Positions 1 through 64,000 of a stretch of 64,000 bases of DNA are shown one piece after another. Source of the DNA: an uncultured Flavobacteriaceae bacterium (GTDB lineage: Bacteria > Bacteroidota > Bacteroidia > Flavobacteriales > Flavobacteriaceae); NCBI GenBank assembly GCA_947486785.1, contig CANKUU010000012.1, forward strand, positions 1 through 64,000, written 5' to 3'. The first letter of the stretch is position 1. Each line of letters begins with the position of its first letter. A program made the position numbers and the translations under genes. The notes beneath the pieces were generated by a model. That model saw only the letters and a list, made by a program, of their open reading frames with translations. It had not been told where the DNA came from and did no database searches.

Positions 1-150
1 CTATCCCCCTGTAAAAGGTAGGTTCCATACGCGGTGCGCACCCGTGCGCCGGTCGTCATCAGTAGCAAGCTACTATGTTACCCCTCGACTTGCATGTGTT
101 AGGCCTGCCGCTAGCGTTCATCCTGAGCCAGGATCAAACTCTTCATCGTT
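1..150 (-). rRNA. rrs: 16S ribosomal RNA, 5' end (partial)
   Basis: Read on the minus strand, 126-146 holds the universal 16S 5' motif AGAGTTTGATCCTGGCTCAG, followed by the GATGAACGCTAGCGGCAGGCC block typical of Bacteroidota 16S and by variable region V1. Only the first ~150 bases are inside the window; the rest of the rRNA operon lies to the left. The mature 5' end is placed at about 150 by analogy with other 16S genes. Transcription comes from the tandem promoters at 380-409 and 527-556. Confidence 0.97.
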
Positions 151-379
151 AATCTTTAAATAATATAAGTACTAACAATCAAAAATATATTCCCAGCTCC
201 GTAATCTCGATCTAATTCTTAAATGATTAAAATTTCTCCTAATCACCTATATGATTCTTTTTATCTTTACAATAAACCATCTCTGATTTATCGCGCTGTC
301 TCTACAATATGTCAATGAACTCCTTAATTAATACAACGTAGCTCTCTATTCTAACCACTAGTATTTCTCTAAGCGGCTG

Positions 380-409
380 CAAATATATAACTGTTTTTTT
401 AAACCGCAA
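380..409 (-). promoter_or_regulatory. rRNA operon promoter P2 (sigma-ABfr type)
   Basis: On the minus strand there is a TTG (407-409), a 19-base spacer and TATATTTG (380-387), matching the Bacteroidota -33/-7 consensus. The -7 box is followed by CAGCCGCT, which is identical to the bases after the -7 box of the tRNA-Lys promoter at 25590-25604. The predicted start near 373 leaves a leader of ~220 bases before 16S. Confidence 0.8.
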
Positions 410-526
410 CCTTTTCTTTGAAAAAAAATTTATTTCTCAATATCACAGCTAAACAAACTCTTTACAAGAACTTTCCACTCAATCCAAAATCAGAATAAAA
501 ACAAATTCTGTCTGTTTTGCGGGCTG

Positions 527-556
527 CAAATGTAACATGCTTTTTTAATTCTCAAA
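527..556 (-). promoter_or_regulatory. rRNA operon promoter P1 (sigma-ABfr type)
   Basis: On the minus strand there is a TTTG (553-556) and TACATTTG (527-534), with 18-19 bases between the core elements. GC-rich CAGCCCGC follows the -7 box. It lies ~147 bases upstream of P2 and drives the same rRNA operon, so the operon has tandem promoters. Confidence 0.75.
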
Positions 557-628
557 GCTTATTTTAATCTTTTTTAAACATTTTTTTTAAACTATTCTGC
601 AATAAGCTTATTTCTAGATTTTTACCTC

Positions 629-672
629 ATGCTATTTTTAAAATTGGTAAACTAAAAATAGCATTTTTTTTT
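629..672 (+). terminator. Terminator-like hairpin with no upstream gene
   Basis: Arms 629-640 (ATGCTATTTTTA) and 653-664 (TAAAAATAGCAT) are perfectly complementary with a 12-base loop, and eight or more T follow. It is a valid plus-strand intrinsic terminator shape. It could end read-through or an unrecognised short RNA, or it could insulate thrS from transcripts antisense to the rRNA leader. Confidence 0.5.
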
Positions 673-970
673 AAATTTAAGCAAAACTTGGTGTCAAACT
701 TGTCCAAATTTCAGCCTTAGAGGATTAAAAATCTAACCCGTTTTTGCTTTTGTAGTTTACACTATGTAAAGCACATTCGCCTTTGGCTATTTTCATGTCC
801 TTAAAAATTGAAGTTTAAAATTCACCCTTAGCTACAAAATATTTACATAATTTTTCATGTTCGAAATAGCGGCTTCATCCTTTTGCGCAAGTTTTTGACA
901 AAAATAGCACCCAAAAAAGCAAAACCAACTTTACGAAAATTAGTAACACTCAAACAATCGCTACTATATA

Positions 971-1001
971 TTGTACGCATCAACACAAGATAGTATCTTT
1001 G
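971..1001 (+). promoter_or_regulatory. thrS operon promoter
   Basis: TTG (971-973), a 20-base spacer and TATCTTTG (994-1001) match the Bacteroidota promoter consensus. The expected transcription start near 1008 leaves a leader of under 20 bases before the ATG at 1025. This excludes the alternative TTG start at 971, which lies inside the promoter. Confidence 0.8.
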
Positions 1002-1024
1002 CGAACCCATTAGATAATGATAAT

Positions 1025-2965
1025 ATGATTAAGATTACTTTGCCCGACGGAACTATAAAGGAATACCATAGAGGTAGCACACCTATTGATGTTGCAATGA
1101 GCATTAGCCCTGGACTGGCACGAAACGTTATTTCTGCAAAATTCAACGATACTATCGTTGAAAGTGTAACTCCGTTAAATGAAGATGGTTCGTTAATTTT
1201 ATATACCTGGAGCAGCCCGGAAGGAAAAAAAGCTTTTTGGCACTCTACTTCTCATATCGTTGCGCAGGCTTTAGAAGAATTATACCCCGGCGTTAAATTA
1301 ACAATTGGCCCAGCTATTGACAATGGCTTTTATTATGATGTTGACTTACCCGAGGGAAATATTTCTGAAAAAGATTTTTCTGCTATTGAGAAAAGAGCTT
1401 TGGAGATTGCCCGAGGAAAACATGACTTTGTAATGCGAGAGGTATCTAAGGAAGATGCTCTAAATAAGTATAAAACAGAGGGTAATGAATATAAGGTAGA
1501 GTTAATTGAAAATTTAGAAGATGGTACCATTACTTTTTGTGATCATGATTCGTTTACTGATTTATGTAGAGGCGGTCACATACCAAATACAGGTATTGTA
1601 AAAGCTATTAAAATATTAAGCGTTGCAGGTGCTTATTGGAGGGGTGACGAGAACAAACCTCAGTTAACTCGTGTTTACGGAATTTCTTTTCCGAAACAAA
1701 AAGAACTCACTGAATATCTGGCGCTCATAGAAGAGGCTAAAAAACGTGACCATAGAAAACTAGGAAAAGAACTTGAACTATTTACATTTTCGCAAAAGGT
1801 AGGACAAGGACTTCCATTATGGTTACCAAAAGGCGCTGCTTTACGTGAACGTTTAGAGCAATTTTTGAAGAAAGCACAAAAAAAAGCAGGGTATCAAATG
1901 GTCGTAAGTCCACATATTGGACAAAAAGAATTATATGAGACCTCTGGTCATTATGAAAAATATGGTGCTGATAGTTTTCAGCCTATAAGTACCCCTAAAG
2001 ATGGTGAAGAATTTTTATTAAAACCAATGAATTGTCCTCACCATTGTGAAATATTTAATCATCGCCCATTTAGCTATAAAGAACTACCCGTGCGCTATGC
2101 CGAATTTGGCACAGTTTACAGATACGAACAAAGTGGTGAATTACATGGTTTAACTAGAGTACGAGGCTTTACTCAAGATGATGCTCATATTTTTTGTACA
2201 CCAGATCAATTAGACCAAGAATTTAAAAATGTAATTGACCTCTCTTTATACGTTTTAGGCTCTTTGGGATTTGAAAATTTTACTGCACAGGTATCTGTTC
2301 GCGATTTAGAGCAACCAGAAAAATATATTGGTTCTACTGAAAACTGGGAAAAGGCAGAAAATGCGATTATTAATGCTGCCAAAGAAAAAGGATTGAACTA
2401 CATAATAGAAAAAGGTGAAGCTGCATTTTATGGTCCCAAATTAGACTTTATGGTGAAAGATGCCTTGGGACGAAGCTGGCAATTAGGTACCATTCAAGTA
2501 GACTACAACCTACCTGAACGCTTTGACTTAAACTACAAAGGATCTGATAATGAAGAACATAGACCAGTAATGATACATCGAGCACCTTTCGGCAGCATGG
2601 AGCGATTTATTGCCCTTCTACTTGAACATACTGGCGGTAATTTTCCTTTATGGCTAATTCCAGATCAGGCAATTGTACTGCCCGTAAGTGAGAAACATGA
2701 AAAATATGCTGAAAAAGTTTTAAAATCACTAGAAAATAACGAAATTCGCGGGCTTGTTGACAAAAGAAATGAAACTGTTGGCAAAAAAATACGTGAAGCA
2801 GAGATGAATAAAATTCCATTTATGCTAATAGTTGGGGAAAACGATGAAGCGGCCAATACTATTTCTGTGCGTCGACATGGAGGTGAGGACTTAGGAGCAA
2901 TACCCATTAATGAATTTGCAGACTTGGTCAATAAAGAAATTAATAGTACCTTAAAGTCGTTTTAA
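1025..2965 (+). CDS. thrS: Threonyl-tRNA synthetase
   Basis: Cytoplasmic class II aminoacyl-tRNA synthetase that charges tRNA-Thr with threonine. In order, the 646-residue product shows an N-terminal TGS domain (about 1-62), an editing domain starting at [11 protein letters not shown] (H73 and H77, the HxxxH motif), a catalytic core with the zinc-binding cysteine in MNCPHHC, and a C-terminal anticodon-binding domain (about 545-640). Length is normal for the family. ATG at 1025 is chosen over the TTG at 971 because a good promoter occupies 971-1001 and because family members begin with the TGS sequence MIKITLPDG. It is the first gene of the conserved thrS-infC-rpmI-rplT translation operon; infC follows after 31 bases. 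Confidence 0.97.
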
Positions 2966-2996
2966 TAATTGAAGTTTAACTTTAAAATAAAAAGTC

Positions 2997-3554
2997 ATAG
3001 CAATACGTAAAAGATTCAGGCCCCAACCTAGAAGGGAAAATAAAAACCCTCATAAAATTAATGAGAGAATTATTTCTCCAAACGTCAGACTGGTTGGTGA
3101 CAATATTGAAGTCGGAGTTTACCCATTGGCGGAGGCCATGGCGAAGTCAGAAGAATTAGGTTTAGATTTGGTTGAAATATCACCAAAAGCTGATCCACCG
3201 GTATGTAAGATAATTGATTACAAAAAATTCCTTTACGAGCAGAAAAAGCGAGAAAAGGTAATGAAAGCGAAAGCATCTAAAGTTGTAGTCAAAGAAATTA
3301 GATTTGGCCCTAATACTGATGATCATGATTACGAGTTTAAAAAGAAGCACGCGGAGAAATTTTTAAAAGATGGTGCCAAATTAAAGGCATACGTCTTTTT
3401 TAAGGGAAGATCTATCGTTTATAAAGATCAAGGAGAAATTTTGTTGCTTCGTTTGGCTTCTGAATTGGAAGAATTAGGCAAAGTTGAACAGATGCCAAAA
3501 TTAGAAGGAAAGCGGATGACCATGTTCATAGCACCAAAGACTAAAGGAAAGTAA
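2997..3554 (+). CDS. infC: Translation initiation factor IF-3 (non-canonical ATA start)
   Basis: IF-3 binds the 30S subunit, keeps it apart from 50S, and enforces correct start-codon choice. The product has the IF-3 N domain (INERI...RLVGDN...[19 protein letters not shown]) and C domain ([26 protein letters not shown]), about 185 residues. The homologous reading frame runs upstream of the first ATG/GTG/TTG to a stop at 2988-2990, and between the stop and the conserved region no ordinary start codon exists. The family N-terminus (M)AIRKRFR aligns with ATA at 2997 (a second ATA is at 3003). Rare start codons are known in infC of other bacteria, where IF-3 represses its own translation. The next usable codon, TTG 3126, would delete about a quarter of the protein, so I reject it. 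Confidence 0.9.
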
Positions 3555-3608
3555 CGAACGTTGTTCGTTTAAAAAAACACTAAATACTGTGTTCAAAACA
3601 GTTTTAGT
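3553..3608 (+). promoter_or_regulatory. Paired hairpins between infC and rpmI
   Basis: Directly after the infC stop, AACGAAC (3553-3559) pairs with GTTCGTT (3563-3569). A second hairpin pairs 3579-3590 with 3598-3608 (11 pairs, one bulged T at 3585, 7-base loop). Neither is followed by a T run, so they look like leader structure or RNA processing sites rather than terminators. rpmI begins 38 bases later behind an AGGAG Shine-Dalgarno. A role in L20 feedback control is inference. Confidence 0.45.
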
Positions 3609-3645
3609 ATAATAAGTGAGTTAATTAAATACAATAGGAGAAAAA

Positions 3646-3843
3646 ATGCCTAAACAGAAAACTAAATCTAGTGCCAAGAAGCGTTTTAAGCTAACCGGAA
3701 CAGGTAAAATTAAAAGAAAACATGCTTTTAAAAGTCACATTTTGACAAAAAAGTCAAAGAAACGTAAATTAGCGTTAACACATGACACCTTGGTACACCA
3801 AGCAGATGTTAACAGTATTAAAGAACAATTACGTTTAAAGTAA
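3646..3843 (+). CDS. rpmI: 50S ribosomal protein L35
   Basis: Small basic protein of the large ribosomal subunit, 65 residues, which is the usual length. It starts [20 protein letters not shown], the standard L35 opening, with the [15 protein letters not shown] core. An AGGAG sequence sits 7 bases before the ATG (ataggagaaaaaatg), unusual in this organism group, where Shine-Dalgarno sequences are rare. It lies between infC and rplT, the conserved order, and is preceded by two hairpins that may tie its translation to ribosomal protein levels. Confidence 0.97.
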
Positions 3844-3879
3844 TTTTAAAAAAAAGGTAACTTATTAACCCTGGAGTTA

Positions 3880-3931
3880 GGCGTTTTACAAAAAATAAAT
3901 GTAAAATATCAAGTGATGTTAATCATCCGCC
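3880..3931 (+). promoter_or_regulatory. Structured leader before rplT (possible three-way junction)
   Basis: In the 110-base gap between rpmI and rplT, GGCG (3880-3883) can pair with CGCC (3928-3931). This encloses TTTTAC/GTAAAA (3884-3889 with 3901-3906) and GATG/CATC (3915-3918 with 3924-3927). The nested arms suggest a folded mRNA element just before the L20 start. L20 is a known autogenous regulator in other phyla, but the match here is to position and not to a known motif. Confidence 0.35.
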
Positions 3932-3953
3932 TTCTACAAAAACAATTTAAATT

Positions 3954-4298
3954 ATGCCAAGATCAGTAAATGCAGTAGCTTCAAGAGCTCGAAGAAAAAA
4001 GGTAATGAAGCAAGCCAAAGGTTATTTCGGAAGACGTAAAAACGTTTGGACGGTAGCCAAGAATGCGGTTGAAAAAGCAATGTTATATGCTTACCGAGAT
4101 CGAAGAAACAAAAAGAGAAATTTTCGTGCCTTGTGGATAACACGTATAAACGCAGGAGCTCGCTTACATGGAATGTCTTATTCGCAGTTTATGGGCGGTG
4201 TAAAAGCTAAAAATATTGAGTTGAACCGTAAGGTTTTAGCTGATTTAGCTATGAACCACCCTGATGCGTTTAAAGCCGTAGTAGATCAAGTAAAATAG
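3954..4298 (+). CDS. rplT: 50S ribosomal protein L20
   Basis: L20 binds 23S rRNA early in large-subunit assembly and in several bacteria also represses its own operon by binding the mRNA. The 114-residue product is full length and has the characteristic start [20 protein letters not shown], the [21 protein letters not shown] helix and the C-terminal domain [20 protein letters not shown]. It is the last gene of the thrS operon and is followed after ~20 bases by a strong terminator. Confidence 0.97.
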
Positions 4299-4320
4299 AT
4301 TTTAAATACAACTCACTTTA

Positions 4321-4353
4321 AAAAATCCAGCTTTAAAAGCTGGATTTTTTTTT
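4321..4353 (+). terminator. Terminator of the thrS-infC-rpmI-rplT operon
   Basis: Arms AAAAATCCAGCTT (4321-4333) and AAGCTGGATTTTT (4337-4349) form a 13-bp stem with a 3-base loop, and T continues to 4352. It is a classical rho-independent terminator 22 bases after the rplT stop. Confidence 0.92.
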
Positions 4354-4440
4354 GTTTTGCCTAAACTTCAAAAAAAAACGCAACCTTTTTAAACAAAGAA
4401 CATCTTAAGTAAAAACAATACTAATATTAAATTAAATCTC

Positions 4441-4941
4441 ATGTTTAAGAATTTATTACTTTCAAGTTTAATCGTTTTAAGTTTGGTTTCTTGTGATAAA
4501 GAAAATGAAGAGAATGCTGTTGCCTCTTCCAATGATTTATCAGTTAGCCTTACCGCCAGGAATTTGACCACTTTAGACAATACAAGCTGGGTGCTACAAA
4601 ACTTTACTAAAAATCCTTTTGATAGTGCCTACGAAAATAGAATTACTTTAAACTTTGGAACCACAGAAAATGAAGTTTTACCTTTTTCTGGAAATAGTCT
4701 GGTAAACAATTATTTTGATAATTTTAGAGTTGAAACTGGTTCTGGTCTATCTTCAGAAAATGAGGTTGCCACTTCTACCCTTGTCGGTACTGAAGATGAT
4801 ACTGCAGCCCAAATAGAATATGACTACCTTGTAGCTATTACAGAGGCTACCTATTTTGAAGTTGAAAATGATGTACTTCGTCTTTATCTTGGTGATACTT
4901 CTAATACAAATACAGAAGTTCTTGTATTTAATAAACAATAG
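4441..4941 (+). CDS. META-domain (HslJ-like) lipoprotein
   Basis: A 166-residue predicted lipoprotein: hydrophobic signal with lipobox LVSC, cysteine at residue 18, followed by the acidic stretch DKENEEN, which in Flavobacteria is typical of surface-exported lipoproteins. The mature part follows the META-domain pattern: NTSWVLQNF near residue 47, a strand with ITLNFG, a glycine-containing FSGNSLVNNY where family members usually have a GCN-type motif, and a final hydrophobic strand VLVFNK. META-domain proteins such as HslJ are linked to heat or novobiocin resistance, but the role here is unknown. It is a single gene between two strong terminators. Confidence 0.7.
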   Translation: MFKNLLLSSLIVLSLVSCDKENEENAVASSNDLSVSLTARNLTTLDNTSWVLQNFTKNPFDSAYENRITLNFGTTENEVLPFSGNSLVNNYFDNFRVETGSGLSSENEVATSTLVGTEDDTAAQIEYDYLVAITEATYFEVENDVLRLYLGDTSNTNTEVLVFNKQ

Positions 4942-4973
4942 GCAAACAATTTAGACCAAAATTTAATTTTAGA

Positions 4974-5013
4974 GCTGAATACTTTTTAATAAAGTATTCA
5001 GCTTATTTTTTTA
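4974..5013 (+). terminator. Terminator of the META-domain lipoprotein gene
   Basis: GCTGAATACTTT (4974-4985) pairs perfectly with AAAGTATTCAGC (4991-5002) across a 5-base loop, followed by TTATTTTTTTA. Its position just after the stop at 4941 fits. Confidence 0.9.
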
Positions 5014-5731
5014 GTTAAAATTATCAAGTACATGGGTTCGATCAATCCCTAGGTGTTTATTTTGATTTGATGGCTAGTTATTTAATGCTAAGTTTCTTTG
5101 ATAAGAAGACTTAAGATACTATATAGCAAGAATTACCAAAGGTGTGTTCTCTTGAATTTTACAATTGACTGGTATTTTTGGGTACAAAATTTATAGCTAC
5201 AATTTCCAAAAGTTTTATAAACAGTATTTTGTTCTTCTTACTCTTCAATGATTTTTATATCACTTTTATATAGATGTAATTCACTAGATACCATCAGCAA
5301 ATACAATTTACATTAAACTCTTACTCACTAAACCTTAGTTGGTAAATCATTTCAGTTGTCTTTTCCAACAACTTCTTGCCTTAGTAATTATTAATAAACA
5401 ACATTTATTCACCTCAAAACTAGTTTAAGATTGTAGCCGCATTTATGGCCTTTAAATGCTGAAAACTGCCTTTAGCAAACCTGACCACAGTAGCAATACC
5501 TTTGAATACTTTTATGTTCTGCATTCATTTATTCTTGTAGCCCCTTAAAAGAGTTAAATCAATTAGCGCTATGTTAGAATAATCAACTAAACAACAGGTC
5601 TATAGTTACAAGAAAAGGCCAATTAAATTCCTCAACATCAATTCTATAAGTCTATTGTAAGACAACCTTATGAGAACAGCATCTCTCATAGAAAAATAAA
5701 GGTGCTTTATGGTTCTATATCCCTTTTAACT

Positions 5732-6065
5732 AGGCACTTTTAGAGTAACTCAATTTTTAAAAATAGAATTGATTAAAAATACTATTAGTTTTTTAGGGTC
5801 ATTTTTAGGTAGATGCTAGATCTTTTGTCAATGCTCTGGATTTGGAACTTGATTCGAGTGAGATTTTGAGGCAGTTGTCCCTTTTTGCTGTTTTTAATTT
5901 TTGTTTAGGCCACCTTTTGTAGTTCCCTTATCGTTCTCCTTCCAATCTCGGGGACATTTGCAGGATGTATCCCTTAGCGTATCTATACTGTTTCCGTTTG
6001 CTTGGTTCTGCTCCTTTATCTTTTTGAGAGAGCAATGCTCCTTTTCCATGTAAAAACTACCTTTA
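5732..6065. repeat. Degenerate dispersed repeat, copy A
   Basis: About 335 bases align with 43626-43970 in the same orientation. Shared blocks include the start AGGCACTTT, TTGATTAAAAAT, ACTTGATTCGAGT, GTTTTTAATTTTTGTTTAGG, CTCCTTCCAAT, GGACATTTGCAGGA and TTTCCGTTTGCTTGG. No frame is open through it in either copy. The likely origin is an inactivated insertion element; the family is not identified. Confidence 0.7.
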
Positions 6066-6201
6066 AAGCCTGTGGGCTTTCCCTTTGGTTTAAAGTCACA
6101 CTAGTTACAGCCGGTATCTATAACATACTGTGATTATCCGCTACATGAGGCAACCAAGAATACAACAAAGCTTCCTGTTGGTTGTCGATATCTAGGTTTT
6201 G

Positions 6202-6357
6202 GAAAGTTCATACCGAATCAAAATTGCTAACCATCTTATTACTTACAAAGACGCTCATTACCAAGATGGATATGCAAAAGAAGTGATAATCGATATTGCC
6301 ATTGAGCTGTTTGACCAGACAAAAACACTTACCAAATCACCTTCTAAAAACGATTAA
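6202..6357 (+). pseudogene. Possible 3' remnant of a protein gene, 51 codons
   Basis: The frame from GAA 6202 to the stop TAA 6355-6357 encodes a well-balanced amphipathic sequence containing YKDAHYQDGYAKEVIIDIAI and ending TKSPSKND. It has no start codon, and a stop lies in frame a few codons upstream. It reads like the C-terminus of a lost gene. I do not recognise the family, and chance cannot be excluded for so short a stretch. Confidence 0.3.
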
Positions 6358-6926
6358 AAAAAAGGTTGTAATCTTCGTATCTAAGACATACACGCATTAG
6401 ATAATACCTCTTTTTTAGGGATATAGACTCATTCGGGATTCTGACTATCTACAAATAAGAATTATACGTCAAAAAATTAATAGCTTATACTATTTTGGAA
6501 AGTAACTAACTAAGAATTAAAAAAAGTAAAATTATTCCATATTAAGACATTTCTAAGGATGTAATGCCTTATTTAAAAAAAGAGATTTATCGAATATTTC
6601 TTTCAATACCTATTTAAATTAATAGAAAATTGCCGCAACAAATAAGATTGTTTAATAGATCAACAAATTAAATTACCTTACTCTATTTTACCAAAAACTA
6701 ATCTTTTTAGTCCCCGTAAAAAATAATAATCCTTTAATTTGGGTTTAGAACTAATATTGCATCTTGTTGCCATTCAAAAAAAACACCATTTTTTTTGCTA
6801 CTATTCTTTCTTAATAACATCTGATGTCCGTTTTTGAAGTATAATCAAATATCTAAAGCTTCTCTTATTTACTCAAATCAAAGTACCTTTATCTTTTAAT
6901 CGCTTTATGTTTTAAAAATATATCCT

Positions 6927-7739
6927 ATGGATTTATCAAAAATAAAGATGGTAGTTTCTGACATGGACGGAACCTTATTAAACAATAAGCATGAGGTGAG
7001 TGATCTTTTTTTTAAACTTTTTAAAGAACTAAAAAAAAGAAATATTCTTTTTGTTGCTGCTAGTGGGCGTCAATACAATAGTATTATTGACAAATTAGCT
7101 CCTATTAAAAATGAAATCATTGTTGTTGCGGAAAACGGTGCTTTTGTAAAAAAAAGTGGTGTAGAGCTTCTAACAACACCATTAGAAGAAACCAATGTTT
7201 CTAAAATATTAAATGTTGCAGCAACTATACCAGACGTTCATGCTGTGCTTTGCTGTAAGCATAGTGCATATGTTAGTGGTAGATCAAAGGATTTTATTAA
7301 AATGCTATCGCAGTATTACACTAATTTTAATGTCATTGATTTTACCAAAAGGGCCCCTTTAGAAACATTAAAAATTGCGCTATACCATTTTGAGAGCTCT
7401 GAAAACTACATTTACCCTAACCTTATACAATTAGAAAATCAGCTAAAAGTCAAAATTTCGGGCCCAAACTGGGTTGATGTTTCAAGCATAAATGCACATA
7501 AGGGCTATGCAATAGAAAAGTTAATGCGACTTTATGATATTAAACCCAATGAGCTAATGGTATTTGGCGATTATAATAACGACTTTGAAATGTTAGCACT
7601 TGCAGATTTTAGTTTTGCAATGGAAAACGCACATAAAAATATACGTAAAATTGCAAAGTATACCACAACAAATAATGACAACTACGGTGTAGAACGAATT
7701 TTAGAAAAATTACTGCAGCAACAAGTCAACTTTTTGTGA
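6927..7739 (+). CDS. Cof-type HAD-superfamily phosphatase
   Basis: A cytoplasmic haloacid-dehalogenase hydrolase of the Cof / Cof-like sugar-phosphatase type, 270 residues, normal length. All four HAD motifs are visible: motif I SDMDGT with nucleophile D12 and acid D14, motif II in AASGRQ near residue 46, the motif III lysine in HKGYAIEKLM near 192, and motif IV GDYNNDFEML near 214 for magnesium binding. The type-IIB cap domain lies between motifs II and III. Substrates of this family are small phosphorylated sugars, flavin or pyridoxal phosphates; which one applies here is not evident. It is a single gene in a sparse region with no operon partner. Confidence 0.88.
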   Translation: MDLSKIKMVVSDMDGTLLNNKHEVSDLFFKLFKELKKRNILFVAASGRQYNSIIDKLAPIKNEIIVVAENGAFVKKSGVELLTTPLEETNVSKILNVAATIPDVHAVLCCKHSAYVSGRSKDFIKMLSQYYTNFNVIDFTKRAPLETLKIALYHFESSENYIYPNLIQLENQLKVKISGPNWVDVSSINAHKGYAIEKLMRLYDIKPNELMVFGDYNNDFEMLALADFSFAMENAHKNIRKIAKYTTTNNDNYGVERILEKLLQQQVNFL

Positions 7740-8500
7740 TTGCCTATAGCAATTGTTGAAAGGGTAATTCATACCTTTTAAATACTTAATATATATGCAG
7801 GAGCTAAATCAAAAGAATTAAACCCACCATTTTTGTTACAAATAGCAAGAAATTTTCATACAGAATACTTGCTTTATTTGTATGGCATAATGTACTCAAT
7901 ATAGGCTGAATATCATAAGTAGCATATATAGTTGCACATGCCGGTCTTGCCTATTTGCAAATAGGTCTTAGCATAGAAGCTACCAAAAAAAACATCTATA
8001 AACTCAGCAAACATTACGTCAATACATTTTCTATTGAATTCTGTAAAAGTAATAGTTGTTTTTCGTCCTTTATTATAGATACTTCGTTTGATCATAGATT
8101 TCAAATAAGTGCATTTTAAATAACTAAATAGCTGTAATTTAGTTTTTATAAACTTATACTGAGCGGTAAGAATGAGACATACAAGCTCTATATTACTTAG
8201 CTAAGGTGTCTTAATTTGTTTAAAACTATGTAAGTCTGCACAAGTTAATTTTAGCTTATTCAAGATAATTCCGTGAGTTTTAACAAGAATAGTCATAAAA
8301 GCTAAATTATTGATATTCAATTAAATATAGGGTTTTCGAATCACTTAAAACATCTTTTTTTTTAAATGCACAACAGGTATAGAAAATATGCTAACACTTT
8401 CAAAAAAAAAAAATCTAAATAAAGCAGATGTTTAAAATTAATACTTTAATCAAGTAACCCTCAATTTATAAATACCCTAGAAAACAAGGTTTCCTCTTTC
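7740..8500. other. Intergenic region, nothing recognised
   Basis: About 760 AT-rich bases between the HAD phosphatase and the convergent hexosaminidase gene. A minus-strand open frame of 63 codons (7913-8104) has no family signal and no plausible promoter. No hairpin terminator was seen for either flanking gene. Confidence 0.5.
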
Positions 8501-10111
8501 TCAAAACTTCTCAATATTTATTGGTTCAGGTACTTCATTAGGGGCAAAAGGATTGTAGTGATACAAATGCGCCTTTTTGTAATAGTTTAAATGTAATTTT
8601 AGTCGTGCTTTAAAAGCTGTATAATTTCTTCTATCCACACTCCAGGCCGATTCGGCTAAAGCAGCAATTCTTGGAAAAAGCATATAATCTATCCGCGAAT
8701 TACTATTTATAGTCTCCGTCCAAAGGTTCGCTTGAACGCCCAAAACTTGATTTTTATATTTTGCTTCATCCACTAGGGAAGATACATCAAAACTATAAAC
8801 TGCCTCTAGCGAACTAAAGGCACCTGCCCATTTTCGGCCTTCAGTATGGTTTTCATCTTGAACAAAATCGAAATAATATGGAATACGTGGACAAAGAACT
8901 ACTGAAAAACCACTTTTTAATGCTTTTGTAAGTTGCTGTGGCTTATCGTGTCTCCACCAAAAAATAGTAGTTTTATCTTTGGGTAAATTACTTTCTGCCA
9001 ACTCATCCCAAACCAAAACACGAGTATTTAACTTACTAAGTGAATCTGCCATTCGTTTCATAAAATGATACTCAACAGCTTTTAAATCTTCTAAATCATG
9101 CTTTTTCATTAGCTCTACGACTGCGTTATCTGATGCCCATTGCTGATTTCCAAAACTCACCTCATCGCCACCTAAGTGTACCATTTGAGAGGGAAACAAT
9201 ACAGCTACTTCCCTTAAAATATTGGTTAAATATTCGTAGGTATCCTCTTTACCCGGATTAAAAGTAAAATAGGGATACTTTTCACTACCTCCACCATCAA
9301 ACTCTGGATATGCCTTATTGGCTGCAGTAGCATGCCCAGGCATATCAATTTCCGGCACTACTGTAATTTCTAATTTTGAAGCATAAGCAACCACCTCGGC
9401 TATATCGCTTTGACTATAAAATTGTGCAGGTTTATTTTCATTAAACTGATCGCCGATACCTCCGATTGAAGCCAGTTTAGGATATTTCAATATTTCTACT
9501 CGCCAACCTGGGCTATCTGTTAAATGCCAATGCAAAACATTTAATTTGTAAAAAGCCATCCAGTCTAAAATCGACAAAATTTTTTCTTTTGGTATAAAAT
9601 ATCTAGAAACATCAAGCATAAGCCCGCGCCATTTATAATAAGGGGCATCTTCTATGTGACAAGCTGCAATTTTTATGGTTCCTTTTTTAGGTACTTGATT
9701 CTGAATTAACTGCAATAAACTCATAGTTCCGTATAGCACTCCAGAGACCGACGCGGCCTTAATATGAATACTTTTTGAACTAACCTCTAACTCATATTCC
9801 CCTTCAACCGTAGCTCCTGTTTTTACCAATTCAAGAAAAATGGTTTTATTCTGTACTTGTTTAGCTGGAGCAAAAGGTAACGCAATAAGTGTATGGCGAA
9901 GCAATTTTGTGCGAAAATAAGAAGCTACATCAACTAATTCTTCAGAAGGTGTTATTACCGTGGTATACTGGTTTAACAAAAATGAGCCTTCGCCTTCAAG
10001 TGCTTGTAATGGTTTAGGAATAATAGGACTTTGCGCTTGCACAGTGGACAACAAAATTGCTGTACACAACACAAGCAGTAATAGGGTTAATTTGTGGTTT
10101 TGATACTTCAA
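8501..10111 (-). CDS. Secreted beta-N-acetylhexosaminidase (GH20)
   Basis: Glycoside hydrolase family 20 enzyme that removes terminal beta-linked GlcNAc/GalNAc from chitin oligomers or glycans. The 536-residue product has an N-terminal signal peptide (hydrophobic 8-24, likely cleaved after AQA/AQS near 27), an N-terminal GH20b domain (about 35-150) and the catalytic barrel from about 155. The barrel shows GLMLDVSRYF, HWHLTDSPGWR and HLGGDEVSF, in which the adjacent D and E near residues 317-318 are the substrate-assisted catalytic pair. A final WTETINS and YMLFPRIAALAESAW region completes the active site. It stands alone on the minus strand. Periplasmic or outer-membrane location is inferred; the C-terminus has no T9SS sorting domain. 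Confidence 0.93.
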   Translation of the reverse strand: MKYQNHKLTLLLLVLCTAILLSTVQAQSPIIPKPLQALEGEGSFLLNQYTTVITPSEELVDVASYFRTKLLRHTLIALPFAPAKQVQNKTIFLELVKTGATVEGEYELEVSSKSIHIKAASVSGVLYGTMSLLQLIQNQVPKKGTIKIAACHIEDAPYYKWRGLMLDVSRYFIPKEKILSILDWMAFYKLNVLHWHLTDSPGWRVEILKYPKLASIGGIGDQFNENKPAQFYSQSDIAEVVAYASKLEITVVPEIDMPGHATAANKAYPEFDGGGSEKYPYFTFNPGKEDTYEYLTNILREVAVLFPSQMVHLGGDEVSFGNQQWASDNAVVELMKKHDLEDLKAVEYHFMKRMADSLSKLNTRVLVWDELAESNLPKDKTTIFWWRHDKPQQLTKALKSGFSVVLCPRIPYYFDFVQDENHTEGRKWAGAFSSLEAVYSFDVSSLVDEAKYKNQVLGVQANLWTETINSNSRIDYMLFPRIAALAESAWSVDRRNYTAFKARLKLHLNYYKKAHLYHYNPFAPNEVPEPINIEKF

Positions 10112-10287
10112 ACGAAAAAATTATGGTTAAGTTGAAGGGTGAATTTCTAAAAAACGGCTGCCTAAGGTTCTAATATAATAAATGTTTTTTCAATGAAAGC
10201 AGATCGCTTTGTTTAAGTTGAATCGATCGGTAATTAGCTATCCAATTACTAGCTTGCTTACTCTTTTAAACATCTCTCACTAACATC

Positions 10288-10329
10288 TCTTACTCACATG
10301 GCATATCGTTCATGGTGCGAAGTTGCAAC
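10288..10329 (+). repeat. ~42-bp direct repeat, left copy
   Basis: Matches 12632-12673 at roughly three quarters of positions, with shared TCTTACT, CATGGC, GGTGC and AAGTTGCAA blocks in the same orientation. The two copies bracket the PQQ-propeller pseudogene. Confidence 0.5.
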
Positions 10330-10411
10330 CGAACGTTAGATTAGTTTCCTTAGACAAGGTAATGAAATTAAGTATATTTAACACTTTTAAGCTAGCCCCC
10401 AAACCGGAGCG

Positions 10412-10453
10412 CAAAAAAAAGGCATTTTTCTTTATTAAAAAAGAAAAATGCCT
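10412..10453 (-). terminator. Terminator of the PQQ-propeller gene
   Basis: AGGCATTTTTCTTT (10420-10433) pairs with AAAGAAAAATGCCT (10440-10453). On the minus strand the hairpin is followed by eight T (A run at 10413-10420). It lies about 50 bases after the gene's stop. Confidence 0.9.
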
Positions 10454-10500
10454 GTTGCATAAACCACTTCTTAAGAGCTAGTATTTTAAATAACTACCTT

Positions 10501-12457
10501 TTAATAAGAGAATATTTCTAAAACAGATCCATTGATATAAATTACTTTTTTATCAAAAGTGTCTATTTCATACTCGGGATTGTTGTTGCTAAACTGAAAT
10601 TTGGCTATTTCAGATCCGTTATCTTTATTAACAGCAATCATAACCTTTTTTGTGTCGCCTCCTTCATCAGTGAAGAAAAACAAAGTGTTTTTAGCATTTT
10701 TAGAGTGATTTTTTCTATCTAGCATTCCCGAACCTAGTACAGCAGAGATACCTGTTGAAGCTCCTTGTAATTTTTTTGCATTGGCACTTGATGTAAAAAG
10801 CCCCCCCTTGCGAAACTACATTACCACTACCATCTGTCATAGAATAAGTAGCTCCGCCAATACCTGAAACTATAGATCCAGCTACCATCATTGATTTAAA
10901 CAATCTTCTATTACCTGCTTCTGGGTAGTATTTTTGAAGTTTTGGAACACCATCGCTACCAATTATAGCAATTTCTCTTTCGCCTGATATTACAAAATCT
11001 CCGTTTGATCTTAATTTAAAATTATTAATTTCCTTTTCTTTTTTAATTTTCACTGTACTAAATTCATCAGGTCTTTCGGTGGACCTAATGTTAAATTTAA
11101 AAAGTTCTTCATCATTATAAATATAATAATTACCAGAGGCTTCATCATAAAATGGTATTACGGGTCTTTTCTCATTAAACTTCAAATTCTTTTTCCAAAT
11201 CAATTTGCCAGTATTTCTATCTACTATGTTTGCATAAGTACTTGTTACAAAAACAATTTTACTATCGTACTCATCTAAGGCAAAAATAAGGTCTTCTTTG
11301 TTATCAGATATCTCTGCCTTTTTTTTCCATTTCTTTTCACCATTTTCTAAAATAAAATGCATGTCTGTATCTTCAATAAAGATATATCTGCCATCAGTTT
11401 TAATAACTCGTTTTGTTTGTCCCTTAGGACCCTTTTTCCATTTCTTTTCAAAATCGACATAATTATGAACATTAAAACCATTGTAACTTGCCAATAGAAA
11501 CGCATCACCCCAATCTTCAAAAAAGTTTGGTGTTTTAATTTTAATAGGCTCTTTCCATAGATTAACTCCTGTTTTGGCATCTGCCACCATTATATTAACT
11601 TTCAAACCCGCTAAACCTCCTAATCCTTTTGCTTTGGTTAATTGTATTAAATACTTACCATTATCACTTACAAAAAAATCATTAACACCATATTTTGAGC
11701 TATCTCTACCCCAAACTAATTTACCTGAAGCATGATCAAGTTTCATTAAATATCCAGTTAAATACAAGTAAACATCACCATTAGCGTCTATTCTTGGCGA
11801 TACTTTTTCGTAGTTTCCAAAATCAAACGCGTTAAATATTTTAATAAATTTACCCCCATCACTAAGTTCTGTCTTCCAAGTGAAATTTCTATCTTTTAGA
11901 CTAAACAAGCCCATAGCTACTGATTTTTCTTGAACAGTACCTTCTTTATTAGCGTATAGCGGCATAATCACGCTTTGGATTTCTGGTATATAAAAATGAC
12001 TAAAAACAAAAGCTTCGCTTTGTTTGGAACTCATTAAAACAGCTCCTTTTTGCACATCAATTATAGCGTATGAACTACCACGCTGTACCTCAACAAACTC
12101 ATTTATAATATCATTAATAGGTAAGATTCCTTTGGACAACCCACTATTTAAAAGTTCTTCTGGGCTTGCCGAAGCCATAACTTTACCAATTTTATCTAAA
12201 GTTCCTGTGATAAATATATCATCTAAATTTATAGTCCATAATGGGTTACTGTCATTGGTATTAATACCATAAATGGTTTTACTACTAATAGCGACAGTAA
12301 TACCAGTAGCTTGGTTTAAATGAATTTGATTGATTTTTTCTGACAAATCAATTTTTAAATCTGCACTTTTCTGAGCATTTGCCCAAAATACAGACAACAA
12401 TAGTAGTACGGTAATTTTTCTCAGTTGAAGATTTATTAAAATATAAACACTAACCAA
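10501..12457 (-). pseudogene. PQQ-like beta-propeller protein, frameshifted
   Basis: Encodes a secreted beta-propeller with PQQ-type blades; the GxxxW.. pattern recurs (NPLWTINL, FTWKTEL, KLVWGRDS, VNLWKEP, KKWKKGP, KLIWKKNL). The frame breaks at a run of seven G on the minus strand (C7 at 10801-10807). Removing one G joins the 580-residue upstream part to the downstream 74-residue open frame and gives a continuous ~650-residue protein (SQGGLFTSSANAKKLQG across the join). The start is also damaged: no ATG exists, and the signal-peptide-like MRKITVLLLLSVFWANAQ would begin at CTG 12422-12424, while the only listed start is TTG 12457. Two lesions favour a decaying gene, though a sequencing error in the G run is possible. 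It is flanked by direct repeats. Confidence 0.75.
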
Positions 12458-12849
12458 TTTTAAACTTTTATACTGCGATTATAAAGCTTTACAATATAAG
12501 GGATGGTAGACACCCTATATACTGACTATCAATTTTTTATCTAGCCTACCTGCGCTGAGAAGCTTGCAACTTTGCAGCCTTAATAATTAGCTCTAAAAAT
12601 ACAACAAATACTGCTATAGTTCTGTTTTATTTCTTACTAGCATGGCTTACTGTTGCCGGTGCAAAGTTGCAAACTTCTCATACCATATGAACCAAACAAG
12701 CCTCAATTTTAAATTGAATTCCACTTGTGTAATCGCTGCACCCGCAACCCCCAGTTTTCAAATCAGAGCCACACCAGTCTAGCAGGAACGTGTGGTGGAC
12801 ATAGCATCTAGCGCTTTGGTTTAAACCTTTAATTACCGTTCTATGGGTG
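12458..12849. other. Intergenic region with inverted and direct repeats
   Basis: A 21-base inverted repeat (12556-12576 and 12660-12680, one mismatch, 83 bases apart), built around the motif GCAAAGTTGCAA, and a ~42-base sequence (12632-12673) repeated at 10288-10329. No gene is visible. The inverted repeat resembles a small non-autonomous element or an intergenic hairpin repeat. Confidence 0.55.
12556..12680. repeat. Inverted repeat, possible miniature element
   Basis: The arms 12556-12576 and 12660-12680 are reverse complements with a single mismatch. The right arm overlaps the direct repeat shared with 10288-10329. No target-site duplication could be seen with confidence. Confidence 0.5.
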
Positions 12850-14115
12850 CTAGGTTTTCTGCTTCTTTTTCTGAGCAGCAGGAAACAAAACGTTATTCAA
12901 AATTAAACGATAACCGGGTGATGTGGGGTGCAATTCTAATTCGGTTTTGGGGTCACCTACCCTATGTTGATAATCTTCAGGGTCATGCCCTCCATAAAAG
13001 GTAAAAAAACCTTTCCCATTTACCCCGTGAATATACCGTGCTTCACCGTTCAATTTATTCTCTCCGAGAACCAAAACCGTAGGTTTAATTTGACTGCGCT
13101 CAAAGGCGGTTGTTTGCCCCATAAAACCTTTCACTAATGCGGTGTGATTTTGACAAAGCATGGTAGGTACAGGATCCCATTTCGCCGAAAAATCCATCAA
13201 TGAAAAATAATCAGATTCTTTACGAACGTTAGCTCTTTTAGTAGTCATATCAATTGAAGAAAACTCATATTTAAGAGGGTTTCTCTCTAAAGTGAAATTC
13301 TTAAAGGCAAAAGTTTTCTTAAAATTAAGTTTACTTTGATAATTTGCATCTGATGGATCTCCGTCAAACATAGGTTCGCAAATATCAACATTATCAGATG
13401 CCGCTAATGCGATATCAAAGCTATCTGTTGCAGAACACATAGCAAACATAAAACCTCCTCCAATAACGAATTTCCTAATTTTAAGCGCTACCGCTCTCTT
13501 GGCTTCTGAAACCTTTGAAAAGCCTAATTTAGACGCTAGTGCTTCGGCATCTTGTTTTTGTTGGATATACCATGGAGCTGCACGATAAGCCCCGTAAAAT
13601 TTACCATATTGACCTGTAAAATCTTCATGATGTAAGTGCAACCAATCAAAAAGTGCCAGTTTATCTTCTAAAACCTCTTCGTCATATACGGTTTCATAGG
13701 GGATCTCGGCATAGGTTAATACCATCGTAACTGCGTCATCCCAAGGTTGATTTCCTTTTGGAGAATATACAGCAACCTTAGGTGCTTTTTCTAAAATTAC
13801 TGCTTCTTGGTTTTGTGAAGGACTACTAACGTCATCTAATATATTTTGTGCTTGAGCGTCAGATAAAACCTCAAAAGAAACTCCTCTTATTTGGCATTCT
13901 TTACGAATCACCTCACCATCTGGAAGTAAAAAAGAGCCTCCTCTATAATTCAACAACCATTGAACTTTTTGTTGTTTACTTAGTACCCAATATGTAATTC
14001 CGTATGCTTTTAAATGATTTTTTTGATTATCGGCATCCATTGGAATTAAAATTGATGATGCCGAAACTCCAAGAGAAAACAAAAAAAAGAAACTAAAAAA
14101 TAAACTACTTCGCAT
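12850..14115 (-). CDS. Secreted protein with amidotransferase-like core (often labelled asparagine synthetase B)
   Basis: A 421-residue protein with an N-terminal signal peptide (hydrophobic 3-19). Relatives in Flavobacteria are often named asparagine synthetase B, but I see neither the N-terminal catalytic cysteine nor the SGGLDS loop of AsnB. What is visible is a C-terminal domain with VIGGGFMFAMCSATDS near 217-232, resembling the nucleophile elbow of class I glutamine-amidotransferase-like or ThuA-like folds, preceded by LHHEDFTGQYGKFYGAY and followed by an FFTFYGGHDPEDYQ motif. The function is unknown. It lies alone on the minus strand between the broken PQQ gene and dnaB, about 170 bases from dnaB. 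The conventional name should not be read as function. Confidence 0.6.
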   Translation of the reverse strand: MRSSLFFSFFFLFSLGVSASSILIPMDADNQKNHLKAYGITYWVLSKQQKVQWLLNYRGGSFLLPDGEVIRKECQIRGVSFEVLSDAQAQNILDDVSSPSQNQEAVILEKAPKVAVYSPKGNQPWDDAVTMVLTYAEIPYETVYDEEVLEDKLALFDWLHLHHEDFTGQYGKFYGAYRAAPWYIQQKQDAEALASKLGFSKVSEAKRAVALKIRKFVIGGGFMFAMCSATDSFDIALAASDNVDICEPMFDGDPSDANYQSKLNFKKTFAFKNFTLERNPLKYEFSSIDMTTKRANVRKESDYFSLMDFSAKWDPVPTMLCQNHTALVKGFMGQTTAFERSQIKPTVLVLGENKLNGEARYIHGVNGKGFFTFYGGHDPEDYQHRVGDPKTELELHPTSPGYRLILNNVLFPAAQKKKQKT

Positions 14116-14284
14116 AAATGATATTTGATTATGACTTTCTCAAAGGTAAACGAAAAATAGCGTAGTAAGATTTAAAAAACTAGGCCTTTTAACCTTACGA
14201 TAAAGAAGTTGTAGCAGCGAAAGCTCTTTAAAGTAACCTACAAAAAAACTTCTTTCTAGGGATAACTTATCTTTAAAACATCAA

Positions 14285-15835
14285 TTAAAAAGGCACCTCA
14301 TTATCCTCTTCAAGATCGGGATTATTGTTCATAGAACTGCCAAAAGCTTCATTTGCTGTGGGCAACCCATTTGTAGCAAATGGATTATCATCATTTTCAT
14401 TCATTTTAGATTGAAATTCGAAAGGAGAATCAAAATCGTCCAGATTATCAAATTTACCCAAATTACCAATAAACTTAAGTCTAATATTTTCTAAGCCACC
14501 GTTTCTATGTTTTGCCACGATAAATTCCGCCTGTCCTTGAGTTGGAGATCGTTCTTCATCATCCCATTCATCAATTTTATAGTATTCTGGACGAAATATA
14601 AAAGATACAATATCTGCGTCTTGTTCAATTGCCCCAGATTCACGTAAATCGGAAAGTATTGGTCGTTTACTTCCTCCACGTGTTTCTACTGCTCTAGATA
14701 ATTGTGATAATGCAATTACTGGTATATTTAATTCTTTAGCTAAAGCTTTTAAATTTCGAGAAATTGTAGAAATCTCTTGTTCTCTATTACCTCCTTTACC
14801 TGTTCCACCCGCCGTCATTAGCTGCAAATAATCAATAATAATTATTTTAATGTCGTGTTGTGATGCTAACCGACGTGCTTTTGCTCTTAAATCAAATATT
14901 GATAATGAAGGGGTGTCATCTATAAATAAAGGAGCTTTTTCTAAGGCTTTTACTTTAACATTTAACTGTTCCCACTCGTGTTTTTCTAATTTACCCGTTC
15001 TTAACTTTTCAGAGGAGAGACCTGTTTCTGATGAAATAAGTCTTGTTATCAGTTGCACAGAAGACATCTCACAAGAAAAAAATGCAACGGCTTGTCCACC
15101 GTCTACGGCAATATTTCTTGCCATAGAAAGGGTTAAAGCGGTTTTACCCATACCTGGTCTGGCCGCTACAATTATTAAATCACTTGGCTGCCAACCTGAA
15201 GTTAATTTGTCTAGCTTATCAAAACCGGTAGCTATACCGCTCATTCCTTCTTTGTTGGCAATTTCTTCAATACGCTTTTTTGCCTGAATTACTAAATCTA
15301 AAGCTGTTTCTGCAGAACGCTTTAAATTACCCTGTGTAACATCATATAATTTTGATTCTGCAGTATCTAATAGATCAAATACATCGGTACCATCATCATA
15401 TGCCTCCTCAATGATTTCATTCGATATTTTAATTAAACTACGCTGAATATATTTCTGTAAAATGATTCGCGCATGAAATTCGATATGAGCCGATGAAGCT
15501 ACTTTTTGAGTAAGTTTAATAAGATAAAAGTCACCTCCTACCAACTCTAAACGTCCATCTTTCTTCAGTTGTGAGGAAACGGTTAATAAGTCGATAGGTT
15601 CAGAAGTTTCAAATAATTTAAAAATTGCTTCATAAACATATCTGTGCGCATCTTTATAGAAAACATCTGGGTGTAAAATATCTATAACCTCATCTACCCC
15701 CTTTTTATCAATCATCATCGCTCCAAGAACAACCTCTTCTAAATCAACTGCTTGAGGAGGTATTTTACCTCTTTCTAAGTTGATAATAGTGGACTTATCA
15801 ATTTTACGACCAATAACTGGGTTGGTTTTTTCCAT
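14285..15835 (-). CDS. dnaB: Replicative DNA helicase DnaB
   Basis: Hexameric helicase that unwinds DNA at the replication fork. The 516-residue product has the N-terminal primase-interaction domain (about 25-130), a linker, and the RecA-like C-domain with Walker A ARPGMGKTAL (about 224-233), Walker B IIIIDYLQLM (about 331-340) and the arginine-finger region of the DnaB family. No intein is present. The last ~50 residues are a disordered acidic tail ending DLEEDNEVPF, which resembles the C-terminal tip of single-strand binding protein. It is downstream of accA on the same strand with a 165-base gap, so it may have its own promoter; a weak TATCTTAG box lies upstream. Confidence 0.96.
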   Translation of the reverse strand: MEKTNPVIGRKIDKSTIINLERGKIPPQAVDLEEVVLGAMMIDKKGVDEVIDILHPDVFYKDAHRYVYEAIFKLFETSEPIDLLTVSSQLKKDGRLELVGGDFYLIKLTQKVASSAHIEFHARIILQKYIQRSLIKISNEIIEEAYDDGTDVFDLLDTAESKLYDVTQGNLKRSAETALDLVIQAKKRIEEIANKEGMSGIATGFDKLDKLTSGWQPSDLIIVAARPGMGKTALTLSMARNIAVDGGQAVAFFSCEMSSVQLITRLISSETGLSSEKLRTGKLEKHEWEQLNVKVKALEKAPLFIDDTPSLSIFDLRAKARRLASQHDIKIIIIDYLQLMTAGGTGKGGNREQEISTISRNLKALAKELNIPVIALSQLSRAVETRGGSKRPILSDLRESGAIEQDADIVSFIFRPEYYKIDEWDDEERSPTQGQAEFIVAKHRNGGLENIRLKFIGNLGKFDNLDDFDSPFEFQSKMNENDDNPFATNGLPTANEAFGSSMNNNPDLEEDNEVPF

Positions 15836-16000
15836 AGGTACGAAAGTAAATATTTAAACCTAAGATAGCGTAAATTTCGACTTTTACGATATTCACAATT
15901 GACAAACAAAAGATGTTTATAAATTAGATTTTTGTGTTAATAACAAAATATATTTAGCAATTAATCACCAGATTTAACTAATTTTTGAAAAAAAATCGCC

Positions 16001-16954
16001 TTAACCGTTAAAAACGCCCATTTGAGCATATTTTTCCATACGCTGTTTTACCAGTTCTTTTGGGGATAACTTTTCTAAATCTGCATAGTGTGAAGCAATT
16101 TTGTTCTTTACCGTTTCAAAAGTTTTCGGTCGATTACTGTGGGCACCGCCTGCGGGTTCCCGAATTATTTCATCGATAAGTTTCAATTTTTTCATGTCTG
16201 TAGCGGTTAGCTTTAAAGCTTCAGCGGCTATCTCCTTATATTCCCAACTTCTCCATAAAATAGAGGAACAAGATTCTGGTGAAATTACAGAATACCATGT
16301 ATTTTCAAGCATTAGAACACGATCGCCTACACCAATTCCTAGAGCACCACCAGACGCACCTTCTCCAATAATTACACAAATAATAGGTACTTTAAGACGT
16401 GTCATTTCAAGAATATTACGAGCTATCGCCTCGCCTTGGCCCCTTTCTTCTGCTTCAATACCAGGGTAAGCACCTGGAGTATCAATTAAACAAATTACAG
16501 GTATACCAAATTTCTCTGCCGATTTCATTAATCGTAGTGCTTTTCGATAGCCCTCTGGGTTTGCCATACCGAAATTTCTGTACTGACGGGTTTTTGTATT
16601 GTAACCCTTTTGCTGACCTACAAACATATAGGTCTGATCCCCAATTTTACCTAAACCACCTATCATGGCCTTGTCATCCTTTACATTTCTATCACCGTGT
16701 AGCTCCAAGAAGGTATCTCCACAAATAGCATTAATATAATCTAAAGTGTAGGGTCTGTTAGGGTGCCTTGATAGCTGTACACGTTGCCAAGCCGTGAGGT
16801 TTTTGTAAATATCTTTACGAGTTTCAAGAAGCTTTTTTTCAATTTGCTTACACGTTTCTGTGACATCAACATCACTCTCTTCACCTATAATTAAACACTT
16901 ATCTAGCTGGTCTTCTAGTTCTTTAATAGGCAGTTCAAAATCTAAATATTCCAT
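16001..16954 (-). CDS. accA: Acetyl-CoA carboxylase carboxyltransferase subunit alpha
   Basis: Cytoplasmic enzyme subunit that, with AccD, transfers the carboxyl group from biotin to acetyl-CoA, the first step of fatty-acid synthesis. The 317-residue product has normal length and the family's crotonase-like core: [46 protein letters not shown], and the oxyanion-hole segment [20 protein letters not shown] followed by [20 protein letters not shown]. It is the fourth gene of a minus-strand cluster tgt-lptF/G-eamA-accA, 54 bases after the transporter gene. Confidence 0.96.
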
Positions 16955-17008
16955 TTGTTAGCAGGTTTGGTATCGTTCGTTAAACTTGACAAATATAAAA
17001 TATAATCC

Positions 17009-17902
17009 TTACTCTCTACTCGATTTTTTAAACTTAGCTCTGTTTTTAATTAAGCCATTAGCAACTACTGTTGCAATAATTATTAAAGCGCCTATATAAA
17101 AGAACGGTTTCATGCGTTCAGAATCACCTATAAAAAGGTAGGCCAAAGCAATACCGTAAACAGGTTCAAGATTTATGGTTAGCATAACGGTATACGGACT
17201 AATGTACCTCATAACCTTTACAGAAGCAATAAAGGCATAGGCTGTGCAAACAGAGGCCAAAATAAAAATGTACGTCCAATCGTGTATAGAGAGCTCAAAG
17301 AATTCTTTTGTAAAACCTTTTTGAAACATTAAAAAAATAGATAAAAATAGCACCCCCGATGAAAGCTCGTAAAATGAAATAATTGTAGGTTTTTCTGTTT
17401 GAATCAATTTTCCGTTAATTAAAGAAAAAATAGCTGCCAAAAAAGAAGACATAAGGGCTATTAAAATACCTAAACCATATTGCGTTTCTACATTAAAAAT
17501 AACAAGTAGACCTAAAATAACCAATAATCCAAATAATACTTCATACCATATTATCTTACGTTTGTATAAAATTGGCTCTAAAATAGCAGTAAAAAATGCT
17601 CCGGTTGACATTGTTGCTAGAGCTATAGAAACGTTAGAAACCTTTATAGCCATAAAAAACGTAACCCAATGAAGGGCAATAACTATACCCGCTGCTGCTA
17701 AAATTAAAAAGATCTTTGGCGCTACCCTAAGTGACATTTTTTTTAAACCGATATAGCCTAAAATTAACACAGAAGCAATTAGCATACGATACCAAACTAA
17801 AGGCAAGGCATTTATTGTGATAAGTTTACCTAAAACAGCAGTAAAGCCCCAAATAAATACAATCAGGTGAAGGTGTGCATAGTTTTTTAGCTTAGGCTGC
17901 AT
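17009..17902 (-). CDS. EamA-family (DMT) transporter
   Basis: A 297-residue inner-membrane protein with about ten hydrophobic segments arranged as two EamA repeats (about 5-135 and 145-285), the layout of drug/metabolite transporters. The first repeat starts HLIVFIWGFTAVLGKLI; the second ends with PVYGIALAYLFIGDSERM, a typical EamA feature in helix 9. The substrate cannot be deduced: the family exports amino acids, nucleosides or other small molecules. It lies 21 bases after the LptF/G gene and 54 bases before accA, so it is probably cotranscribed with both. Confidence 0.88.
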   Translation of the reverse strand: MQPKLKNYAHLHLIVFIWGFTAVLGKLITINALPLVWYRMLIASVLILGYIGLKKMSLRVAPKIFLILAAAGIVIALHWVTFFMAIKVSNVSIALATMSTGAFFTAILEPILYKRKIIWYEVLFGLLVILGLLVIFNVETQYGLGILIALMSSFLAAIFSLINGKLIQTEKPTIISFYELSSGVLFLSIFLMFQKGFTKEFFELSIHDWTYIFILASVCTAYAFIASVKVMRYISPYTVMLTINLEPVYGIALAYLFIGDSERMKPFFYIGALIIIATVVANGLIKNRAKFKKSSRE

Positions 17903-17923
17903 ATACTTTAAAAATAACTATTA

Positions 17924-19003
17924 CTACCGTTTTGCTTGTTGTAAAAGATATAATGCTAACACACCAAAAAATAAATTAGGCAAAATAACTGCCGTTAATG
18001 GCGCAAGACCTGCTTGTTCTGCTAGGGTGCTAAAAATTCTATCAAAAAAGATAAAAACAAATGCGACAACAATACCAATCAAAAGGTTTAAACCCATCCC
18101 TCCACGACGTTTTACAGATGCAACACCTACCGCAATAATGGTTAAAATAAAAACACTTAACGGCAATGCCCATCTTTTATACTTCACAAGTATATATGCG
18201 TTAATATTTGAAGCCCCTTTTTTACGCTGATCAGCAATAAATTGATTTAATTCAATCAAATTCTTTGTCTCCGCAACATAAGATACTGGTGTTAAATCAT
18301 CAATTTTAAAAGCAAACAAAGTATCTAACCTTCGTTTGGTCTCTATAATAGCAGTATCTCCTCTTATTTTTCTCTTGTTGTATGAGGTTAATCGATATAA
18401 GCTGTCTTTATCTATCCATCTTATGCTACTTGCAGCTATTTTAAAATCTAAAACATTATTGTCTTTAAATCGCTCAAAAGTAAAGTTTGTGCCATTTTTT
18501 CTTGCAGGGTCAAAACTGCTTACAAAAATGAAATCATTCTCGTTGAGTTGATTGTAAATATTAGTTGTTATTCTATCTTGTCTTCCTTTTTTTAGATATT
18601 TGTACTTAAACTCATTAAAACCCTTGCTGGCTTCTGGTACGACAAACATGCCCATTAATAGCATTATAACAGCAACTATGGTTGCTCCTATTAAGTAGGG
18701 TCTTAGAAAACGGTTAAAAGATATACCCGAACTGAGTATCGCTACAATTTCTGTATTACTAGCAAGCTTTGAAGTAAAAAAAATTACCGACAGGAATAGA
18801 AAAATTGGAAACAAAAAATTACCAATATAGACACTAAAATGTGCTAAATAGGCCAAAACTTCATTCAAGGGAGCTTCGTTATCTTGTATCTTACTAATTT
18901 GTTCCGCAAGATGTGCCATTATTCCAATAGGAATGAACAAGAGCAACATCACCGAAAATGTGATTAAGTATCTTTTTAGTATGTATTTATCTAAAATGGT
19001 CAC
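17924..19003 (-). CDS. LptF/LptG family permease (YjgP/YjgQ)
   Basis: Inner-membrane subunit of the Lpt lipopolysaccharide exporter, which with ATPase LptB extracts LPS and hands it to the periplasmic bridge. The 359-residue product has the family layout: three N-terminal transmembrane segments (about 12-34, 55-80, 98-122), a periplasmic beta-jellyroll domain (about 130-265), and three C-terminal segments (about 275-355) including the VASVKRRGGMGLNLLIG stretch. It starts with GTG at 19001-19003, one base after the tgt stop, so the two genes are translationally close. LptF and LptG cannot be told apart safely. The matching ATPase gene lptB is elsewhere in the window (60715-61455). Confidence 0.9.
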   Translation of the reverse strand: MTILDKYILKRYLITFSVMLLLFIPIGIMAHLAEQISKIQDNEAPLNEVLAYLAHFSVYIGNFLFPIFLFLSVIFFTSKLASNTEIVAILSSGISFNRFLRPYLIGATIVAVIMLLMGMFVVPEASKGFNEFKYKYLKKGRQDRITTNIYNQLNENDFIFVSSFDPARKNGTNFTFERFKDNNVLDFKIAASSIRWIDKDSLYRLTSYNKRKIRGDTAIIETKRRLDTLFAFKIDDLTPVSYVAETKNLIELNQFIADQRKKGASNINAYILVKYKRWALPLSVFILTIIAVGVASVKRRGGMGLNLLIGIVVAFVFIFFDRIFSTLAEQAGLAPLTAVILPNLFFGVLALYLLQQAKR

Positions 19004-19004
19004 T

Positions 19005-20135
19005 TTACAGGCGTTTATCCATTTGTTTTACCATCATATTTTTCCAGGTTACAAAATCGCCCGCAATAATATGTTTTCGAGCCTCTCTAGTCAACCAAAG
19101 ATAAAACCCTAAGTTATGTATCGTGGCAATTTGCTTACCTAAATATTCATTTGCGGCAAACAAATGTCTTAAATAGGCTTTTGAATATTCTCTATCTACA
19201 AAGGTAATTGACATTTCATCTAGAGGCGAAAAATCGTCCTCCCATTTTTTATTCTTGATGTTGATGGTTCCATGTGCAGTAAAAAGCATTCCGTTTCTAG
19301 CATTACGCGTTGGCATAACGCAATCAAACATATCTATACCTAAGGCAATGTTTTCTAGTATATTAATAGGCGTACCAACCCCCATAAGATACCTAGGTTT
19401 ATCTTCGGGTAAAATTTCTGTTACCACCTCGGTCATTGCATACATTTCTTCTGCTGGCTCCCCTACAGATAAGCCCCCTATAGCATTACCCTCGGCCCCT
19501 GCATTGGCAATATACTCGGCAGATTGCCGACGTAAATCTTTATAGGTAGAGCCTTGCACGATAGGAAAAAAAGTTTGAGCATAATCATACTCAAAAGGTG
19601 TTTTTTCTAAATGCGCAATGCATCGATCTAACCAACGATGCGTCATATGCATAGATCTTTTCGCATAGCCATAATCACAAGGGTAAGGGGTACATTCATC
19701 AAAAGCCATTATTATATCTGCACCGATAACCCGCTGAATTTCCATCACATTTTCAGGCGTAAACCAATGCGTTGATCCATCAATATGAGACTTAAACTTA
19801 ACCCCCTCTTCTTTAATTTTTCTATTTGCTGATAATGAGTAAACTTGATAGCCCCCACTATCGGTAAGAATATTTCTATCCCAACCCATAAATTTATGCA
19901 AACCTCCTGCTTTCTTTAAGATATCAATCTTTGGTCGAAGAAATAAATGGTAAGTATTTCCTAAAATAATATCCGGATTTATATCTTCTTTTAATTCGCG
20001 CTGATGCACACCTTTCACCGATGCTACGGTGCCTACCGGCATAAAAATTGGTGTTTCTATTGCACCATGATCGGTGTGCATTGTTGCCGCCCGGGCTTTA
20101 CTTTGCGGATCTTTATGTTCTAATGTAAACTTCAT
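19005..20135 (-). CDS. tgt: tRNA-guanine transglycosylase
   Basis: Exchanges guanine 34 for preQ1 in tRNAs with GUN anticodons, a step of queuosine synthesis. The 376-residue product shows the bacterial Tgt signatures: TPIFMPVGTVASVKG, the substrate-binding DSGGYQVYSL with the catalytic aspartate, GGLSVGEP near 220-228, catalytic D in GIDMFDCVMPTRNARNG, and near the C-terminus the N-H region TIHNLGFYL. The usual C-x-C-x2-C zinc set is not obvious: the segment around residues 300-330 reads KWEDDFSPLDE, so zinc binding may be lost as in other Flavobacteria. First gene of the tgt-lptF/G-eamA-accA cluster. Confidence 0.95.
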   Translation of the reverse strand: MKFTLEHKDPQSKARAATMHTDHGAIETPIFMPVGTVASVKGVHQRELKEDINPDIILGNTYHLFLRPKIDILKKAGGLHKFMGWDRNILTDSGGYQVYSLSANRKIKEEGVKFKSHIDGSTHWFTPENVMEIQRVIGADIIMAFDECTPYPCDYGYAKRSMHMTHRWLDRCIAHLEKTPFEYDYAQTFFPIVQGSTYKDLRRQSAEYIANAGAEGNAIGGLSVGEPAEEMYAMTEVVTEILPEDKPRYLMGVGTPINILENIALGIDMFDCVMPTRNARNGMLFTAHGTINIKNKKWEDDFSPLDEMSITFVDREYSKAYLRHLFAANEYLGKQIATIHNLGFYLWLTREARKHIIAGDFVTWKNMMVKQMDKRL

Positions 20136-20151
20136 TGGCTTTTAATAAAGA

Positions 20152-20159
20152 CAAATATA
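20152..20159 (-). promoter_or_regulatory. -7 element upstream of tgt
   Basis: TATATTTG on the minus strand matches the Bacteroidota -7 consensus exactly, and the predicted start is about 10 bases before the tgt ATG. A clear -33 TTG at the expected distance is not present, so the promoter call is moderate. Confidence 0.5.
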
Positions 20160-20346
20160 GTTAACTACATTGCAAAATTTACCTAAGGCCATTATAAAGT
20201 TCATGCAATCATTTAAACCTTAAAACAAGTAATGAAATTTTCATTTAGCTTGATTTTGCAAGATGGTTTACGCGGAATTTAAATTCTGAGGGCATTAAAA
20301 ATAATACTTCAATATTTGGTAGATGAAAAAATATAACAAATCGCTC

Positions 20347-20377
20347 TTGTTTACCCAAAAGAATGCGATTACTTTTG
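20347..20377 (+). promoter_or_regulatory. Transketolase operon promoter
   Basis: TTG (20347-20349), a 20-base spacer and TACTTTTG (20370-20377) fit the consensus. The predicted start near 20383 falls after the upstream alternative ATG (20363), which therefore cannot be the translation start. Confidence 0.75.
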
Positions 20378-20404
20378 ATTTTTACAAAATTTAGATATTT
20401 AAAA

Positions 20405-21250
20405 ATGCCAAAAACAGAAAAGTTACAAGAAATCGTTACTCAAACCCGTAGAGATATTTTACAGATGGTTCACAAAGTAAATTCTGGTCACCCAGGAGGC
20501 TCTTTAGGATGTACTGAGTTTTTAGTCGCACTTTACCACGAAGTTATGGACCTCAATGAAGGTTTTGAGATGGATGGCCTAGATGAAGATTTATTCTTTC
20601 TATCTAACGGTCATATTTCTCCTGTTTATTATAGTGTTTTAGCTAGAAAAGGATATTTTTCGACCGATGAATTAAGTACCTTTCGTTTAATAAACTCTAG
20701 GTTACAAGGTCATCCCACAACGCATGAAGGTTTACCAGGCATAAGAATTGCTTCGGGTTCTTTAGGACAGGGGATGTCTGTTGCCATAGGTGCAGCTCAA
20801 GCAAAAAAACTTAATGGCGATACAAAATTGATTTATAGTCTTCATGGTGATGGCGAATTGCAAGAGGGTCAAAATTGGGAAGCTATCATGTATGCCTCTG
20901 GAAAAAAAGTTGACAATTTAATTGCTACCATAGATTTAAATGGAAAGCAAATTGATGGTGCTACTGATGATGTTTTACCGATGGGTGATTTAAAAGCAAA
21001 ATTTGAAGCTTTTGATTGGGATGTTATAGAAATTAAAGAGGGTAATAATTTAGAGCTAATTTTAAAAGGAATGCAAGATGCAAAAAACAGAACGGGCAAA
21101 GGTAAACCTGTTTGTGTTTTACTTCATACCGTAATGGGTAACGGTGTTGATTTTATGATGCATACCCATGCCTGGCACGGGAAAGCACCAAATGATGAGC
21201 AACTAGCAAATGCTTTAGCCCAGAATGCGGAAACCTTAGGAGATTATTAG
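20405..21250 (+). CDS. Transketolase, N-terminal (thiamine diphosphate-binding) subunit
   Basis: First half of a split transketolase of the non-oxidative pentose phosphate pathway. The 281-residue product has the thiamine-diphosphate/magnesium motif HGDGELQEGQNWEA..ATIDLNGKQIDG, the SGHPGGSLG phosphate-binding loop, and the ASGSLGQGMSVAIG segment. The start at ATG 20405 (MPKTEKLQ) is chosen over ATG 20363 because a promoter lies at 20347-20377 and family members begin here. The C-terminal subunit gene follows after 62 bases; both are needed to form the active site. Confidence 0.94.
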   Translation: MPKTEKLQEIVTQTRRDILQMVHKVNSGHPGGSLGCTEFLVALYHEVMDLNEGFEMDGLDEDLFFLSNGHISPVYYSVLARKGYFSTDELSTFRLINSRLQGHPTTHEGLPGIRIASGSLGQGMSVAIGAAQAKKLNGDTKLIYSLHGDGELQEGQNWEAIMYASGKKVDNLIATIDLNGKQIDGATDDVLPMGDLKAKFEAFDWDVIEIKEGNNLELILKGMQDAKNRTGKGKPVCVLLHTVMGNGVDFMMHTHAWHGKAPNDEQLANALAQNAETLGDY

Positions 21251-21312
21251 CCATTAAATTAAAAAACAACTAATTTAAAATTCTTGTTTTACAAGAAGTT
21301 AAAAAAAACATA

Positions 21313-22266
21313 ATGACAAAGTATATTGATCAAGGAAAAAATGACACAAGAAGCGGTTTTGGCGCCGGAATGACCGAACTAGGACGAACTAACCCTAATG
21401 TTGTGGCACTTTGTGCAGATCTTATTGGCTCACTAAAAATTCAAACTTTTATCGATGAAAACCCAGATCGTTTTTTTCAAATAGGAATCGCTGAAGCCAA
21501 CATGATGGGTATTGCAGCTGGGCTAACGATTGGTGGTAAAATACCTTTTACTGGTACTTTCGCTAATTTTTCTACCGGAAGAGTTTACGATCAAATACGC
21601 CAGTCGATTGCATACTCGGGTAAAAATGTTAAAATCTGTGCTTCTCATGCAGGTATTACCTTGGGCGAAGACGGCGCCACGCATCAAATTTTAGAAGATA
21701 TTGGTTTAATGAAAATGTTACCAGGCATGGTAGTAATTAATCCCTGTGACTATAACCAAACTAAAGCAGCAACAATTGCAATCGCAGACTACAAAGGGCC
21801 AGTATATTTGAGATTTGGAAGACCAAAAGTTGCTAATTTTACTCCCGTAAATCAAAAATTTGAAATCGGAAAAGCGATAATGTTAAATGAGGGTACTGAT
21901 GTTACTATAGTTGCTACTGGTCATTTGGTATGGGAGGCTTTAATTGCTGCAGAGTCTCTAGAGAAACAAGGTGTTTCAGCAGAGGTCATCAACATACACA
22001 CTATTAAACCATTAGATGATGAAGCAATACTAAAATCAGTCAAAAAAACAGGTTGTATTGTAAGCGCTGAAGAACACAATTATTTAGGCGGATTAGGAGA
22101 AAGTATAGCCGGGATGTTAGCAAAACAACATCCTACACCACAAGAGTTTATTGCAACTAATGATACTTTTGGAGAAAGTGGCACTCCTACACAATTGATG
22201 GAAAAGTATGGCCTTAACAGTAAGGCAATTGAGCAATCAGCCTTAAAAGTATTGAAAAGAAAATAA
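21313..22266 (+). CDS. Transketolase, C-terminal subunit
   Basis: Second half of the split transketolase, 317 residues. It contains the pyrimidine-binding domain (ADLIGSLKIQTF...GIAEANMMGIAAGLTIGG, with the catalytic glutamate in IAEANM that activates thiamine diphosphate) and the C-terminal transketolase domain (about 190-317, with VSAEEHNYLGGLGESIAG). It pairs with the preceding gene and is cotranscribed. Split transketolases are common in Bacteroidota and archaea; the product could also resemble DXP synthase, but that enzyme is a single chain with extra N-terminal sequence. Confidence 0.94.
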   Translation: MTKYIDQGKNDTRSGFGAGMTELGRTNPNVVALCADLIGSLKIQTFIDENPDRFFQIGIAEANMMGIAAGLTIGGKIPFTGTFANFSTGRVYDQIRQSIAYSGKNVKICASHAGITLGEDGATHQILEDIGLMKMLPGMVVINPCDYNQTKAATIAIADYKGPVYLRFGRPKVANFTPVNQKFEIGKAIMLNEGTDVTIVATGHLVWEALIAAESLEKQGVSAEVINIHTIKPLDDEAILKSVKKTGCIVSAEEHNYLGGLGESIAGMLAKQHPTPQEFIATNDTFGESGTPTQLMEKYGLNSKAIEQSALKVLKRK

Positions 22267-22282
22267 AATGGCATTATTTTTG
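22252..22282 (+). promoter_or_regulatory. Promoter of the beta-barrel protein gene
   Basis: TTG (22252-22254), a 20-base spacer and TATTTTTG (22275-22282). The -33 element lies inside the last codons of the transketolase C-subunit gene. The predicted start near 22289 leaves a ~30-base leader before the ATG at 22318. Confidence 0.7.
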
Positions 22283-22317
22283 ACCCTCAAAAAGATAAAA
22301 ATTTTAGAACGCAAAAT

Positions 22318-22905
22318 ATGAAAAAGATACTTTTTTATGCAACTTTTTTAGTTTTTAATTTAGGCATTTATGCCCAATCAGATTCTGGTTTTGGTCTTAA
22401 AGCCGGTATCAACTACAATAGCAATGGAGATTTTATTGAATCTAGCAATAATGCTGCTAGTTCCCCAGAAAAATCGATAGGATTTCATGCGGGTTTCTTT
22501 GGAAAAATTCAACTTAGCCCTTTCTATATTCGTCCTGAGCTCGTGTATACTAGAACAACGTCTAATTATAACGAAAGCTCTTTAAATTTAAGTAAGTTAG
22601 ATGCTCCCATTCTTTTAGGGTTAAAAATTATAGGACCGGTGCATATTTTTGCAGGCCCCTCTTTTCAATATATTCTAAATTCAGAGTTTGATAATATCTC
22701 AATTGATAAAATTGAAAACAATTTTTCGATCGGCGCACAGTTTGGGTTTGGTGTTAATTTAGGAAAATTAGGATTAGACCTTCGTTATGAAAGAGGATTA
22801 AACGAAAATGAAGTTCGCTTCCTAAGCGCTAATAGTTCTTTAAACGAAAGCCGCATTGATGCCAGAGCAGAGCAAATAATATTGAGTCTTTCTGTTAAAC
22901 TCTGA
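22318..22905 (+). CDS. Small outer-membrane beta-barrel protein (PorT-like)
   Basis: A 195-residue protein with a clear signal peptide (cleavage near residue 20, YAQ|SDS) followed by alternating hydrophobic strands: GFGLKAGINYNSNGD, IGFHAGFFGKIQL, FYIRPELVYTRT, LGLKIIGPVHIFAGPSFQYI and NFSIGAQFGFGVNLGKLGLDLRYERGL, ending in a terminal strand IILSLSVKL. This is the OMP_b-brl_2 / PorT family pattern, widespread in Bacteroidota as 8-stranded barrels of mostly unknown role. It has its own promoter and a strong terminator. It is not the T9SS protein PorT itself, as far as can be told. Confidence 0.8.
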   Translation: MKKILFYATFLVFNLGIYAQSDSGFGLKAGINYNSNGDFIESSNNAASSPEKSIGFHAGFFGKIQLSPFYIRPELVYTRTTSNYNESSLNLSKLDAPILLGLKIIGPVHIFAGPSFQYILNSEFDNISIDKIENNFSIGAQFGFGVNLGKLGLDLRYERGLNENEVRFLSANSSLNESRIDARAEQIILSLSVKL

Positions 22906-22931
22906 CAAGAGTTTGAATTCAAAAAAAAAAA

Positions 22932-22973
22932 AAAAAAAATCCTTTAAAAAATATTTTTTAAAGGATTTTTTTT
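22932..22973. terminator. Bidirectional terminator between convergent genes
   Basis: A perfect 20-bp inverted repeat: arms 22932-22951 and 22954-22973, with a central CCTTTAAAAAATATTTTTTA core. It has an A run on the left and a T run on the right, so it works on both strands. It separates the barrel gene (ends 22905) from the FKBP lipoprotein gene (ends 22991). Confidence 0.93.
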
Positions 22974-22990
22974 AGGTTTTTGATACGTTA

Positions 22991-23926
22991 TCAACTATCA
23001 CTATCTAAATAATCTGGTATGCCATCTGCATCTGTATCTGGGTACGGCGTAATTATATTACCGTTATCATCAGAAATTTCATCTATTGTCGGTATACCAT
23101 CATTATCGTCGTCAGCATCTCTATGGTTAGGCACAAAAACATTCTCTGAATCTTCATCAGTATTATCATCATTTAGATTACCGTTACCATTTAAGTCTTC
23201 TAGAATAGATGGGATACCGTCTTGATCAAAATCGGTATCTTTTTCAAATGAAAACAAATCTATTTGAAAAAGGATAGGTGAATAACTCGGAATAGCAGAA
23301 CCAGAAGGAGGACTACTAAAATATGCTAAACCAGAGGGTATAAACACAACCCCAATGCCATAATCTTGAAAATTTACCGATCCATCTCCATTCTCCATTG
23401 GTTCAGAACCAGTTTTTAATTTTATCACTCCGTTTGAAAAACCTCTTACAAAACTGGATAAATATTGCCTAATAGGCACATCAGAGGCGTCAAATAAAGT
23501 TCCATCTAGTAAGCTCCCTTGATAACGAAGTACAGCGTTATCACCAATCGTAGGGCTTTCACCTATTCCTTCTCGAATAACTAAGTAATACAGGGTATGC
23601 TCAATTTCTTCGCCATCTGTTCTACCAAACGTAGAAGAAAAAACCTTAATTTTTTGAGGATTCTCTATCTGTGATATCAAAGGGATTTTGTTGGCATTTT
23701 CACCTGATATGGTGTCAAATCTTACCTTAAAATCAAAATCTGTAGGAGGTGAATTAAACTCCTCATAATTATAAAAATGTGTTTGTAAATAAGTTCTGAT
23801 TTCTGTGTTGTTCTCAGGTTCAACTTCGCTAAGTAGTCTTGGAGGTACTGATTCAGGACCGTCATCATCATTTTTACATGACCAAAGAACTATAATTAGC
23901 AAAAAACACGATACTATTCGACTCAT
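22991..23926 (-). CDS. FKBP-type prolyl isomerase lipoprotein with calcium-binding TSP3-like tail
   Basis: A 311-residue lipoprotein: lipobox LWSC with cysteine 17, followed by KNDDDG, typical of surface-exported flavobacterial lipoproteins. Residues about 118-228 form an FKBP-type peptidyl-prolyl isomerase domain (VLRYQGSLLDGTLFDAS, GFSNGVIKLKTGS, YGIGVVFIPSGLAYF, PILFQIDLFSF). From 230 to the end come repeated DxDxDGIP units (DTDFDQDGIPS, DADDDNDGIPT, DTDADGIPDYLDSD), the calcium-binding thrombospondin type-3 type. A substrate-folding role at the cell surface is inferred. It is convergent with the barrel gene. Confidence 0.88.
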   Translation of the reverse strand: MSRIVSCFLLIIVLWSCKNDDDGPESVPPRLLSEVEPENNTEIRTYLQTHFYNYEEFNSPPTDFDFKVRFDTISGENANKIPLISQIENPQKIKVFSSTFGRTDGEEIEHTLYYLVIREGIGESPTIGDNAVLRYQGSLLDGTLFDASDVPIRQYLSSFVRGFSNGVIKLKTGSEPMENGDGSVNFQDYGIGVVFIPSGLAYFSSPPSGSAIPSYSPILFQIDLFSFEKDTDFDQDGIPSILEDLNGNGNLNDDNTDEDSENVFVPNHRDADDDNDGIPTIDEISDDNGNIITPYPDTDADGIPDYLDSDS

Positions 23927-23970
23927 AATTGTCTATTCATTATTAAGTGCGGCAAGATACAATTTTCCCT

Positions 23971-23978
23971 TATTTTTG
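23971..23978 (+). promoter_or_regulatory. -7 element upstream of the S4-domain gene
   Basis: TATTTTTG matches the -7 consensus and lies 33 bases before the ATG at 24011. No convincing -33 TTG is seen at 19-20 bases upstream. Confidence 0.45.
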
Positions 23979-24010
23979 TATCAGACCTTAACAAAGATTT
24001 TTAATTCAAT

Positions 24011-24433
24011 ATGCGCATCGATAAATATTTATGGAGTATTCGGTATTTTAAAACACGAAATTTAGGCACTACTGCTTGTAAAAAAGGCCATGTAAAGGTT
24101 AACGGTCTCGTGGTAAAACCTTCCAGAGAAGTATTTTCTTTAGATAAAATTAGTGTTCGAAAAAACCAAATCAATTACGAACTCACTGTTTTAGATATTC
24201 CTAAAAGCCGCGTAGGAGCAAAATTGGTAGATTTATATAGAAAAGATAACACACCAAAAGAAGCTTTTCAACATGATGAGCTTTTGCAATATTCTCGCGA
24301 TTATTACCGTAAGAAGGGGGCCGGCAGACCAACCAAAAAAGATAGACGAGAAATTGATGGTTATTTAGAGGATTCGCCCAGCGATAGAAGCTATAAAGCT
24401 TCTAAAATCAATGAAGATGGGCCAGAAGAATAG
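24011..24433 (+). CDS. S4-domain RNA-binding protein (Hsp15-like)
   Basis: A 140-residue cytoplasmic protein with an N-terminal S4 RNA-binding fold (about 1-65: MRIDKYLWSIRYFKTR, ACKKGHVKVNGLVVKPSREV, PSR and the KISVRK turn), followed by a basic, charged C-terminal region (KKGAGRPTKKDRREIDG). This matches the RNA-binding heat shock protein 15 (HslR) family, which binds 50S subunits carrying stalled nascent chains. The precise role here is inferred from the family. It is 57 bases upstream of the phosphoribosyltransferase gene, which has its own -7 element. Confidence 0.88.
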   Translation: MRIDKYLWSIRYFKTRNLGTTACKKGHVKVNGLVVKPSREVFSLDKISVRKNQINYELTVLDIPKSRVGAKLVDLYRKDNTPKEAFQHDELLQYSRDYYRKKGAGRPTKKDRREIDGYLEDSPSDRSYKASKINEDGPEE

Positions 24434-24463
24434 AGAATTAATCATTATCTAACTGCGTTTCTT

Positions 24464-24471
24464 TATCTTTG
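24464..24471 (+). promoter_or_regulatory. -7 element upstream of the phosphoribosyltransferase gene
   Basis: TATCTTTG, identical to the thrS -7 box, is 19 bases before the ATG at 24491. A -33 TTG at the right distance is not evident, so this is a moderate call. Confidence 0.5.
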
Positions 24472-24490
24472 AAATGAAAATTACAGCACT

Positions 24491-24988
24491 ATGTCTAACA
24501 GAATTTTATCGCATATACAAATACAGCATAAAGTAAATCGCATTGCTTATCAAATTTATGAAGCAAATGTGACCGAAAAGCAAATAATACTTGCGGGCAT
24601 CGATGGTGGAGGATTAAATTTTGCAAAGAAAATTAAAAAAGTACTTACGACTATTACCGAAGCGGAAATTATACTCTGTAAAGTTAGTATGAATAAAAAA
24701 GACCCTTTAGCAAGCGGCGTTCAGACTTCAATTAAAGAAGAAACTTATGAAAATAAGTCTATAGTGTTGGTTGACGATGTTTTAAATTCTGGATCTACAC
24801 TTATCTATGGCGTACTTCATTTTTTAAAAACACCTTTAAAACAAATAAAAACTGCGGTATTAGTAAATAGAAATCATAAAAAGTTTCCAGTTAAAGCAGA
24901 TTTTAAAGGAATATCACTTTCCACATCGCTTAAAGAACATGTACTTGTTGAATTTAAAGCTAAAAATGATGCTGTTTATTTAACTTAA
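24491..24988 (+). CDS. PyrR-like phosphoribosyltransferase-domain protein
   Basis: A 165-residue type I phosphoribosyltransferase fold. The PRPP-binding motif is IVLVDDVLNSGSTLIY (about 93-108), preceded by the AGIDGGGLNFAKKI loop near 36-49 and followed by a VLVNRNHKKFPVKADF hood strand. It resembles PyrR, the bifunctional pyrimidine regulator/uracil phosphoribosyltransferase, in motif order and size, but no pyrimidine genes are adjacent, so the substrate is uncertain. Its last 9 bases overlap the end of the convergent aroK gene. Confidence 0.8.
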   Translation: MSNRILSHIQIQHKVNRIAYQIYEANVTEKQIILAGIDGGGLNFAKKIKKVLTTITEAEIILCKVSMNKKDPLASGVQTSIKEETYENKSIVLVDDVLNSGSTLIYGVLHFLKTPLKQIKTAVLVNRNHKKFPVKADFKGISLSTSLKEHVLVEFKAKNDAVYLT

Positions 24989-25495
24989 AAGAGTTTTTAT
25001 TTCAGACACCAATTTTTGTGGGCTTTTGGTTTCACATTTTAAGGTTTTAGCGGCTTGCTCATAAAAAAAACTACGCTCAAATAAATGTTTCCCAATAAAA
25101 TCTTTAAGATCTTCATTTGGTATACTTTTAATCAACGGGCGATGACTTTTTTCTTTCCGAAGTCTTAGAACAAGCTCTTCTAGTGGCAATTTTAAATAAA
25201 TAGTATTCGATGTTATTTCTGATATGGCTTTCATATTTTGAGCATAACACGGAGTTCCACCTCCTACCGCGAGAACAAAATCTTTGTTGTGTAATAAAAT
25301 ATCTCTTAAATGCGCTGCCTCTTTTTTTCTAAAATATATTTCACCTTTTTCCTTAAAGAGTTCAGAAACGGTGGTTTTCTCAGCTTTTTCGATACAACTA
25401 TCTAAGTCTAAAAAGCAGATTCCTAGCTCTTTAGCCAAAATACGCCCAATGGTAGATTTTCCACAACCCATATACCCCAACAAAATAATTTTCAT
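24980..25495 (-). CDS. aroK: Shikimate kinase
   Basis: Cytoplasmic enzyme phosphorylating shikimate at O3, fifth step of the aromatic amino acid pathway. The 171-residue product has the Walker A loop LGYMGCGKSTIGR (about 5-17), the shikimate-binding DLDSCIEKAEKTTVSELF with the paired aspartates, FRKKEAAHLRD with the conserved arginine, and the LAVGGGTPCY motif (about 75-84). The lid region LRKEKSHRPLI carries the conserved arginines. Convergent with, and overlapping by 9 bases, the phosphoribosyltransferase gene. Confidence 0.95.
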   Translation of the reverse strand: MKIILLGYMGCGKSTIGRILAKELGICFLDLDSCIEKAEKTTVSELFKEKGEIYFRKKEAAHLRDILLHNKDFVLAVGGGTPCYAQNMKAISEITSNTIYLKLPLEELVLRLRKEKSHRPLIKSIPNEDLKDFIGKHLFERSFFYEQAAKTLKCETKSPQKLVSEIKTLLS

Positions 25496-25567
25496 GAACT
25501 TGTTTTTGTAAAATTGAACTAATTATAGGTGTTTTCAAAAAGAAATTTAAATTTCTTTAAAATTGAC

Positions 25568-25597
25568 TTGTGAAATAAATTATTGCTCTTATATTTG
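25568..25597 (+). promoter_or_regulatory. tRNA-Lys promoter
   Basis: TTG (25568-25570), a 19-base spacer and TATATTTG (25590-25597), followed by CAGCCGCTAAGG. Element for element it matches rRNA promoter P2, including the GC-rich sequence after the -7 box, suggesting shared stable-RNA control. Confidence 0.85.
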
Positions 25598-25634
25598 CAG
25601 CCGCTAAGGTTTAAAACTAAAGCAATAAAATTTT

Positions 25635-25707
25635 GACCTGGTAGCTCAGTTGGTAGAGCATCTCCCTTTTAAGGAGAGGGTCCTGGGTTCGAGCCCCAGC
25701 CAGGTCA
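25635..25707 (+). tRNA. tRNA-Lys (TTT anticodon)
   Basis: A complete 73-base cloverleaf: acceptor stem GACCTGG with CCAGGTC, D arm GCTC...GAGC, anticodon stem TCTCC with GGAGA around loop CTTTTAA (anticodon TTT), and T arm CTGGG-TTCGAGC-CCCAG. CCA is not encoded. It has a promoter 38 bases upstream and a terminator just after. Confidence 0.98.
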
Positions 25708-25720
25708 CTTTAATTATAAC

Positions 25721-25757
25721 AAAAAAGACCGTCTAAAAATATTAGACGGTCTTTTTT
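25721..25757 (+). terminator. Terminator after tRNA-Lys
   Basis: A 16-bp stem, AAAAAAGACCGTCTAA (25721-25736) with TTAGACGGTCTTTTTT (25742-25757), loop of five bases, built-in T run. It ends the tRNA-Lys transcript. Confidence 0.95.
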
Positions 25758-25849
25758 GATTTTGCTTATTAAGTTGTTTTTGATTTAAATAACGGATCAG
25801 GCAAACTAGTTGTGTTTAGTCATAAATTATGGTTAATCTGAAAAGGTTT

Positions 25850-26175
25850 TAACCCCTCTAAATTGAACTCCAAAAGCTTTTATTTTAGCGTTAAACGATT
25901 CGGCTGATGCATTTTTACTTTTGTTGCTAAAGTAGTTTAAAATAGTGCGGTAGGAAATTTGTATCGTATTAGCAATCGTATGGAATGCTTTAAATCCAGA
26001 TTTCTAAACCTCTTTACACTAATGCGCTAGTTTAGGGAAATCCATTTGAATTGATTTAGCTGAGTTGAAAATAGTGCTTAGGCCTTGGGTTAGGTTATAA
26101 GCAGGTTTAATGTCTGGGTATTCTGAAAATAGGTTTAGGCTTCTTGGTTTTCAGTTCAGTTAGATGGTGCTTTAT
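25850..26175 (-). pseudogene. Degraded ISAon1-type transposase (C-terminal part)
   Basis: Translating the minus strand gives EYPDIKPAYNLTQGLSTIFN, then after a frame interruption SYRTILNYFSNKSKNASAES, FNAKIKAFGVQFRGVK. These match the C-terminal end of ISAon1-family (ISL3-like) transposases of Bacteroidota (typically ..TNASAESFNAKIKAFR.QFRGVR..). Several stops and frameshifts interrupt it, including one where a tryptophan codon became TGA. The N-terminal half is not recognisable, so the element is dead. Confidence 0.8.
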
Positions 26176-26726
26176 AGAATAAATAGCTGCTTCTAGCGAT
26201 AAGTTATTTTCGTGTATCTCCAATATCAAACACTCCTGATTTATGTAGCTCCTGTGTACGTTTAGCTTATTTAATTTGCAGGTTTTAGTAGTTAGCATAA
26301 CCTTTACCTGAGGTTAGTTGCTCTAGGCCTTGATGAAAGCTTTCTATAAATTAATGTAACAAATTAAACTAGTGTAGTGATGTCTGCTGTGTTATAAGCA
26401 AGGGTATAATGCTTCATACATAAATTGTTGCTACTTGCTTAAAAATTTTCTTGAACGAAAGTTGCCTATCATTTAATGGTATAGCCTAGCCTTACGAGCT
26501 AAAGTAAATAGTTTAGGATAATCGCTAGAGCTTAGCCCTCATTAAGATTGCTTTTCTAAAATACTTAAATCTATCAATCTAAAATCGTATTAACTATCCT
26601 AAAGGATGATTTCTTGAAGCTAAAATCATAACCTGATGAGCGAAGAATTTATGGCTCTTGACTATTTGTCTACTAAACAACTTTTCGACTCCTAATCCAC
26701 GTTAAAATGCTTTTAATTTTTTTTAT

Positions 26727-26751
26727 AAAAAAAGCTGTCTTTTTAGACAGC
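26727..26751 (-). terminator. Terminator of the giant adhesin gene
   Basis: On the minus strand GCTGTCT (26745-26751) pairs with AGACAGC (26734-26740) across a 4-base loop, followed by seven T. It lies 26 bases after the gene's stop. Confidence 0.9.
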
Positions 26752-26776
26752 CTCTTTTATTTATTTTAAAATAAAC

Positions 26777-29700
26777 TTATCGATATAATGTAAAATGACC
26801 TATAAATTCTCTCTTATCATCCTCACCATTTAGTTTAATTTTGTACCAATAATCTCCTGTTGGTAGATCTGCATCTTCATATAAACCATTCCAACCATCT
26901 TCATTATCTATAATTTGATACACCTTACGGCCGTATCGATCAAATATGCTAATAAAAATATTAGGAAACTGCTCAATGTTTTTTGGCATCCATTTGTCAT
27001 TATTACCATCACCATTTGGGGTGAAGTAATTTGGAATTTCAATATCTATAAACTCCATGTCTATCGTCTCAATTGACTCACAACCATTTTCATCTACAAC
27101 TCGCACTGTATATGTACCGGTTCTTTTTATATAAAAAGTGTTATCCTCGCCATTATCTTTATCGTTGAAATAGTAGGTGTAACCTTCTCTTCCTCCTTCG
27201 GCATTGGCGGTTATTTCATTTAAACCTAATTGCTCTAAAGTCAACACTAACGGCTCATAATCTTCTACTTCAAAATCTATGGTATTCATACAACCATAAG
27301 CATGAACAATTGTTATATAGTGATTACCAGGGCTAAGGTTTTCAAAATTTGGCTCTAAGACTAAGTCTGAAGAGTTTGTTGAGTCTAAGGCGTATAGCAG
27401 GTCTGAAGCAATTGAATCATCTTCAAAAACTAGACTCAAGCGATTATTTGGCGTAGTACCACTACATTCATAAGTGACTTCTGCTGTTGCATTTAAATTC
27501 GCCCCTACTTCAACCGAAATAGCACTATTCGCATCACAACCATTTGCATCGCGAACAAAGATAATATATGCCCCTGCCTGCAAATTGGTAAACAACACTC
27601 GATCTTGAACAAAGCTAGTCTCAGTACTCAATCTAGTGCTATATGGTGCAGTTCCTCCGGTTATATTTACCATAATAGTACCCGCACTATCGCCCGAACA
27701 AATTTCGTGGGTGGCATTTAAGGTTATTTCTAAAGCTTCCGGTTCATTTATCGAAAATTCAACTAGCTCGAAACATCCTTTGCCATCTTGCACGATAACA
27801 GTATAATCGCCAATCGATAAATCTTCAAATGTATTTTTGTTATCAAATTGATTCAAATTAGGTGAAATAGCATATTGATAATCACCCGATCCGCCAGTTG
27901 CTTCGATTACAATTGCGCCATCACTACCTCCATTACAGCTCACCTCGGTGATGGTTGTATTTACAACCAAAAGATCTGGTTCTGTAATTACAACCTCATC
28001 TGAGGTAAGTTCACAATCTTCACTTGTAACACTTACATAATAATTTTGAGAAGAAAGGTCAACAAATGTTCCTGAATTTTGATAAGGTCTAATTACATTA
28101 GTAAGTGCCGCATCGGAGAATAAACCATATTGATAGTTTCCTTTAGCACCGTCAGCATTTGCCTCTATTATCGCAGTACTTTCTCCATTACAGTTAATAA
28201 TCGCCGCTGTAGTATCTACATCTAATGTTAAAGGTTTTAATGCACTAATTTTAATTTCATTAGAAAAAGTAGATATACAATTAAAACTATCTCTAATATA
28301 AAATTGATAGGTGCCTGCAGTAATATTTTGAAATACATGGGTGTTTGGCCCATTTATTCCGTTCATAACATCAAATGTAATGCCATCAGCACTCCACATA
28401 TATGGTGCTTCGCCGCCAGTAGCAGTCAATTGCAATTCGGCATTCGATTTACAACTTAGGCTTGCCAAGGTTACTAACATTCCATGCGTCTCTGTCGGGT
28501 TTACTATTTCAATTCTGTTCGATTCAAATGAACATCCCATATCATCTACAACAGAAATGCTATAAAAACCTGCCCCTTGATTTATGAAATTTGAGGATGT
28601 TTGTGGCGCTGTGCTTCGCAACAATGTACTACCAGTCAAATCGTTAAAAGTATTTAAAACATACCTGTAGTTTGTAGTAACATTCCTCGGGTTAATACTA
28701 AAAGTAATAATCGCATCAGCATCGCCATCACAGGTTAAAGTTGTGGCTGAAATAGTGCCCGAAATAGCATCAGGCACTACCAGTTCAAAAACATTTGTAA
28801 AGTTATTTGTACAACTTAAAGCATCCGTTACCGAAACACTATACTGTCCTGCACCTAAGTTTTGAAATAAGTTCTTATTTACTTGAGTAACATTCGTTGC
28901 TGTTCCGGTTGTCGTATTCGTTAATACTATATTGTAAGGTGCTTCTCCTCCACTAGGCGATATCAAGGCAGTACCTTGATTATTACTACAGCCTACATCG
29001 CTAATTTCAACAGGGTCTAAGCCTATAGCTGCACTTGGAGATGTTATACTAAAAGATCGAACTTGACTACAATTTGGAAAGGCATCTTGAGTAACTTCTA
29101 CCAAATAATTTCCGGCAGGAAGACTAATTGGTAAAGTAGGACCAAAATCTGGCAACATACCTGATATTACAGCCGCTCCATCATCTGAGCGATCATCTAG
29201 AGTACCATTTGTATTGTAAACATTCCAATTAAAACCACCAGTATACGTTGTGTCTGACATTAACAATTTAACACTTCCGTTGTCTCCAAAGCACACCACG
29301 TCTGCTAGTTTTTCAACAGAAACATTAAACGTGTTCGGGTTTGCTACAGTATGATCGATGGTTACTTCACAACCAGTACTTACATTACGAATAGCGAAAG
29401 TATAATTTCCTGGTGACAAATTAGTAAACTGATTTGAATCTTGACTTACGCCAGAAGGCAACTGCCTAAACTTATAATTGGTTGGGTTCGATCCATTATT
29501 GGTAATACTACTTGAAATAGAAATGCTTATATCTTCTACAAATGTACTACAGCTAATTGCATTGTCTACACTAATTGTAGCAGTACCTAAGGCATCAAAA
29601 GCTGGTATTGTAATACTATTTTGTCCGCTACATCCATTGCTATCATATACAATTACGCTTATATCGCCACCTGCAAAGTCGGTAAAAATATAATCCGATT

Positions 29701-32700
29701 CAGTTCCATTTTGCAAGGTATTCCCACTTGCATTATCAACAAATTCGTATCGAACAAAAGTATTTGATCCTCCGGAAATACTCGATGTATTTATAGCAAT
29801 GCGAGCATTGTTTGGGGTGTTCTCACTTGTACATTTGAAGGGTGTAACGGTTGGTGCGTCAAACGTGATTGCATTCGGCTCGTTTACAAGTATATTACTT
29901 TTCACCGTGGTACACCCATTCGGCCCTTTAGCGGTAACTTTATAATTCCCTGGAGGGAGATTTTCATAGGTAGCTTTAGCTGCATTAAAGGTTCCATTAT
30001 TTGGAACTAAGCTATATACCAATGGATTATTTCCATTATTTATTTGCGTCAATACTATAGCGCCATCATTAGCACCAAAGCAGCTAATGGCCTTAGATTC
30101 AGCAGTAAAGTCAGGAACTATCGCTGTAGGAATATTAACAGTAAAAGTCCGCTTACATTCAGGAGAATTCTTCGTGTCATATATATTTACCGTATACGTA
30201 TCCGCAGTACTCACCAAGGCAGTTAGCGGATTACTGGCTAAAGTTTGCCTAGCTACAAAAGTACCCGAGGTATTTACGATATCATATTCGTAATTGCCAG
30301 ATCCTGCTGCAACTTCAATTTTTATTTTTGCTTCAGAGTCTACTCCGCAACCTAAGGCTTTATCCAGGTTAACCGATGCCTGTAAACTTGAGTGAACCTT
30401 AAAGTTTTTTGCCGCTGTACAACCATTACCATCTTTTATTAAAGCGGTATAGCTGCCTACAGGAATATTTTTAAAAATACCATCATTATCAAAATAAGTA
30501 CTACCGGCATCAATAGAGAATAGTATTTTTGCAGGAGAAGCACTCGTTGCTTGTATGGTAACCGTTGCAGATGACCCACAATTATCAACATTCAAATTAG
30601 TAATCTTTGGATTCGGAGCAAGTTTTAAATTGACACTTCCTAATAACGCTGAACATCCAAATTGATCCGCTATGCTAACCATATAGCTTCCCGCTGGGGA
30701 ATTAGCTGCTATTTCAACTGGATTATCTGTAATACCTGTAATCGTTGTAAAGGAAGGTGGTCCACTTATGTTATAGGTAAAAACACCTCCTCCTCCTTGA
30801 ATATTTTCAATAGAGATTATACCTGGGGCTTCACAGCTAATATCTTGTACTACTTTCAAGGTTGCTGTGATCAAATCTAGCTCCTCTATAATCAAGTTTT
30901 CACTGCCACTAATACATTTAGAAAGACCACTTGAATCTACCTGCTGAACTACGATATAGTACTCTCCTTCAGCTAAATTAGTTATACTTATTGTATTGCT
31001 ATAAGGAATGTTTCCTGGACTACTTTTAATTATATTATCGTTGATATCATAAAGCGTCCAGTTCATCATAGGTTCTGTAATACCGTCTGAATCTACAATA
31101 GTATAGTTTATTTCTCCATCGCTAGCTCCATTACATGAAGGTTCATATGAAGCTGTAATTTCCATGGGGTTTGTAGTAATGTCATTAACATTAACCGTAC
31201 TTTGACGCGTACAATTATTAAAATCTTTAACATAAAAAACATAAGTTTTACCAGGTATTAAATTTTCCCATACATACATACCAGCACCAGCTGGAACTGT
31301 ATTGCCTAAATTATCTTGAGATCCACCTGCTTGCCATGATGCGGTTAGGGGGTTAAAATTACCAGGATCATCAGAATAGGCATAACTATATGGCGCAACA
31401 CCTTCACCTCCCTGAACGGTTACTTGCAATTCATTGCACTCAACAACCACAGCAGAAATACTGATATCTAGATCGTCTAAAGGATATGGAATAATAAACG
31501 GATCCAAATCTACTTGGCAAACGGTATTACCAGACGTATCTATGGTTCTCATAGAAGGGTATACTGTACTGCCAGACACATAACCTGTTAAACGATCAGA
31601 AACCCCAGGGTTAGTATTATCCTTTATCCAGGTAGCACCTCCATCGTCACTAAACTCAATGGTACCTAATGTGGTGGGATAGTTATTAAACGCAAAGCCA
31701 AAATCATTAACGTCACCGGTACATGAGGCTGGTGTTATTCCTGTAATATCAGTCGTAAGTTCATCGGGTTGCGTTACAACAACGTTAGAAACGGTTTTAG
31801 AACAACCAGTAGCATCTGTAATAGTCACCGAATAATTACCTGGAATCAAATTAAAGTATGTTTTGGTTGTATTTACAACTGAACTCTGAGTTTGATTTGC
31901 CATCGCATGATCGACATCGACTAACTTGTAGGTATATGGAGCACTACCTTCTGTAATAAGTACCTTAATACTACCCTTTTCACCAAAACAGGTAGGGTTA
32001 GTTGCTTCTGCAGTAAATGCTAAAGGAGGTATATTTTTGAGGGTAACCTTTTGCATAAATTGACAAAACGGTTTAGTACCATTATGATCTCTAGCATATA
32101 CATCATAATCACCAACGGTAAGACTCGTAATCGCAAACACATTTGCTGCCTTAAAATCAGAATCTTGTACTGTTGTACCCGATGTTAAAAATGCATAAGA
32201 ATAATTTCCATCACCTCCAGATGCATTAATAGTTATACTTCCATTTGCACATGAGCTAACATCTACTACATCAATTTCAGCCGTTAACGTTGGCTTAATA
32301 CTAATTGTTTTAAGAGCAGATACGCACCCAAAATCATCGGTAACTTGAATATTATAGCTCCCATTTGACAAACCAGAAAAGGTATACGTAGTGGCTGTAG
32401 AAGGTATGGGAGTTTGCCACGTATTGTCATTAATTTTAAATTTATAATTTCCATTACCCTTAGTTACATCCACGGTTACACTCGCGTTATTTTGACCATC
32501 GTAGCATGCTGTTGCACTTAAATTAAAATCAATTTTTTCAGGTGCATCTACCGTAATTGAATTTGTTGATACAATCTCACATCCTTTTTTATCTTTAACG
32601 CGAACTACATAATCACCCTCAGGAATATTAGTAAATGTTGCATCAGTTTGATAGGTAGCTATAACCGTATTTGAGGTGTTTTCTAATTGGTACTCATATC

Positions 32701-35700
32701 CCGGTGATCCGCCTGATGCAGAGGCTTTTAAAGTTGCACCTGTATTAAAACAGGTATATTCGCCAGTTTGCGCCAATAACGGTACAATTTTAGATGGCTG
32801 GGTTAAAGTTGACGTAAAACTAGTGGTACACGAAGTATCATTTAATCTTCTTATTTGAACCGTATAAGTTCCATCCGCTAAAGTAGCTGCTGTAGTTACA
32901 GGAGAAACTAAAGAAGTGTTCCAATTAGCCCCACCATCAATAGAATACTCAAAGCCTGTGGCCGTGTCAAAATTAGATACTTCAAATCGGATAGATCCGT
33001 CTGAAGCACCATTACAATTAGGATTATTTTTACCCAATTCGTCCGCAACAAACTCTTGATTGTCTTCCACTACAACCGTAATGTCCTGAGTTTTTTCACA
33101 AATATCTGGTATTTGAGAAGCTTGAATATCATCTAAAATTAAATCATTGCCATCGTTACTATTAACGTTTGATTTAAAGACAATATCTATGTTTGTATTG
33201 GCGCCTGGATTAAATGTAATCATTCGCTGATGCCAATCTGTATCCGTTGTATTTTTCGGAATTTCTGAAGTTTCCTTGCTAAATATTAGAGAACCAGAAT
33301 TATCGTATATCTCGACAAGAACTTCTGGATTATTACCAGACCCAGTAACATTCATTAAGTTATATGCCCAAAAATTTATTAAAATTTCTCTATTGGGTAA
33401 AACTTGAACATTTTGTTTTTTCCATAAAACTGTATTTAGTCGCTCAACGCCAGTATCAGAAAAAGTACTGATATCAATTGCTAAAAATCTACCATCAACC
33501 AACCCGGTATGGTCTTTTGGACTTGTAAGGACAGAAATTGGATTCGTAACAAATTTTGTAACTGTGTACTCACCATTCACCAAAATACCCGAAGGACCTC
33601 GGTTACAAGCTACGGTTGAACCATCTTGGGGCTCAAAGCAATAGTCTGGCCCTATCTCTGCGATCATGGTTGTTGGCCCTGCTCCAAAGGTTTCTAAAAA
33701 TAGAGTACTTTGGTTTGGAGCTACGGCACTAGCAAAGCTAACGCTTACCGTATGTGTTCCATTCGAAACAGCATCAAAGACATTTTTACTAGCAGGAGTA
33801 TTATCATTTGCATTAAGTGCATATTCATAGATGAAATCTGTTGTGTTTGATGGCTGTATGGTAATGGTTCCTAATCCGTCACAATCATAGATCACATTAC
33901 TCGTAAAGCTCGGATCTATAGGGCTATTCGGAACTGTGAATTCCATATCAAATGTACAGCCTAAATTATCTTTAATTGAAAGTTGATAGGTACCTGCCAA
34001 TAAGTTTTGGCTAGCATTAGAACTAAAAGTAGTGCCGCCATCGAAACTATATTCGTACGGAGCTTGACCTCCGCTTCCATTTAGAATTTTCACTAAGGCT
34101 CCAGAAGAATTACATGAGGCATCCTCGATGATTGCTGCTGAAGCTGTTAACCTATATGGTTGTGAAATTTCATAGTCAAAACTTTCAACACAACCAATGC
34201 CATTAATACCGCTGGCATCTTTAACCGTAATGGTATAAAAACCAGCAGACAAATTAGCAAACGTTTTTGTGTTTTGATATGTAGCTCCACCATCTAAACT
34301 ATATTGGTATGGAGCTGTTCCACCAGTTACGGTAATAGTCATAGTTGCTGTTGATGCATCTGCACAGTTAATTCCAGAATCGGTTGCTGATATAGCTAAA
34401 ATTCCTAAATCTTCTACACGTACTTCATTTGAAATTGCAAAACATCCATTTCCATCCCTTAAGATAAATTGGTAATCGCCTTCTCTGTTAGGGTTGCCGT
34501 CATTACCAAATAAGAAACTAGCATTCGTTTGAAATTTATCGTCAGGAACTGAATTTTCATTACTGTAAAGCTGAGTTCCATCTTTACTCCATATCGCCAT
34601 TTCATAATTAGGACTTGGCAAGCCACCTGCTGGAGTTAAATTTACAATACCAGGATAACAAGAGATATTTTCAGAAGTTGTAGCTGAAAGAGTGAGCTCT
34701 GGAATTTGAGTTACCGTAATTTTCTTTGAATCAACACAACCGTCTTGCGTGCGTATTATTACAATATAGTCTTCAGGGTTTACATTTAAGAAGGTAAAGG
34801 TATTATCCTTTATAGCGAGCTCATTGCTTACTAGTGTACCTAGCCCACCATTACTACCATCATCTAACCTAAGCTCGTAACTATAGTTTGGAAGTGCGTT
34901 TAATGCAGATATCGAAATTTTACCTAAAGTATTACAATCTGCAGGGGTCATTGTTAGTGTAGTACTAAAATTTATTTCTTTAATACCTATATCTTCCGTT
35001 TCAAAAATACAGCTACCCTCGATTGGTGCATTATTGGAAGGATTTAAAGCTGTAATTTGAACCTTGTACGTACCGCTCGATGAAATATCAAAATTAGGAC
35101 CATTGCTTGCTGAAAAAGGAACAATAATACTGTTATCAACCGCATTTATGAGCTGAAAACCGTAACCACCTTTAACATTGGTAATTCTAATATTACCTGG
35201 TGTAGCACAAAGAATGTCTTTGGAAGTATGCGCTATATCAAGATTATTTTTAAAAACTTTAAAATAAAACCGATTAAAACATCCATTTTGATAGTTAATA
35301 ACAATACGATAGTCTCCTTCATCGGAAATAGTATAATTAGCTGATGTTGCAATGTTGGACCAATTACAAGTCGCATTTTTGTTTGCACAATCTGCAGAAG
35401 CGGCCGAACAACTTCCTTCTTCTAGTTTTTGCCATTCAATACTTTGAGCATCTGAGATACCTAATTGTATAGTAGCTTCATCATTGGCACCACATAAAAA
35501 TATTTTTTGCAAAGCATCACCATCAACTGAACAAGTAGCAATTTCTCCTTTTAAATCATTTTCTGAATTTAGGTCACTATTTACTTTATTAAAATAGTCT
35601 ATAATGGGATTTGTTTGTGTAGTACCAAATCGTTGAACGTTCATAATTTCAATAAGCTTAGGACATGACCCTTCAGATTTTTTTTCTACAATATAAATAC

Positions 35701-38700
35701 CCGGCGTGGTAACTAGTAAAGTCCTTGGATTTGAGTCTGGATCACCATCATTTATAACGGTATCACCAGCATCAATTTGTTTATTTCCATTGGTGTCTAA
35801 AACCCATTTATAACTAGTAAAACCCTTACCGGCTGATAGTATGACGTTTTCTCCGCAGAGTTGTACTTTTTTAGCTTCGTTACAACTAGAAAGATCATTT
35901 CGAATAGAATTATCCGCAGTTTCAGGAGTTCTTGGACAACCTGTAATAGAATTGGATCCCATTTCATCTGTAAATGTATTGGTATTTGTAACACCTTTAT
36001 AGGTTGAATATGCCTTATTAACCAATTGAGAAGAACAGGCATCAACAAAATCAGAACAATTTGATGCAAGTGTTACACGAATACGAATACTATATTTAGG
36101 ATCTCCTACTTCAACCAAATTATTAGGAATAGAGAAACTTATGGTATTGGTATTGATGTCATATGTATGTGTTGTTCCCGGAGCGTTGGTAATATCAACT
36201 TTATCTAATGAAATATTTTTGGGTAAAATATCTCTAATGGTATAATTAGTAGCGCGATCATCACCGGTATTTTGAAATCTTAAAACATATTCAAAAGTTT
36301 GACCTAAACTTAATGCCTGACCATTAATGTTATTTCCCCCAAGGTCTTCCGAAGTATTTCCTAATAAAATTTCAGGTGCAACAACCCTCACATATGATGC
36401 AGAATTTACTTTGCCATTACTTGACTCGACTACAGGAACTCCAGTACCATATTCACCGCCATCACCACCATCGGCAGTTTCGTCTTTATAAAATTCGTTG
36501 GCATCAGAACAACCATCGCCATCACTATCTAAATCTAAATGGTCTGGTATTCCATCTAAATCAGTATCACAATTGGTAGTGTACGAAATACCTCTCATAT
36601 GGGTTGGACCCGCTACTTTTTGTTGAATACTAACGGTATTATTTCCTGACAAATTCCAACTAAAGGTATTCGCTGGAGTTGTTAAAACCATAGGTTCTAA
36701 AGGTCCATTAGAAGATTGGGCGCCAAATAATTGAAATTTTCCAGTTTCATCGACAACAACCCTAATCACAGGGCTTCCAGGTGATCCAGTTATTTTCCAA
36801 ACTTGAGGAATACTATTTTCTCCGTAACTAAACCCATCTAAAAATCTAGCAAGATTTCCTTCGCTATCGTTGTGAAATTGAATTTCACCAGCAATATCAT
36901 TTCCGTTTATTTTAAAGTTGAATGAATTGTCGATAGTAAATATATCAAATATTAGATATTTTTTAACGCCATTCAAATTAGTGACATAGGTATCTCCTTT
37001 CGACAGATTAAAAGCTAAATTGGGACATTCTTGTAGGTCATATACACCATCGTTATCATCATCTAAATCGGTGGTATCATTTACACCATCATTGTCATAA
37101 TCATTATGTACGACTATGTGTGCCGATGGATGATCTGGAGTTGTATTCGAATCGGTTTGATCTTGTGTATTATAGGCTGTATTGGTTAAGCTTAGTAACG
37201 GAAGTGTATCAATTTCATCGGCCTTAACTTTCAATTTCAATATAGCCGTATCACCACCATCTAAGGTACCTATATTCCATGTATTGCCGCTCCAACTTCC
37301 CGAGACGGTAAAGGCTGAGACTAAAGAAAGACCTGTTGGAATATTATCGGTAATTTGTAAATGGGTTACAGGGCCTACCCCTAAATTTCGAACGCGAATG
37401 GTAAAAGTGGCTGTTTCACCTTCTAGTATCTCTGCTTTGTCAATTGTTTTATTCACAATTACATCAGGGTCGCAGTATAGCGCTTGAATGGCATTACTAT
37501 CATAAGTGCATGGCCCTTTAGTTCCACGCACAAAAAATTCACCAGCCCCTTGGGGTGCATAACTTGGTGAGTTTGCCCCTGGAATAGCAACTCCATCTTC
37601 AAACCATTGATATGCATCAAAATTACTCGTTGCTTCAAAAATCTCTGAGCCCACAAAGCAGCCAGATGCACCTCTAATTTCGAGGGTAACCTCGGGTACG
37701 GTATCAAAACCTGAAAAATAACCTGCTACACCTCTTGCACCATTGTAACCAAAAAAACCAATGGCCATGGGGCCGGTTGATTGAATACTAACGTTGCCAT
37801 TTAAATTAGGAATAAAATAGGTTTTCCAATCCGTTGATCCGGCTACTGGATTAGATGCAGGTAAGGTTACTGAGCCATTACCATCCGTCACATGTATGTT
37901 CGCATCTGCTGTGTTTTTCGCTGCAATAATAGTTAAGCCTCCTGAAACTTGGGTACCAGCCATATTTGAAATGTCAGGAATGTTATCCATAACATCTGGA
38001 AGTAAACAATTTAAGGGTGCTACAAAATTTAAACCTTGGGTATAAGCAAGATGTGACCCACCCACACATTGATACGCGTACGCATCTTTTGATGTTTGAA
38101 CAAGCATATTAGCCCCCGCAGTATTTGAGGAATAAAAACTACTTGGAACTTCAAAATATTCGCCATTATTTAAAGTGGCAATTGGCGTTGTTGATCCGTT
38201 TACAAAAATTTGAGTGTTATCTGTGATTGCAATTATTAAGGGAAACTCTGTCCAACCATTAGCGTGTCCATTTCCTCGAACAAAAACATATTCTTTACCC
38301 AATTTATTTTCTGGTACGGGTTGATCGATACCAGCATCTCGATTACCTGAACCCGCTTGTCGACCAAAGTTAATAGACCCATTGCTAATTACAATATTTT
38401 TATCTGCAACTATCGAAGCACCAATCCACCCGTCTTCATGCGCCTTTGTAGGGTTATTTCCAATATAAGTTTCATATACAAACGACTCATTAGCATTTAA
38501 TGTAATTTGATGGATATTGGCTGTAATACCTGCTATATTATTTCCAACCCTAAACTGACAATCGGGGTCGTATCCAAACAAGTTAATCGTTGTATTATCT
38601 TCGGTAGCCATAATACCCAGGGTATTCGACTTTGAAACATGAGACCCTAAGTTGGGTACGCCTCCCCATTTAAATTTCTTACCAAAAGCTTGTCGACCCT

Positions 38701-39103
38701 TAGAAGTCAAAGAAGCAGATTGCGATGCACTACTACCCCGGTAGTTTACATAAAACTTGTTACCGCTGGGTGATTCAAACCGAAGTCCACTATTTTTTAA
38801 AACTTTACCTGTATTACTATTATTTACTAAAATAATATTGTTATCTCCGTTTGACATGTTGTAAACACCTGGAGCTGTATTTGATATGTTAAATGTTGCA
38901 ACAGGAGTGTTACTTGTTCCCCGATATACATTTACCTCAAATAATGTGGGTTCTGGAGTGGATAAATAGACCGCTTGCTCACTAATACCTGCATTATTTA
39001 TACCTTGTTTCAATGGCGGTAAATAATGCAGATCACTTAATTGTGCTTTTACGGATACAACAACTCCAAATACGAAGCAACAAAATAGTATTTTTCTAAT
39101 CAT
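26777..39103 (-). CDS. Giant cell-surface adhesin with SprB-like repeats and T9SS type B sorting domain
   Basis: A secreted protein of about 4108 residues, probably attached to the cell surface. Start 39103 is used because a signal peptide (hydrophobic core, ends near residue 21) begins there; the ATG at 39202 would bury it behind 33 extra residues. Numbering from 39202: an N-terminal region (about 60-570) like the IgGFc-binding/CHU_C-associated module; a DUF11-like domain (about 577-690, VNKTIDKAEILEGETATF); calcium-binding DxDxDG repeats (about 697-720); many ~85-100-residue SprB-like repeats from about 1330 to 4000 (pattern GGxxPYxYSxDGG...YTITVKDxxGC); an inserted jelly-roll-like domain (about 1827-2034); and a C-terminal type B sorting domain (from about 4050, IPNYFTPNGDGNNDKWMPKN...GDYWYKI). 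Export by T9SS is strongly implied. No gliding-motility partners are adjacent. Confidence 0.92.
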   Translation of the reverse strand: MIRKILFCCFVFGVVVSVKAQLSDLHYLPPLKQGINNAGISEQAVYLSTPEPTLFEVNVYRGTSNTPVATFNISNTAPGVYNMSNGDNNIILVNNSNTGKVLKNSGLRFESPSGNKFYVNYRGSSASQSASLTSKGRQAFGKKFKWGGVPNLGSHVSKSNTLGIMATEDNTTINLFGYDPDCQFRVGNNIAGITANIHQITLNANESFVYETYIGNNPTKAHEDGWIGASIVADKNIVISNGSINFGRQAGSGNRDAGIDQPVPENKLGKEYVFVRGNGHANGWTEFPLIIAITDNTQIFVNGSTTPIATLNNGEYFEVPSSFYSSNTAGANMLVQTSKDAYAYQCVGGSHLAYTQGLNFVAPLNCLLPDVMDNIPDISNMAGTQVSGGLTIIAAKNTADANIHVTDGNGSVTLPASNPVAGSTDWKTYFIPNLNGNVSIQSTGPMAIGFFGYNGARGVAGYFSGFDTVPEVTLEIRGASGCFVGSEIFEATSNFDAYQWFEDGVAIPGANSPSYAPQGAGEFFVRGTKGPCTYDSNAIQALYCDPDVIVNKTIDKAEILEGETATFTIRVRNLGVGPVTHLQITDNIPTGLSLVSAFTVSGSWSGNTWNIGTLDGGDTAILKLKVKADEIDTLPLLSLTNTAYNTQDQTDSNTTPDHPSAHIVVHNDYDNDGVNDTTDLDDDNDGVYDLQECPNLAFNLSKGDTYVTNLNGVKKYLIFDIFTIDNSFNFKINGNDIAGEIQFHNDSEGNLARFLDGFSYGENSIPQVWKITGSPGSPVIRVVVDETGKFQLFGAQSSNGPLEPMVLTTPANTFSWNLSGNNTVSIQQKVAGPTHMRGISYTTNCDTDLDGIPDHLDLDSDGDGCSDANEFYKDETADGGDGGEYGTGVPVVESSNGKVNSASYVRVVAPEILLGNTSEDLGGNNINGQALSLGQTFEYVLRFQNTGDDRATNYTIRDILPKNISLDKVDITNAPGTTHTYDINTNTISFSIPNNLVEVGDPKYSIRIRVTLASNCSDFVDACSSQLVNKAYSTYKGVTNTNTFTDEMGSNSITGCPRTPETADNSIRNDLSSCNEAKKVQLCGENVILSAGKGFTSYKWVLDTNGNKQIDAGDTVINDGDPDSNPRTLLVTTPGIYIVEKKSEGSCPKLIEIMNVQRFGTTQTNPIIDYFNKVNSDLNSENDLKGEIATCSVDGDALQKIFLCGANDEATIQLGISDAQSIEWQKLEEGSCSAASADCANKNATCNWSNIATSANYTISDEGDYRIVINYQNGCFNRFYFKVFKNNLDIAHTSKDILCATPGNIRITNVKGGYGFQLINAVDNSIIVPFSASNGPNFDISSSGTYKVQITALNPSNNAPIEGSCIFETEDIGIKEINFSTTLTMTPADCNTLGKISISALNALPNYSYELRLDDGSNGGLGTLVSNELAIKDNTFTFLNVNPEDYIVIIRTQDGCVDSKKITVTQIPELTLSATTSENISCYPGIVNLTPAGGLPSPNYEMAIWSKDGTQLYSNENSVPDDKFQTNASFLFGNDGNPNREGDYQFILRDGNGCFAISNEVRVEDLGILAISATDSGINCADASTATMTITVTGGTAPYQYSLDGGATYQNTKTFANLSAGFYTITVKDASGINGIGCVESFDYEISQPYRLTASAAIIEDASCNSSGALVKILNGSGGQAPYEYSFDGGTTFSSNASQNLLAGTYQLSIKDNLGCTFDMEFTVPNSPIDPSFTSNVIYDCDGLGTITIQPSNTTDFIYEYALNANDNTPASKNVFDAVSNGTHTVSVSFASAVAPNQSTLFLETFGAGPTTMIAEIGPDYCFEPQDGSTVACNRGPSGILVNGEYTVTKFVTNPISVLTSPKDHTGLVDGRFLAIDISTFSDTGVERLNTVLWKKQNVQVLPNREILINFWAYNLMNVTGSGNNPEVLVEIYDNSGSLIFSKETSEIPKNTTDTDWHQRMITFNPGANTNIDIVFKSNVNSNDGNDLILDDIQASQIPDICEKTQDITVVVEDNQEFVADELGKNNPNCNGASDGSIRFEVSNFDTATGFEYSIDGGANWNTSLVSPVTTAATLADGTYTVQIRRLNDTSCTTSFTSTLTQPSKIVPLLAQTGEYTCFNTGATLKASASGGSPGYEYQLENTSNTVIATYQTDATFTNIPEGDYVVRVKDKKGCEIVSTNSITVDAPEKIDFNLSATACYDGQNNASVTVDVTKGNGNYKFKINDNTWQTPIPSTATTYTFSGLSNGSYNIQVTDDFGCVSALKTISIKPTLTAEIDVVDVSSCANGSITINASGGDGNYSYAFLTSGTTVQDSDFKAANVFAITSLTVGDYDVYARDHNGTKPFCQFMQKVTLKNIPPLAFTAEATNPTCFGEKGSIKVLITEGSAPYTYKLVDVDHAMANQTQSSVVNTTKTYFNLIPGNYSVTITDATGCSKTVSNVVVTQPDELTTDITGITPASCTGDVNDFGFAFNNYPTTLGTIEFSDDGGATWIKDNTNPGVSDRLTGYVSGSTVYPSMRTIDTSGNTVCQVDLDPFIIPYPLDDLDISISAVVVECNELQVTVQGGEGVAPYSYAYSDDPGNFNPLTASWQAGGSQDNLGNTVPAGAGMYVWENLIPGKTYVFYVKDFNNCTRQSTVNVNDITTNPMEITASYEPSCNGASDGEINYTIVDSDGITEPMMNWTLYDINDNIIKSSPGNIPYSNTISITNLAEGEYYIVVQQVDSSGLSKCISGSENLIIEELDLITATLKVVQDISCEAPGIISIENIQGGGGVFTYNISGPPSFTTITGITDNPVEIAANSPAGSYMVSIADQFGCSALLGSVNLKLAPNPKITNLNVDNCGSSATVTIQATSASPAKILFSIDAGSTYFDNDGIFKNIPVGSYTALIKDGNGCTAAKNFKVHSSLQASVNLDKALGCGVDSEAKIKIEVAAGSGNYEYDIVNTSGTFVARQTLASNPLTALVSTADTYTVNIYDTKNSPECKRTFTVNIPTAIVPDFTAESKAISCFGANDGAIVLTQINNGNNPLVYSLVPNNGTFNAAKATYENLPPGNYKVTAKGPNGCTTVKSNILVNEPNAITFDAPTVTPFKCTSENTPNNARIAINTSSISGGSNTFVRYEFVDNASGNTLQNGTESDYIFTDFAGGDISVIVYDSNGCSGQNSITIPAFDALGTATISVDNAISCSTFVEDISISISSSITNNGSNPTNYKFRQLPSGVSQDSNQFTNLSPGNYTFAIRNVSTGCEVTIDHTVANPNTFNVSVEKLADVVCFGDNGSVKLLMSDTTYTGGFNWNVYNTNGTLDDRSDDGAAVISGMLPDFGPTLPISLPAGNYLVEVTQDAFPNCSQVRSFSITSPSAAIGLDPVEISDVGCSNNQGTALISPSGGEAPYNIVLTNTTTGTATNVTQVNKNLFQNLGAGQYSVSVTDALSCTNNFTNVFELVVPDAISGTISATTLTCDGDADAIITFSINPRNVTTNYRYVLNTFNDLTGSTLLRSTAPQTSSNFINQGAGFYSISVVDDMGCSFESNRIEIVNPTETHGMLVTLASLSCKSNAELQLTATGGEAPYMWSADGITFDVMNGINGPNTHVFQNITAGTYQFYIRDSFNCISTFSNEIKISALKPLTLDVDTTAAIINCNGESTAIIEANADGAKGNYQYGLFSDAALTNVIRPYQNSGTFVDLSSQNYYVSVTSEDCELTSDEVVITEPDLLVVNTTITEVSCNGGSDGAIVIEATGGSGDYQYAISPNLNQFDNKNTFEDLSIGDYTVIVQDGKGCFELVEFSINEPEALEITLNATHEICSGDSAGTIMVNITGGTAPYSTRLSTETSFVQDRVLFTNLQAGAYIIFVRDANGCDANSAISVEVGANLNATAEVTYECSGTTPNNRLSLVFEDDSIASDLLYALDSTNSSDLVLEPNFENLSPGNHYITIVHAYGCMNTIDFEVEDYEPLVLTLEQLGLNEITANAEGGREGYTYYFNDKDNGEDNTFYIKRTGTYTVRVVDENGCESIETIDMEFIDIEIPNYFTPNGDGNNDKWMPKNIEQFPNIFISIFDRYGRKVYQIIDNEDGWNGLYEDADLPTGDYWYKIKLNGEDDKREFIGHFTLYR

Positions 39104-39164
39104 GCTTAACTTTATTTTACTTTTGGATATAAATCGTCCAAATGCAAAAAAATAGTATGAAAAG

Positions 39165-39193
39165 CTCTTTGACAAAATTTTGTTGCCAAAGAG
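39165..39193. promoter_or_regulatory. Palindrome in the adhesin 5' region
   Basis: CTCTTTG (39165-39171) pairs with CAAAGAG (39187-39193) and encloses the self-complementary ACAAAATTTTGT. It lies 62-90 bases upstream of the preferred adhesin start, in the leader or promoter, and could be an operator or an mRNA hairpin. The function is not known. Confidence 0.4.
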
Positions 39194-39202
39194 TCTCATC
39201 AT

Positions 39203-39667
39203 GTTGTCTAATAAAAGAATACGCTAAACCAAGCCTTTTTTTTTTATGGGTATAGAGTGGTAACTAGCTAAAAAAACTACGATATAACAACACATGAACA
39301 TCTAAAAAACACTAAATATTTACCCAAATTTTCGCTCTCGATAGTCTTGAAATTTATTTTTGCTGGGATAAAATTAACTTATAATCATAACGTTTTTCGA
39401 AGCTATGAAGTATACTTTGGCACCTGTCTCTAATTAAGAGAAATAATTACAACTTCTAAAAAAGTGACTTAGGTATAACTCAAAGGGTTTTAACACATGT
39501 CTTTTATTAAAAAAAAGTATATCACTAAGGTTTGTTCTATTTTTTTAACAAAAAACAGAAGTCTATGTATTTCTATACTGGATTAAAAAAAATAGCTCAT
39601 TCAAGAAAACTTGCACCAAATGGTGCTATGTATCAAACTAATTTTACTTAATTTAGCTGTATTGCAA
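39203..39667. other. Intergenic region between adhesin and tRNA-Leu
   Basis: 465 AT-rich bases upstream of both the minus-strand adhesin and the plus-strand tRNA-Leu. No exact TTG/TAnnTTTG pair was found for either transcript, and no open frame of note is present. Confidence 0.5.
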
Positions 39668-39754
39668 GCACACGTGGCGGAATTGGTAGACGCGCCAGCT
39701 TGAGGGGCTGGTGGCCATTAGGTCGTGGAAGTTCGAGTCTTCTCGTGTGCACCA
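39668..39754 (+). tRNA. tRNA-Leu (GAG anticodon)
   Basis: A class II tRNA of 84 bases plus an encoded CCA (39752-39754): acceptor GCACACG with CGTGTGC, anticodon stem CCAGC with GCTGG around loop TTGAGGG (anticodon GAG), a variable arm, and T arm GAAGTTCGAGTCTTC. It is followed by a terminator that begins within the CCA. Confidence 0.97.
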
Positions 39755-39793
39755 AAACCTTGGCTTATTAGTTACGCCAAGGTTTTATTTTTT
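39754..39793 (+). terminator. Terminator after tRNA-Leu
   Basis: AAAACCTTGGC (39754-39764) pairs with GCCAAGGTTTT (39776-39786), an 11-bp stem, followed by TATTTTTT. It starts at the last base of the encoded CCA. Confidence 0.9.
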
Positions 39794-39840
39794 AAAAATA
39801 CAAATTGACAAAATACTTTTATTTAAGAATAATTAAAAAA

Positions 39841-39872
39841 TTTGTTACTTACTTCGATAGATTCTAGGTTTG
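39841..39872 (+). promoter_or_regulatory. Promoter of the carotenoid operon
   Basis: TTTG (39841-39844), a 20-base spacer and TAGGTTTG (39865-39872), an excellent consensus match. The predicted start near 39879 is about 20 bases before the regulator's ATG (39899). It presumably drives carH-like, crtI, crtB and crtZ, and is the likely target of the encoded regulator. Confidence 0.8.
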
Positions 39873-39898
39873 CATTACCATGTTTTTAAAAGAATAGG

Positions 39899-40795
39899 AT
39901 GAACAATGTGAAAAAACAATTTAGTATTCGTGATTTAGAGAACCTATCCGGAATAAAAGCTCATACTATACGTATATGGGAAAAACGCTATGGATTACTA
40001 ATACCAGAACGTACGTCTACAAATATTAGAACCTACAGTTTAGTTAGTCTTCAAAAGCTGTTGAATATTACCCTACTTTATAATCACGGACACAAAATTT
40101 CTAAAATAGCCAAAATTCCGGAAGAGAATATACCACTTATCGTGCGAGAAATTGTTGCTAAAAATAGCGTTAAAAATCACGCAATTAGTGCTTTTAAACT
40201 AGCAATGATCAATTTTGATCAGTCACTTTTTGTTAGCACTTTTAATAGCATCATGGTTAATCGTACTTTTAGAGAAGTATTTAAAGATGTTTTTATTCCT
40301 TTTCTTAATGAATTAGGATTGCTTTGGCAAACCAACAGTATTAGCCCTGCTCATGAACACTTTATAACCGGTTTAATTAAGCAAAAATTAATAGTAAGCA
40401 CAGAAAGATTAGAGTTGCAAACAACAAAGACCGACAAGGTATTTGTTCCCTTTTTACCTGAGAATGAAATTCACGAGATTGGACTTCTATATCTAAATCA
40501 TGAAATAGTTCTTCATGGATACAAATCAATATACCTTGGGCAAACCGTACCTTTAGAAACTTTAAAAGATGTTATGCAATACTTTGATAATATACATTTC
40601 ATTACTTATTTTACAGTTGCCCCTTCGAAAGATAAACTTGAAAAATATATCGAAGATTTTTCTGACTTGGTTAGTGGTTACAGCAGTAATAAATTATGGG
40701 TTTTAGGGTATCAAACCCGACATTTAGACAATTCTAAATTGCCTAACTACATTTCAACATTTAATTCTATTGATCAAGTAATTAAAGAATTGTAA
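39899..40795 (+). CDS. CarH-like MerR-family regulator with B12-binding domain
   Basis: A 298-residue regulator with an N-terminal MerR helix-turn-helix (about 8-75: FSIRDLENLSGIKAHTIRIW, EKRYGLL.PERT) and a C-terminal cobalamin-binding module. The middle domain carries W-x9-EH (LLWQTNSISPAHEHF), the CarH motif that caps adenosylcobalamin, and the Rossmann part has E-I-H-E-I-G, the E/DxHxxG lower-ligand histidine. The later SxL and GG motifs are not obvious. In Thermus and Myxococcus such proteins repress carotenoid genes in the dark and release DNA in light. Here it is the first gene of the crt operon, 2 bases before crtI, supporting the same role by inference. Confidence 0.85.
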   Translation: MNNVKKQFSIRDLENLSGIKAHTIRIWEKRYGLLIPERTSTNIRTYSLVSLQKLLNITLLYNHGHKISKIAKIPEENIPLIVREIVAKNSVKNHAISAFKLAMINFDQSLFVSTFNSIMVNRTFREVFKDVFIPFLNELGLLWQTNSISPAHEHFITGLIKQKLIVSTERLELQTTKTDKVFVPFLPENEIHEIGLLYLNHEIVLHGYKSIYLGQTVPLETLKDVMQYFDNIHFITYFTVAPSKDKLEKYIEDFSDLVSGYSSNKLWVLGYQTRHLDNSKLPNYISTFNSIDQVIKEL

Positions 40796-40797
40796 AA

Positions 40798-42258
40798 ATG
40801 CCAAAAAAAATAAGCATCATTGGATCAGGTTTTTCATCATTATCAGCCGCCTGTTATCTTGCAAAAGCGGGATATGAAATTACTGTTTTTGAGAAAAACA
40901 TAAAGCCTGGTGGTAGAGCAAGACAACTAAAACGAGATGGCTTTACCTTTGATATGGGACCTAGTTGGTATTGGATGCCCGATATATTTGATAAGTTTTT
41001 TGCAGACTTTAATAAAAAAACAGCTGATTATTATTCATTAGATCAACTAAGTCCGGCCTACAAAATATTTTTTTCAGACGATATTATTACCATAGGTGAT
41101 AGCTTAGAAAAAATTAGTGAAGAATTTGAGCGCATAGAGCCTGGTAGTTCTAAACCATTGAAAAAATTCATTTTAAAAGCAAAAGAAAATTATAGTATTG
41201 CGATTGACAAAGTGGTACTAAGACCCGGTATTAGCCCTTTTGAACTGGTAACTAAAGAGACTATTCTTAAGGTAGATCAATTCTTTAAAACTATAAGTAG
41301 TGAGGTTCGAAAGAACTTTAAAAACAAAAAACTTATCTCAACGCTTGAATTTCCAGTACTTTTTTTAGGGGCTAAACCTAATAAAACACCGTCTTTCTAT
41401 AATTTTATGAATTTTGCTGACTTTGGTTTAGGTACATGGCACCCTAAGGGAGGCATGTACGAGATTATTAAAGCGATGTTATCACTAGCAGAAGAATTAG
41501 GTGTAACCATACACACAAATTCGGCAGTAGAAAAAATAAATATAGAAAACCGATGTGCAAATGGGGTTACTATAAAGGGTAAAACTATTTTCTCAGATTA
41601 CGTTTTAAGCGGTGCAGATTACCACCACTCTGAGACTTTACTTTCTAAAGAATATCGCCAATATTCAGAGAAATACTGGTCAAAAAAGACATTTGCACCA
41701 TCGTCATTACTATTTTATATTGGTTTTAATAAAAAACTTCGTAATATAGAGCATCACAACCTGTTTTTCGATACTGACTTCGAACAACATGCTGAGGAAA
41801 TATATGATGAGCCAAAATGGCCAACAGATCCAATGTTTTACGCAAATTTTCCTTCAGTAACTGATGAAAGTATGTCCCCAACAGGTTGCGAAACTGGTTT
41901 CTTTTTAATACCCATAGCGCCGGACTTAGAAGATACACCAGAATTAAGAGAACAATATTTCAACCTTATGATGAAGCGATTTGAACAAAAAACAAAACAA
42001 ACTGTTAAAGATCATATTTTGTTTAAAGAATCTTTTTGCGTTAGCGATTTTCAAGAAGAATACAATTCATATAAAGGAAATGCCTACGGTATGGCAAATA
42101 CGCTTTCACAAACTGCATTTTTACGTCCAAAATTAAAAAGTAGTAAAGTAAAAAACTTATATTTCACAGGGCAATTGACCGTTCCTGGGCCAGGAGTGCC
42201 CCCCTCCTTAATTTCAGGAAAATTAGTTTCTGAACTAATTATTAAAGCAAATAAATGA
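40798..42258 (+). CDS. crtI: Phytoene desaturase
   Basis: FAD-dependent carotenoid desaturase that converts phytoene to lycopene through several double-bond insertions. The 486-residue product has the N-terminal dinucleotide-binding fold (IIGSGFSSLSAACYLAKAG...VFEKNIKPGGRA), the conserved GPSWYWMPDIFDKFFADF segment, and the CrtI C-terminal signature LYFTGQLTVPGPGVPPSLISGK. The start ATG is 2 bases after the regulator stop, and crtB overlaps its end by 4 bases (ATGA), so the four genes are translationally coupled. Membrane-associated, with FAD as cofactor by family. Confidence 0.95.
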   Translation: MPKKISIIGSGFSSLSAACYLAKAGYEITVFEKNIKPGGRARQLKRDGFTFDMGPSWYWMPDIFDKFFADFNKKTADYYSLDQLSPAYKIFFSDDIITIGDSLEKISEEFERIEPGSSKPLKKFILKAKENYSIAIDKVVLRPGISPFELVTKETILKVDQFFKTISSEVRKNFKNKKLISTLEFPVLFLGAKPNKTPSFYNFMNFADFGLGTWHPKGGMYEIIKAMLSLAEELGVTIHTNSAVEKINIENRCANGVTIKGKTIFSDYVLSGADYHHSETLLSKEYRQYSEKYWSKKTFAPSSLLFYIGFNKKLRNIEHHNLFFDTDFEQHAEEIYDEPKWPTDPMFYANFPSVTDESMSPTGCETGFFLIPIAPDLEDTPELREQYFNLMMKRFEQKTKQTVKDHILFKESFCVSDFQEEYNSYKGNAYGMANTLSQTAFLRPKLKSSKVKNLYFTGQLTVPGPGVPPSLISGKLVSELIIKANK

Positions 42259-43094
42259 AAAGTATCTTTGATCAAGTCTCCTATGATTGCAGTAAAATTG
42301 TAACCCAATCTTACAGCACATCGTTTTCTTTAGCTACTAAAATGCTAAGCGCTAAAATTAGACCCGATATTTACAATATCTATGGCTTTGTACGTTTTGC
42401 AGACGAGATAGTTGACACTTTTCATGAGTACGATAAAACAGCATTATTTAACAAGTTTGAGGCAGACCTAAAAGATGCACTTGAATTTAAAATTAGTTTA
42501 AATCCTATTTTAAATTCGTTTCAGTATACCTTTCACAAATATCAAATACCCTTTCATCTGGTGCAATCTTTTATGAAGAGTATGCGAATGGATCTTGTAA
42601 AAAACAACTACCGAAGCCAAGAAGAATACAAAGAGTATATCTATGGATCTGCTGACGTTGTTGGCCTTATGTGCCTTAAAGTTTTTGTCAATGGAAATGT
42701 GACCAAATATGACTCTTTAAAAGCTTCGGCAATGGCTTTAGGTTCGGCTTTTCAAAAGGTAAATTTTTTACGTGATTTAAAGGCTGATTTCGAAGATTTA
42801 AATAGAGCCTATTTTCCGCATGCTGATTTAAACGATCTTAACGAGCACTCGAAACAGCAAATAATTACCGAAATAGAAGATGATTTTAAAGCCGCCTATG
42901 AAGGAATTTTAAAATTACCCAACGAGGCTAAATTTGGTGTTTATACCGCTTATAGATACTATTATAAACTATTGCAAAAATTACAGAATACTCCTTCTAT
43001 CGAAATAAAAAATACTAGAATTAGAGTGCCAAACTATCAAAAATTTGGTCTTCTAGCAAAATCATACGTTAACTACAAATTACATTTAGTTTAA
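42255..43094 (+). CDS. crtB: Phytoene synthase
   Basis: Condenses two geranylgeranyl diphosphates to phytoene, the committed carotenoid step. The 279-residue product shows both aspartate motifs of squalene/phytoene synthases: DEIVD (about 56-60, in FVRFADEIVDTF) and DLKAD (in NFLRDLKADFEDLNRAYFP). SYSTSFSLATKML at the start is the typical N-terminal helix. It overlaps crtI by 4 bases and precedes crtZ by 1 base. Confidence 0.95.
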   Translation: MKSIFDQVSYDCSKIVTQSYSTSFSLATKMLSAKIRPDIYNIYGFVRFADEIVDTFHEYDKTALFNKFEADLKDALEFKISLNPILNSFQYTFHKYQIPFHLVQSFMKSMRMDLVKNNYRSQEEYKEYIYGSADVVGLMCLKVFVNGNVTKYDSLKASAMALGSAFQKVNFLRDLKADFEDLNRAYFPHADLNDLNEHSKQQIITEIEDDFKAAYEGILKLPNEAKFGVYTAYRYYYKLLQKLQNTPSIEIKNTRIRVPNYQKFGLLAKSYVNYKLHLV

Positions 43095-43095
43095 A

Positions 43096-43542
43096 ATGAA
43101 AATTATTCTTTGGTTGCTTATATTTTTTGGTACATTCTCGCTAATGGAATTTATGGCTTGGTTTACGCATAAATACGTCATGCATGGTTTTTTATGGGTT
43201 CTACATAAAGATCATCACCATAAAGACCATAACTCTTGGTTTGAAAGAAACGACGCATTTTTTATATTTTATGCAGTTGTTAGTATTTCGTTGTTTTATT
43301 CTGGCGCAAACGGATGGTGGCCTGGGTGGGCTTTGGGCTTTGGAATTTTAGCTTACGGAATTGCTTACTTCCTAGTTCATGATATATTTATACATCAAAG
43401 GTTTAAGCTTTTTAGAAATGCAAACCATTGGTATGCGAAAGGAGTTAGGCGCGCGCATAAAATTCATCATAAACATTTAGGAAAAGAAGATGGTGAGTGC
43501 TTTGGAATGCTTTTTGTTCCTTTTAAGTATTTCAGAAAATAG
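43096..43542 (+). CDS. crtZ: Beta-carotene hydroxylase
   Basis: Di-iron membrane hydroxylase that adds 3-hydroxyl groups to beta-carotene to give zeaxanthin. The 148-residue product has the histidine clusters of the fatty acid hydroxylase/CrtZ family: HKYVMHG, HKDHHHKDH, HDIFIHQRF and HKIHHKH, and about four membrane segments. It is the last gene of the operon, 1 base after crtB. The substrate requires a lycopene cyclase (CrtY), which is not in this window. Confidence 0.94.
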   Translation: MKIILWLLIFFGTFSLMEFMAWFTHKYVMHGFLWVLHKDHHHKDHNSWFERNDAFFIFYAVVSISLFYSGANGWWPGWALGFGILAYGIAYFLVHDIFIHQRFKLFRNANHWYAKGVRRAHKIHHKHLGKEDGECFGMLFVPFKYFRK

Positions 43543-44634
43543 GGCCACATAGACCTCTTTTAGCGTATTTTGAGTCTGTTTTTAAAAAATTTGATATCCT
43601 TACTATTCATTACATCTATCTATTTAGGCACTTTCAGCAGTAAGCCAATTTTTTAAAATAGGATTGATTAAAAATTCTTTTGAATTTATTTTTGGGGCAT
43701 TTTTTTTATGTTTTTACAAGTCCTTTTTTCAAAGCTATAGATTTGAAACTTGATTCGAGTAAGGTTTTTAGCCAGTCAGCCCTTTGTGTTGTTTTTAATT
43801 TTTGTTTAGGCAACCTGTTATAGCTCTCTTTCTAGTCTCCTTCCAATTTGGAGGACATTTGCAGGAAGCGGCACCGAGAAAAATACACATAGTATTTCCG
43901 TTTGCTTGGCGCTAGCCATTATCATTTTTTGAGAGGGTAATGCTCTTTTTTATAGCTAAAACAACCCTAGAAGCGTGAGACTCTATCTTTATTAATGATA
44001 TCGGACATTTAATTTCGTTGCTTTTCGTGCTTGCCAGCCCTTCACTTTGATTTGAAATCAGTCCTGATATTGAAACCTTCTACTCTTATGGGTATTATAT
44101 ATGCCATCTGCGCCTTCCAATCTGGAATTTGCCCTAGTGAGTCTTTGTGCTTTGAATAGGGCATCTCGAAAACGATTGCTCTCACGGAAAACCTTCAAAC
44201 ATCCATGTTCTAAGAAGCTGACACTGTCTATCTGGCATTGATTCACCTTGGGACCGAATTCAAAGGGCTAAATCTCTTTTCCGAGGGCAATTAGGCGCAA
44301 GTAATTCTTGTGGACACCCACGATACTCTTCCTATCCAAAAATAAAATACGTTTAGTTAAGGCCTCCTTATTAAAGATCTTATACATATGGCAAGTTAGT
44401 AAGGTATTACGATTACCACTTATAGGATAAAACTAATCGAGTTTAACTTGTGCTTTAGTAAAGAAAAAAATATATGGAATGTGGTTACAACAACTAAAAA
44501 AAATAGAAACTACTTTTTAATCTAGCTTCGCAACTAATCAAGAACTAACAGTAGAAATATAAAATATAGAGGAATAATAAGAGGTGTATAACAGCAAAAG
44601 CTACTTTTCGTATTTTGTATGGTACCTTGGTTAA
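43543..44634. other. Gene-free region with degenerate repeat copy B
   Basis: About 1.1 kb between crtZ and the convergent thioredoxin-like gene. It holds copy B of the degenerate element (43626-43970) and a 62-codon minus-strand frame (44058-44246) with no recognised family. No clear terminator was seen for crtZ. Confidence 0.55.
43626..43970. repeat. Degenerate dispersed repeat, copy B
   Basis: Aligns in the same orientation with copy A at 5732-6065 over ~340 bases; shared blocks are listed there. Neither copy encodes an intact protein. Confidence 0.7.
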
Positions 44635-45198
44635 TTATTCTGCAATAAGACGATCAATTAAGCTATGCACTTTCTTATTATTCCAATCTTTAATTTCATC
44701 TGTTCTAACGACTACCATACCTTTCTTATCTATCAAGTATGAAGATGGCATTAATTCTGTTTCTATTGGAGCTGGGGAGCCAATTATCAAATAGGTTACT
44801 GGAAATGTAAACTTATTTTCTGCCATAAACTTTTCAACAGGGGCTCGCTCTTCATTAGTAATAATATAAAAATCTACTTGATCACCATAGGTATTGTACA
44901 GCTGTTGAATGTCTGCTAATTCGGCAGCACACGGCAAATGCCACGAAGCCCAAAAATTGATAAAAACAACCTTTCCTCTTGAGCGATTAAAATTAAAAAA
45001 GTTCCAATTTGCATCCTTTAACTTCCATTCATAATTAGAGAGGGTCTCTCTTTCGGCAGCAACAACCTCTACAGGGCTAAATGAAAACAGCGAATTTAAC
45101 CATACTTTAGAATGATAACCTAAAGGAGTTATAAAAAAGGAGAGTACTAAAGCAATTATTAAAAGGGTATAAACTGTTTGTTTTTTCATAAGCTTCAT
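44635..45198 (-). CDS. TlpA-like thioredoxin-fold protein with atypical active site
   Basis: A 187-residue membrane-anchored or exported protein: hydrophobic segment about 10-27, then a thioredoxin fold starting VVFINFWASW near residue 80. Where TlpA/ResA proteins have W-C-x-x-C, this one reads WHLPC: the first cysteine, normally the attacking nucleophile, is histidine, so classic disulfide exchange is not expected. The cis-proline region MPSSYLIDKKG near 153 is conserved. It lies downstream of acn on the same strand behind a terminator hairpin. The role may be chaperone-like, or the single cysteine may be enough for a different chemistry. Confidence 0.8.
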   Translation of the reverse strand: MKLMKKQTVYTLLIIALVLSFFITPLGYHSKVWLNSLFSFSPVEVVAAERETLSNYEWKLKDANWNFFNFNRSRGKVVFINFWASWHLPCAAELADIQQLYNTYGDQVDFYIITNEERAPVEKFMAENKFTFPVTYLIIGSPAPIETELMPSSYLIDKKGMVVVRTDEIKDWNNKKVHSLIDRLIAE

Positions 45199-45223
45199 TT
45201 AAATTTTGAGCCTTCTCAAAACT

Positions 45224-45253
45224 AAAAACTCTCGAATTATATCGAGAGTTTTT
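45224..45253 (-). terminator. Terminator hairpin between acn and the thioredoxin-like gene
   Basis: AAAAACTCTCGA (45224-45235) pairs with TCGAGAGTTTTT (45242-45253), loop ATTATA. It lies just downstream of the acn stop on the minus strand; A/T runs on both sides allow function in either direction. Confidence 0.75.
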
Positions 45254-45272
45254 GTTATATATAACCTGGATA

Positions 45273-47546
45273 CTACGATGCGTTTTCACGCTTTATTACG
45301 TTAAGTGCAGAGCCTTCTCTGTACCATCCTATTTGCGCGCTATTATAGGTATGATTAGCTAAGATTACATCTGTACTACCATCTGCATGCACTACCTCTA
45401 TTGTTAACGGTTTACCGGGAGTGAATTCTGAAATATCAATAAAGTTAAACGTATCGTCTTCTTGAATTAAATCGTAATCACTCTCATTTGAAAACGTTAA
45501 ACCAAGCATACCTTGTTTTTTTAAATTGGTTTCGTGAATACGAGCAAAAGATTTTACGATTACCGCAGCCACACCAAGATGGCGAGGCTCCATAGCAGCG
45601 TGCTCTCTTGAAGACCCTTCACCATAATTGTGATCACCTACAACAACTGTTCTTATACCGGCTGCTTTATAAGCTCTAGCCGTATCAGGTACCCCTCCGT
45701 ACTCGCCAGTCAATTGGTTTTTAATGAAATTGGTTTTCTTACCGAAGGCATTTACCGCCCCTATTAAGCAGTTGTTTGAAATATTATCTAAATGCCCTCT
45801 AAAACGCAACCAAGGGCCTGCCATAGAAATATGATCGGTTGTACATTTTCCAAAAGCCTTTATTAACAACTTTGCACCTTGTAACTCACTATCTTTAATG
45901 GGAACAAATGGCTCTAATAGTTGTAAACGCTCAGAATCAGCAGCAACTTTAACTTCAACTGCCGAACCGTCTTCGTCGGGCGCTAAGAAACCTGCATCTT
46001 CTACCTCAAAACCTTTTGGTGGTAATTCCCAACCTGTTGGCTCATCAAATTTTACTTCTTGTCCAGATTCGCTTATTAAGGTATCTGTCATCGGATTAAA
46101 ATCTAATCTACCAGCAATTGCAATGGCTGCTGTAATCTCGGGTGAAGCTACAAAAGCATGAGTATTTGGGTTTCCATCCGCACGTTTCGCAAAATTTCTA
46201 TTGAAAGAATGTACAATACTGTTCTTTGGCGCATTCTTAGGATCGCTGTATCGAGCCCATTGCCCAATACATGGGCCACATGCATTCGTGAAAATTTTAG
46301 CGTTTAATTCTTCAAACACATCTAAAATACCATCTCTTTTTGCAGTAAATCGCACTTGCTCAGAGCCTGGGTTGATACCCAATTCTGCTTTCATCTTTAC
46401 TCCTTTATCAAGTGCTTGTTGCGCTATTGACGATGCGCGCGATAAATCTTCATATGAAGAGTTAGTACAAGAACCTATTAGTCCCCATTCCACTTTAAGC
46501 GGCCAATCATTCTTGTTTGCTTTCTCTTTCATTTCAGCACCAACTGGTGTTGATAAATCTGGCGTAAACGGTCCGTTCAACAACGGGTTTAAGCTAGTGA
46601 GATCAATTTCAATAACTTGGTCAAAATACTGCTCTGGGTTTTCATAAACTTGCGGATCCGCTGTTAAATACTCCTTAACATCATTAGCTGCATCTGCAAC
46701 ATCAGCCCTATCGGTTGCCCTTAAATAGCGTTCCATTGATTCATCGTAACCAAAAGTTGATGTGGTGGCTCCTATTTCAGCTCCCATATTACAGATCGTA
46801 CCTTTACCTGTGCATGATAAGGCTTTGGCACCCGACCCAAAATACTCAACTATGGCTCCTGTTCCACCTTTTGCAGTCACAATTTCAGCAACTTTTAAAA
46901 TAACATCTTTTGGGGCTGTCCAACCAGAAATTGTTCCTGTTAACTTTACACCAATTAATTTGGGGAATTTTAATTCCCATGCCATTCCTGCCATAACATC
47001 AACTGCATCAGCACCTCCAACACCAATGGCTACCATTCCTAAACCGCCAGCATTTACGGTATGAGAATCAGTACCTATCATCATGCCTCCTGGAAAAGCA
47101 TAGTTCTCTAAAACTACTTGATGTATTATACCAGCACCTGGTTTCCAAAAACCAATACCATATTTATTTGATACCGACTCTAAAAAATTAAATACCTCTG
47201 CACTAGTAACATTTGCAGATTTCAAATCTACAGAGGCACCATTTTTAGCTTGAATAAGATGATCACAATGTACTGTTGTTGGCACCGACACTTTTGGCTT
47301 ACCTGCTTGCATAAATTGTAATAAAGCCATTTGAGCGGTAGCATCTTGACAAGCGATACGATCCGGAGCAAAATCAACATAGTCTTTACCTCTGACGAAG
47401 GCTTTTGAAGGAGTTCCATCCCATAAGTGTGAGTATAAAATCTTTTCAGAAAGCGTTAGTGGTTTACCTACAATTTCTCGAGCCTTATCAACCTTCATTG
47501 CCATTTTGGCGTAAACTCCTTTAATCATATCAATATCGAATGCCAT
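45273..47546 (-). CDS. acn: Aconitate hydratase
   Basis: Cytoplasmic 4Fe-4S enzyme interconverting citrate and isocitrate in the TCA cycle. The 757-residue product is of the mitochondrial-type/AcnA-like length. It carries the iron-sulfur cysteine motifs [16 protein letters not shown] and [12 protein letters not shown], the N-terminal substrate loop [15 protein letters not shown], and the C-terminal swivel domain with [20 protein letters not shown] and [16 protein letters not shown]. Transcribed alone; a terminator hairpin follows at 45224-45253. Confidence 0.95.
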
Positions 47547-47724
47547 TCTATATCTGTTTTTGTGTTATTAAGCAATTTTTCAAAATTAAGGAAATACTAG
47601 ATGCAAATAAAATTTTACCAATCCATAACCCCATATTTTATATAATTGTTGTGCTTCCAAGCTTTTTTTTCGAGCTAACGCACCTATTTTCTGAGTCCAA
47701 AGATGGTATTTGAAAGAAATTAAC

Positions 47725-48678
47725 CTACAATAGCGTGTTAATAATATCTTCTTTTGAGATACCTTCTGCCTCGGCTTTATAATTCTTTATAATACGATGT
47801 CTTAAAATACCCATTGCTACCGATTTAACATCTTCAATATCAGGCGAAAACTTTCCGCTAATTGCGGCATGTGCCTTTGCTCCTAAAACCAAATTTTGAG
47901 AAGCTCTTGGGCCAGCACCCCAATCTATATATTGCTTTACATAATCTGAAGCGGTTGGCAAATTTCTTCTTGTACTGTTTACTAATTTTACAGCATATTC
48001 TACAACGTTATCTGGCACAGGTATACGGCGTACTAAATGTTGAACTTGTAAAATTTCTTCTGCACTAAACAAGGTGTTTACTTGTGAAGATTCATCATTT
48101 GTGGTCGCTTTTGTAATTAAAATCTCTTCTTCTATAGTTGGGTATTTTAATTCAATTGCAAACATAAAACGATCTAATTGCGCCTCGGGCAAAGGATAAG
48201 TACCTTCTTGCTCGATAGGGTTTTGAGTGGCCAGAACAAAATAAGGAAGCTCTAATTTATATTGCTTACCAGCAATAGTTACCGATCGTTCTTGCATTGC
48301 TTCTAATAGCGCTGCTTGTGTTTTAGGTGGCGTTCGGTTAATTTCATCTGCCAAAATAATATTTGAAAAAATAGGGCCCTTAAAAAATTTAAAGTTTCTA
48401 TTTTGATCTAATACTTCACTACCTAAAATATCACTTGGCATTAAATCTGGCGTAAACTGAATGCGCTTAAAATTTAAACCTAAAGTTTGTGCGATGGTAT
48501 TTACCATAAGCGTTTTAGCAAGACCTGGCACTCCTATTAGCAAGGAATGCCCACCTGAATAAATCGAAAGTAAAATTTGGTCTATAACCTCATGTTGACC
48601 AACAATAACTTTTGAAATTTCTTTTTTTAAATTTTGGTGTTTGGTAACAAGGTCTTTAATCGCGCTTACATCTGACAT
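47725..48678 (-). CDS. MoxR-family AAA+ ATPase
   Basis: A 317-residue cytoplasmic AAA+ chaperone with Walker [14 protein letters not shown] (about 38-50), Walker [21 protein letters not shown] (about 103-122), sensor 1 [20 protein letters not shown] with the arginine finger following, and the small alpha-helical lid. MoxR proteins help mature or activate partner proteins, often with VWA-domain proteins encoded next door; no VWA gene is seen here, so the downstream partners, if any, lie elsewhere. Cotranscribed after the SurA-like gene with a 9-base gap. Confidence 0.93.
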
Positions 48679-48687
48679 GGCTTTAGT

Positions 48688-50133
48688 TTACTCTTTAACC
48701 CAGTTATTTGCAAAATCGCAATCTCTATTTCCCTTGCTTACCGTAATGTAGGTATCATCAATATGCTCTGCCATCCAATCTTTGATAGCCTTATATTGCT
48801 TTTCAGTTTTAGCAAGTTGTTGAATTTTTAAATAATCTTGAGAAAAATCAGCAACGTGCTCATCATATCTATTAGTTACCTGCATAATTTTGTATTTTGG
48901 AGCACCTCCTCGAGGATCTACCTCTAACAACGGATGTGAAATTTCATCATCTTTTAAATTACTTACTTGCTTGTAAAGTGCAGGATCCATTTTAGTTAGC
49001 TCAAACCTAGGACCATAATCTTCAGGATTTCTAAGTTTACCGCCGTCAAATTTTGTTTCTTTTTCGTCAGAAAAATTTAAAGCAGCCTCTGCAAAGGTGT
49101 ACTTACCATTAATAATCTGTTGTCTTATGGTGTCAAGTTCTATTTTTAGCTCGTTTAAAGCTTCTTGCGTAATTTCAGGTTGCAAAAGAATATGCCTAAC
49201 GTCTCTTTCTTGACCCCGTATTTTTTCTACCAACATTATATGCCATCCAAATTGCGTTTCAAAAGGCTCAGATATTTCACCTTCTTTGAGACTAAAAGCA
49301 ACATCTTTAAATTCGCTAACGTAACCTGATTCTTTGGTAACACTTGGTATAGATCCACCAGAAGATTTAGACGGACCTTGTGAATACAAAATAGCTTTTA
49401 CATTAAAACTGGCATCGTTATCTTCTACATCTGCCTTAATTGCATTTAGCTTATCGATTACTTTCTGAATTTCTTTTTTAGCTGGTTTAGGCTCTTTTAC
49501 TATTTGAGAAATTTCCATTTCCGCCCCTACTACTGGACGCTCGTCTTTTGGGATTTTACTAAAAAACTGACGCACTTCTTCTGGAGTAATTTCTATGTCA
49601 GAAACAATTTTTTGCTGCATTCTTTCAGAAAGCATTCGAAGTTTGTTTATTTTATAAAGTTCTTCTCGAAAATCTACTTCACTTTCTTTTTTGTAGTATT
49701 TAAGAACCTTTTCCATTGAACCAATTTGCTGTACTAAAGTTTGTATTTGACGGTCACTTGTAAGGTTAACTTCATCGTCAGAAACAAGAATACTGTCTTG
49801 AACCGCTTGATGGGCATACAAACGATCTTCCATAAGTTTACCTAAAAGACCACAACGTGTAATATCTTCGGTAGACGCCCCCTGACTTTTAAGATCAATC
49901 AAAGTTTTGTCTACATCAGAATCTAAAATTACATAATCACCTATTACAGCTGCAATTCCATCCAGTTTAATTCTTTTGAAACTTTTGGTTGAATCTTTTT
50001 TTGATGCGGTATTTTGCACCATCATTTCTGGTAATTCTTTATCGGTCTCTGGCAATGCAATTGAATCTGTTTGCTGGGCAAATACCAAACTACTTGTACT
50101 TAGGGCTACTAGGGCTAAAAAACATCTATTCAT
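48688..50133 (-). CDS. SurA-like periplasmic peptidyl-prolyl isomerase
   Basis: A 481-residue exported folding factor. Start 50133 is chosen over 50178 because it begins a clean signal peptide (MNRCFLALVALSTSSLVFAQ). The N-terminal SurA chaperone domain (about 55-195, IAAVIGDYVILDSDVDKTL) is followed by two parvulin-type domains; the first contains FKDVAFSLKEGEISEPFETQ and GWHIMLVEK, the second RHILLQPEITQEALNELK. SurA helps outer membrane proteins cross the periplasm. The upstream gene is a related lipoprotein; it overlaps by 8 bases, so the pair is coupled. Confidence 0.9.
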   Translation of the reverse strand: MNRCFLALVALSTSSLVFAQQTDSIALPETDKELPEMMVQNTASKKDSTKSFKRIKLDGIAAVIGDYVILDSDVDKTLIDLKSQGASTEDITRCGLLGKLMEDRLYAHQAVQDSILVSDDEVNLTSDRQIQTLVQQIGSMEKVLKYYKKESEVDFREELYKINKLRMLSERMQQKIVSDIEITPEEVRQFFSKIPKDERPVVGAEMEISQIVKEPKPAKKEIQKVIDKLNAIKADVEDNDASFNVKAILYSQGPSKSSGGSIPSVTKESGYVSEFKDVAFSLKEGEISEPFETQFGWHIMLVEKIRGQERDVRHILLQPEITQEALNELKIELDTIRQQIINGKYTFAEAALNFSDEKETKFDGGKLRNPEDYGPRFELTKMDPALYKQVSNLKDDEISHPLLEVDPRGGAPKYKIMQVTNRYDEHVADFSQDYLKIQQLAKTEKQYKAIKDWMAEHIDDTYITVSKGNRDCDFANNWVKE

Positions 50134-51013
50134 TCTGTGTAAATACTTCAAATTTATTTTCCTTAATTGCTTCATCAATAATTTCAGTTTCTAAACGCCT
50201 TAGGTATTCTAATTTACGTCTATTTAGCAATACTTGTTTTATCGTCGGCTTAATAAACGATAAAGGTGCAACTTCGTTTATCTTTCGTACATCGACCACC
50301 TTGCCCAAATATACCCCTAATGCATCTTTCAATTCGAAAAATTGGGATTTTTTTAAGTATTTCTTATTATTTTTAATAGTTAAGGGTGGAATTTCATCAA
50401 TTACCCTTTGGGCCGACACCCAAATTGAATCATTAAAATTGAGCTTCTTAAATTGAACACCTATTGAATCTAAAAACTTTAAATCATCTTCATTAAAGCG
50501 TTTCATTCTTTTAATTACTTCCTTTTTGTCTAAAAATTGCTTCGGAAGATGGGCAAAACGTATTTTAACCAGGCGCTCTTTTAACCGAAAATTTTCCTTT
50601 TCAGTCTCATAAAATTGACTCATTTGCGCTTTGGTAACCAATGTATCACTAGTCTGCTCTACCAAGGCTTCTTTATAAGCTCGAGTATATAAATCAGTTT
50701 TATAATCTGCAACTAAGTCATTAAACTCTCTTAATTTATTCTCTGGCAAATTAATTTTTGCTTTTTCAAGCAACAGTTGCTTTGAGGCCCAATTGTTTAC
50801 GTAATTCATTACAATCGTAGCACTATCTTGTTTGGAGGCGCCAACAAAAAGAAATGGGGCAATATCTTTCTTGTACAAAAACTTTTCACCAACTCGAGCC
50901 ACTTTAGCGTCTTCATTATCGTCTTTCACATACCTATCACAAGAGACCAAAAACATAACAATTAAAGTGTGTAAGGCCAAAAAAAGTACTCGATCTTTAT
51001 TTTTCAATAACAT
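50126..51013 (-). CDS. Lipoprotein related to SurA/PpiC periplasmic foldases
   Basis: A 295-residue lipoprotein with lipobox FLVSC near residue 25, then a SurA-N-like helical chaperone domain (VARVGEKFLYKKDIAPFL, NYVNNWASKQLLLEKAKI). I see no good parvulin catalytic motif, so this is probably a chaperone-only relative that works with the SurA-like isomerase encoded downstream. The gene overlaps that one by 8 bases, and MoxR follows, making a three-gene minus-strand unit. Confidence 0.8.
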   Translation of the reverse strand: MLLKNKDRVLFLALHTLIVMFLVSCDRYVKDDNEDAKVARVGEKFLYKKDIAPFLFVGASKQDSATIVMNYVNNWASKQLLLEKAKINLPENKLREFNDLVADYKTDLYTRAYKEALVEQTSDTLVTKAQMSQFYETEKENFRLKERLVKIRFAHLPKQFLDKKEVIKRMKRFNEDDLKFLDSIGVQFKKLNFNDSIWVSAQRVIDEIPPLTIKNNKKYLKKSQFFELKDALGVYLGKVVDVRKINEVAPLSFIKPTIKQVLLNRRKLEYLRRLETEIIDEAIKENKFEVFTQNE

Positions 51014-51143
51014 GTCGCAAAAATAACAATTATCAAATTGCAGACAAGCGGTTGTAACAATGATTAACAGTTTTTTGGCTACCTCTTTAAGAATTTGCTA
51101 CTTTAGTAAGCTAATGGTAATTTAAAAATATCACCCTTTAGCT

Positions 51144-51401
51144 ATGCATCGAAAAATAAAATTTATCTGGGATTTTAGAGGCCCAACTGCAGCCAAAACC
51201 GCAGCACATCACGAAAAACACCTAAAAGAATATATTGCAATTAAAAAAATAGAACTGAATATTACAGGGTACAAGACCCTAAATGATATGCATAGTTTTG
51301 CATTTATGGTTCTTGAAGAACCTATGATGATTACTTTACGAGACGAATTAAAGCCTCACCGTGCAGAGGTTTATGTTGCCCCTGCAGAAAACCAATCTTA
51401 A
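51144..51401 (+). CDS. Conserved small protein of unknown function
   Basis: An 85-residue cytoplasmic protein, MHRKIKFIWDFRGPTAAKTA at its start, no signal or membrane segment, and a pattern of alternating charged and hydrophobic residues (EPMMITLRDELKPHRAEVYV). Codon use and composition look like a real gene, and proteins of this kind are found widely in Flavobacteria with no assigned role; the family is recalled, not tested. It is divergent from the SurA-type operon and is followed after 53 bases by a lipoprotein gene on the same strand. Confidence 0.7.
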   Translation: MHRKIKFIWDFRGPTAAKTAAHHEKHLKEYIAIKKIELNITGYKTLNDMHSFAFMVLEEPMMITLRDELKPHRAEVYVAPAENQS

Positions 51402-51454
51402 CTACCCTTAAAAGTGAAATACATTGCGAGATTATCATCTAAACTTTAAAAGTA

Positions 51455-52627
51455 ATGCTTAGGCAAATATTTATTTTTTCAATCTTTTGTGGGATGTTTT
51501 TGTTATTCTCTACCTGCAACAATACCAAGCAGCTCACTATCGAGGTTACCAATCCTTTAGTACTTGCCCTTGATTCTAAAAAAGCCGCTATTAAAAAGGT
51601 TATGGACAGTAGCGCACCATTTAATTTACAGATAAAATACTCGAAAATTAAGCGAGAAGGAGATTCAATAATATTTACAGACTATGATTTTCAAGTTGAT
51701 TCTACCAACTACTTTTATCCTGCGAGTACCGTCAAATTTCCTGTAGCTTTACTTGCGCTGTCTAAACTAAATAGTTTGCCAAATTTTGATCGATTTACAC
51801 CATTTTATATCGAAGGCGATACCGTGGTGACTACCATAAAGAGAGAAATTGAAAAAATTTTTGCCGTTAGCGACAATATGGCTTTTAATCGTCTTTTCGA
51901 GTTTTTAGGTCAAGATTATATTAATAAAGAACTTAACAACATTCTTCAAGGCCCAATAAGAATTTCTCACCGGTTATCTACTGATGAAGCTGACGAAATA
52001 ACTACAAAACCAATTATCATATACTTAAATGATTCAACAACAACCCAATTACCCGCTATTATAAACACATCTGCAAAACCCTTGCATCGGTTAAAGGCTA
52101 CAAAAAAAGGTAAAGGTTATTATGAAGAAGATTCTTTAATTTATGATGGCTTTGATTTTAGCAAAAAAAACTACTACCCTATTGAAACTCAACATGAATT
52201 TTTAAAAAAAGTGATCTTTGCTAACCAGTATAAACCTAACGAAAAACTGAATCTTAGCAAGAAGCAGTTGGCTTTTGTACACAAGGCCATGCATACCTTA
52301 CCCAGAAATATTGGCTATGATGCAAGCATGTATTACGACGGTTATTGTAAGTTTTTTTTGTTTGGAGACACCAAAGAAAACATACCTGAAAACATAAAAA
52401 TTTATAACAAAGTTGGAGATGCTTATGGTACGCTTACAGACTGTGCTTATGTGGTAGATTCGAAAAACAAGATTGAATTTTTACTTAATGCAACAATTTT
52501 AGTAAATAAAAACGACCTTTTTAATGACAACAATTACGAATATGAAGAAATTGGAATTCCGTTTTTAGCAGAACTAGGTCGCGAAATTTACGCGATAGAA
52601 CTTACAGGAAAGAGAAAAGACAACTAA
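51455..52627 (+). CDS. Serine hydrolase lipoprotein of the beta-lactamase class A-like type
   Basis: A 390-residue predicted lipoprotein (lipobox ending in C near residue 21: MLRQIFIFSIFCGMFLLFST, then C). The catalytic motifs of penicillin-recognising serine enzymes are present in order: SxxK as STVK in PASTVKFPVAL (about 91-94), SDN in VSDNMAFNRL (about 137-139), and a K-x-G box as NKVGDAYG near 325. Such flavobacterial proteins are called class A beta-lactamase-like, but the true activity may be a peptidase or esterase; the substrate is unknown. Confidence 0.85.
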   Translation: MLRQIFIFSIFCGMFLLFSTCNNTKQLTIEVTNPLVLALDSKKAAIKKVMDSSAPFNLQIKYSKIKREGDSIIFTDYDFQVDSTNYFYPASTVKFPVALLALSKLNSLPNFDRFTPFYIEGDTVVTTIKREIEKIFAVSDNMAFNRLFEFLGQDYINKELNNILQGPIRISHRLSTDEADEITTKPIIIYLNDSTTTQLPAIINTSAKPLHRLKATKKGKGYYEEDSLIYDGFDFSKKNYYPIETQHEFLKKVIFANQYKPNEKLNLSKKQLAFVHKAMHTLPRNIGYDASMYYDGYCKFFLFGDTKENIPENIKIYNKVGDAYGTLTDCAYVVDSKNKIEFLLNATILVNKNDLFNDNNYEYEEIGIPFLAELGREIYAIELTGKRKDN

Positions 52628-52949
52628 TTTAGTTTGCGCAAAAATAGTTTTGGCAAGTTGCATTACAAACCTAAAGCATAGTACTGAAATAAAACTTAAA
52701 ACGCACCAACCTTTACTCTCTTTAAAAAATCTCTTTTTTAAACAAATAGCGAAATCTTAAAAATACTTTGATAATCGATAAAAGTTTATGGTCCTCTTTT
52801 TTTTTAATCTATCTAAACTTTAATAAACTAAATATTTAATCTTAACTAAAACAATTGTTTTTAATATTGTAATCGCGAATGCAAATGCTTATTACTTACA
52901 TTTTTTTTAGAAGAAATAAACACGATTTAAATAGGCAATAATAGATCAT
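52628..52949. other. Intergenic region, nothing recognised
   Basis: About 320 AT-rich bases between the serine hydrolase and rluF genes. No hairpin terminator, repeat or promoter with both elements was recognised. Confidence 0.5.
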
Positions 52950-53678
52950 ATGAATAAACCAAAAACTACCAGAATAAATAAATATCTTAGTGAGGTAGGC
53001 TACTGCTCAAGACGTGCAGCTGACAAACTCATAGATCAAGGCCGTGTAACTATAAATGGAAAAGTGCCTGAAATGGGAACCAAAATATCAGATAAAGATA
53101 CGGTTCATGTCGATGGCAAATTAATTTCTGGGTCAAACGAAAAGCACGTATATATTGCTTTTAATAAGCCCATCGGTATTGTTTGTACTACAGACCGTCG
53201 AGTTGAGAAGGATAATATTGTAGATTTCATAAATCACCCAAAACGTATTTTCCCAATTGGAAGGCTTGACAAACCAAGTGAGGGACTCATTTTTTTAACC
53301 AATGATGGAGATATTGTCAACAAAATTCTACGAGCCCGAAATCATCACGAAAAGGAATATATAGTTACTGTAAATAAGCCACTTACCCCCTATTTTCTAG
53401 AACAAATGCGAAACGGAGTACCTATTCTAGATACCATAACCCGCGCATGTGAAGTTGAAGAAATTAGCACCTATCAATTTAAGATCATCTTAACGCAAGG
53501 CTTAAATCGACAAATTCGGCGTATGTGCGAACACTTTGATTACAAAGTAAAAAAACTAAAACGTGTGCGAATAATGAATATAAAATTAGACATGCCCTTA
53601 GGTAAATGGCGAAACCTCACCGATAATGAATTAAATGAAATTAACAGACTGGTATCTGACTCATCAAAAACACAATAA
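52950..53678 (+). CDS. rluF: RluF-type pseudouridine synthase
   Basis: Modifies U2604 of 23S rRNA (and U35 of tRNA-Tyr in E. coli) to pseudouridine. The 242-residue product has an N-terminal S4 domain (about 8-65: RINKYLSEVGYCSRRAADKL) and an RsuA/RluB-type catalytic domain with IGRLDKPSEGLIFLTNDGDI, where the aspartate is the catalytic residue, plus the LTQGLNRQIRRMCEHFDYKV motif. The residue order and length fit RluF better than RluB/RluE, though RsuA relatives are close. Single gene, no operon partner. Confidence 0.85.
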   Translation: MNKPKTTRINKYLSEVGYCSRRAADKLIDQGRVTINGKVPEMGTKISDKDTVHVDGKLISGSNEKHVYIAFNKPIGIVCTTDRRVEKDNIVDFINHPKRIFPIGRLDKPSEGLIFLTNDGDIVNKILRARNHHEKEYIVTVNKPLTPYFLEQMRNGVPILDTITRACEVEEISTYQFKIILTQGLNRQIRRMCEHFDYKVKKLKRVRIMNIKLDMPLGKWRNLTDNELNEINRLVSDSSKTQ

Positions 53679-53946
53679 CAATTTTCTATTTACCGAATAG
53701 TTCTAAAAATATTCTCTTGAATTAAACAAATCATGTGATTTAGATACCGCTTTTTAATCAATTTTCACGAACATTAAAAAAATAGAATTTTTATTTCGTG
53801 ATATTTTTAAAAAAAACTGCTCTAAGAATATTCTCATTGCTATTTATGGAGGTCTTTAACTCTAAATTAACCTTAAATTCAGCACTATAATTAGTTAAAA
53901 ATTTGTATTTTACATGCAAATCAGTTTTACATTTTTAACAGAAAAG

Positions 53947-55290
53947 ATGCTTATGATACCTAAAAAAATAAAATTTTTCTGCGTTGATTTAAAATTAAAC
54001 TTAGTGCTTTTATGTACGCTATTTTTATACTTGATCGGAATTCAAAAATTAACCGCATCGTATCAACAGCAAACAAATGAACAAATAAAAACGTTTGTTG
54101 AATTTAAAGGCGAGGTATTCGACAATGACAGTAAAAAACCTTTAGTATTCGCAAGCCTTACTATTTCAGGTACAAATATCAGTACAATTACCAATAGTGA
54201 TGGGCAATTTGCACTAAAGGTACCAGATGACATCAACTCTGCAAAGGTTAATATTTCATTTCTAGGATACCAAAGCAAATCGCTTGCCTTATCAGAATTT
54301 ACAAAAAATGGCAACAAAATAGGCCTAAACGTTTCGGTAACTGAGCTTGCCGAAGTTAAATTGAGTGTGCCAAAAGACGCCAAGAAATTGGTTTTAGAAA
54401 CTCTCGAAAAAAAAGGTGAAAACTATTTTAATAGTCCCACACTAATGACCGGCTTTTATAGAGAAACCATAAAAAAACGACGGCGCAATGTTTCTTTATC
54501 AGAAGCGGTCGTTAAAATTTACAAAACAGCTTACAATTCTGAACGGAAAGATGCTGTAGAACTTTTTAAAGCAAGAAAAAGCACCGATTACAGTAAACTA
54601 GACACGGTAGCTCTAAAACTACAAGGAGGCCCTTTTAACGCGCTTTTTGTTGATATGATAAAATATCCTGAATATATTTTTGATGCTGAGACAATTGAAG
54701 CCTATAATTTTAGTTTTGAGCGGTCTACTAGAGTTGATGACAAGCTAATTTACATCGTTAATTTTGATCAAAAGCGAAATATTGATTACCCGCTTTATTA
54801 CGGAAAATTGTATATCGATGCTGAAAACAAAATTTTAACTAGTGCTATTTATTCGTTAAATGTGTCAAATAAAGAAGCTGCATCAAAATTATTTGTAAGG
54901 CGCAAACCAAAAAACGCAAAAATTTGGCCCACACAGGTAGCCTACCGGGTTGATTATCGCGAAAAAAATGGAAAATGGTATTACGGATACAGTAACGTTA
55001 TTTTAGAATTTAAAGTAAATTGGTCTAAAAAACTCTTCAATTCTGTGTATAGTATGGCATGTGAAATGGCCATAACAGATTGGAAAAAAAATACCACCAA
55101 CAAGGTGCCTAAGTATAAAAATAGAATGAAAACATCAATAATTCTTAATGATGAGGCATTGGGCTTTAGCGACCCGGATTTTTGGGGTGAATACAATATT
55201 ATTGAACCCGAAAGGTCAATTGAATCGGCTATTAATAAAATTAAGCGTCAGTTACGACGAGCTACTAAAAATAGTGGTGCCGCAAGATAA
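53947..55290 (+). CDS. Carboxypeptidase-regulatory-like domain protein
   Basis: A 447-residue exported protein: hydrophobic segment about 15-35, then a carboxypeptidase-regulatory-like Ig fold (about 48-128: FKGEVFDNDSKKPLVFASLT, ISGTNISTITNSDGQFALKV), as found in SusC-like and TonB-related proteins of Bacteroidota. The rest is a long soluble domain without recognised motifs. It may sit in the outer membrane or periplasm; the role is unknown. ATG 53914 and ATG 53953 are alternative starts; none is fixed by a promoter. No partner genes. Confidence 0.7.
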   Translation: MLMIPKKIKFFCVDLKLNLVLLCTLFLYLIGIQKLTASYQQQTNEQIKTFVEFKGEVFDNDSKKPLVFASLTISGTNISTITNSDGQFALKVPDDINSAKVNISFLGYQSKSLALSEFTKNGNKIGLNVSVTELAEVKLSVPKDAKKLVLETLEKKGENYFNSPTLMTGFYRETIKKRRRNVSLSEAVVKIYKTAYNSERKDAVELFKARKSTDYSKLDTVALKLQGGPFNALFVDMIKYPEYIFDAETIEAYNFSFERSTRVDDKLIYIVNFDQKRNIDYPLYYGKLYIDAENKILTSAIYSLNVSNKEAASKLFVRRKPKNAKIWPTQVAYRVDYREKNGKWYYGYSNVILEFKVNWSKKLFNSVYSMACEMAITDWKKNTTNKVPKYKNRMKTSIILNDEALGFSDPDFWGEYNIIEPERSIESAINKIKRQLRRATKNSGAAR

Positions 55291-55404
55291 ATATACCATT
55301 AGCAAACTACCAATTCTTTGATGGTTTGTAATGATAAACTTTAATTGGTATAATTTTTAGTGCTAATTAAAAACAGTTTATTTTTATAGCTAATGATTGG
55401 GCTT

Positions 55405-55911
55405 TTAAACCTTTTCAATACTAATTATATGTTCTACTGTACGCACTACAGACTTTGTAGTATCATAAACATATTCTACAGTAATTTTTACCTGATCTCC
55501 TGCTTTTAAATCTTTTAGAACATTTAAATGAGGAGCTGTAAGTGGTTTTTTGTAATAGTCTGACCTTTGAATTCGGTAGTGATCCATTTTTTCTTGACGA
55601 GCTTGCCCTTTGCCTAAATGCGCTATGTATTTTACCGTTTTAAAATGTACAAACTCACCCGAATTACCACACTCTTTTGGGCACATCGACGTCATCCCCA
55701 TACATGTAGCGTATTCGGTCTTTTCTAATTCTGCAATAAAAACGTGCCTAGTGGTGAACTCATTGATCATATTTGATTCTTTAGCCTCATTTCCACTATC
55801 TTTTGCAACCGTCTTAGCTTCGGTCTTTTTATCAATTGTATTTTTAAGTGTTTTCTGATTACAAGAACTTAAAATAACTAAAAATGAAATGGCCCAAATA
55901 ATATTTTTCAT
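55405..55911 (-). CDS. Lipoprotein with a conserved cysteine cluster
   Basis: A 168-residue lipoprotein (lipobox LSSC, cysteine near 17), then a lysine- and glutamate-rich linker, then a compact domain with three cysteines in TCMGMTSMCPKECGNSGEF. The Cys-rich motif could bind a metal, and the C-terminal part with KAGDQVKITVEYVYD is a beta-strand-rich domain. The family is not recognised with certainty; no function is claimed. It is convergent with the carboxypeptidase-domain gene. A positively charged, Asp/Lys-rich linker is unusual for the surroundings. Confidence 0.65.
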   Translation of the reverse strand: MKNIIWAISFLVILSSCNQKTLKNTIDKKTEAKTVAKDSGNEAKESNMINEFTTRHVFIAELEKTEYATCMGMTSMCPKECGNSGEFVHFKTVKYIAHLGKGQARQEKMDHYRIQRSDYYKKPLTAPHLNVLKDLKAGDQVKITVEYVYDTTKSVVRTVEHIISIEKV

Positions 55912-56293
55912 AAGAAATAAAGTAAATTTAAAAATTAAAATATTTTTTTATTTTAGACAAGTACCAATTTTGATGCCACAAGTTTAAAACCTTAAAAAAA
56001 TTATGATTATGCTTCAGCGTGTGTAAAGTTTACGTCTAGCTCTGGTAAATAAAAAAATCTAACTTAAGTTTTTTCTACTAAAAATCATAAAAAACCTCTT
56101 TTTAAAATTTATCCTTGGACGCAAGAATATAAGCTACCTATGGACGTATTTTAATATTTTTATAGCACAAAACTCAAGCAAATAAATAATTAAAATTTAG
56201 CGGTATCAATCATATAATATCAAGTACTTAACATTAAACATAAAGCCTTTGAACAATGATATTTGTGGTAATAAAATTCAAATTAACTCTTGA
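55912..56293. other. Intergenic region, nothing recognised
   Basis: About 380 AT-rich bases downstream of recQ and upstream of the cysteine-cluster lipoprotein gene. No terminator hairpin for recQ and no complete promoter were seen. Confidence 0.5.
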
Positions 56294-58504
56294 TTAATTT
56301 GCGACTTCACTAATAAATTTTAACCGATATAATCGTAGCTCTTCTTCTTCATAATCACCTTCAAAATCTTCCATAGCCGCCTCTAAATCGTCTGTTTCAG
56401 CCTCTAAAAAATAATCATTAATTTCTTCTTGCTGATCTTCATCTAAAACATCATCAATCCAGTAATCAATATTTAACTTAGTTCCACTATACACGATTTG
56501 CTCCATCTCTTTAAGTAATTCCGGAATCTCTAATCCTTTTGCGGAAGCAATATCATTTAATGGAAGTTTTCGGTCAATATTTTGAATAATATATAATTTT
56601 AAGCCTGAATTAGCACCGGTACTTTTTACCACCATATCATCAGGTCTGATGATATCATACTCGTCTACATACGCTTTAATCAATTCAATAAAAGGAGCTC
56701 CATATTTCTTCGCCTTACCTTCTCCAACACCATATATATTTGGTAGTTCGCCATTTGAAATGGGATATTTTAGGGCCATATCTTCAAGAGAAGGATCTTG
56801 AAATATTACAAATGGGGGCACTCCTAATTTGTTAGCTTGCTCTTTTCTTAATTTTTTTAATTGCTGTAACAACTTCTCATCTGCAACACCACCCTTTGCT
56901 GCACTTATTATAGCATCACTACTTTCCTTATTATACACATGATCTATAGTCATCATAAAGGAACATGGCTCTTTTAAGAATGCATGACCCTTTTCCGTCA
57001 CATGCAGCACACCGTACTGCTCAATTTCTTTTTTCAAATATCCCGCAACCAAAGCTTGCCTAATTAAGGCCATCCAATACTCTTTCTCATGGCTAGACCC
57101 TATTCCAAAAAATGACTTTTCATTTGTTTTATGAGAAGCTATAAGCGCATTAGTTTTACCTTGAAGTGTATGTACCACTTCTTTTGACTTAAACTTTTCA
57201 GCAGTTCCTTTAACTACCTCAATTAACTTCTTTAAATTATGTTTTGCTTCTTGCTTTTCTTTAGGATTTCTTGCGTTGTCATCCATGTCAGCACCAAGGC
57301 CATTTACCTCATCAAATTCTTCTCCGAAATAATGAAGCATAAATTTTCGACGCGACATAGAAGTCTCGGCATAAGCTACTACTTCTTGCAGTAATGCGTT
57401 GCCAATCTCTTGCTCGGCAACAGGCTTACCTGACATAAATTTCTCTAATTTCTCTATATCCTTATAGGAATAAAAGGCTAAACAATGCCCTTCGCCATCG
57501 TCTCTTCCTGCACGGCCAGTTTCTTGGTAATAACTCTCAATACTCTTAGGAATATCGTGGTGTATAACAAAACGCACGTCAGGCTTATCTATACCCATAC
57601 CAAAGGCAATAGTTGCTACAACAACATCTACATCTTGCATCAAGAACATATCTTGATATTTTGATCTTGTTTTGGCATCAAAACCAGCATGGTAAGGCAC
57701 AGCACTTATACCATTTACTTGTAAGACTTGAGCCAATTCTTGCACCCGCTTTCGACTAAGGCAGTAAATAATACCTGATTTACCAGCATTTTGCTTTACA
57801 AATTTTATGATATCGGCATCTACATGGTCTGTTTTGGTACGTACCTCATAAAACAAATTTGGCCTATTAAAAGAAGCCTTAAATAGTTTTGCATCGGTAA
57901 TACCTAAATTCTTGATAATATCTTCTTGAACTTTTGGAGTCGCTGTAGCAGTTAGACCTATAATAGGAATATGATCGCCTAAACGATTTACAATAGCCCT
58001 TAAATTTCTATACTCCGGCCTAAAATCATGCCCCCACTCAGAAATACAATGTGCCTCGTCAACGGCAAGAAAAGAAATATTTTGTTCTTGTAAAAAATCA
58101 ACGTATTCATCTTTTGTAAGCGACTCTGGTGCTACGTACAAAAGTTTTGTTACACCACTTGCGATGTCTTCTTTTACACGTTTTATCTCTGTTTTTGTTA
58201 AAGATGAATTTAACACATGAGCAATACCATATTCTGAAGAAATACCACGAATTGCATCTACCTGATTTTTCATTAAAGCGATAAGTGGAGAAACAACAAT
58301 AGCTGTACCCTCTTGCATTAGCGCTGGCAGCTGAAAACAGAGCGATTTACCCCCACCTGTTGGCATAATTACAAATGTATTTTCTCCTCTTAAAATCGTT
58401 TTCACCACCTCTTCTTGAAGACCTTTGAATTTTGAAAATCCAAAATATTTTTTTAAAGCAGCATGCACGTCGAGTTCACTCAAAACCAAACCCTGTTTTT
58501 TCAT
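56294..58504 (-). CDS. recQ: ATP-dependent DNA helicase RecQ
   Basis: 3'-5' DNA helicase acting in recombination and repair. The 736-residue product has the SF2 helicase core: Walker A VIMPTGGGKSLCFQLP near 46-61, DEAHCISEWGHDFRPEYRNL (motif II), IGLTATATP (motif III), and QETGRAGRDDGEGHCLAFYS (motif VI). An RQC-type zinc/winged-helix region follows, then an HRDC domain (about 545-610: PPFVIFQDPSLEDMALKYPI). The last ~125 residues are an extra C-terminal extension ending in an acidic stretch. Divergent from kdsD; the two starts are 191 bases apart. Confidence 0.94.
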   Translation of the reverse strand: MKKQGLVLSELDVHAALKKYFGFSKFKGLQEEVVKTILRGENTFVIMPTGGGKSLCFQLPALMQEGTAIVVSPLIALMKNQVDAIRGISSEYGIAHVLNSSLTKTEIKRVKEDIASGVTKLLYVAPESLTKDEYVDFLQEQNISFLAVDEAHCISEWGHDFRPEYRNLRAIVNRLGDHIPIIGLTATATPKVQEDIIKNLGITDAKLFKASFNRPNLFYEVRTKTDHVDADIIKFVKQNAGKSGIIYCLSRKRVQELAQVLQVNGISAVPYHAGFDAKTRSKYQDMFLMQDVDVVVATIAFGMGIDKPDVRFVIHHDIPKSIESYYQETGRAGRDDGEGHCLAFYSYKDIEKLEKFMSGKPVAEQEIGNALLQEVVAYAETSMSRRKFMLHYFGEEFDEVNGLGADMDDNARNPKEKQEAKHNLKKLIEVVKGTAEKFKSKEVVHTLQGKTNALIASHKTNEKSFFGIGSSHEKEYWMALIRQALVAGYLKKEIEQYGVLHVTEKGHAFLKEPCSFMMTIDHVYNKESSDAIISAAKGGVADEKLLQQLKKLRKEQANKLGVPPFVIFQDPSLEDMALKYPISNGELPNIYGVGEGKAKKYGAPFIELIKAYVDEYDIIRPDDMVVKSTGANSGLKLYIIQNIDRKLPLNDIASAKGLEIPELLKEMEQIVYSGTKLNIDYWIDDVLDEDQQEEINDYFLEAETDDLEAAMEDFEGDYEEEELRLYRLKFISEVAN

Positions 58505-58635
58505 TAATTATAAATTGCATCACATTAATTGTGATAATTATGCCCGATAAGATACAAATTTAAAAACTTATAAATTCAAATTAAGTTGATAAACGGCTGT
58601 TTTAAGTTAATAATTACAATCAACTTAACTTTATG

Positions 58636-58643
58636 TAAATTTG
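58636..58643 (+). promoter_or_regulatory. -7 element upstream of kdsD
   Basis: TAAATTTG fits the -7 consensus. The predicted start near 58650 gives a ~46-base leader before the TTG start at 58696. Only a TTA (58614-58616) lies at the -33 position, so the match is partial. Confidence 0.5.
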
Positions 58644-58695
58644 TAGTCTATAAAAATTTACGTCCTTACAAATAACCTTAAATTTTTGATCAATT

Positions 58696-59661
58696 TTGAG
58701 TAAGAATAACAATATTCTTGATTTAGCCAAGAAAACAATAGCAACAGAGAGTGATGCAATTCGTCATTTAAACGCTAATTTAAACCAAGACTTTGCAGAT
58801 GCCGTTTGTTGTATTTTAGCATCTAAAGGAAGGGTTATCATAACGGGTATAGGCAAAAGTGCACTTATTGCTTCTAAAATTGTCGCAACGTTAAACTCTA
58901 CCGGAACCCCTGCTATTTTTATGCATGCAGCAGATGCAATTCATGGTGATTTAGGTACCATTCTAAAAGACGATGTGGTTATCTGTATCTCAAAAAGCGG
59001 TAATACTCCTGAGATAAAAATGATTGTTCCGTTAATTAAAAGAGGATCTAACAAACTCATTGCAATTACAGGTAATATAGCATCATCATTAGCGAAAAAC
59101 GCTGATTTTGTTCTAAATACTTTTGTAAAAAAAGAAGCTTGCCCAAATAATTTAGCTCCTACAACAAGTACAACTGCGCAATTAGTGATGGGCGATGCCC
59201 TAGCTATATGCCTTTTAGACATGAAAGGTTTCAGCAGTAAAGACTTTGCAAAATACCACCCGGGAGGTACGCTTGGCAAACGTCTTTACTTACGCGTAAG
59301 TGATATTGTTTTAAACAATAAAAAACCGCAAGTTGATGCCAATAGTGATATTAAAAAGGTTATCGTAGAAATCTCTGAAAAAATGTTAGGCGTAACCGTG
59401 GTAGTAGAAAACGAAAACGTTGTTGGCGTAGTAACTGACGGTGATATTCGAAGAATGCTAAATAGTTATGATTCTATCAATGGGCTAACCGCAAGAGATA
59501 TTATGAGTAAGAAGCCTAAAACGATAGATGTTGATGTACTTGCTGTTAAAGCATTAGAAACTATGCAAGAAAAAAGCATTTCGCAATTGGTTGCCGTAGA
59601 AGGGACAAAATACAGAGGTATTGTTCATTTACATAACCTTATCAACGAAGGAATTATTTAA
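58696..59661 (+). CDS. kdsD: Arabinose-5-phosphate isomerase (KpsF/GutQ family)
   Basis: Isomerises ribulose 5-phosphate to arabinose 5-phosphate, the first step of Kdo synthesis for LPS. The 321-residue product has an N-terminal SIS sugar-isomerase domain (GIGKSALIASKIVATLNSTG, VVICISKSGNTPEIK) and a C-terminal CBS pair (about 205-318). The only start codon consistent with the family N-terminus is TTG at 58696 (MSKNNNILDL); no in-frame ATG is nearby. A -7 promoter element lies at 58636-58643. It precedes tatC by ~150 bases. Confidence 0.93.
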   Translation: MSKNNNILDLAKKTIATESDAIRHLNANLNQDFADAVCCILASKGRVIITGIGKSALIASKIVATLNSTGTPAIFMHAADAIHGDLGTILKDDVVICISKSGNTPEIKMIVPLIKRGSNKLIAITGNIASSLAKNADFVLNTFVKKEACPNNLAPTTSTTAQLVMGDALAICLLDMKGFSSKDFAKYHPGGTLGKRLYLRVSDIVLNNKKPQVDANSDIKKVIVEISEKMLGVTVVVENENVVGVVTDGDIRRMLNSYDSINGLTARDIMSKKPKTIDVDVLAVKALETMQEKSISQLVAVEGTKYRGIVHLHNLINEGII

Positions 59662-59808
59662 TTTTAACCATTAGTTCTTATTTACAAACCTTCAAAATTC
59701 AAATTTAACACTGTATTTTTGTCTTAATTAGAAGCGATGTAGAGCGTTACCGTTCTTAGTCAAATCTCAAAGGTTTTTAGTTTAAATAAACAATCTAGCT
59801 AAACACGA

Positions 59809-60663
59809 ATGGCAAAAACAGCTCCGCAGTCTCCTGATGAAATGTCTTTTTTAGACCACCTTGAAGAATTAAGATGGCATTTAATTCGGTCCACATTAGC
59901 CGTAATCATTATTGCATGTATTGCGCTTTTAATGAAGGAATTTATTTTTGACACAATTCTTTTTGGCCCAAAAAACATGGATTTCCCTACTTATAGATTC
60001 TTTTGTAAAATAGGAACTTTTTTAGGTATAGACTCGGATTTCTGTGCAGATGAGTTGCCGTTTACAATTCAAAGTCGCTTGATGTCAGGACAGTTTTCTG
60101 CATATCTATGGACCTCAATTTGGGTAGGATTTATACTTGGCTTTCCATACATCCTCTATGAAATGTGGAAATTTATAAGTCCAGGTCTTCATGACGATGA
60201 AAGAAAACATTCAAAAGGTTTTATATTAACCGCGTCATTACTATTTTTCTTGGGTGCTTTATTTGGATATTACGTGGTAGCCCCCTTGTCTATTAATTTT
60301 TTAGGAAGTTTTAAAGTTAGTCAAGAAGTTACAAATGAATTTGATTTAGCATCTTATGTTTCTACTGTAAGAACCTCTGTTATCGCTTGCGGATTAATTT
60401 TCGAATTACCAATTATTGTATATTTCTTAACTAAAGTAGGCCTAGTAACCCCTGAAATATTAAGAAAGTATAGAAAAATATCGTTAGTTGTCGTTTTAAT
60501 ACTAGCTGCTGTTATTACTCCACCAGATATTGCAAGTCAAGTTGTAGTTGCCCTACCGATTCTTGTTTTATATCAGATTAGTATTTTTATATCTAAACGA
60601 GTTTTAAAGAGGCAAGCAAAAAAAGAAGCTAAATTAGCTGCACAGCGTGCTAAAAAAAGTTAA
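59809..60663 (+). CDS. tatC: Twin-arginine translocase subunit TatC
   Basis: Core integral-membrane component of the Tat pathway for folded proteins; it recognises the twin-arginine signal. The 284-residue product has six hydrophobic segments and the TatC signatures: the N-terminal MSFLDHLEELRWHLIRS with the conserved glutamate, FPYILYEMWKFISPGL, and the later VSTVRTSVIACGLIFELPI. A conserved cysteine pair (FFCKIG, DFCADE) lies in the first periplasmic region. It is followed by lptB after 51 bases; TatA/B genes are not in this window. Confidence 0.93.
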   Translation: MAKTAPQSPDEMSFLDHLEELRWHLIRSTLAVIIIACIALLMKEFIFDTILFGPKNMDFPTYRFFCKIGTFLGIDSDFCADELPFTIQSRLMSGQFSAYLWTSIWVGFILGFPYILYEMWKFISPGLHDDERKHSKGFILTASLLFFLGALFGYYVVAPLSINFLGSFKVSQEVTNEFDLASYVSTVRTSVIACGLIFELPIIVYFLTKVGLVTPEILRKYRKISLVVVLILAAVITPPDIASQVVVALPILVLYQISIFISKRVLKRQAKKEAKLAAQRAKKS

Positions 60664-60714
60664 AAATATGCACTTTAAGTGCAAAGGCCAACATTATGTT
60701 TTAGATTTGAAATT

Positions 60715-61455
60715 ATGAAGCTACGAGCAGATAACATTATGAAGGCCTATAGAGGCCGAAAGGTAGTCAAAGGAATTTCGCTTGAAGTAAATCAAGGAGA
60801 AATTGTAGGTCTCCTAGGACCTAATGGAGCGGGTAAAACCACCTCATTTTATATGATTGTTGGCCTTGTAAAACCAAATGGAGGAAACATCTATTTAGAT
60901 GACATGGAAATCACCAATTTTCCCATGTACCGAAGAGCTCAAAACGGAATTGGTTACCTTGCTCAAGAGGCTTCCGTTTTTAGAAAGTTGAGTATTGAGC
61001 AAAATATATTGAGTGTTCTTCAACTTACAAAACTTAGTAAAAAAGAGCAATTAATAAAAATGGAATCGCTTATTGAAGAGTTTAGCTTAGGTCATATTCG
61101 CAAAAACCGTGGAGATCTTTTGTCGGGGGGTGAACGCCGCCGAACCGAAATTGCACGTGCCTTAGCAACAGACCCAAAATTTATTTTATTAGATGAACCT
61201 TTTGCCGGTGTAGATCCTGTAGCGGTTGAAGATATTCAGCGTATTGTTGCACAACTAAAAAACAAAAATATAGGTATACTTATTACCGATCATAATGTTC
61301 AAGAAACCTTGGCAATTACCGAAAGATCTTATTTAATGTTTGAAGGTGGTATCTTAAAATCTGGCCATCCAGAAGTTTTAGCAGCAGATGAAATGGTTCG
61401 CAAAGTGTACCTAGGGCAAAACTTTGAACTACGTAAAAAGAAACTCGACTTTTAA
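60715..61455 (+). CDS. lptB: LPS export ABC transporter ATP-binding protein
   Basis: Cytoplasmic ATPase that powers LPS extraction by LptFG. The 246-residue product has Walker [13 protein letters not shown]-loop, the signature [20 protein letters not shown], and Walker [21 protein letters not shown], all typical of LptB. Start 60715 ([10 protein letters not shown]) is chosen over GTG 60679, as family members begin there. It lies 51 bases after tatC; the LptF/G permease is at 17924-19003. Confidence 0.94.
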
Positions 61456-62114
61456 CTAATATTTTACGCTAGTTTAGAAATATCTAATAGCCTAGAATGC
61501 TATTTTAGTTCTCGTGTTATGGATATTTATGAAGTTAACTTCCCAAAATACTAACGATGCCAACCTGCCTCAAAATAAATTAGTTACTTTATTTTTCAAA
61601 TATTCTTCAGCTAATGGCCCTAAAAACATTTCTTTTTAATAACTAAACTCAAGAATATCTCTCTGAAAACAGACGAATAAAGTTTTATATATTTTCTACT
61701 TTAATCATCTTTTAAATCTAAAGCTTTATTTATATTCAATAACATCTTTTTGATTTTCTTAAGGTATAATTTTTAAAGATATTTATTATGGTAGTAAAGA
61801 TCCTTGCAGTAATGGTTGTTAAATATTCTGCTCAAGGGATTGCTTTTTTCATGCTTTAAACACTTCACCTGTAAAAACTACTTTAAAAAAATTTAAAGCT
61901 ATATAAATGCGGTCAAAGCTGATATATTAAATCATACAAACCAATATATCTTTTAATTGCAAAGGGCGGCAATTGGCATTAATATAACACCAAAAGCATA
62001 TTGATGGTTTGTATCAAATATGGTACACTTTACATACCGTTAAGAACCGAGCTGTATTAACGAAAGTAATACGCTACACATACATTTCCATGACCGCGCC
62101 TACTATATCATTTA
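61456..62114. other. Intergenic region, nothing recognised
   Basis: About 660 AT-rich bases between lptB and pssA, which converge. No open frame of note, no repeat, and no convincing terminator were seen; a short imperfect hairpin follows lptB (near 61478-61504). Confidence 0.5.
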
Positions 62115-62864
62115 TTAAGCCCTTGTTGTACTAAAAATAGAACTAAAAACATAAAACCCAATAATAAGAGGTATCGCTAAAAATTTCATGGTAATTAAAA
62201 GCACCAAACTCACAAAAATAAAAATGTAACGTAAGCCATTATCTTGAAAAGACCAGTTTTTAAATTTCAAGGAAAACAAAATTATTTTTGAATTCAAAAG
62301 AAAAGTACTAAGAATGGTTAAGGCAATTAAAAACCACTGATTCAGAATTAAACCATGTAAAAATTCATTGTTTTGATACCTTAAAATTAGCGGAAACGAT
62401 AAAATTAGTAGCGCATTTGCGGGTGTAGGCAAACCAATAAAAGAAGAGGTTTGGTTTTCGTCAATATTAAATTTTGCAAGCCTGTACGCAGATCCAATTG
62501 TTATTAAAAAACCCATAAAGGGGAATAGTGATACTTTAAAAGCATTCCAGATCATAACACCAGATAATTCGGGCGAAAAATCAACATTCCAACCCCCATT
62601 AATTGAAAGTATTAAAAGTTGAAACATCACAATACCAGGTACCAAACCACTTGTAATTACATCTGCAAGCGAATCAAGCTGCAAACCCAGTTCACTTTTG
62701 ACGTTTAGTATACGTGCAGCAAAGCCATCAAAAAAATCAAACAATATACCGATACAAACAAAGAACGCTGCTAACTCTAATTGATTTAAAACCGCAAAGA
62801 CGGTAGCTATACATCCGCAGAAGACATTAAGTAAGGTAATTACGTTAGGTATATGTCTTTTCAT
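62115..62864 (-). CDS. pssA: CDP-diacylglycerol-serine O-phosphatidyltransferase
   Basis: Membrane enzyme making phosphatidylserine from CDP-diacylglycerol and serine, the precursor of phosphatidylethanolamine. The 249-residue product has seven or eight hydrophobic segments and the complete CDP-alcohol phosphotransferase motif DG-x2-AR-x8-G-x3-D-x3-D (DFFDGFAARILN, ELGLQLDSLAD), with the conserved HIPNVITLLNVFCGC start. The motif does not separate serine from other alcohols, but the N-terminus fits PssA. It is divergent from the DUF4105 gene; the starts are 96 bases apart. Confidence 0.88.
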   Translation of the reverse strand: MKRHIPNVITLLNVFCGCIATVFAVLNQLELAAFFVCIGILFDFFDGFAARILNVKSELGLQLDSLADVITSGLVPGIVMFQLLILSINGGWNVDFSPELSGVMIWNAFKVSLFPFMGFLITIGSAYRLAKFNIDENQTSSFIGLPTPANALLILSFPLILRYQNNEFLHGLILNQWFLIALTILSTFLLNSKIILFSLKFKNWSFQDNGLRYIFIFVSLVLLITMKFLAIPLIIGFYVFSSIFSTTRA

Positions 62865-62960
62865 TATTTTGTCTATTTGAGTAAAAATAATACAATTTTA
62901 AAGAATGGTTTAGTCCATTTTTATTATGATATTTGTCTAATAGAATTTAGCTTGTGCTTA

Positions 62961-64000
62961 ATGGGTGTTAAAAAACTATTTTTTATTCTAATTTTCACTT
63001 TTGCCGCGAAAAGTTTTGCGCAGGTAGCCGAACTTTCTTCTTTAGCTAAAGTAAGTTTATTAACCATAGGTAATGCAGATGATTTAAGCTCAAAATTTGG
63101 TCATACCGCCATAAGACTAAAAGACCCAGCTGTTGGTATAGATGTGGTTTTTGGTTACGGAGGCTTCAATTTTAGAGACCCCCTATTCTATTACAAATTT
63201 ACCACCGGAAAACTTGACTATAGTATGACGGCTCACCCGTACAATAGTTTTATAGCATCTTACAGAAATGAAAACAGATCAGTACAAGAACAACATTTAA
63301 ATTTAAGTTTAGCGCAAAAAAACAAATTATTTAAATTTCTTAAGAACAACTATCTAGAAGAGAACAGATATTATAAATATGATTTCTTGTTCGATAATTG
63401 TGCAACTAAAATACCCGAAGTATTTAATTCAATTTATAAGAAAAGTATAAATTTTGATTCTACTCATATTAAGAAGCATTCTACCTTCAGACAACTAATT
63501 CATGAAACTTTAGATACTAATTCTTGGGCCACTTTCGGAATTGATCTAGCGCTGGGTGCTGTAATAGATAAAAAAGCATCGGCATGGCAACATCAATTTT
63601 TACCTTTTTATGTTCAGCGCCAATTTGAGAATACTTTTAATGATGGTCACCCACTAGTATCAAAATCTGAGCAAATAGTTAAAAAAAAACCTCTTTTAAA
63701 GAAAACAATCTTTGTGCTTTCTCCTCTTTTTTGGGGCATTATCATATTAATTTTAGTGGTCGTACAAACCTATCTTGATCATATCAACAAGAAACGATCT
63801 AGGGGCATAGACATAGGTCTTTTTGCTTTAACAGGTATAGCAGGCGTTATTATTGCTTTTCTTTGGTTTGCAACAGATCATTCATCAACAAAGGCCAATT
63901 TTAATCTTTTTTGGGCCATGGCACCAAATCTTTTAGTTGCCTTTTATATTTTTAAAAAGCAACCACCCCATTGGATTTCAAAATACCTTTGGGTACTACT
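62961..64000 (+). CDS. DUF4105 protein, lipoprotein N-acyltransferase (Lnb)-like, partial
   Basis: Begins at ATG 62961 and runs off the window end after 346 codons. A signal peptide (hydrophobic 6-20, AQ near 20-21) is followed by a periplasmic DUF4105 domain with the conserved histidine in SSKFGHTAIRLKD (H48) and cysteine in LFDNCATKIPEVF (C147), then membrane segments near 250-270, 285-305 and 317-332. In Bacteroides, DUF4105 proteins were reported as the lipoprotein N-acyltransferase Lnb, which adds the third acyl chain to lipoproteins. Assignment here rests on domain and residues. Confidence 0.85.
   Translation, partial: MGVKKLFFILIFTFAAKSFAQVAELSSLAKVSLLTIGNADDLSSKFGHTAIRLKDPAVGIDVVFGYGGFNFRDPLFYYKFTTGKLDYSMTAHPYNSFIASYRNENRSVQEQHLNLSLAQKNKLFKFLKNNYLEENRYYKYDFLFDNCATKIPEVFNSIYKKSINFDSTHIKKHSTFRQLIHETLDTNSWATFGIDLALGAVIDKKASAWQHQFLPFYVQRQFENTFNDGHPLVSKSEQIVKKKPLLKKTIFVLSPLFWGIIILILVVVQTYLDHINKKRSRGIDIGLFALTGIAGVIIAFLWFATDHSSTKANFNLFWAMAPNLLVAFYIFKKQPPHWISKYLWVL

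Follow-up and report, generated by a model that had tools for sequence, protein, structure and literature searches.

The AdoCbl photoreceptor CarH of Thermus thermophilus (TtCarH), a class I LitR/CarH protein, combines a MerR head with a four-helix cap and a Rossmann-like domain. It carries the motifs W-x9-EH and E-x-H-x-x-G and is linked to carotenoid genes, its gene on pTT27 being divergent from a neighbouring phytoene/squalene synthase gene. His132 provides the upper cobalt ligand in the light state, and such a histidine occurs in many, but not all, CarH members. The TtCarH H132A variant was reported to stay mostly tetrameric in the light (PMC10442372). CtMerR (Chloracidobacterium), SasPcob and AbDPcob are described as AdoCbl light sensors lacking a histidine at the 132 position; the photocobilin SasPcob has Gln there, yet is reported to be an AdoCbl photoreceptor (PMC11796333), and photocobilins also hold biliverdin. 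Other CarH relatives work without B12, namely CarA of Myxococcus xanthus, reported as B12-independent (PMC9304148), and class II LitR of Pseudomonas, reported to work with a LOV partner (PMC9758184). In the Streptomyces LitR-LitS system, reported to be light-driven (PMC12705666), a B12-type MerR regulator and an ECF sigma factor act on carotenoid genes. A MerR gene before crtI in flavobacteria is already in print: a MerR-family gene heads the crt clusters of Nonlabens spongiae (PMC11855829) and Sediminicola (PMC4732338), for which the accessible parts of the two papers give no CarH/B12 link or test. In the literature searched, we found neither a functional study of such a flavobacterial regulator nor light or B12 data on any member of the group analyzed here.

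Results

The window, a stretch of 64,000 nucleotides from an uncultured Flavobacteriaceae bacterium (contig CANKUU010000012.1), contains a regulator-crtI-crtB-crtZ operon whose four plus-strand ORFs are separated by 2, −4 and 1 nt (Table 1), exactly the packing given in the original prediction. The placement of a CarH-type regulator at the head of a crt operon was borne out as well. In 80/80 related loci crtI lies at most 43 nt downstream of the regulator, and the order crtI-crtB-crtZ follows in all 78 loci in which the three genes were identified (the sequences of L050 and L074 stop before the set is complete); the linkage is far beyond chance. These near loci are the best 80 of 214 relatives and, with the window, make up 81 sequences, at 65–80% identity to the window. 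For the last ORF, an NCBIfam scan gave no match and the CrtZ identity is by context, its place in the operon being kept in 78/78 loci. A tblastn search of 43543–44640 for a decayed gene, using the neighbours' ORFs, gave no match.

Table 1. Features of the carotenoid operon and its upstream region (window coordinates).
Feature	Position	Strand	Description
tRNA-Leu(gag)	39668..39754	+	directly upstream of operon; ARAGORN, Rfam
sigma-70-type match, probably not promoter	39805..39833	+	TTGACA-17-AATAAT; 11/12 consensus matches
likely promoter	39842..39872	+	TTG 39842-39844, N20, TAGGTTTG 39865-39872; pattern scan; 26 nt before start codon
CarH/LitR-like regulator	39899..40795	+	298 aa; MerR DNA-binding head, four-helix cap, Rossmann-like C-terminal domain
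W143 + Q144	40325..40330	+	at positions of Trp131 and light-state ligand His132 of Thermus CarH; W 81/81, Q 81/81
E153-H154	40355..40360	+	Glu141-His142 of Thermus CarH; 81/81 near sequences
E190-I-H192-E-I-G195	40466..40483	+	axial-ligand motif; H192 81/81; I191 81/81
Y237-F-T239	40607..40615	+	at CarH tail-motif Ser position; Y 81/81, T 81/81
L269-G270	40703..40708	+	at CarH GG position; MAFFT columns
crtI-type desaturase	40798..42258	+	486 aa; NCBIfam CrtID, bifunctional phytoene desaturase/3,4-desaturase; NF058655 721.7 bits, cut-off 640
crtB-type phytoene synthase	42255..43094	+	279 aa; squalene/phytoene synthase family, PF00494, E 2.4e-44
crtZ-type carotene hydroxylase	43096..43542	+	148 aa; fatty-acid-hydroxylase superfamily, PF04116, E 1.6e-9

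Pfam assigned MerR_1 (PF13411) and B12-binding_2 to the regulator, and its AlphaFold model (mean pLDDT 84.7) shows a Rossmann-like domain with a four-helix cap. The top 12 PDB matches of this model in Foldseek were Thermus CarH chains (5c8e/5c8d/5c8f; E 4e-12 to 2.5e-9), with CtMerR also among the matches. The recognition helix, R25-I-W-E-K-R-Y31, is invariant in 54/54 sequences and of the RxWERRY type, its first ERRY arginine being replaced by K. PF02310 did not match the regulator at E ≤ 0.001, nor three near relatives at E ≤ 0.1, a profile for which TtCarH itself stays under the cut-off (25.4 vs 32.1 bits). With the CarH equivalog NF052513 (cut-off 400 bits), the regulator scored 71.2 bits versus 510.2 for TtCarH, and its alignment to the CarH profile ends at position 231 of 299. 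The window's genome yielded no second sensor of this family at E ≤ 0.01.

The C-terminal alignment to Thermus CarH suggested in the original prediction placed Trp, Glu-His and the axial His in register and revealed an altered tail motif. The predicted retention of W-x9-EH (W143, E153, H154; in the window and 80/80 relatives) and E-x-H-x-x-G (E190, H192, G195) was thus recovered, the cobalt-ligand His192 being invariant across the near sequences. All of these, unlike Thermus CarH, have Gln in place of His132, and they lack the Arg176-Asp201 dimer bridge (I191, always Ile; T216, Thr/Ser/Ala in 81/81). These two changes, like the Bacteroidota-type promoter and the ECF sigma gene of the wider family described below, go beyond the original prediction. 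From the full tail motif, D/ExHx2G/P - x41 - SxT/V - x22-27 - GG, the axial part is present, Tyr replaces Ser, and one Gly is left. Tyr237 falls on the Ser position by ungapped spacing as well as by MAFFT, preceded by Ser in 53/54 aligned sequences and by Thr in the window; which Gly of GG survives depends on the alignment, G270 being the remaining one. The loss of SxL and GG, as originally proposed, therefore holds for SxL, which is missing where the spacing would place it (Y237, T239), whereas GG is reduced to one Gly rather than lost. Residues Y237, F238, T239, G270 and Q272 are invariant in 54/54 aligned sequences. The light-responsive signature GxxW, EH, GxxH, GxxxP is represented by three of its four elements; N189 replaces the Gly of GxxH, in which the regulator differs from CtMerR, SasPcob and AbDPcob. 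As the pocket pattern recurs in 81/81 near sequences, it is not a quirk of the window's genome, and with part of the pocket kept and part changed throughout, altered chemistry or another ligand was a fair reading. On the defining features tested, the regulator is a CarH/LitR-type variant that falls outside CarH itself.

Five clade members (L120, L126, L127, L129 and L130) have lost the axial His; Trp and/or Glu-His are lost there too, and 0/5 are crt-linked within the genomic stretches covered. The axial His is present in each of the 48 crt-linked members of the tree (Fisher p 1.5e-4, although the tree needs just two losses and supported branches force one). TtCarH, L130 and L129 sit on long branches, making the rooting and their placement unsure. 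At the sequence level, co-loss of the axial His with cap residues and its retention in the crt-linked members suggest that a ligand is still bound.

The operon had been predicted to lie behind one consensus promoter, a point that did not withstand comparison. The sigma-70-type TTGACA-17-AATAAT was rejected as operon promoter because it is not conserved in relatives: among 98 upstream regions, an 11/12 match occurs in the window only and a 10/12 match in five, and the window's upstream region holds 28 promoter-like sites versus 25.4 ± 4.8 in shuffles. TTG-N20-TAGGTTTG is the likelier promoter, apparently of the Bacteroidota TAnnTTTG type, TAnnTTTG having been described as the −7 box of flavobacteria (PMC9723704). 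In 73/80 related loci, 21 nt separate the end of TAnnTTTG from the ATG; most relatives add a GTTTAA extension that is absent from the window, whose promoter has diverged from theirs. The sequence TAnnTTTGTTTAA occurs in 71 copies at regulator promoters and, within the 949,501 bases that these loci span, just once at another place. A TTGTAAATTTGTTTAAC promoter is present in a relative.

Tandem 11-bp nnnnTnnACAn repeats, the CarH operator, were sought in 98 upstream regions of 120 nt, where the longest run was 1 in 98/98; a relaxed motif gave a run of two in 2/98. On the minus strands of these regions, 51 TnnACA pairs 8 bp apart were found, which may simply be the TTTGTTTA promoter core. The exact 14-base TAAATTTGTTTAAC had 7 sites in 25 genomes (0 in the window's genome) versus 8 for the reversed control, and this motif search therefore supports no wider regulon; by coordinates, 2/7 sites lie at the regulator, and two others are in genomes not checked for it. 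At Rfam gathering thresholds, the window contained no cobalamin riboswitch.

In 15/28 other, more distant Bacteroidia loci, the regulator has an ECF sigma gene next to it, lying between regulator and crtI in 13/28, an adjacency reminiscent of LitR-LitS; in intermediate loci a weaker ECF match stands divergently upstream in 3/19, and locus L117 has an ECF gene. Unlike these, the window and the 80 near loci have no ECF gene beside the regulator. The window's genome encodes a cobalamin adenosyltransferase and two B12-domain proteins. The adenosyltransferase was found in 42/42 regulator-bearing versus 30/41 regulator-free genomes (counted in 42 of 51, nine more distant ones being left out, and in 41 of 147, respectively), a contrast that is weak as a discriminator because 9 of the 11 genomes without it come from one family. 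A rhodopsin search of the window's genome gave no match but is uninformative, as its control likewise matched nowhere.

Discussion

We tentatively favor, at somewhat short of an even chance, a dedicated, self-regulated carotenoid switch run by a CarH-like corrinoid sensor with non-CarH light chemistry. For this scheme we infer corrinoid binding, light response, repression and autoregulation; the self-contained light switch of the original prediction is likewise read from family and gene order. In the dark, the regulator would probably be loaded with an adenosylated corrinoid on axial His192 under the Trp143/Glu153-His154 cap and, sitting on or near its own promoter, would repress merR-crtI-crtB-crtZ. 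Light would break the cobalt-carbon bond and release the regulator. The light state would not be the bis-His state known from Thermus CarH, which is impossible here because Gln144 replaces His132; corrinoid form, oligomer and release step would likewise differ, since in addition to this replacement the dimer salt bridge is missing and the pocket for the nucleotide tail has been rebuilt. In contrast to the divergent arrangement on pTT27, the regulator is here the first gene of the crt operon. In favor of the corrinoid switch we counted the Foldseek matches, the invariant Trp, Glu-His and axial His, the co-loss of axial His and cap residues and the retention of this His in crt-linked members, the crtI linkage, TAnnTTTGTTTAA at the promoters, the ECF neighbours of the distant loci, the B12 genes in the genome and the Gln of SasPcob. 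Against it we counted the fixed replacements of the tail Ser and one Gly, with which cobalamin binding could have been lost, the absent CarH operator, the early end of the profile alignment, the TtCarH H132A behavior, an adenosyltransferase that is common anyway, the missing promoter extension in the window and the control-level frequency of the 14-base motif.

The altered tail motif, the lack of PF02310 matches in the window and three near relatives, and the five clade members without axial His and cap residues would all fit a regulator that no longer binds a corrinoid and senses light indirectly via a partner photoreceptor or stress signal, for which CarA and LOV-partnered class II LitR are reported precedents. 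We consider this somewhat unlikely: CarA shows the opposite pattern, having lost Trp and flanking Wx9EH residues but kept the tail motif, class II proteins retain the four-helix domain alone whereas a Rossmann-like domain is modelled here, Trp, Glu-His and axial His are invariant in the near set, and the PF02310 cut-off excludes even TtCarH. The fixation of Y237, F238, T239, G270 and Q272 is what new specificity predicts, as expected if the rebuilt pocket sensed a ligand other than AdoCbl, be it a tail-less corrinoid, heme, a bilin or a carotenoid-pathway intermediate; however, in its cap and axial residues the regulator matches CarH, and the sequence points to none of these ligands, making this clearly unlikely. 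Quite improbable, finally, is an ordinary constitutive or growth-phase crt regulator with a vestigial sensor domain and no role for light. Such a reading would accord with the window's diverged promoter and with the lack of light experiments on any member in the literature searched, but invariant W, Q, E and H residues, together with an invariant axial His, over 81 sequences of this divergence would hardly be expected of a vestige.

Beyond the proposed corrinoid switch at this locus, it is conceivable, if doubtful at present, that a large Bacteroidota lineage senses light via a CarH-type regulator in which selection rebuilt the tail pocket for another corrinoid state or chromophore, that light-driven release there needs neither the bis-His state nor the dimer bridge of CarH, and that in the window's group direct control arose by simplification of a cascade leading from the regulator through an ECF sigma factor to crt. 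Chryseobacterium lacus is reported to be yellow in light only, its authors having found no car or lit genes (PMC7064467). The CarH-like family described here is a concrete candidate, with named residues, for carotenoid light control in other flavobacteria. If it works without His132 and without the usual tail pocket, it would set the essential elements of B12 photoreception apart from peculiarities of Thermus CarH, and would represent a differently built green-light switch.

Operon and gene linkage

The spacing of 2, -4 and 1 bases claimed for the operon in the original prediction was confirmed by an ORF scan of its four plus-strand genes, upstream of which lies a tRNA-Leu gene.

Genes of the crt operon and the basis of their assignment
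Feature	Position	Strand	Basis
Regulator: MerR plus B12-binding cap	39899-40795	+	Pfam, NCBIfam
CrtI-type desaturase	40798-42258	+	NCBIfam CrtID model, above cut-off
Phytoene-synthase-family protein	42255-43094	+	Pfam/NCBIfam search
Fatty-acid-hydroxylase-family protein at the CrtZ position	43096-43542	+	Pfam/NCBIfam search

The genome (3.57 Mb, 136 contigs) encodes elsewhere a lycopene cyclase family member, the kind of enzyme required to complete the pathway, and an own-genome search returned a single regulator copy at E ≤ 0.01. Downstream of crtZ (43543-44634), the ORF scan found no ORF of at least 80 aa; a second desaturase-like gene follows crtZ in 33 of the 80 related loci (L003-L082). 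On the same contig, a cobalamin adenosyltransferase is encoded about 23 kb downstream of the operon (G000:C12:66818-67330). Just upstream of the tRNA-Leu gene lies a gene for a 4141-aa repeat protein (26777-39202, minus strand), the C-terminus of which by eye resembles a gliding-motility/type-9-secretion end, and positions 1-149 (minus strand) hold a 16S rRNA gene fragment, its 5' end, the rest being cut off by the window edge.

A collection scan yielded 214 loci with relatives of the regulator, from Flavobacteriaceae such as Maribacter, and the best 80 were kept. In these, crtI follows the regulator gene at 0-43 nt in every case (80/80), and the order crtI, crtB, crtZ holds in all 78 loci where the three enzymes were found, the contigs of the remaining two ending too early for the full set. 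The linkage between regulator and crt genes thus goes far beyond chance. The regulator is present in 12 of 14 genomes of the window's genus, the two without it being 57% and 85% complete; across the phylum, 51 of 198 genomes gave a profile match at E ≤ 1e-10, a count that includes more distant and non-MerR relatives. A MerR gene before crtI has been noted in Nonlabens spongiae (PMC11855829) and Sediminicola (PMC4732338), and the excerpted description of LitR classes I-V (PMC9758184) does not include Bacteroidota. A literature search of limited depth, which is not proof of absence, found no functional study of this regulator family.

Relation to CarH and the ligand pocket

The AlphaFold model of the regulator (mean pLDDT 84.7; alignment of 54 sequences as input) retrieved Thermus CarH chains as the first twelve Foldseek matches in the PDB, followed by CtMerR and CarH cobalamin domains. 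CarH was also matched by sequence search (E about 1e-11), and hhalign aligned profile positions 6-231 of 299 to it with 98% probability, the rest remaining unaligned. The predicted CarH-type identity held for the head, the cap and the axial ligand; the full tail motif, the dimer bridge, the operator and the curated equivalog score did not agree with it, and these four set the regulator apart. By the sequence-based tests run, it is not a CarH. In the 81 near sequences (the window plus the best 80 of 214 relatives), the family alignment shows Trp131, Glu141-His142, Glu175, His177 and Gly180 of Thermus CarH to be invariably kept, whereas His132 is replaced by Gln, Arg176 by Ile, Asp201 by Thr/Ser/Ala, Ser222 by Tyr and Val224 by Thr, and a single Gly is left of GG, each in 81/81. 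The pocket for the cobalamin nucleotide tail looks rebuilt, not decayed, since the replaced positions are fixed rather than drifting, with S/T236-Y-F-T and G270-x-Q constant across 54 aligned regulators. The His132 equivalent is missing in all 60 Bacteroidia clade members of our tree, so its loss is not peculiar to the genus. In SasPcob, Gln at this position is reported to be compatible with light sensing (PMC11796333), but the tetramer of Thermus CarH H132A largely persists in light (PMC10442372).

In the tree of 67 sequences, the 60 Bacteroidia regulators form one supported group (100/99). The axial His is kept in 48/48 crt-linked members and lost in five of the 12 without crt linkage within the stretch fetched (among the 12 is L118, its locus cut by a contig end). 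All five have also lost Trp and/or Glu-His; members with the axial His all keep Trp, and all but L095 (Glu-Gln) keep Glu-His. These residues are thus gained and lost together, as one binding site would predict, and we think that the regulator still binds a ligand. The Fisher value for axial His versus crt linkage (p = 1.5e-4) is overstated, because parsimony needs only two losses, one of which is forced by supported branches. Cobalamin adenosylation genes occur in 42/42 regulator-bearing genomes tested, and also in 30 of 41 others. The regulator genes of L120, L126 and L129, which lack codons for the axial His and cap residues, adjoin not crt genes but a GT4 glycosyltransferase gene; its product resembles BshA by eye, Pfam assigning those of L120 and L129 to GT4-type families only.

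Promoter

The consensus promoter initially proposed (TTGACA-17-AATAAT) is an E. coli-type match equalled in no other of 98 upstream regions, and we discarded it. The -7 box of flavobacteria is reported as TAnnTTTG (PMC9723704), and this motif ends exactly 21 nt 5' of the ATG in 73 of the 80 related loci, within the consensus TTGTAAATTTGTTTAAC. Across the 949,501 bases of these loci, the 13-base form TAnnTTTGTTTAA has 71 copies at regulator promoters and a single copy outside them. Genome-wide, the exact 14-mer stays at control level (7 versus 8 sites in 25 genomes), and it therefore marks the regulator promoter and shows no wider regulon. GTTTAA past the -7 box may serve as an operator at the start site or may just belong to a strong promoter; CarH-type tandem 11-bp repeats were not found in the upstream regions. 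GTTTAA is kept in all 10 congeners where the start was found (11 examined), two of which have the promoter behind what by eye is the same tRNA-Leu. The window's own promoter differs: it lacks GTTTAA, and TAGGTTTG lies 26 nt upstream of the ATG. At 39840-39898 it has diverged from its congeners, the -7 box being shifted by 5 nt, yet the operon is intact.

Sigma factor link and regulatory history

Among 28 loci from other Bacteroidia, 15 carry an ECF sigma gene beside the regulator gene (seven of the 15 proteins were checked with Pfam), in 13 cases between regulator and crtI; in L115 it is divergent from the regulator, and in L102 it has no crt genes nearby. The window and all 80 near loci lack such a neighbour. 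Parts of the family may have retained the sigma link, since three of 19 intermediate loci (L097, L099, L100) show, divergently upstream of the regulator, a match to ECF sigma factors that is weaker (E 8e-13 to 8e-16). Near the MerR regulator L138, also from Bacteroidota but more distantly related, there is an ECF sigma gene as well (E 3e-48). In another branch, the regulator adjoins a secreted protein, which has a fasciclin domain by Pfam in L121, where crt genes lie beyond it, and is fasciclin-like by eye in L118 and L128; carotenoid-binding fasciclin proteins exist.

In Streptomyces, light causes LitR to switch on the ECF sigma factor LitS, which leads to crt gene transcription (PMC12705666). 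Although the rooting is insecure, it is plausible that a two-step regulator-sigma system was shortened to one step. The regulator most likely works like a CarH/LitR light switch, for which we infer the corrinoid, light and repression steps alike.
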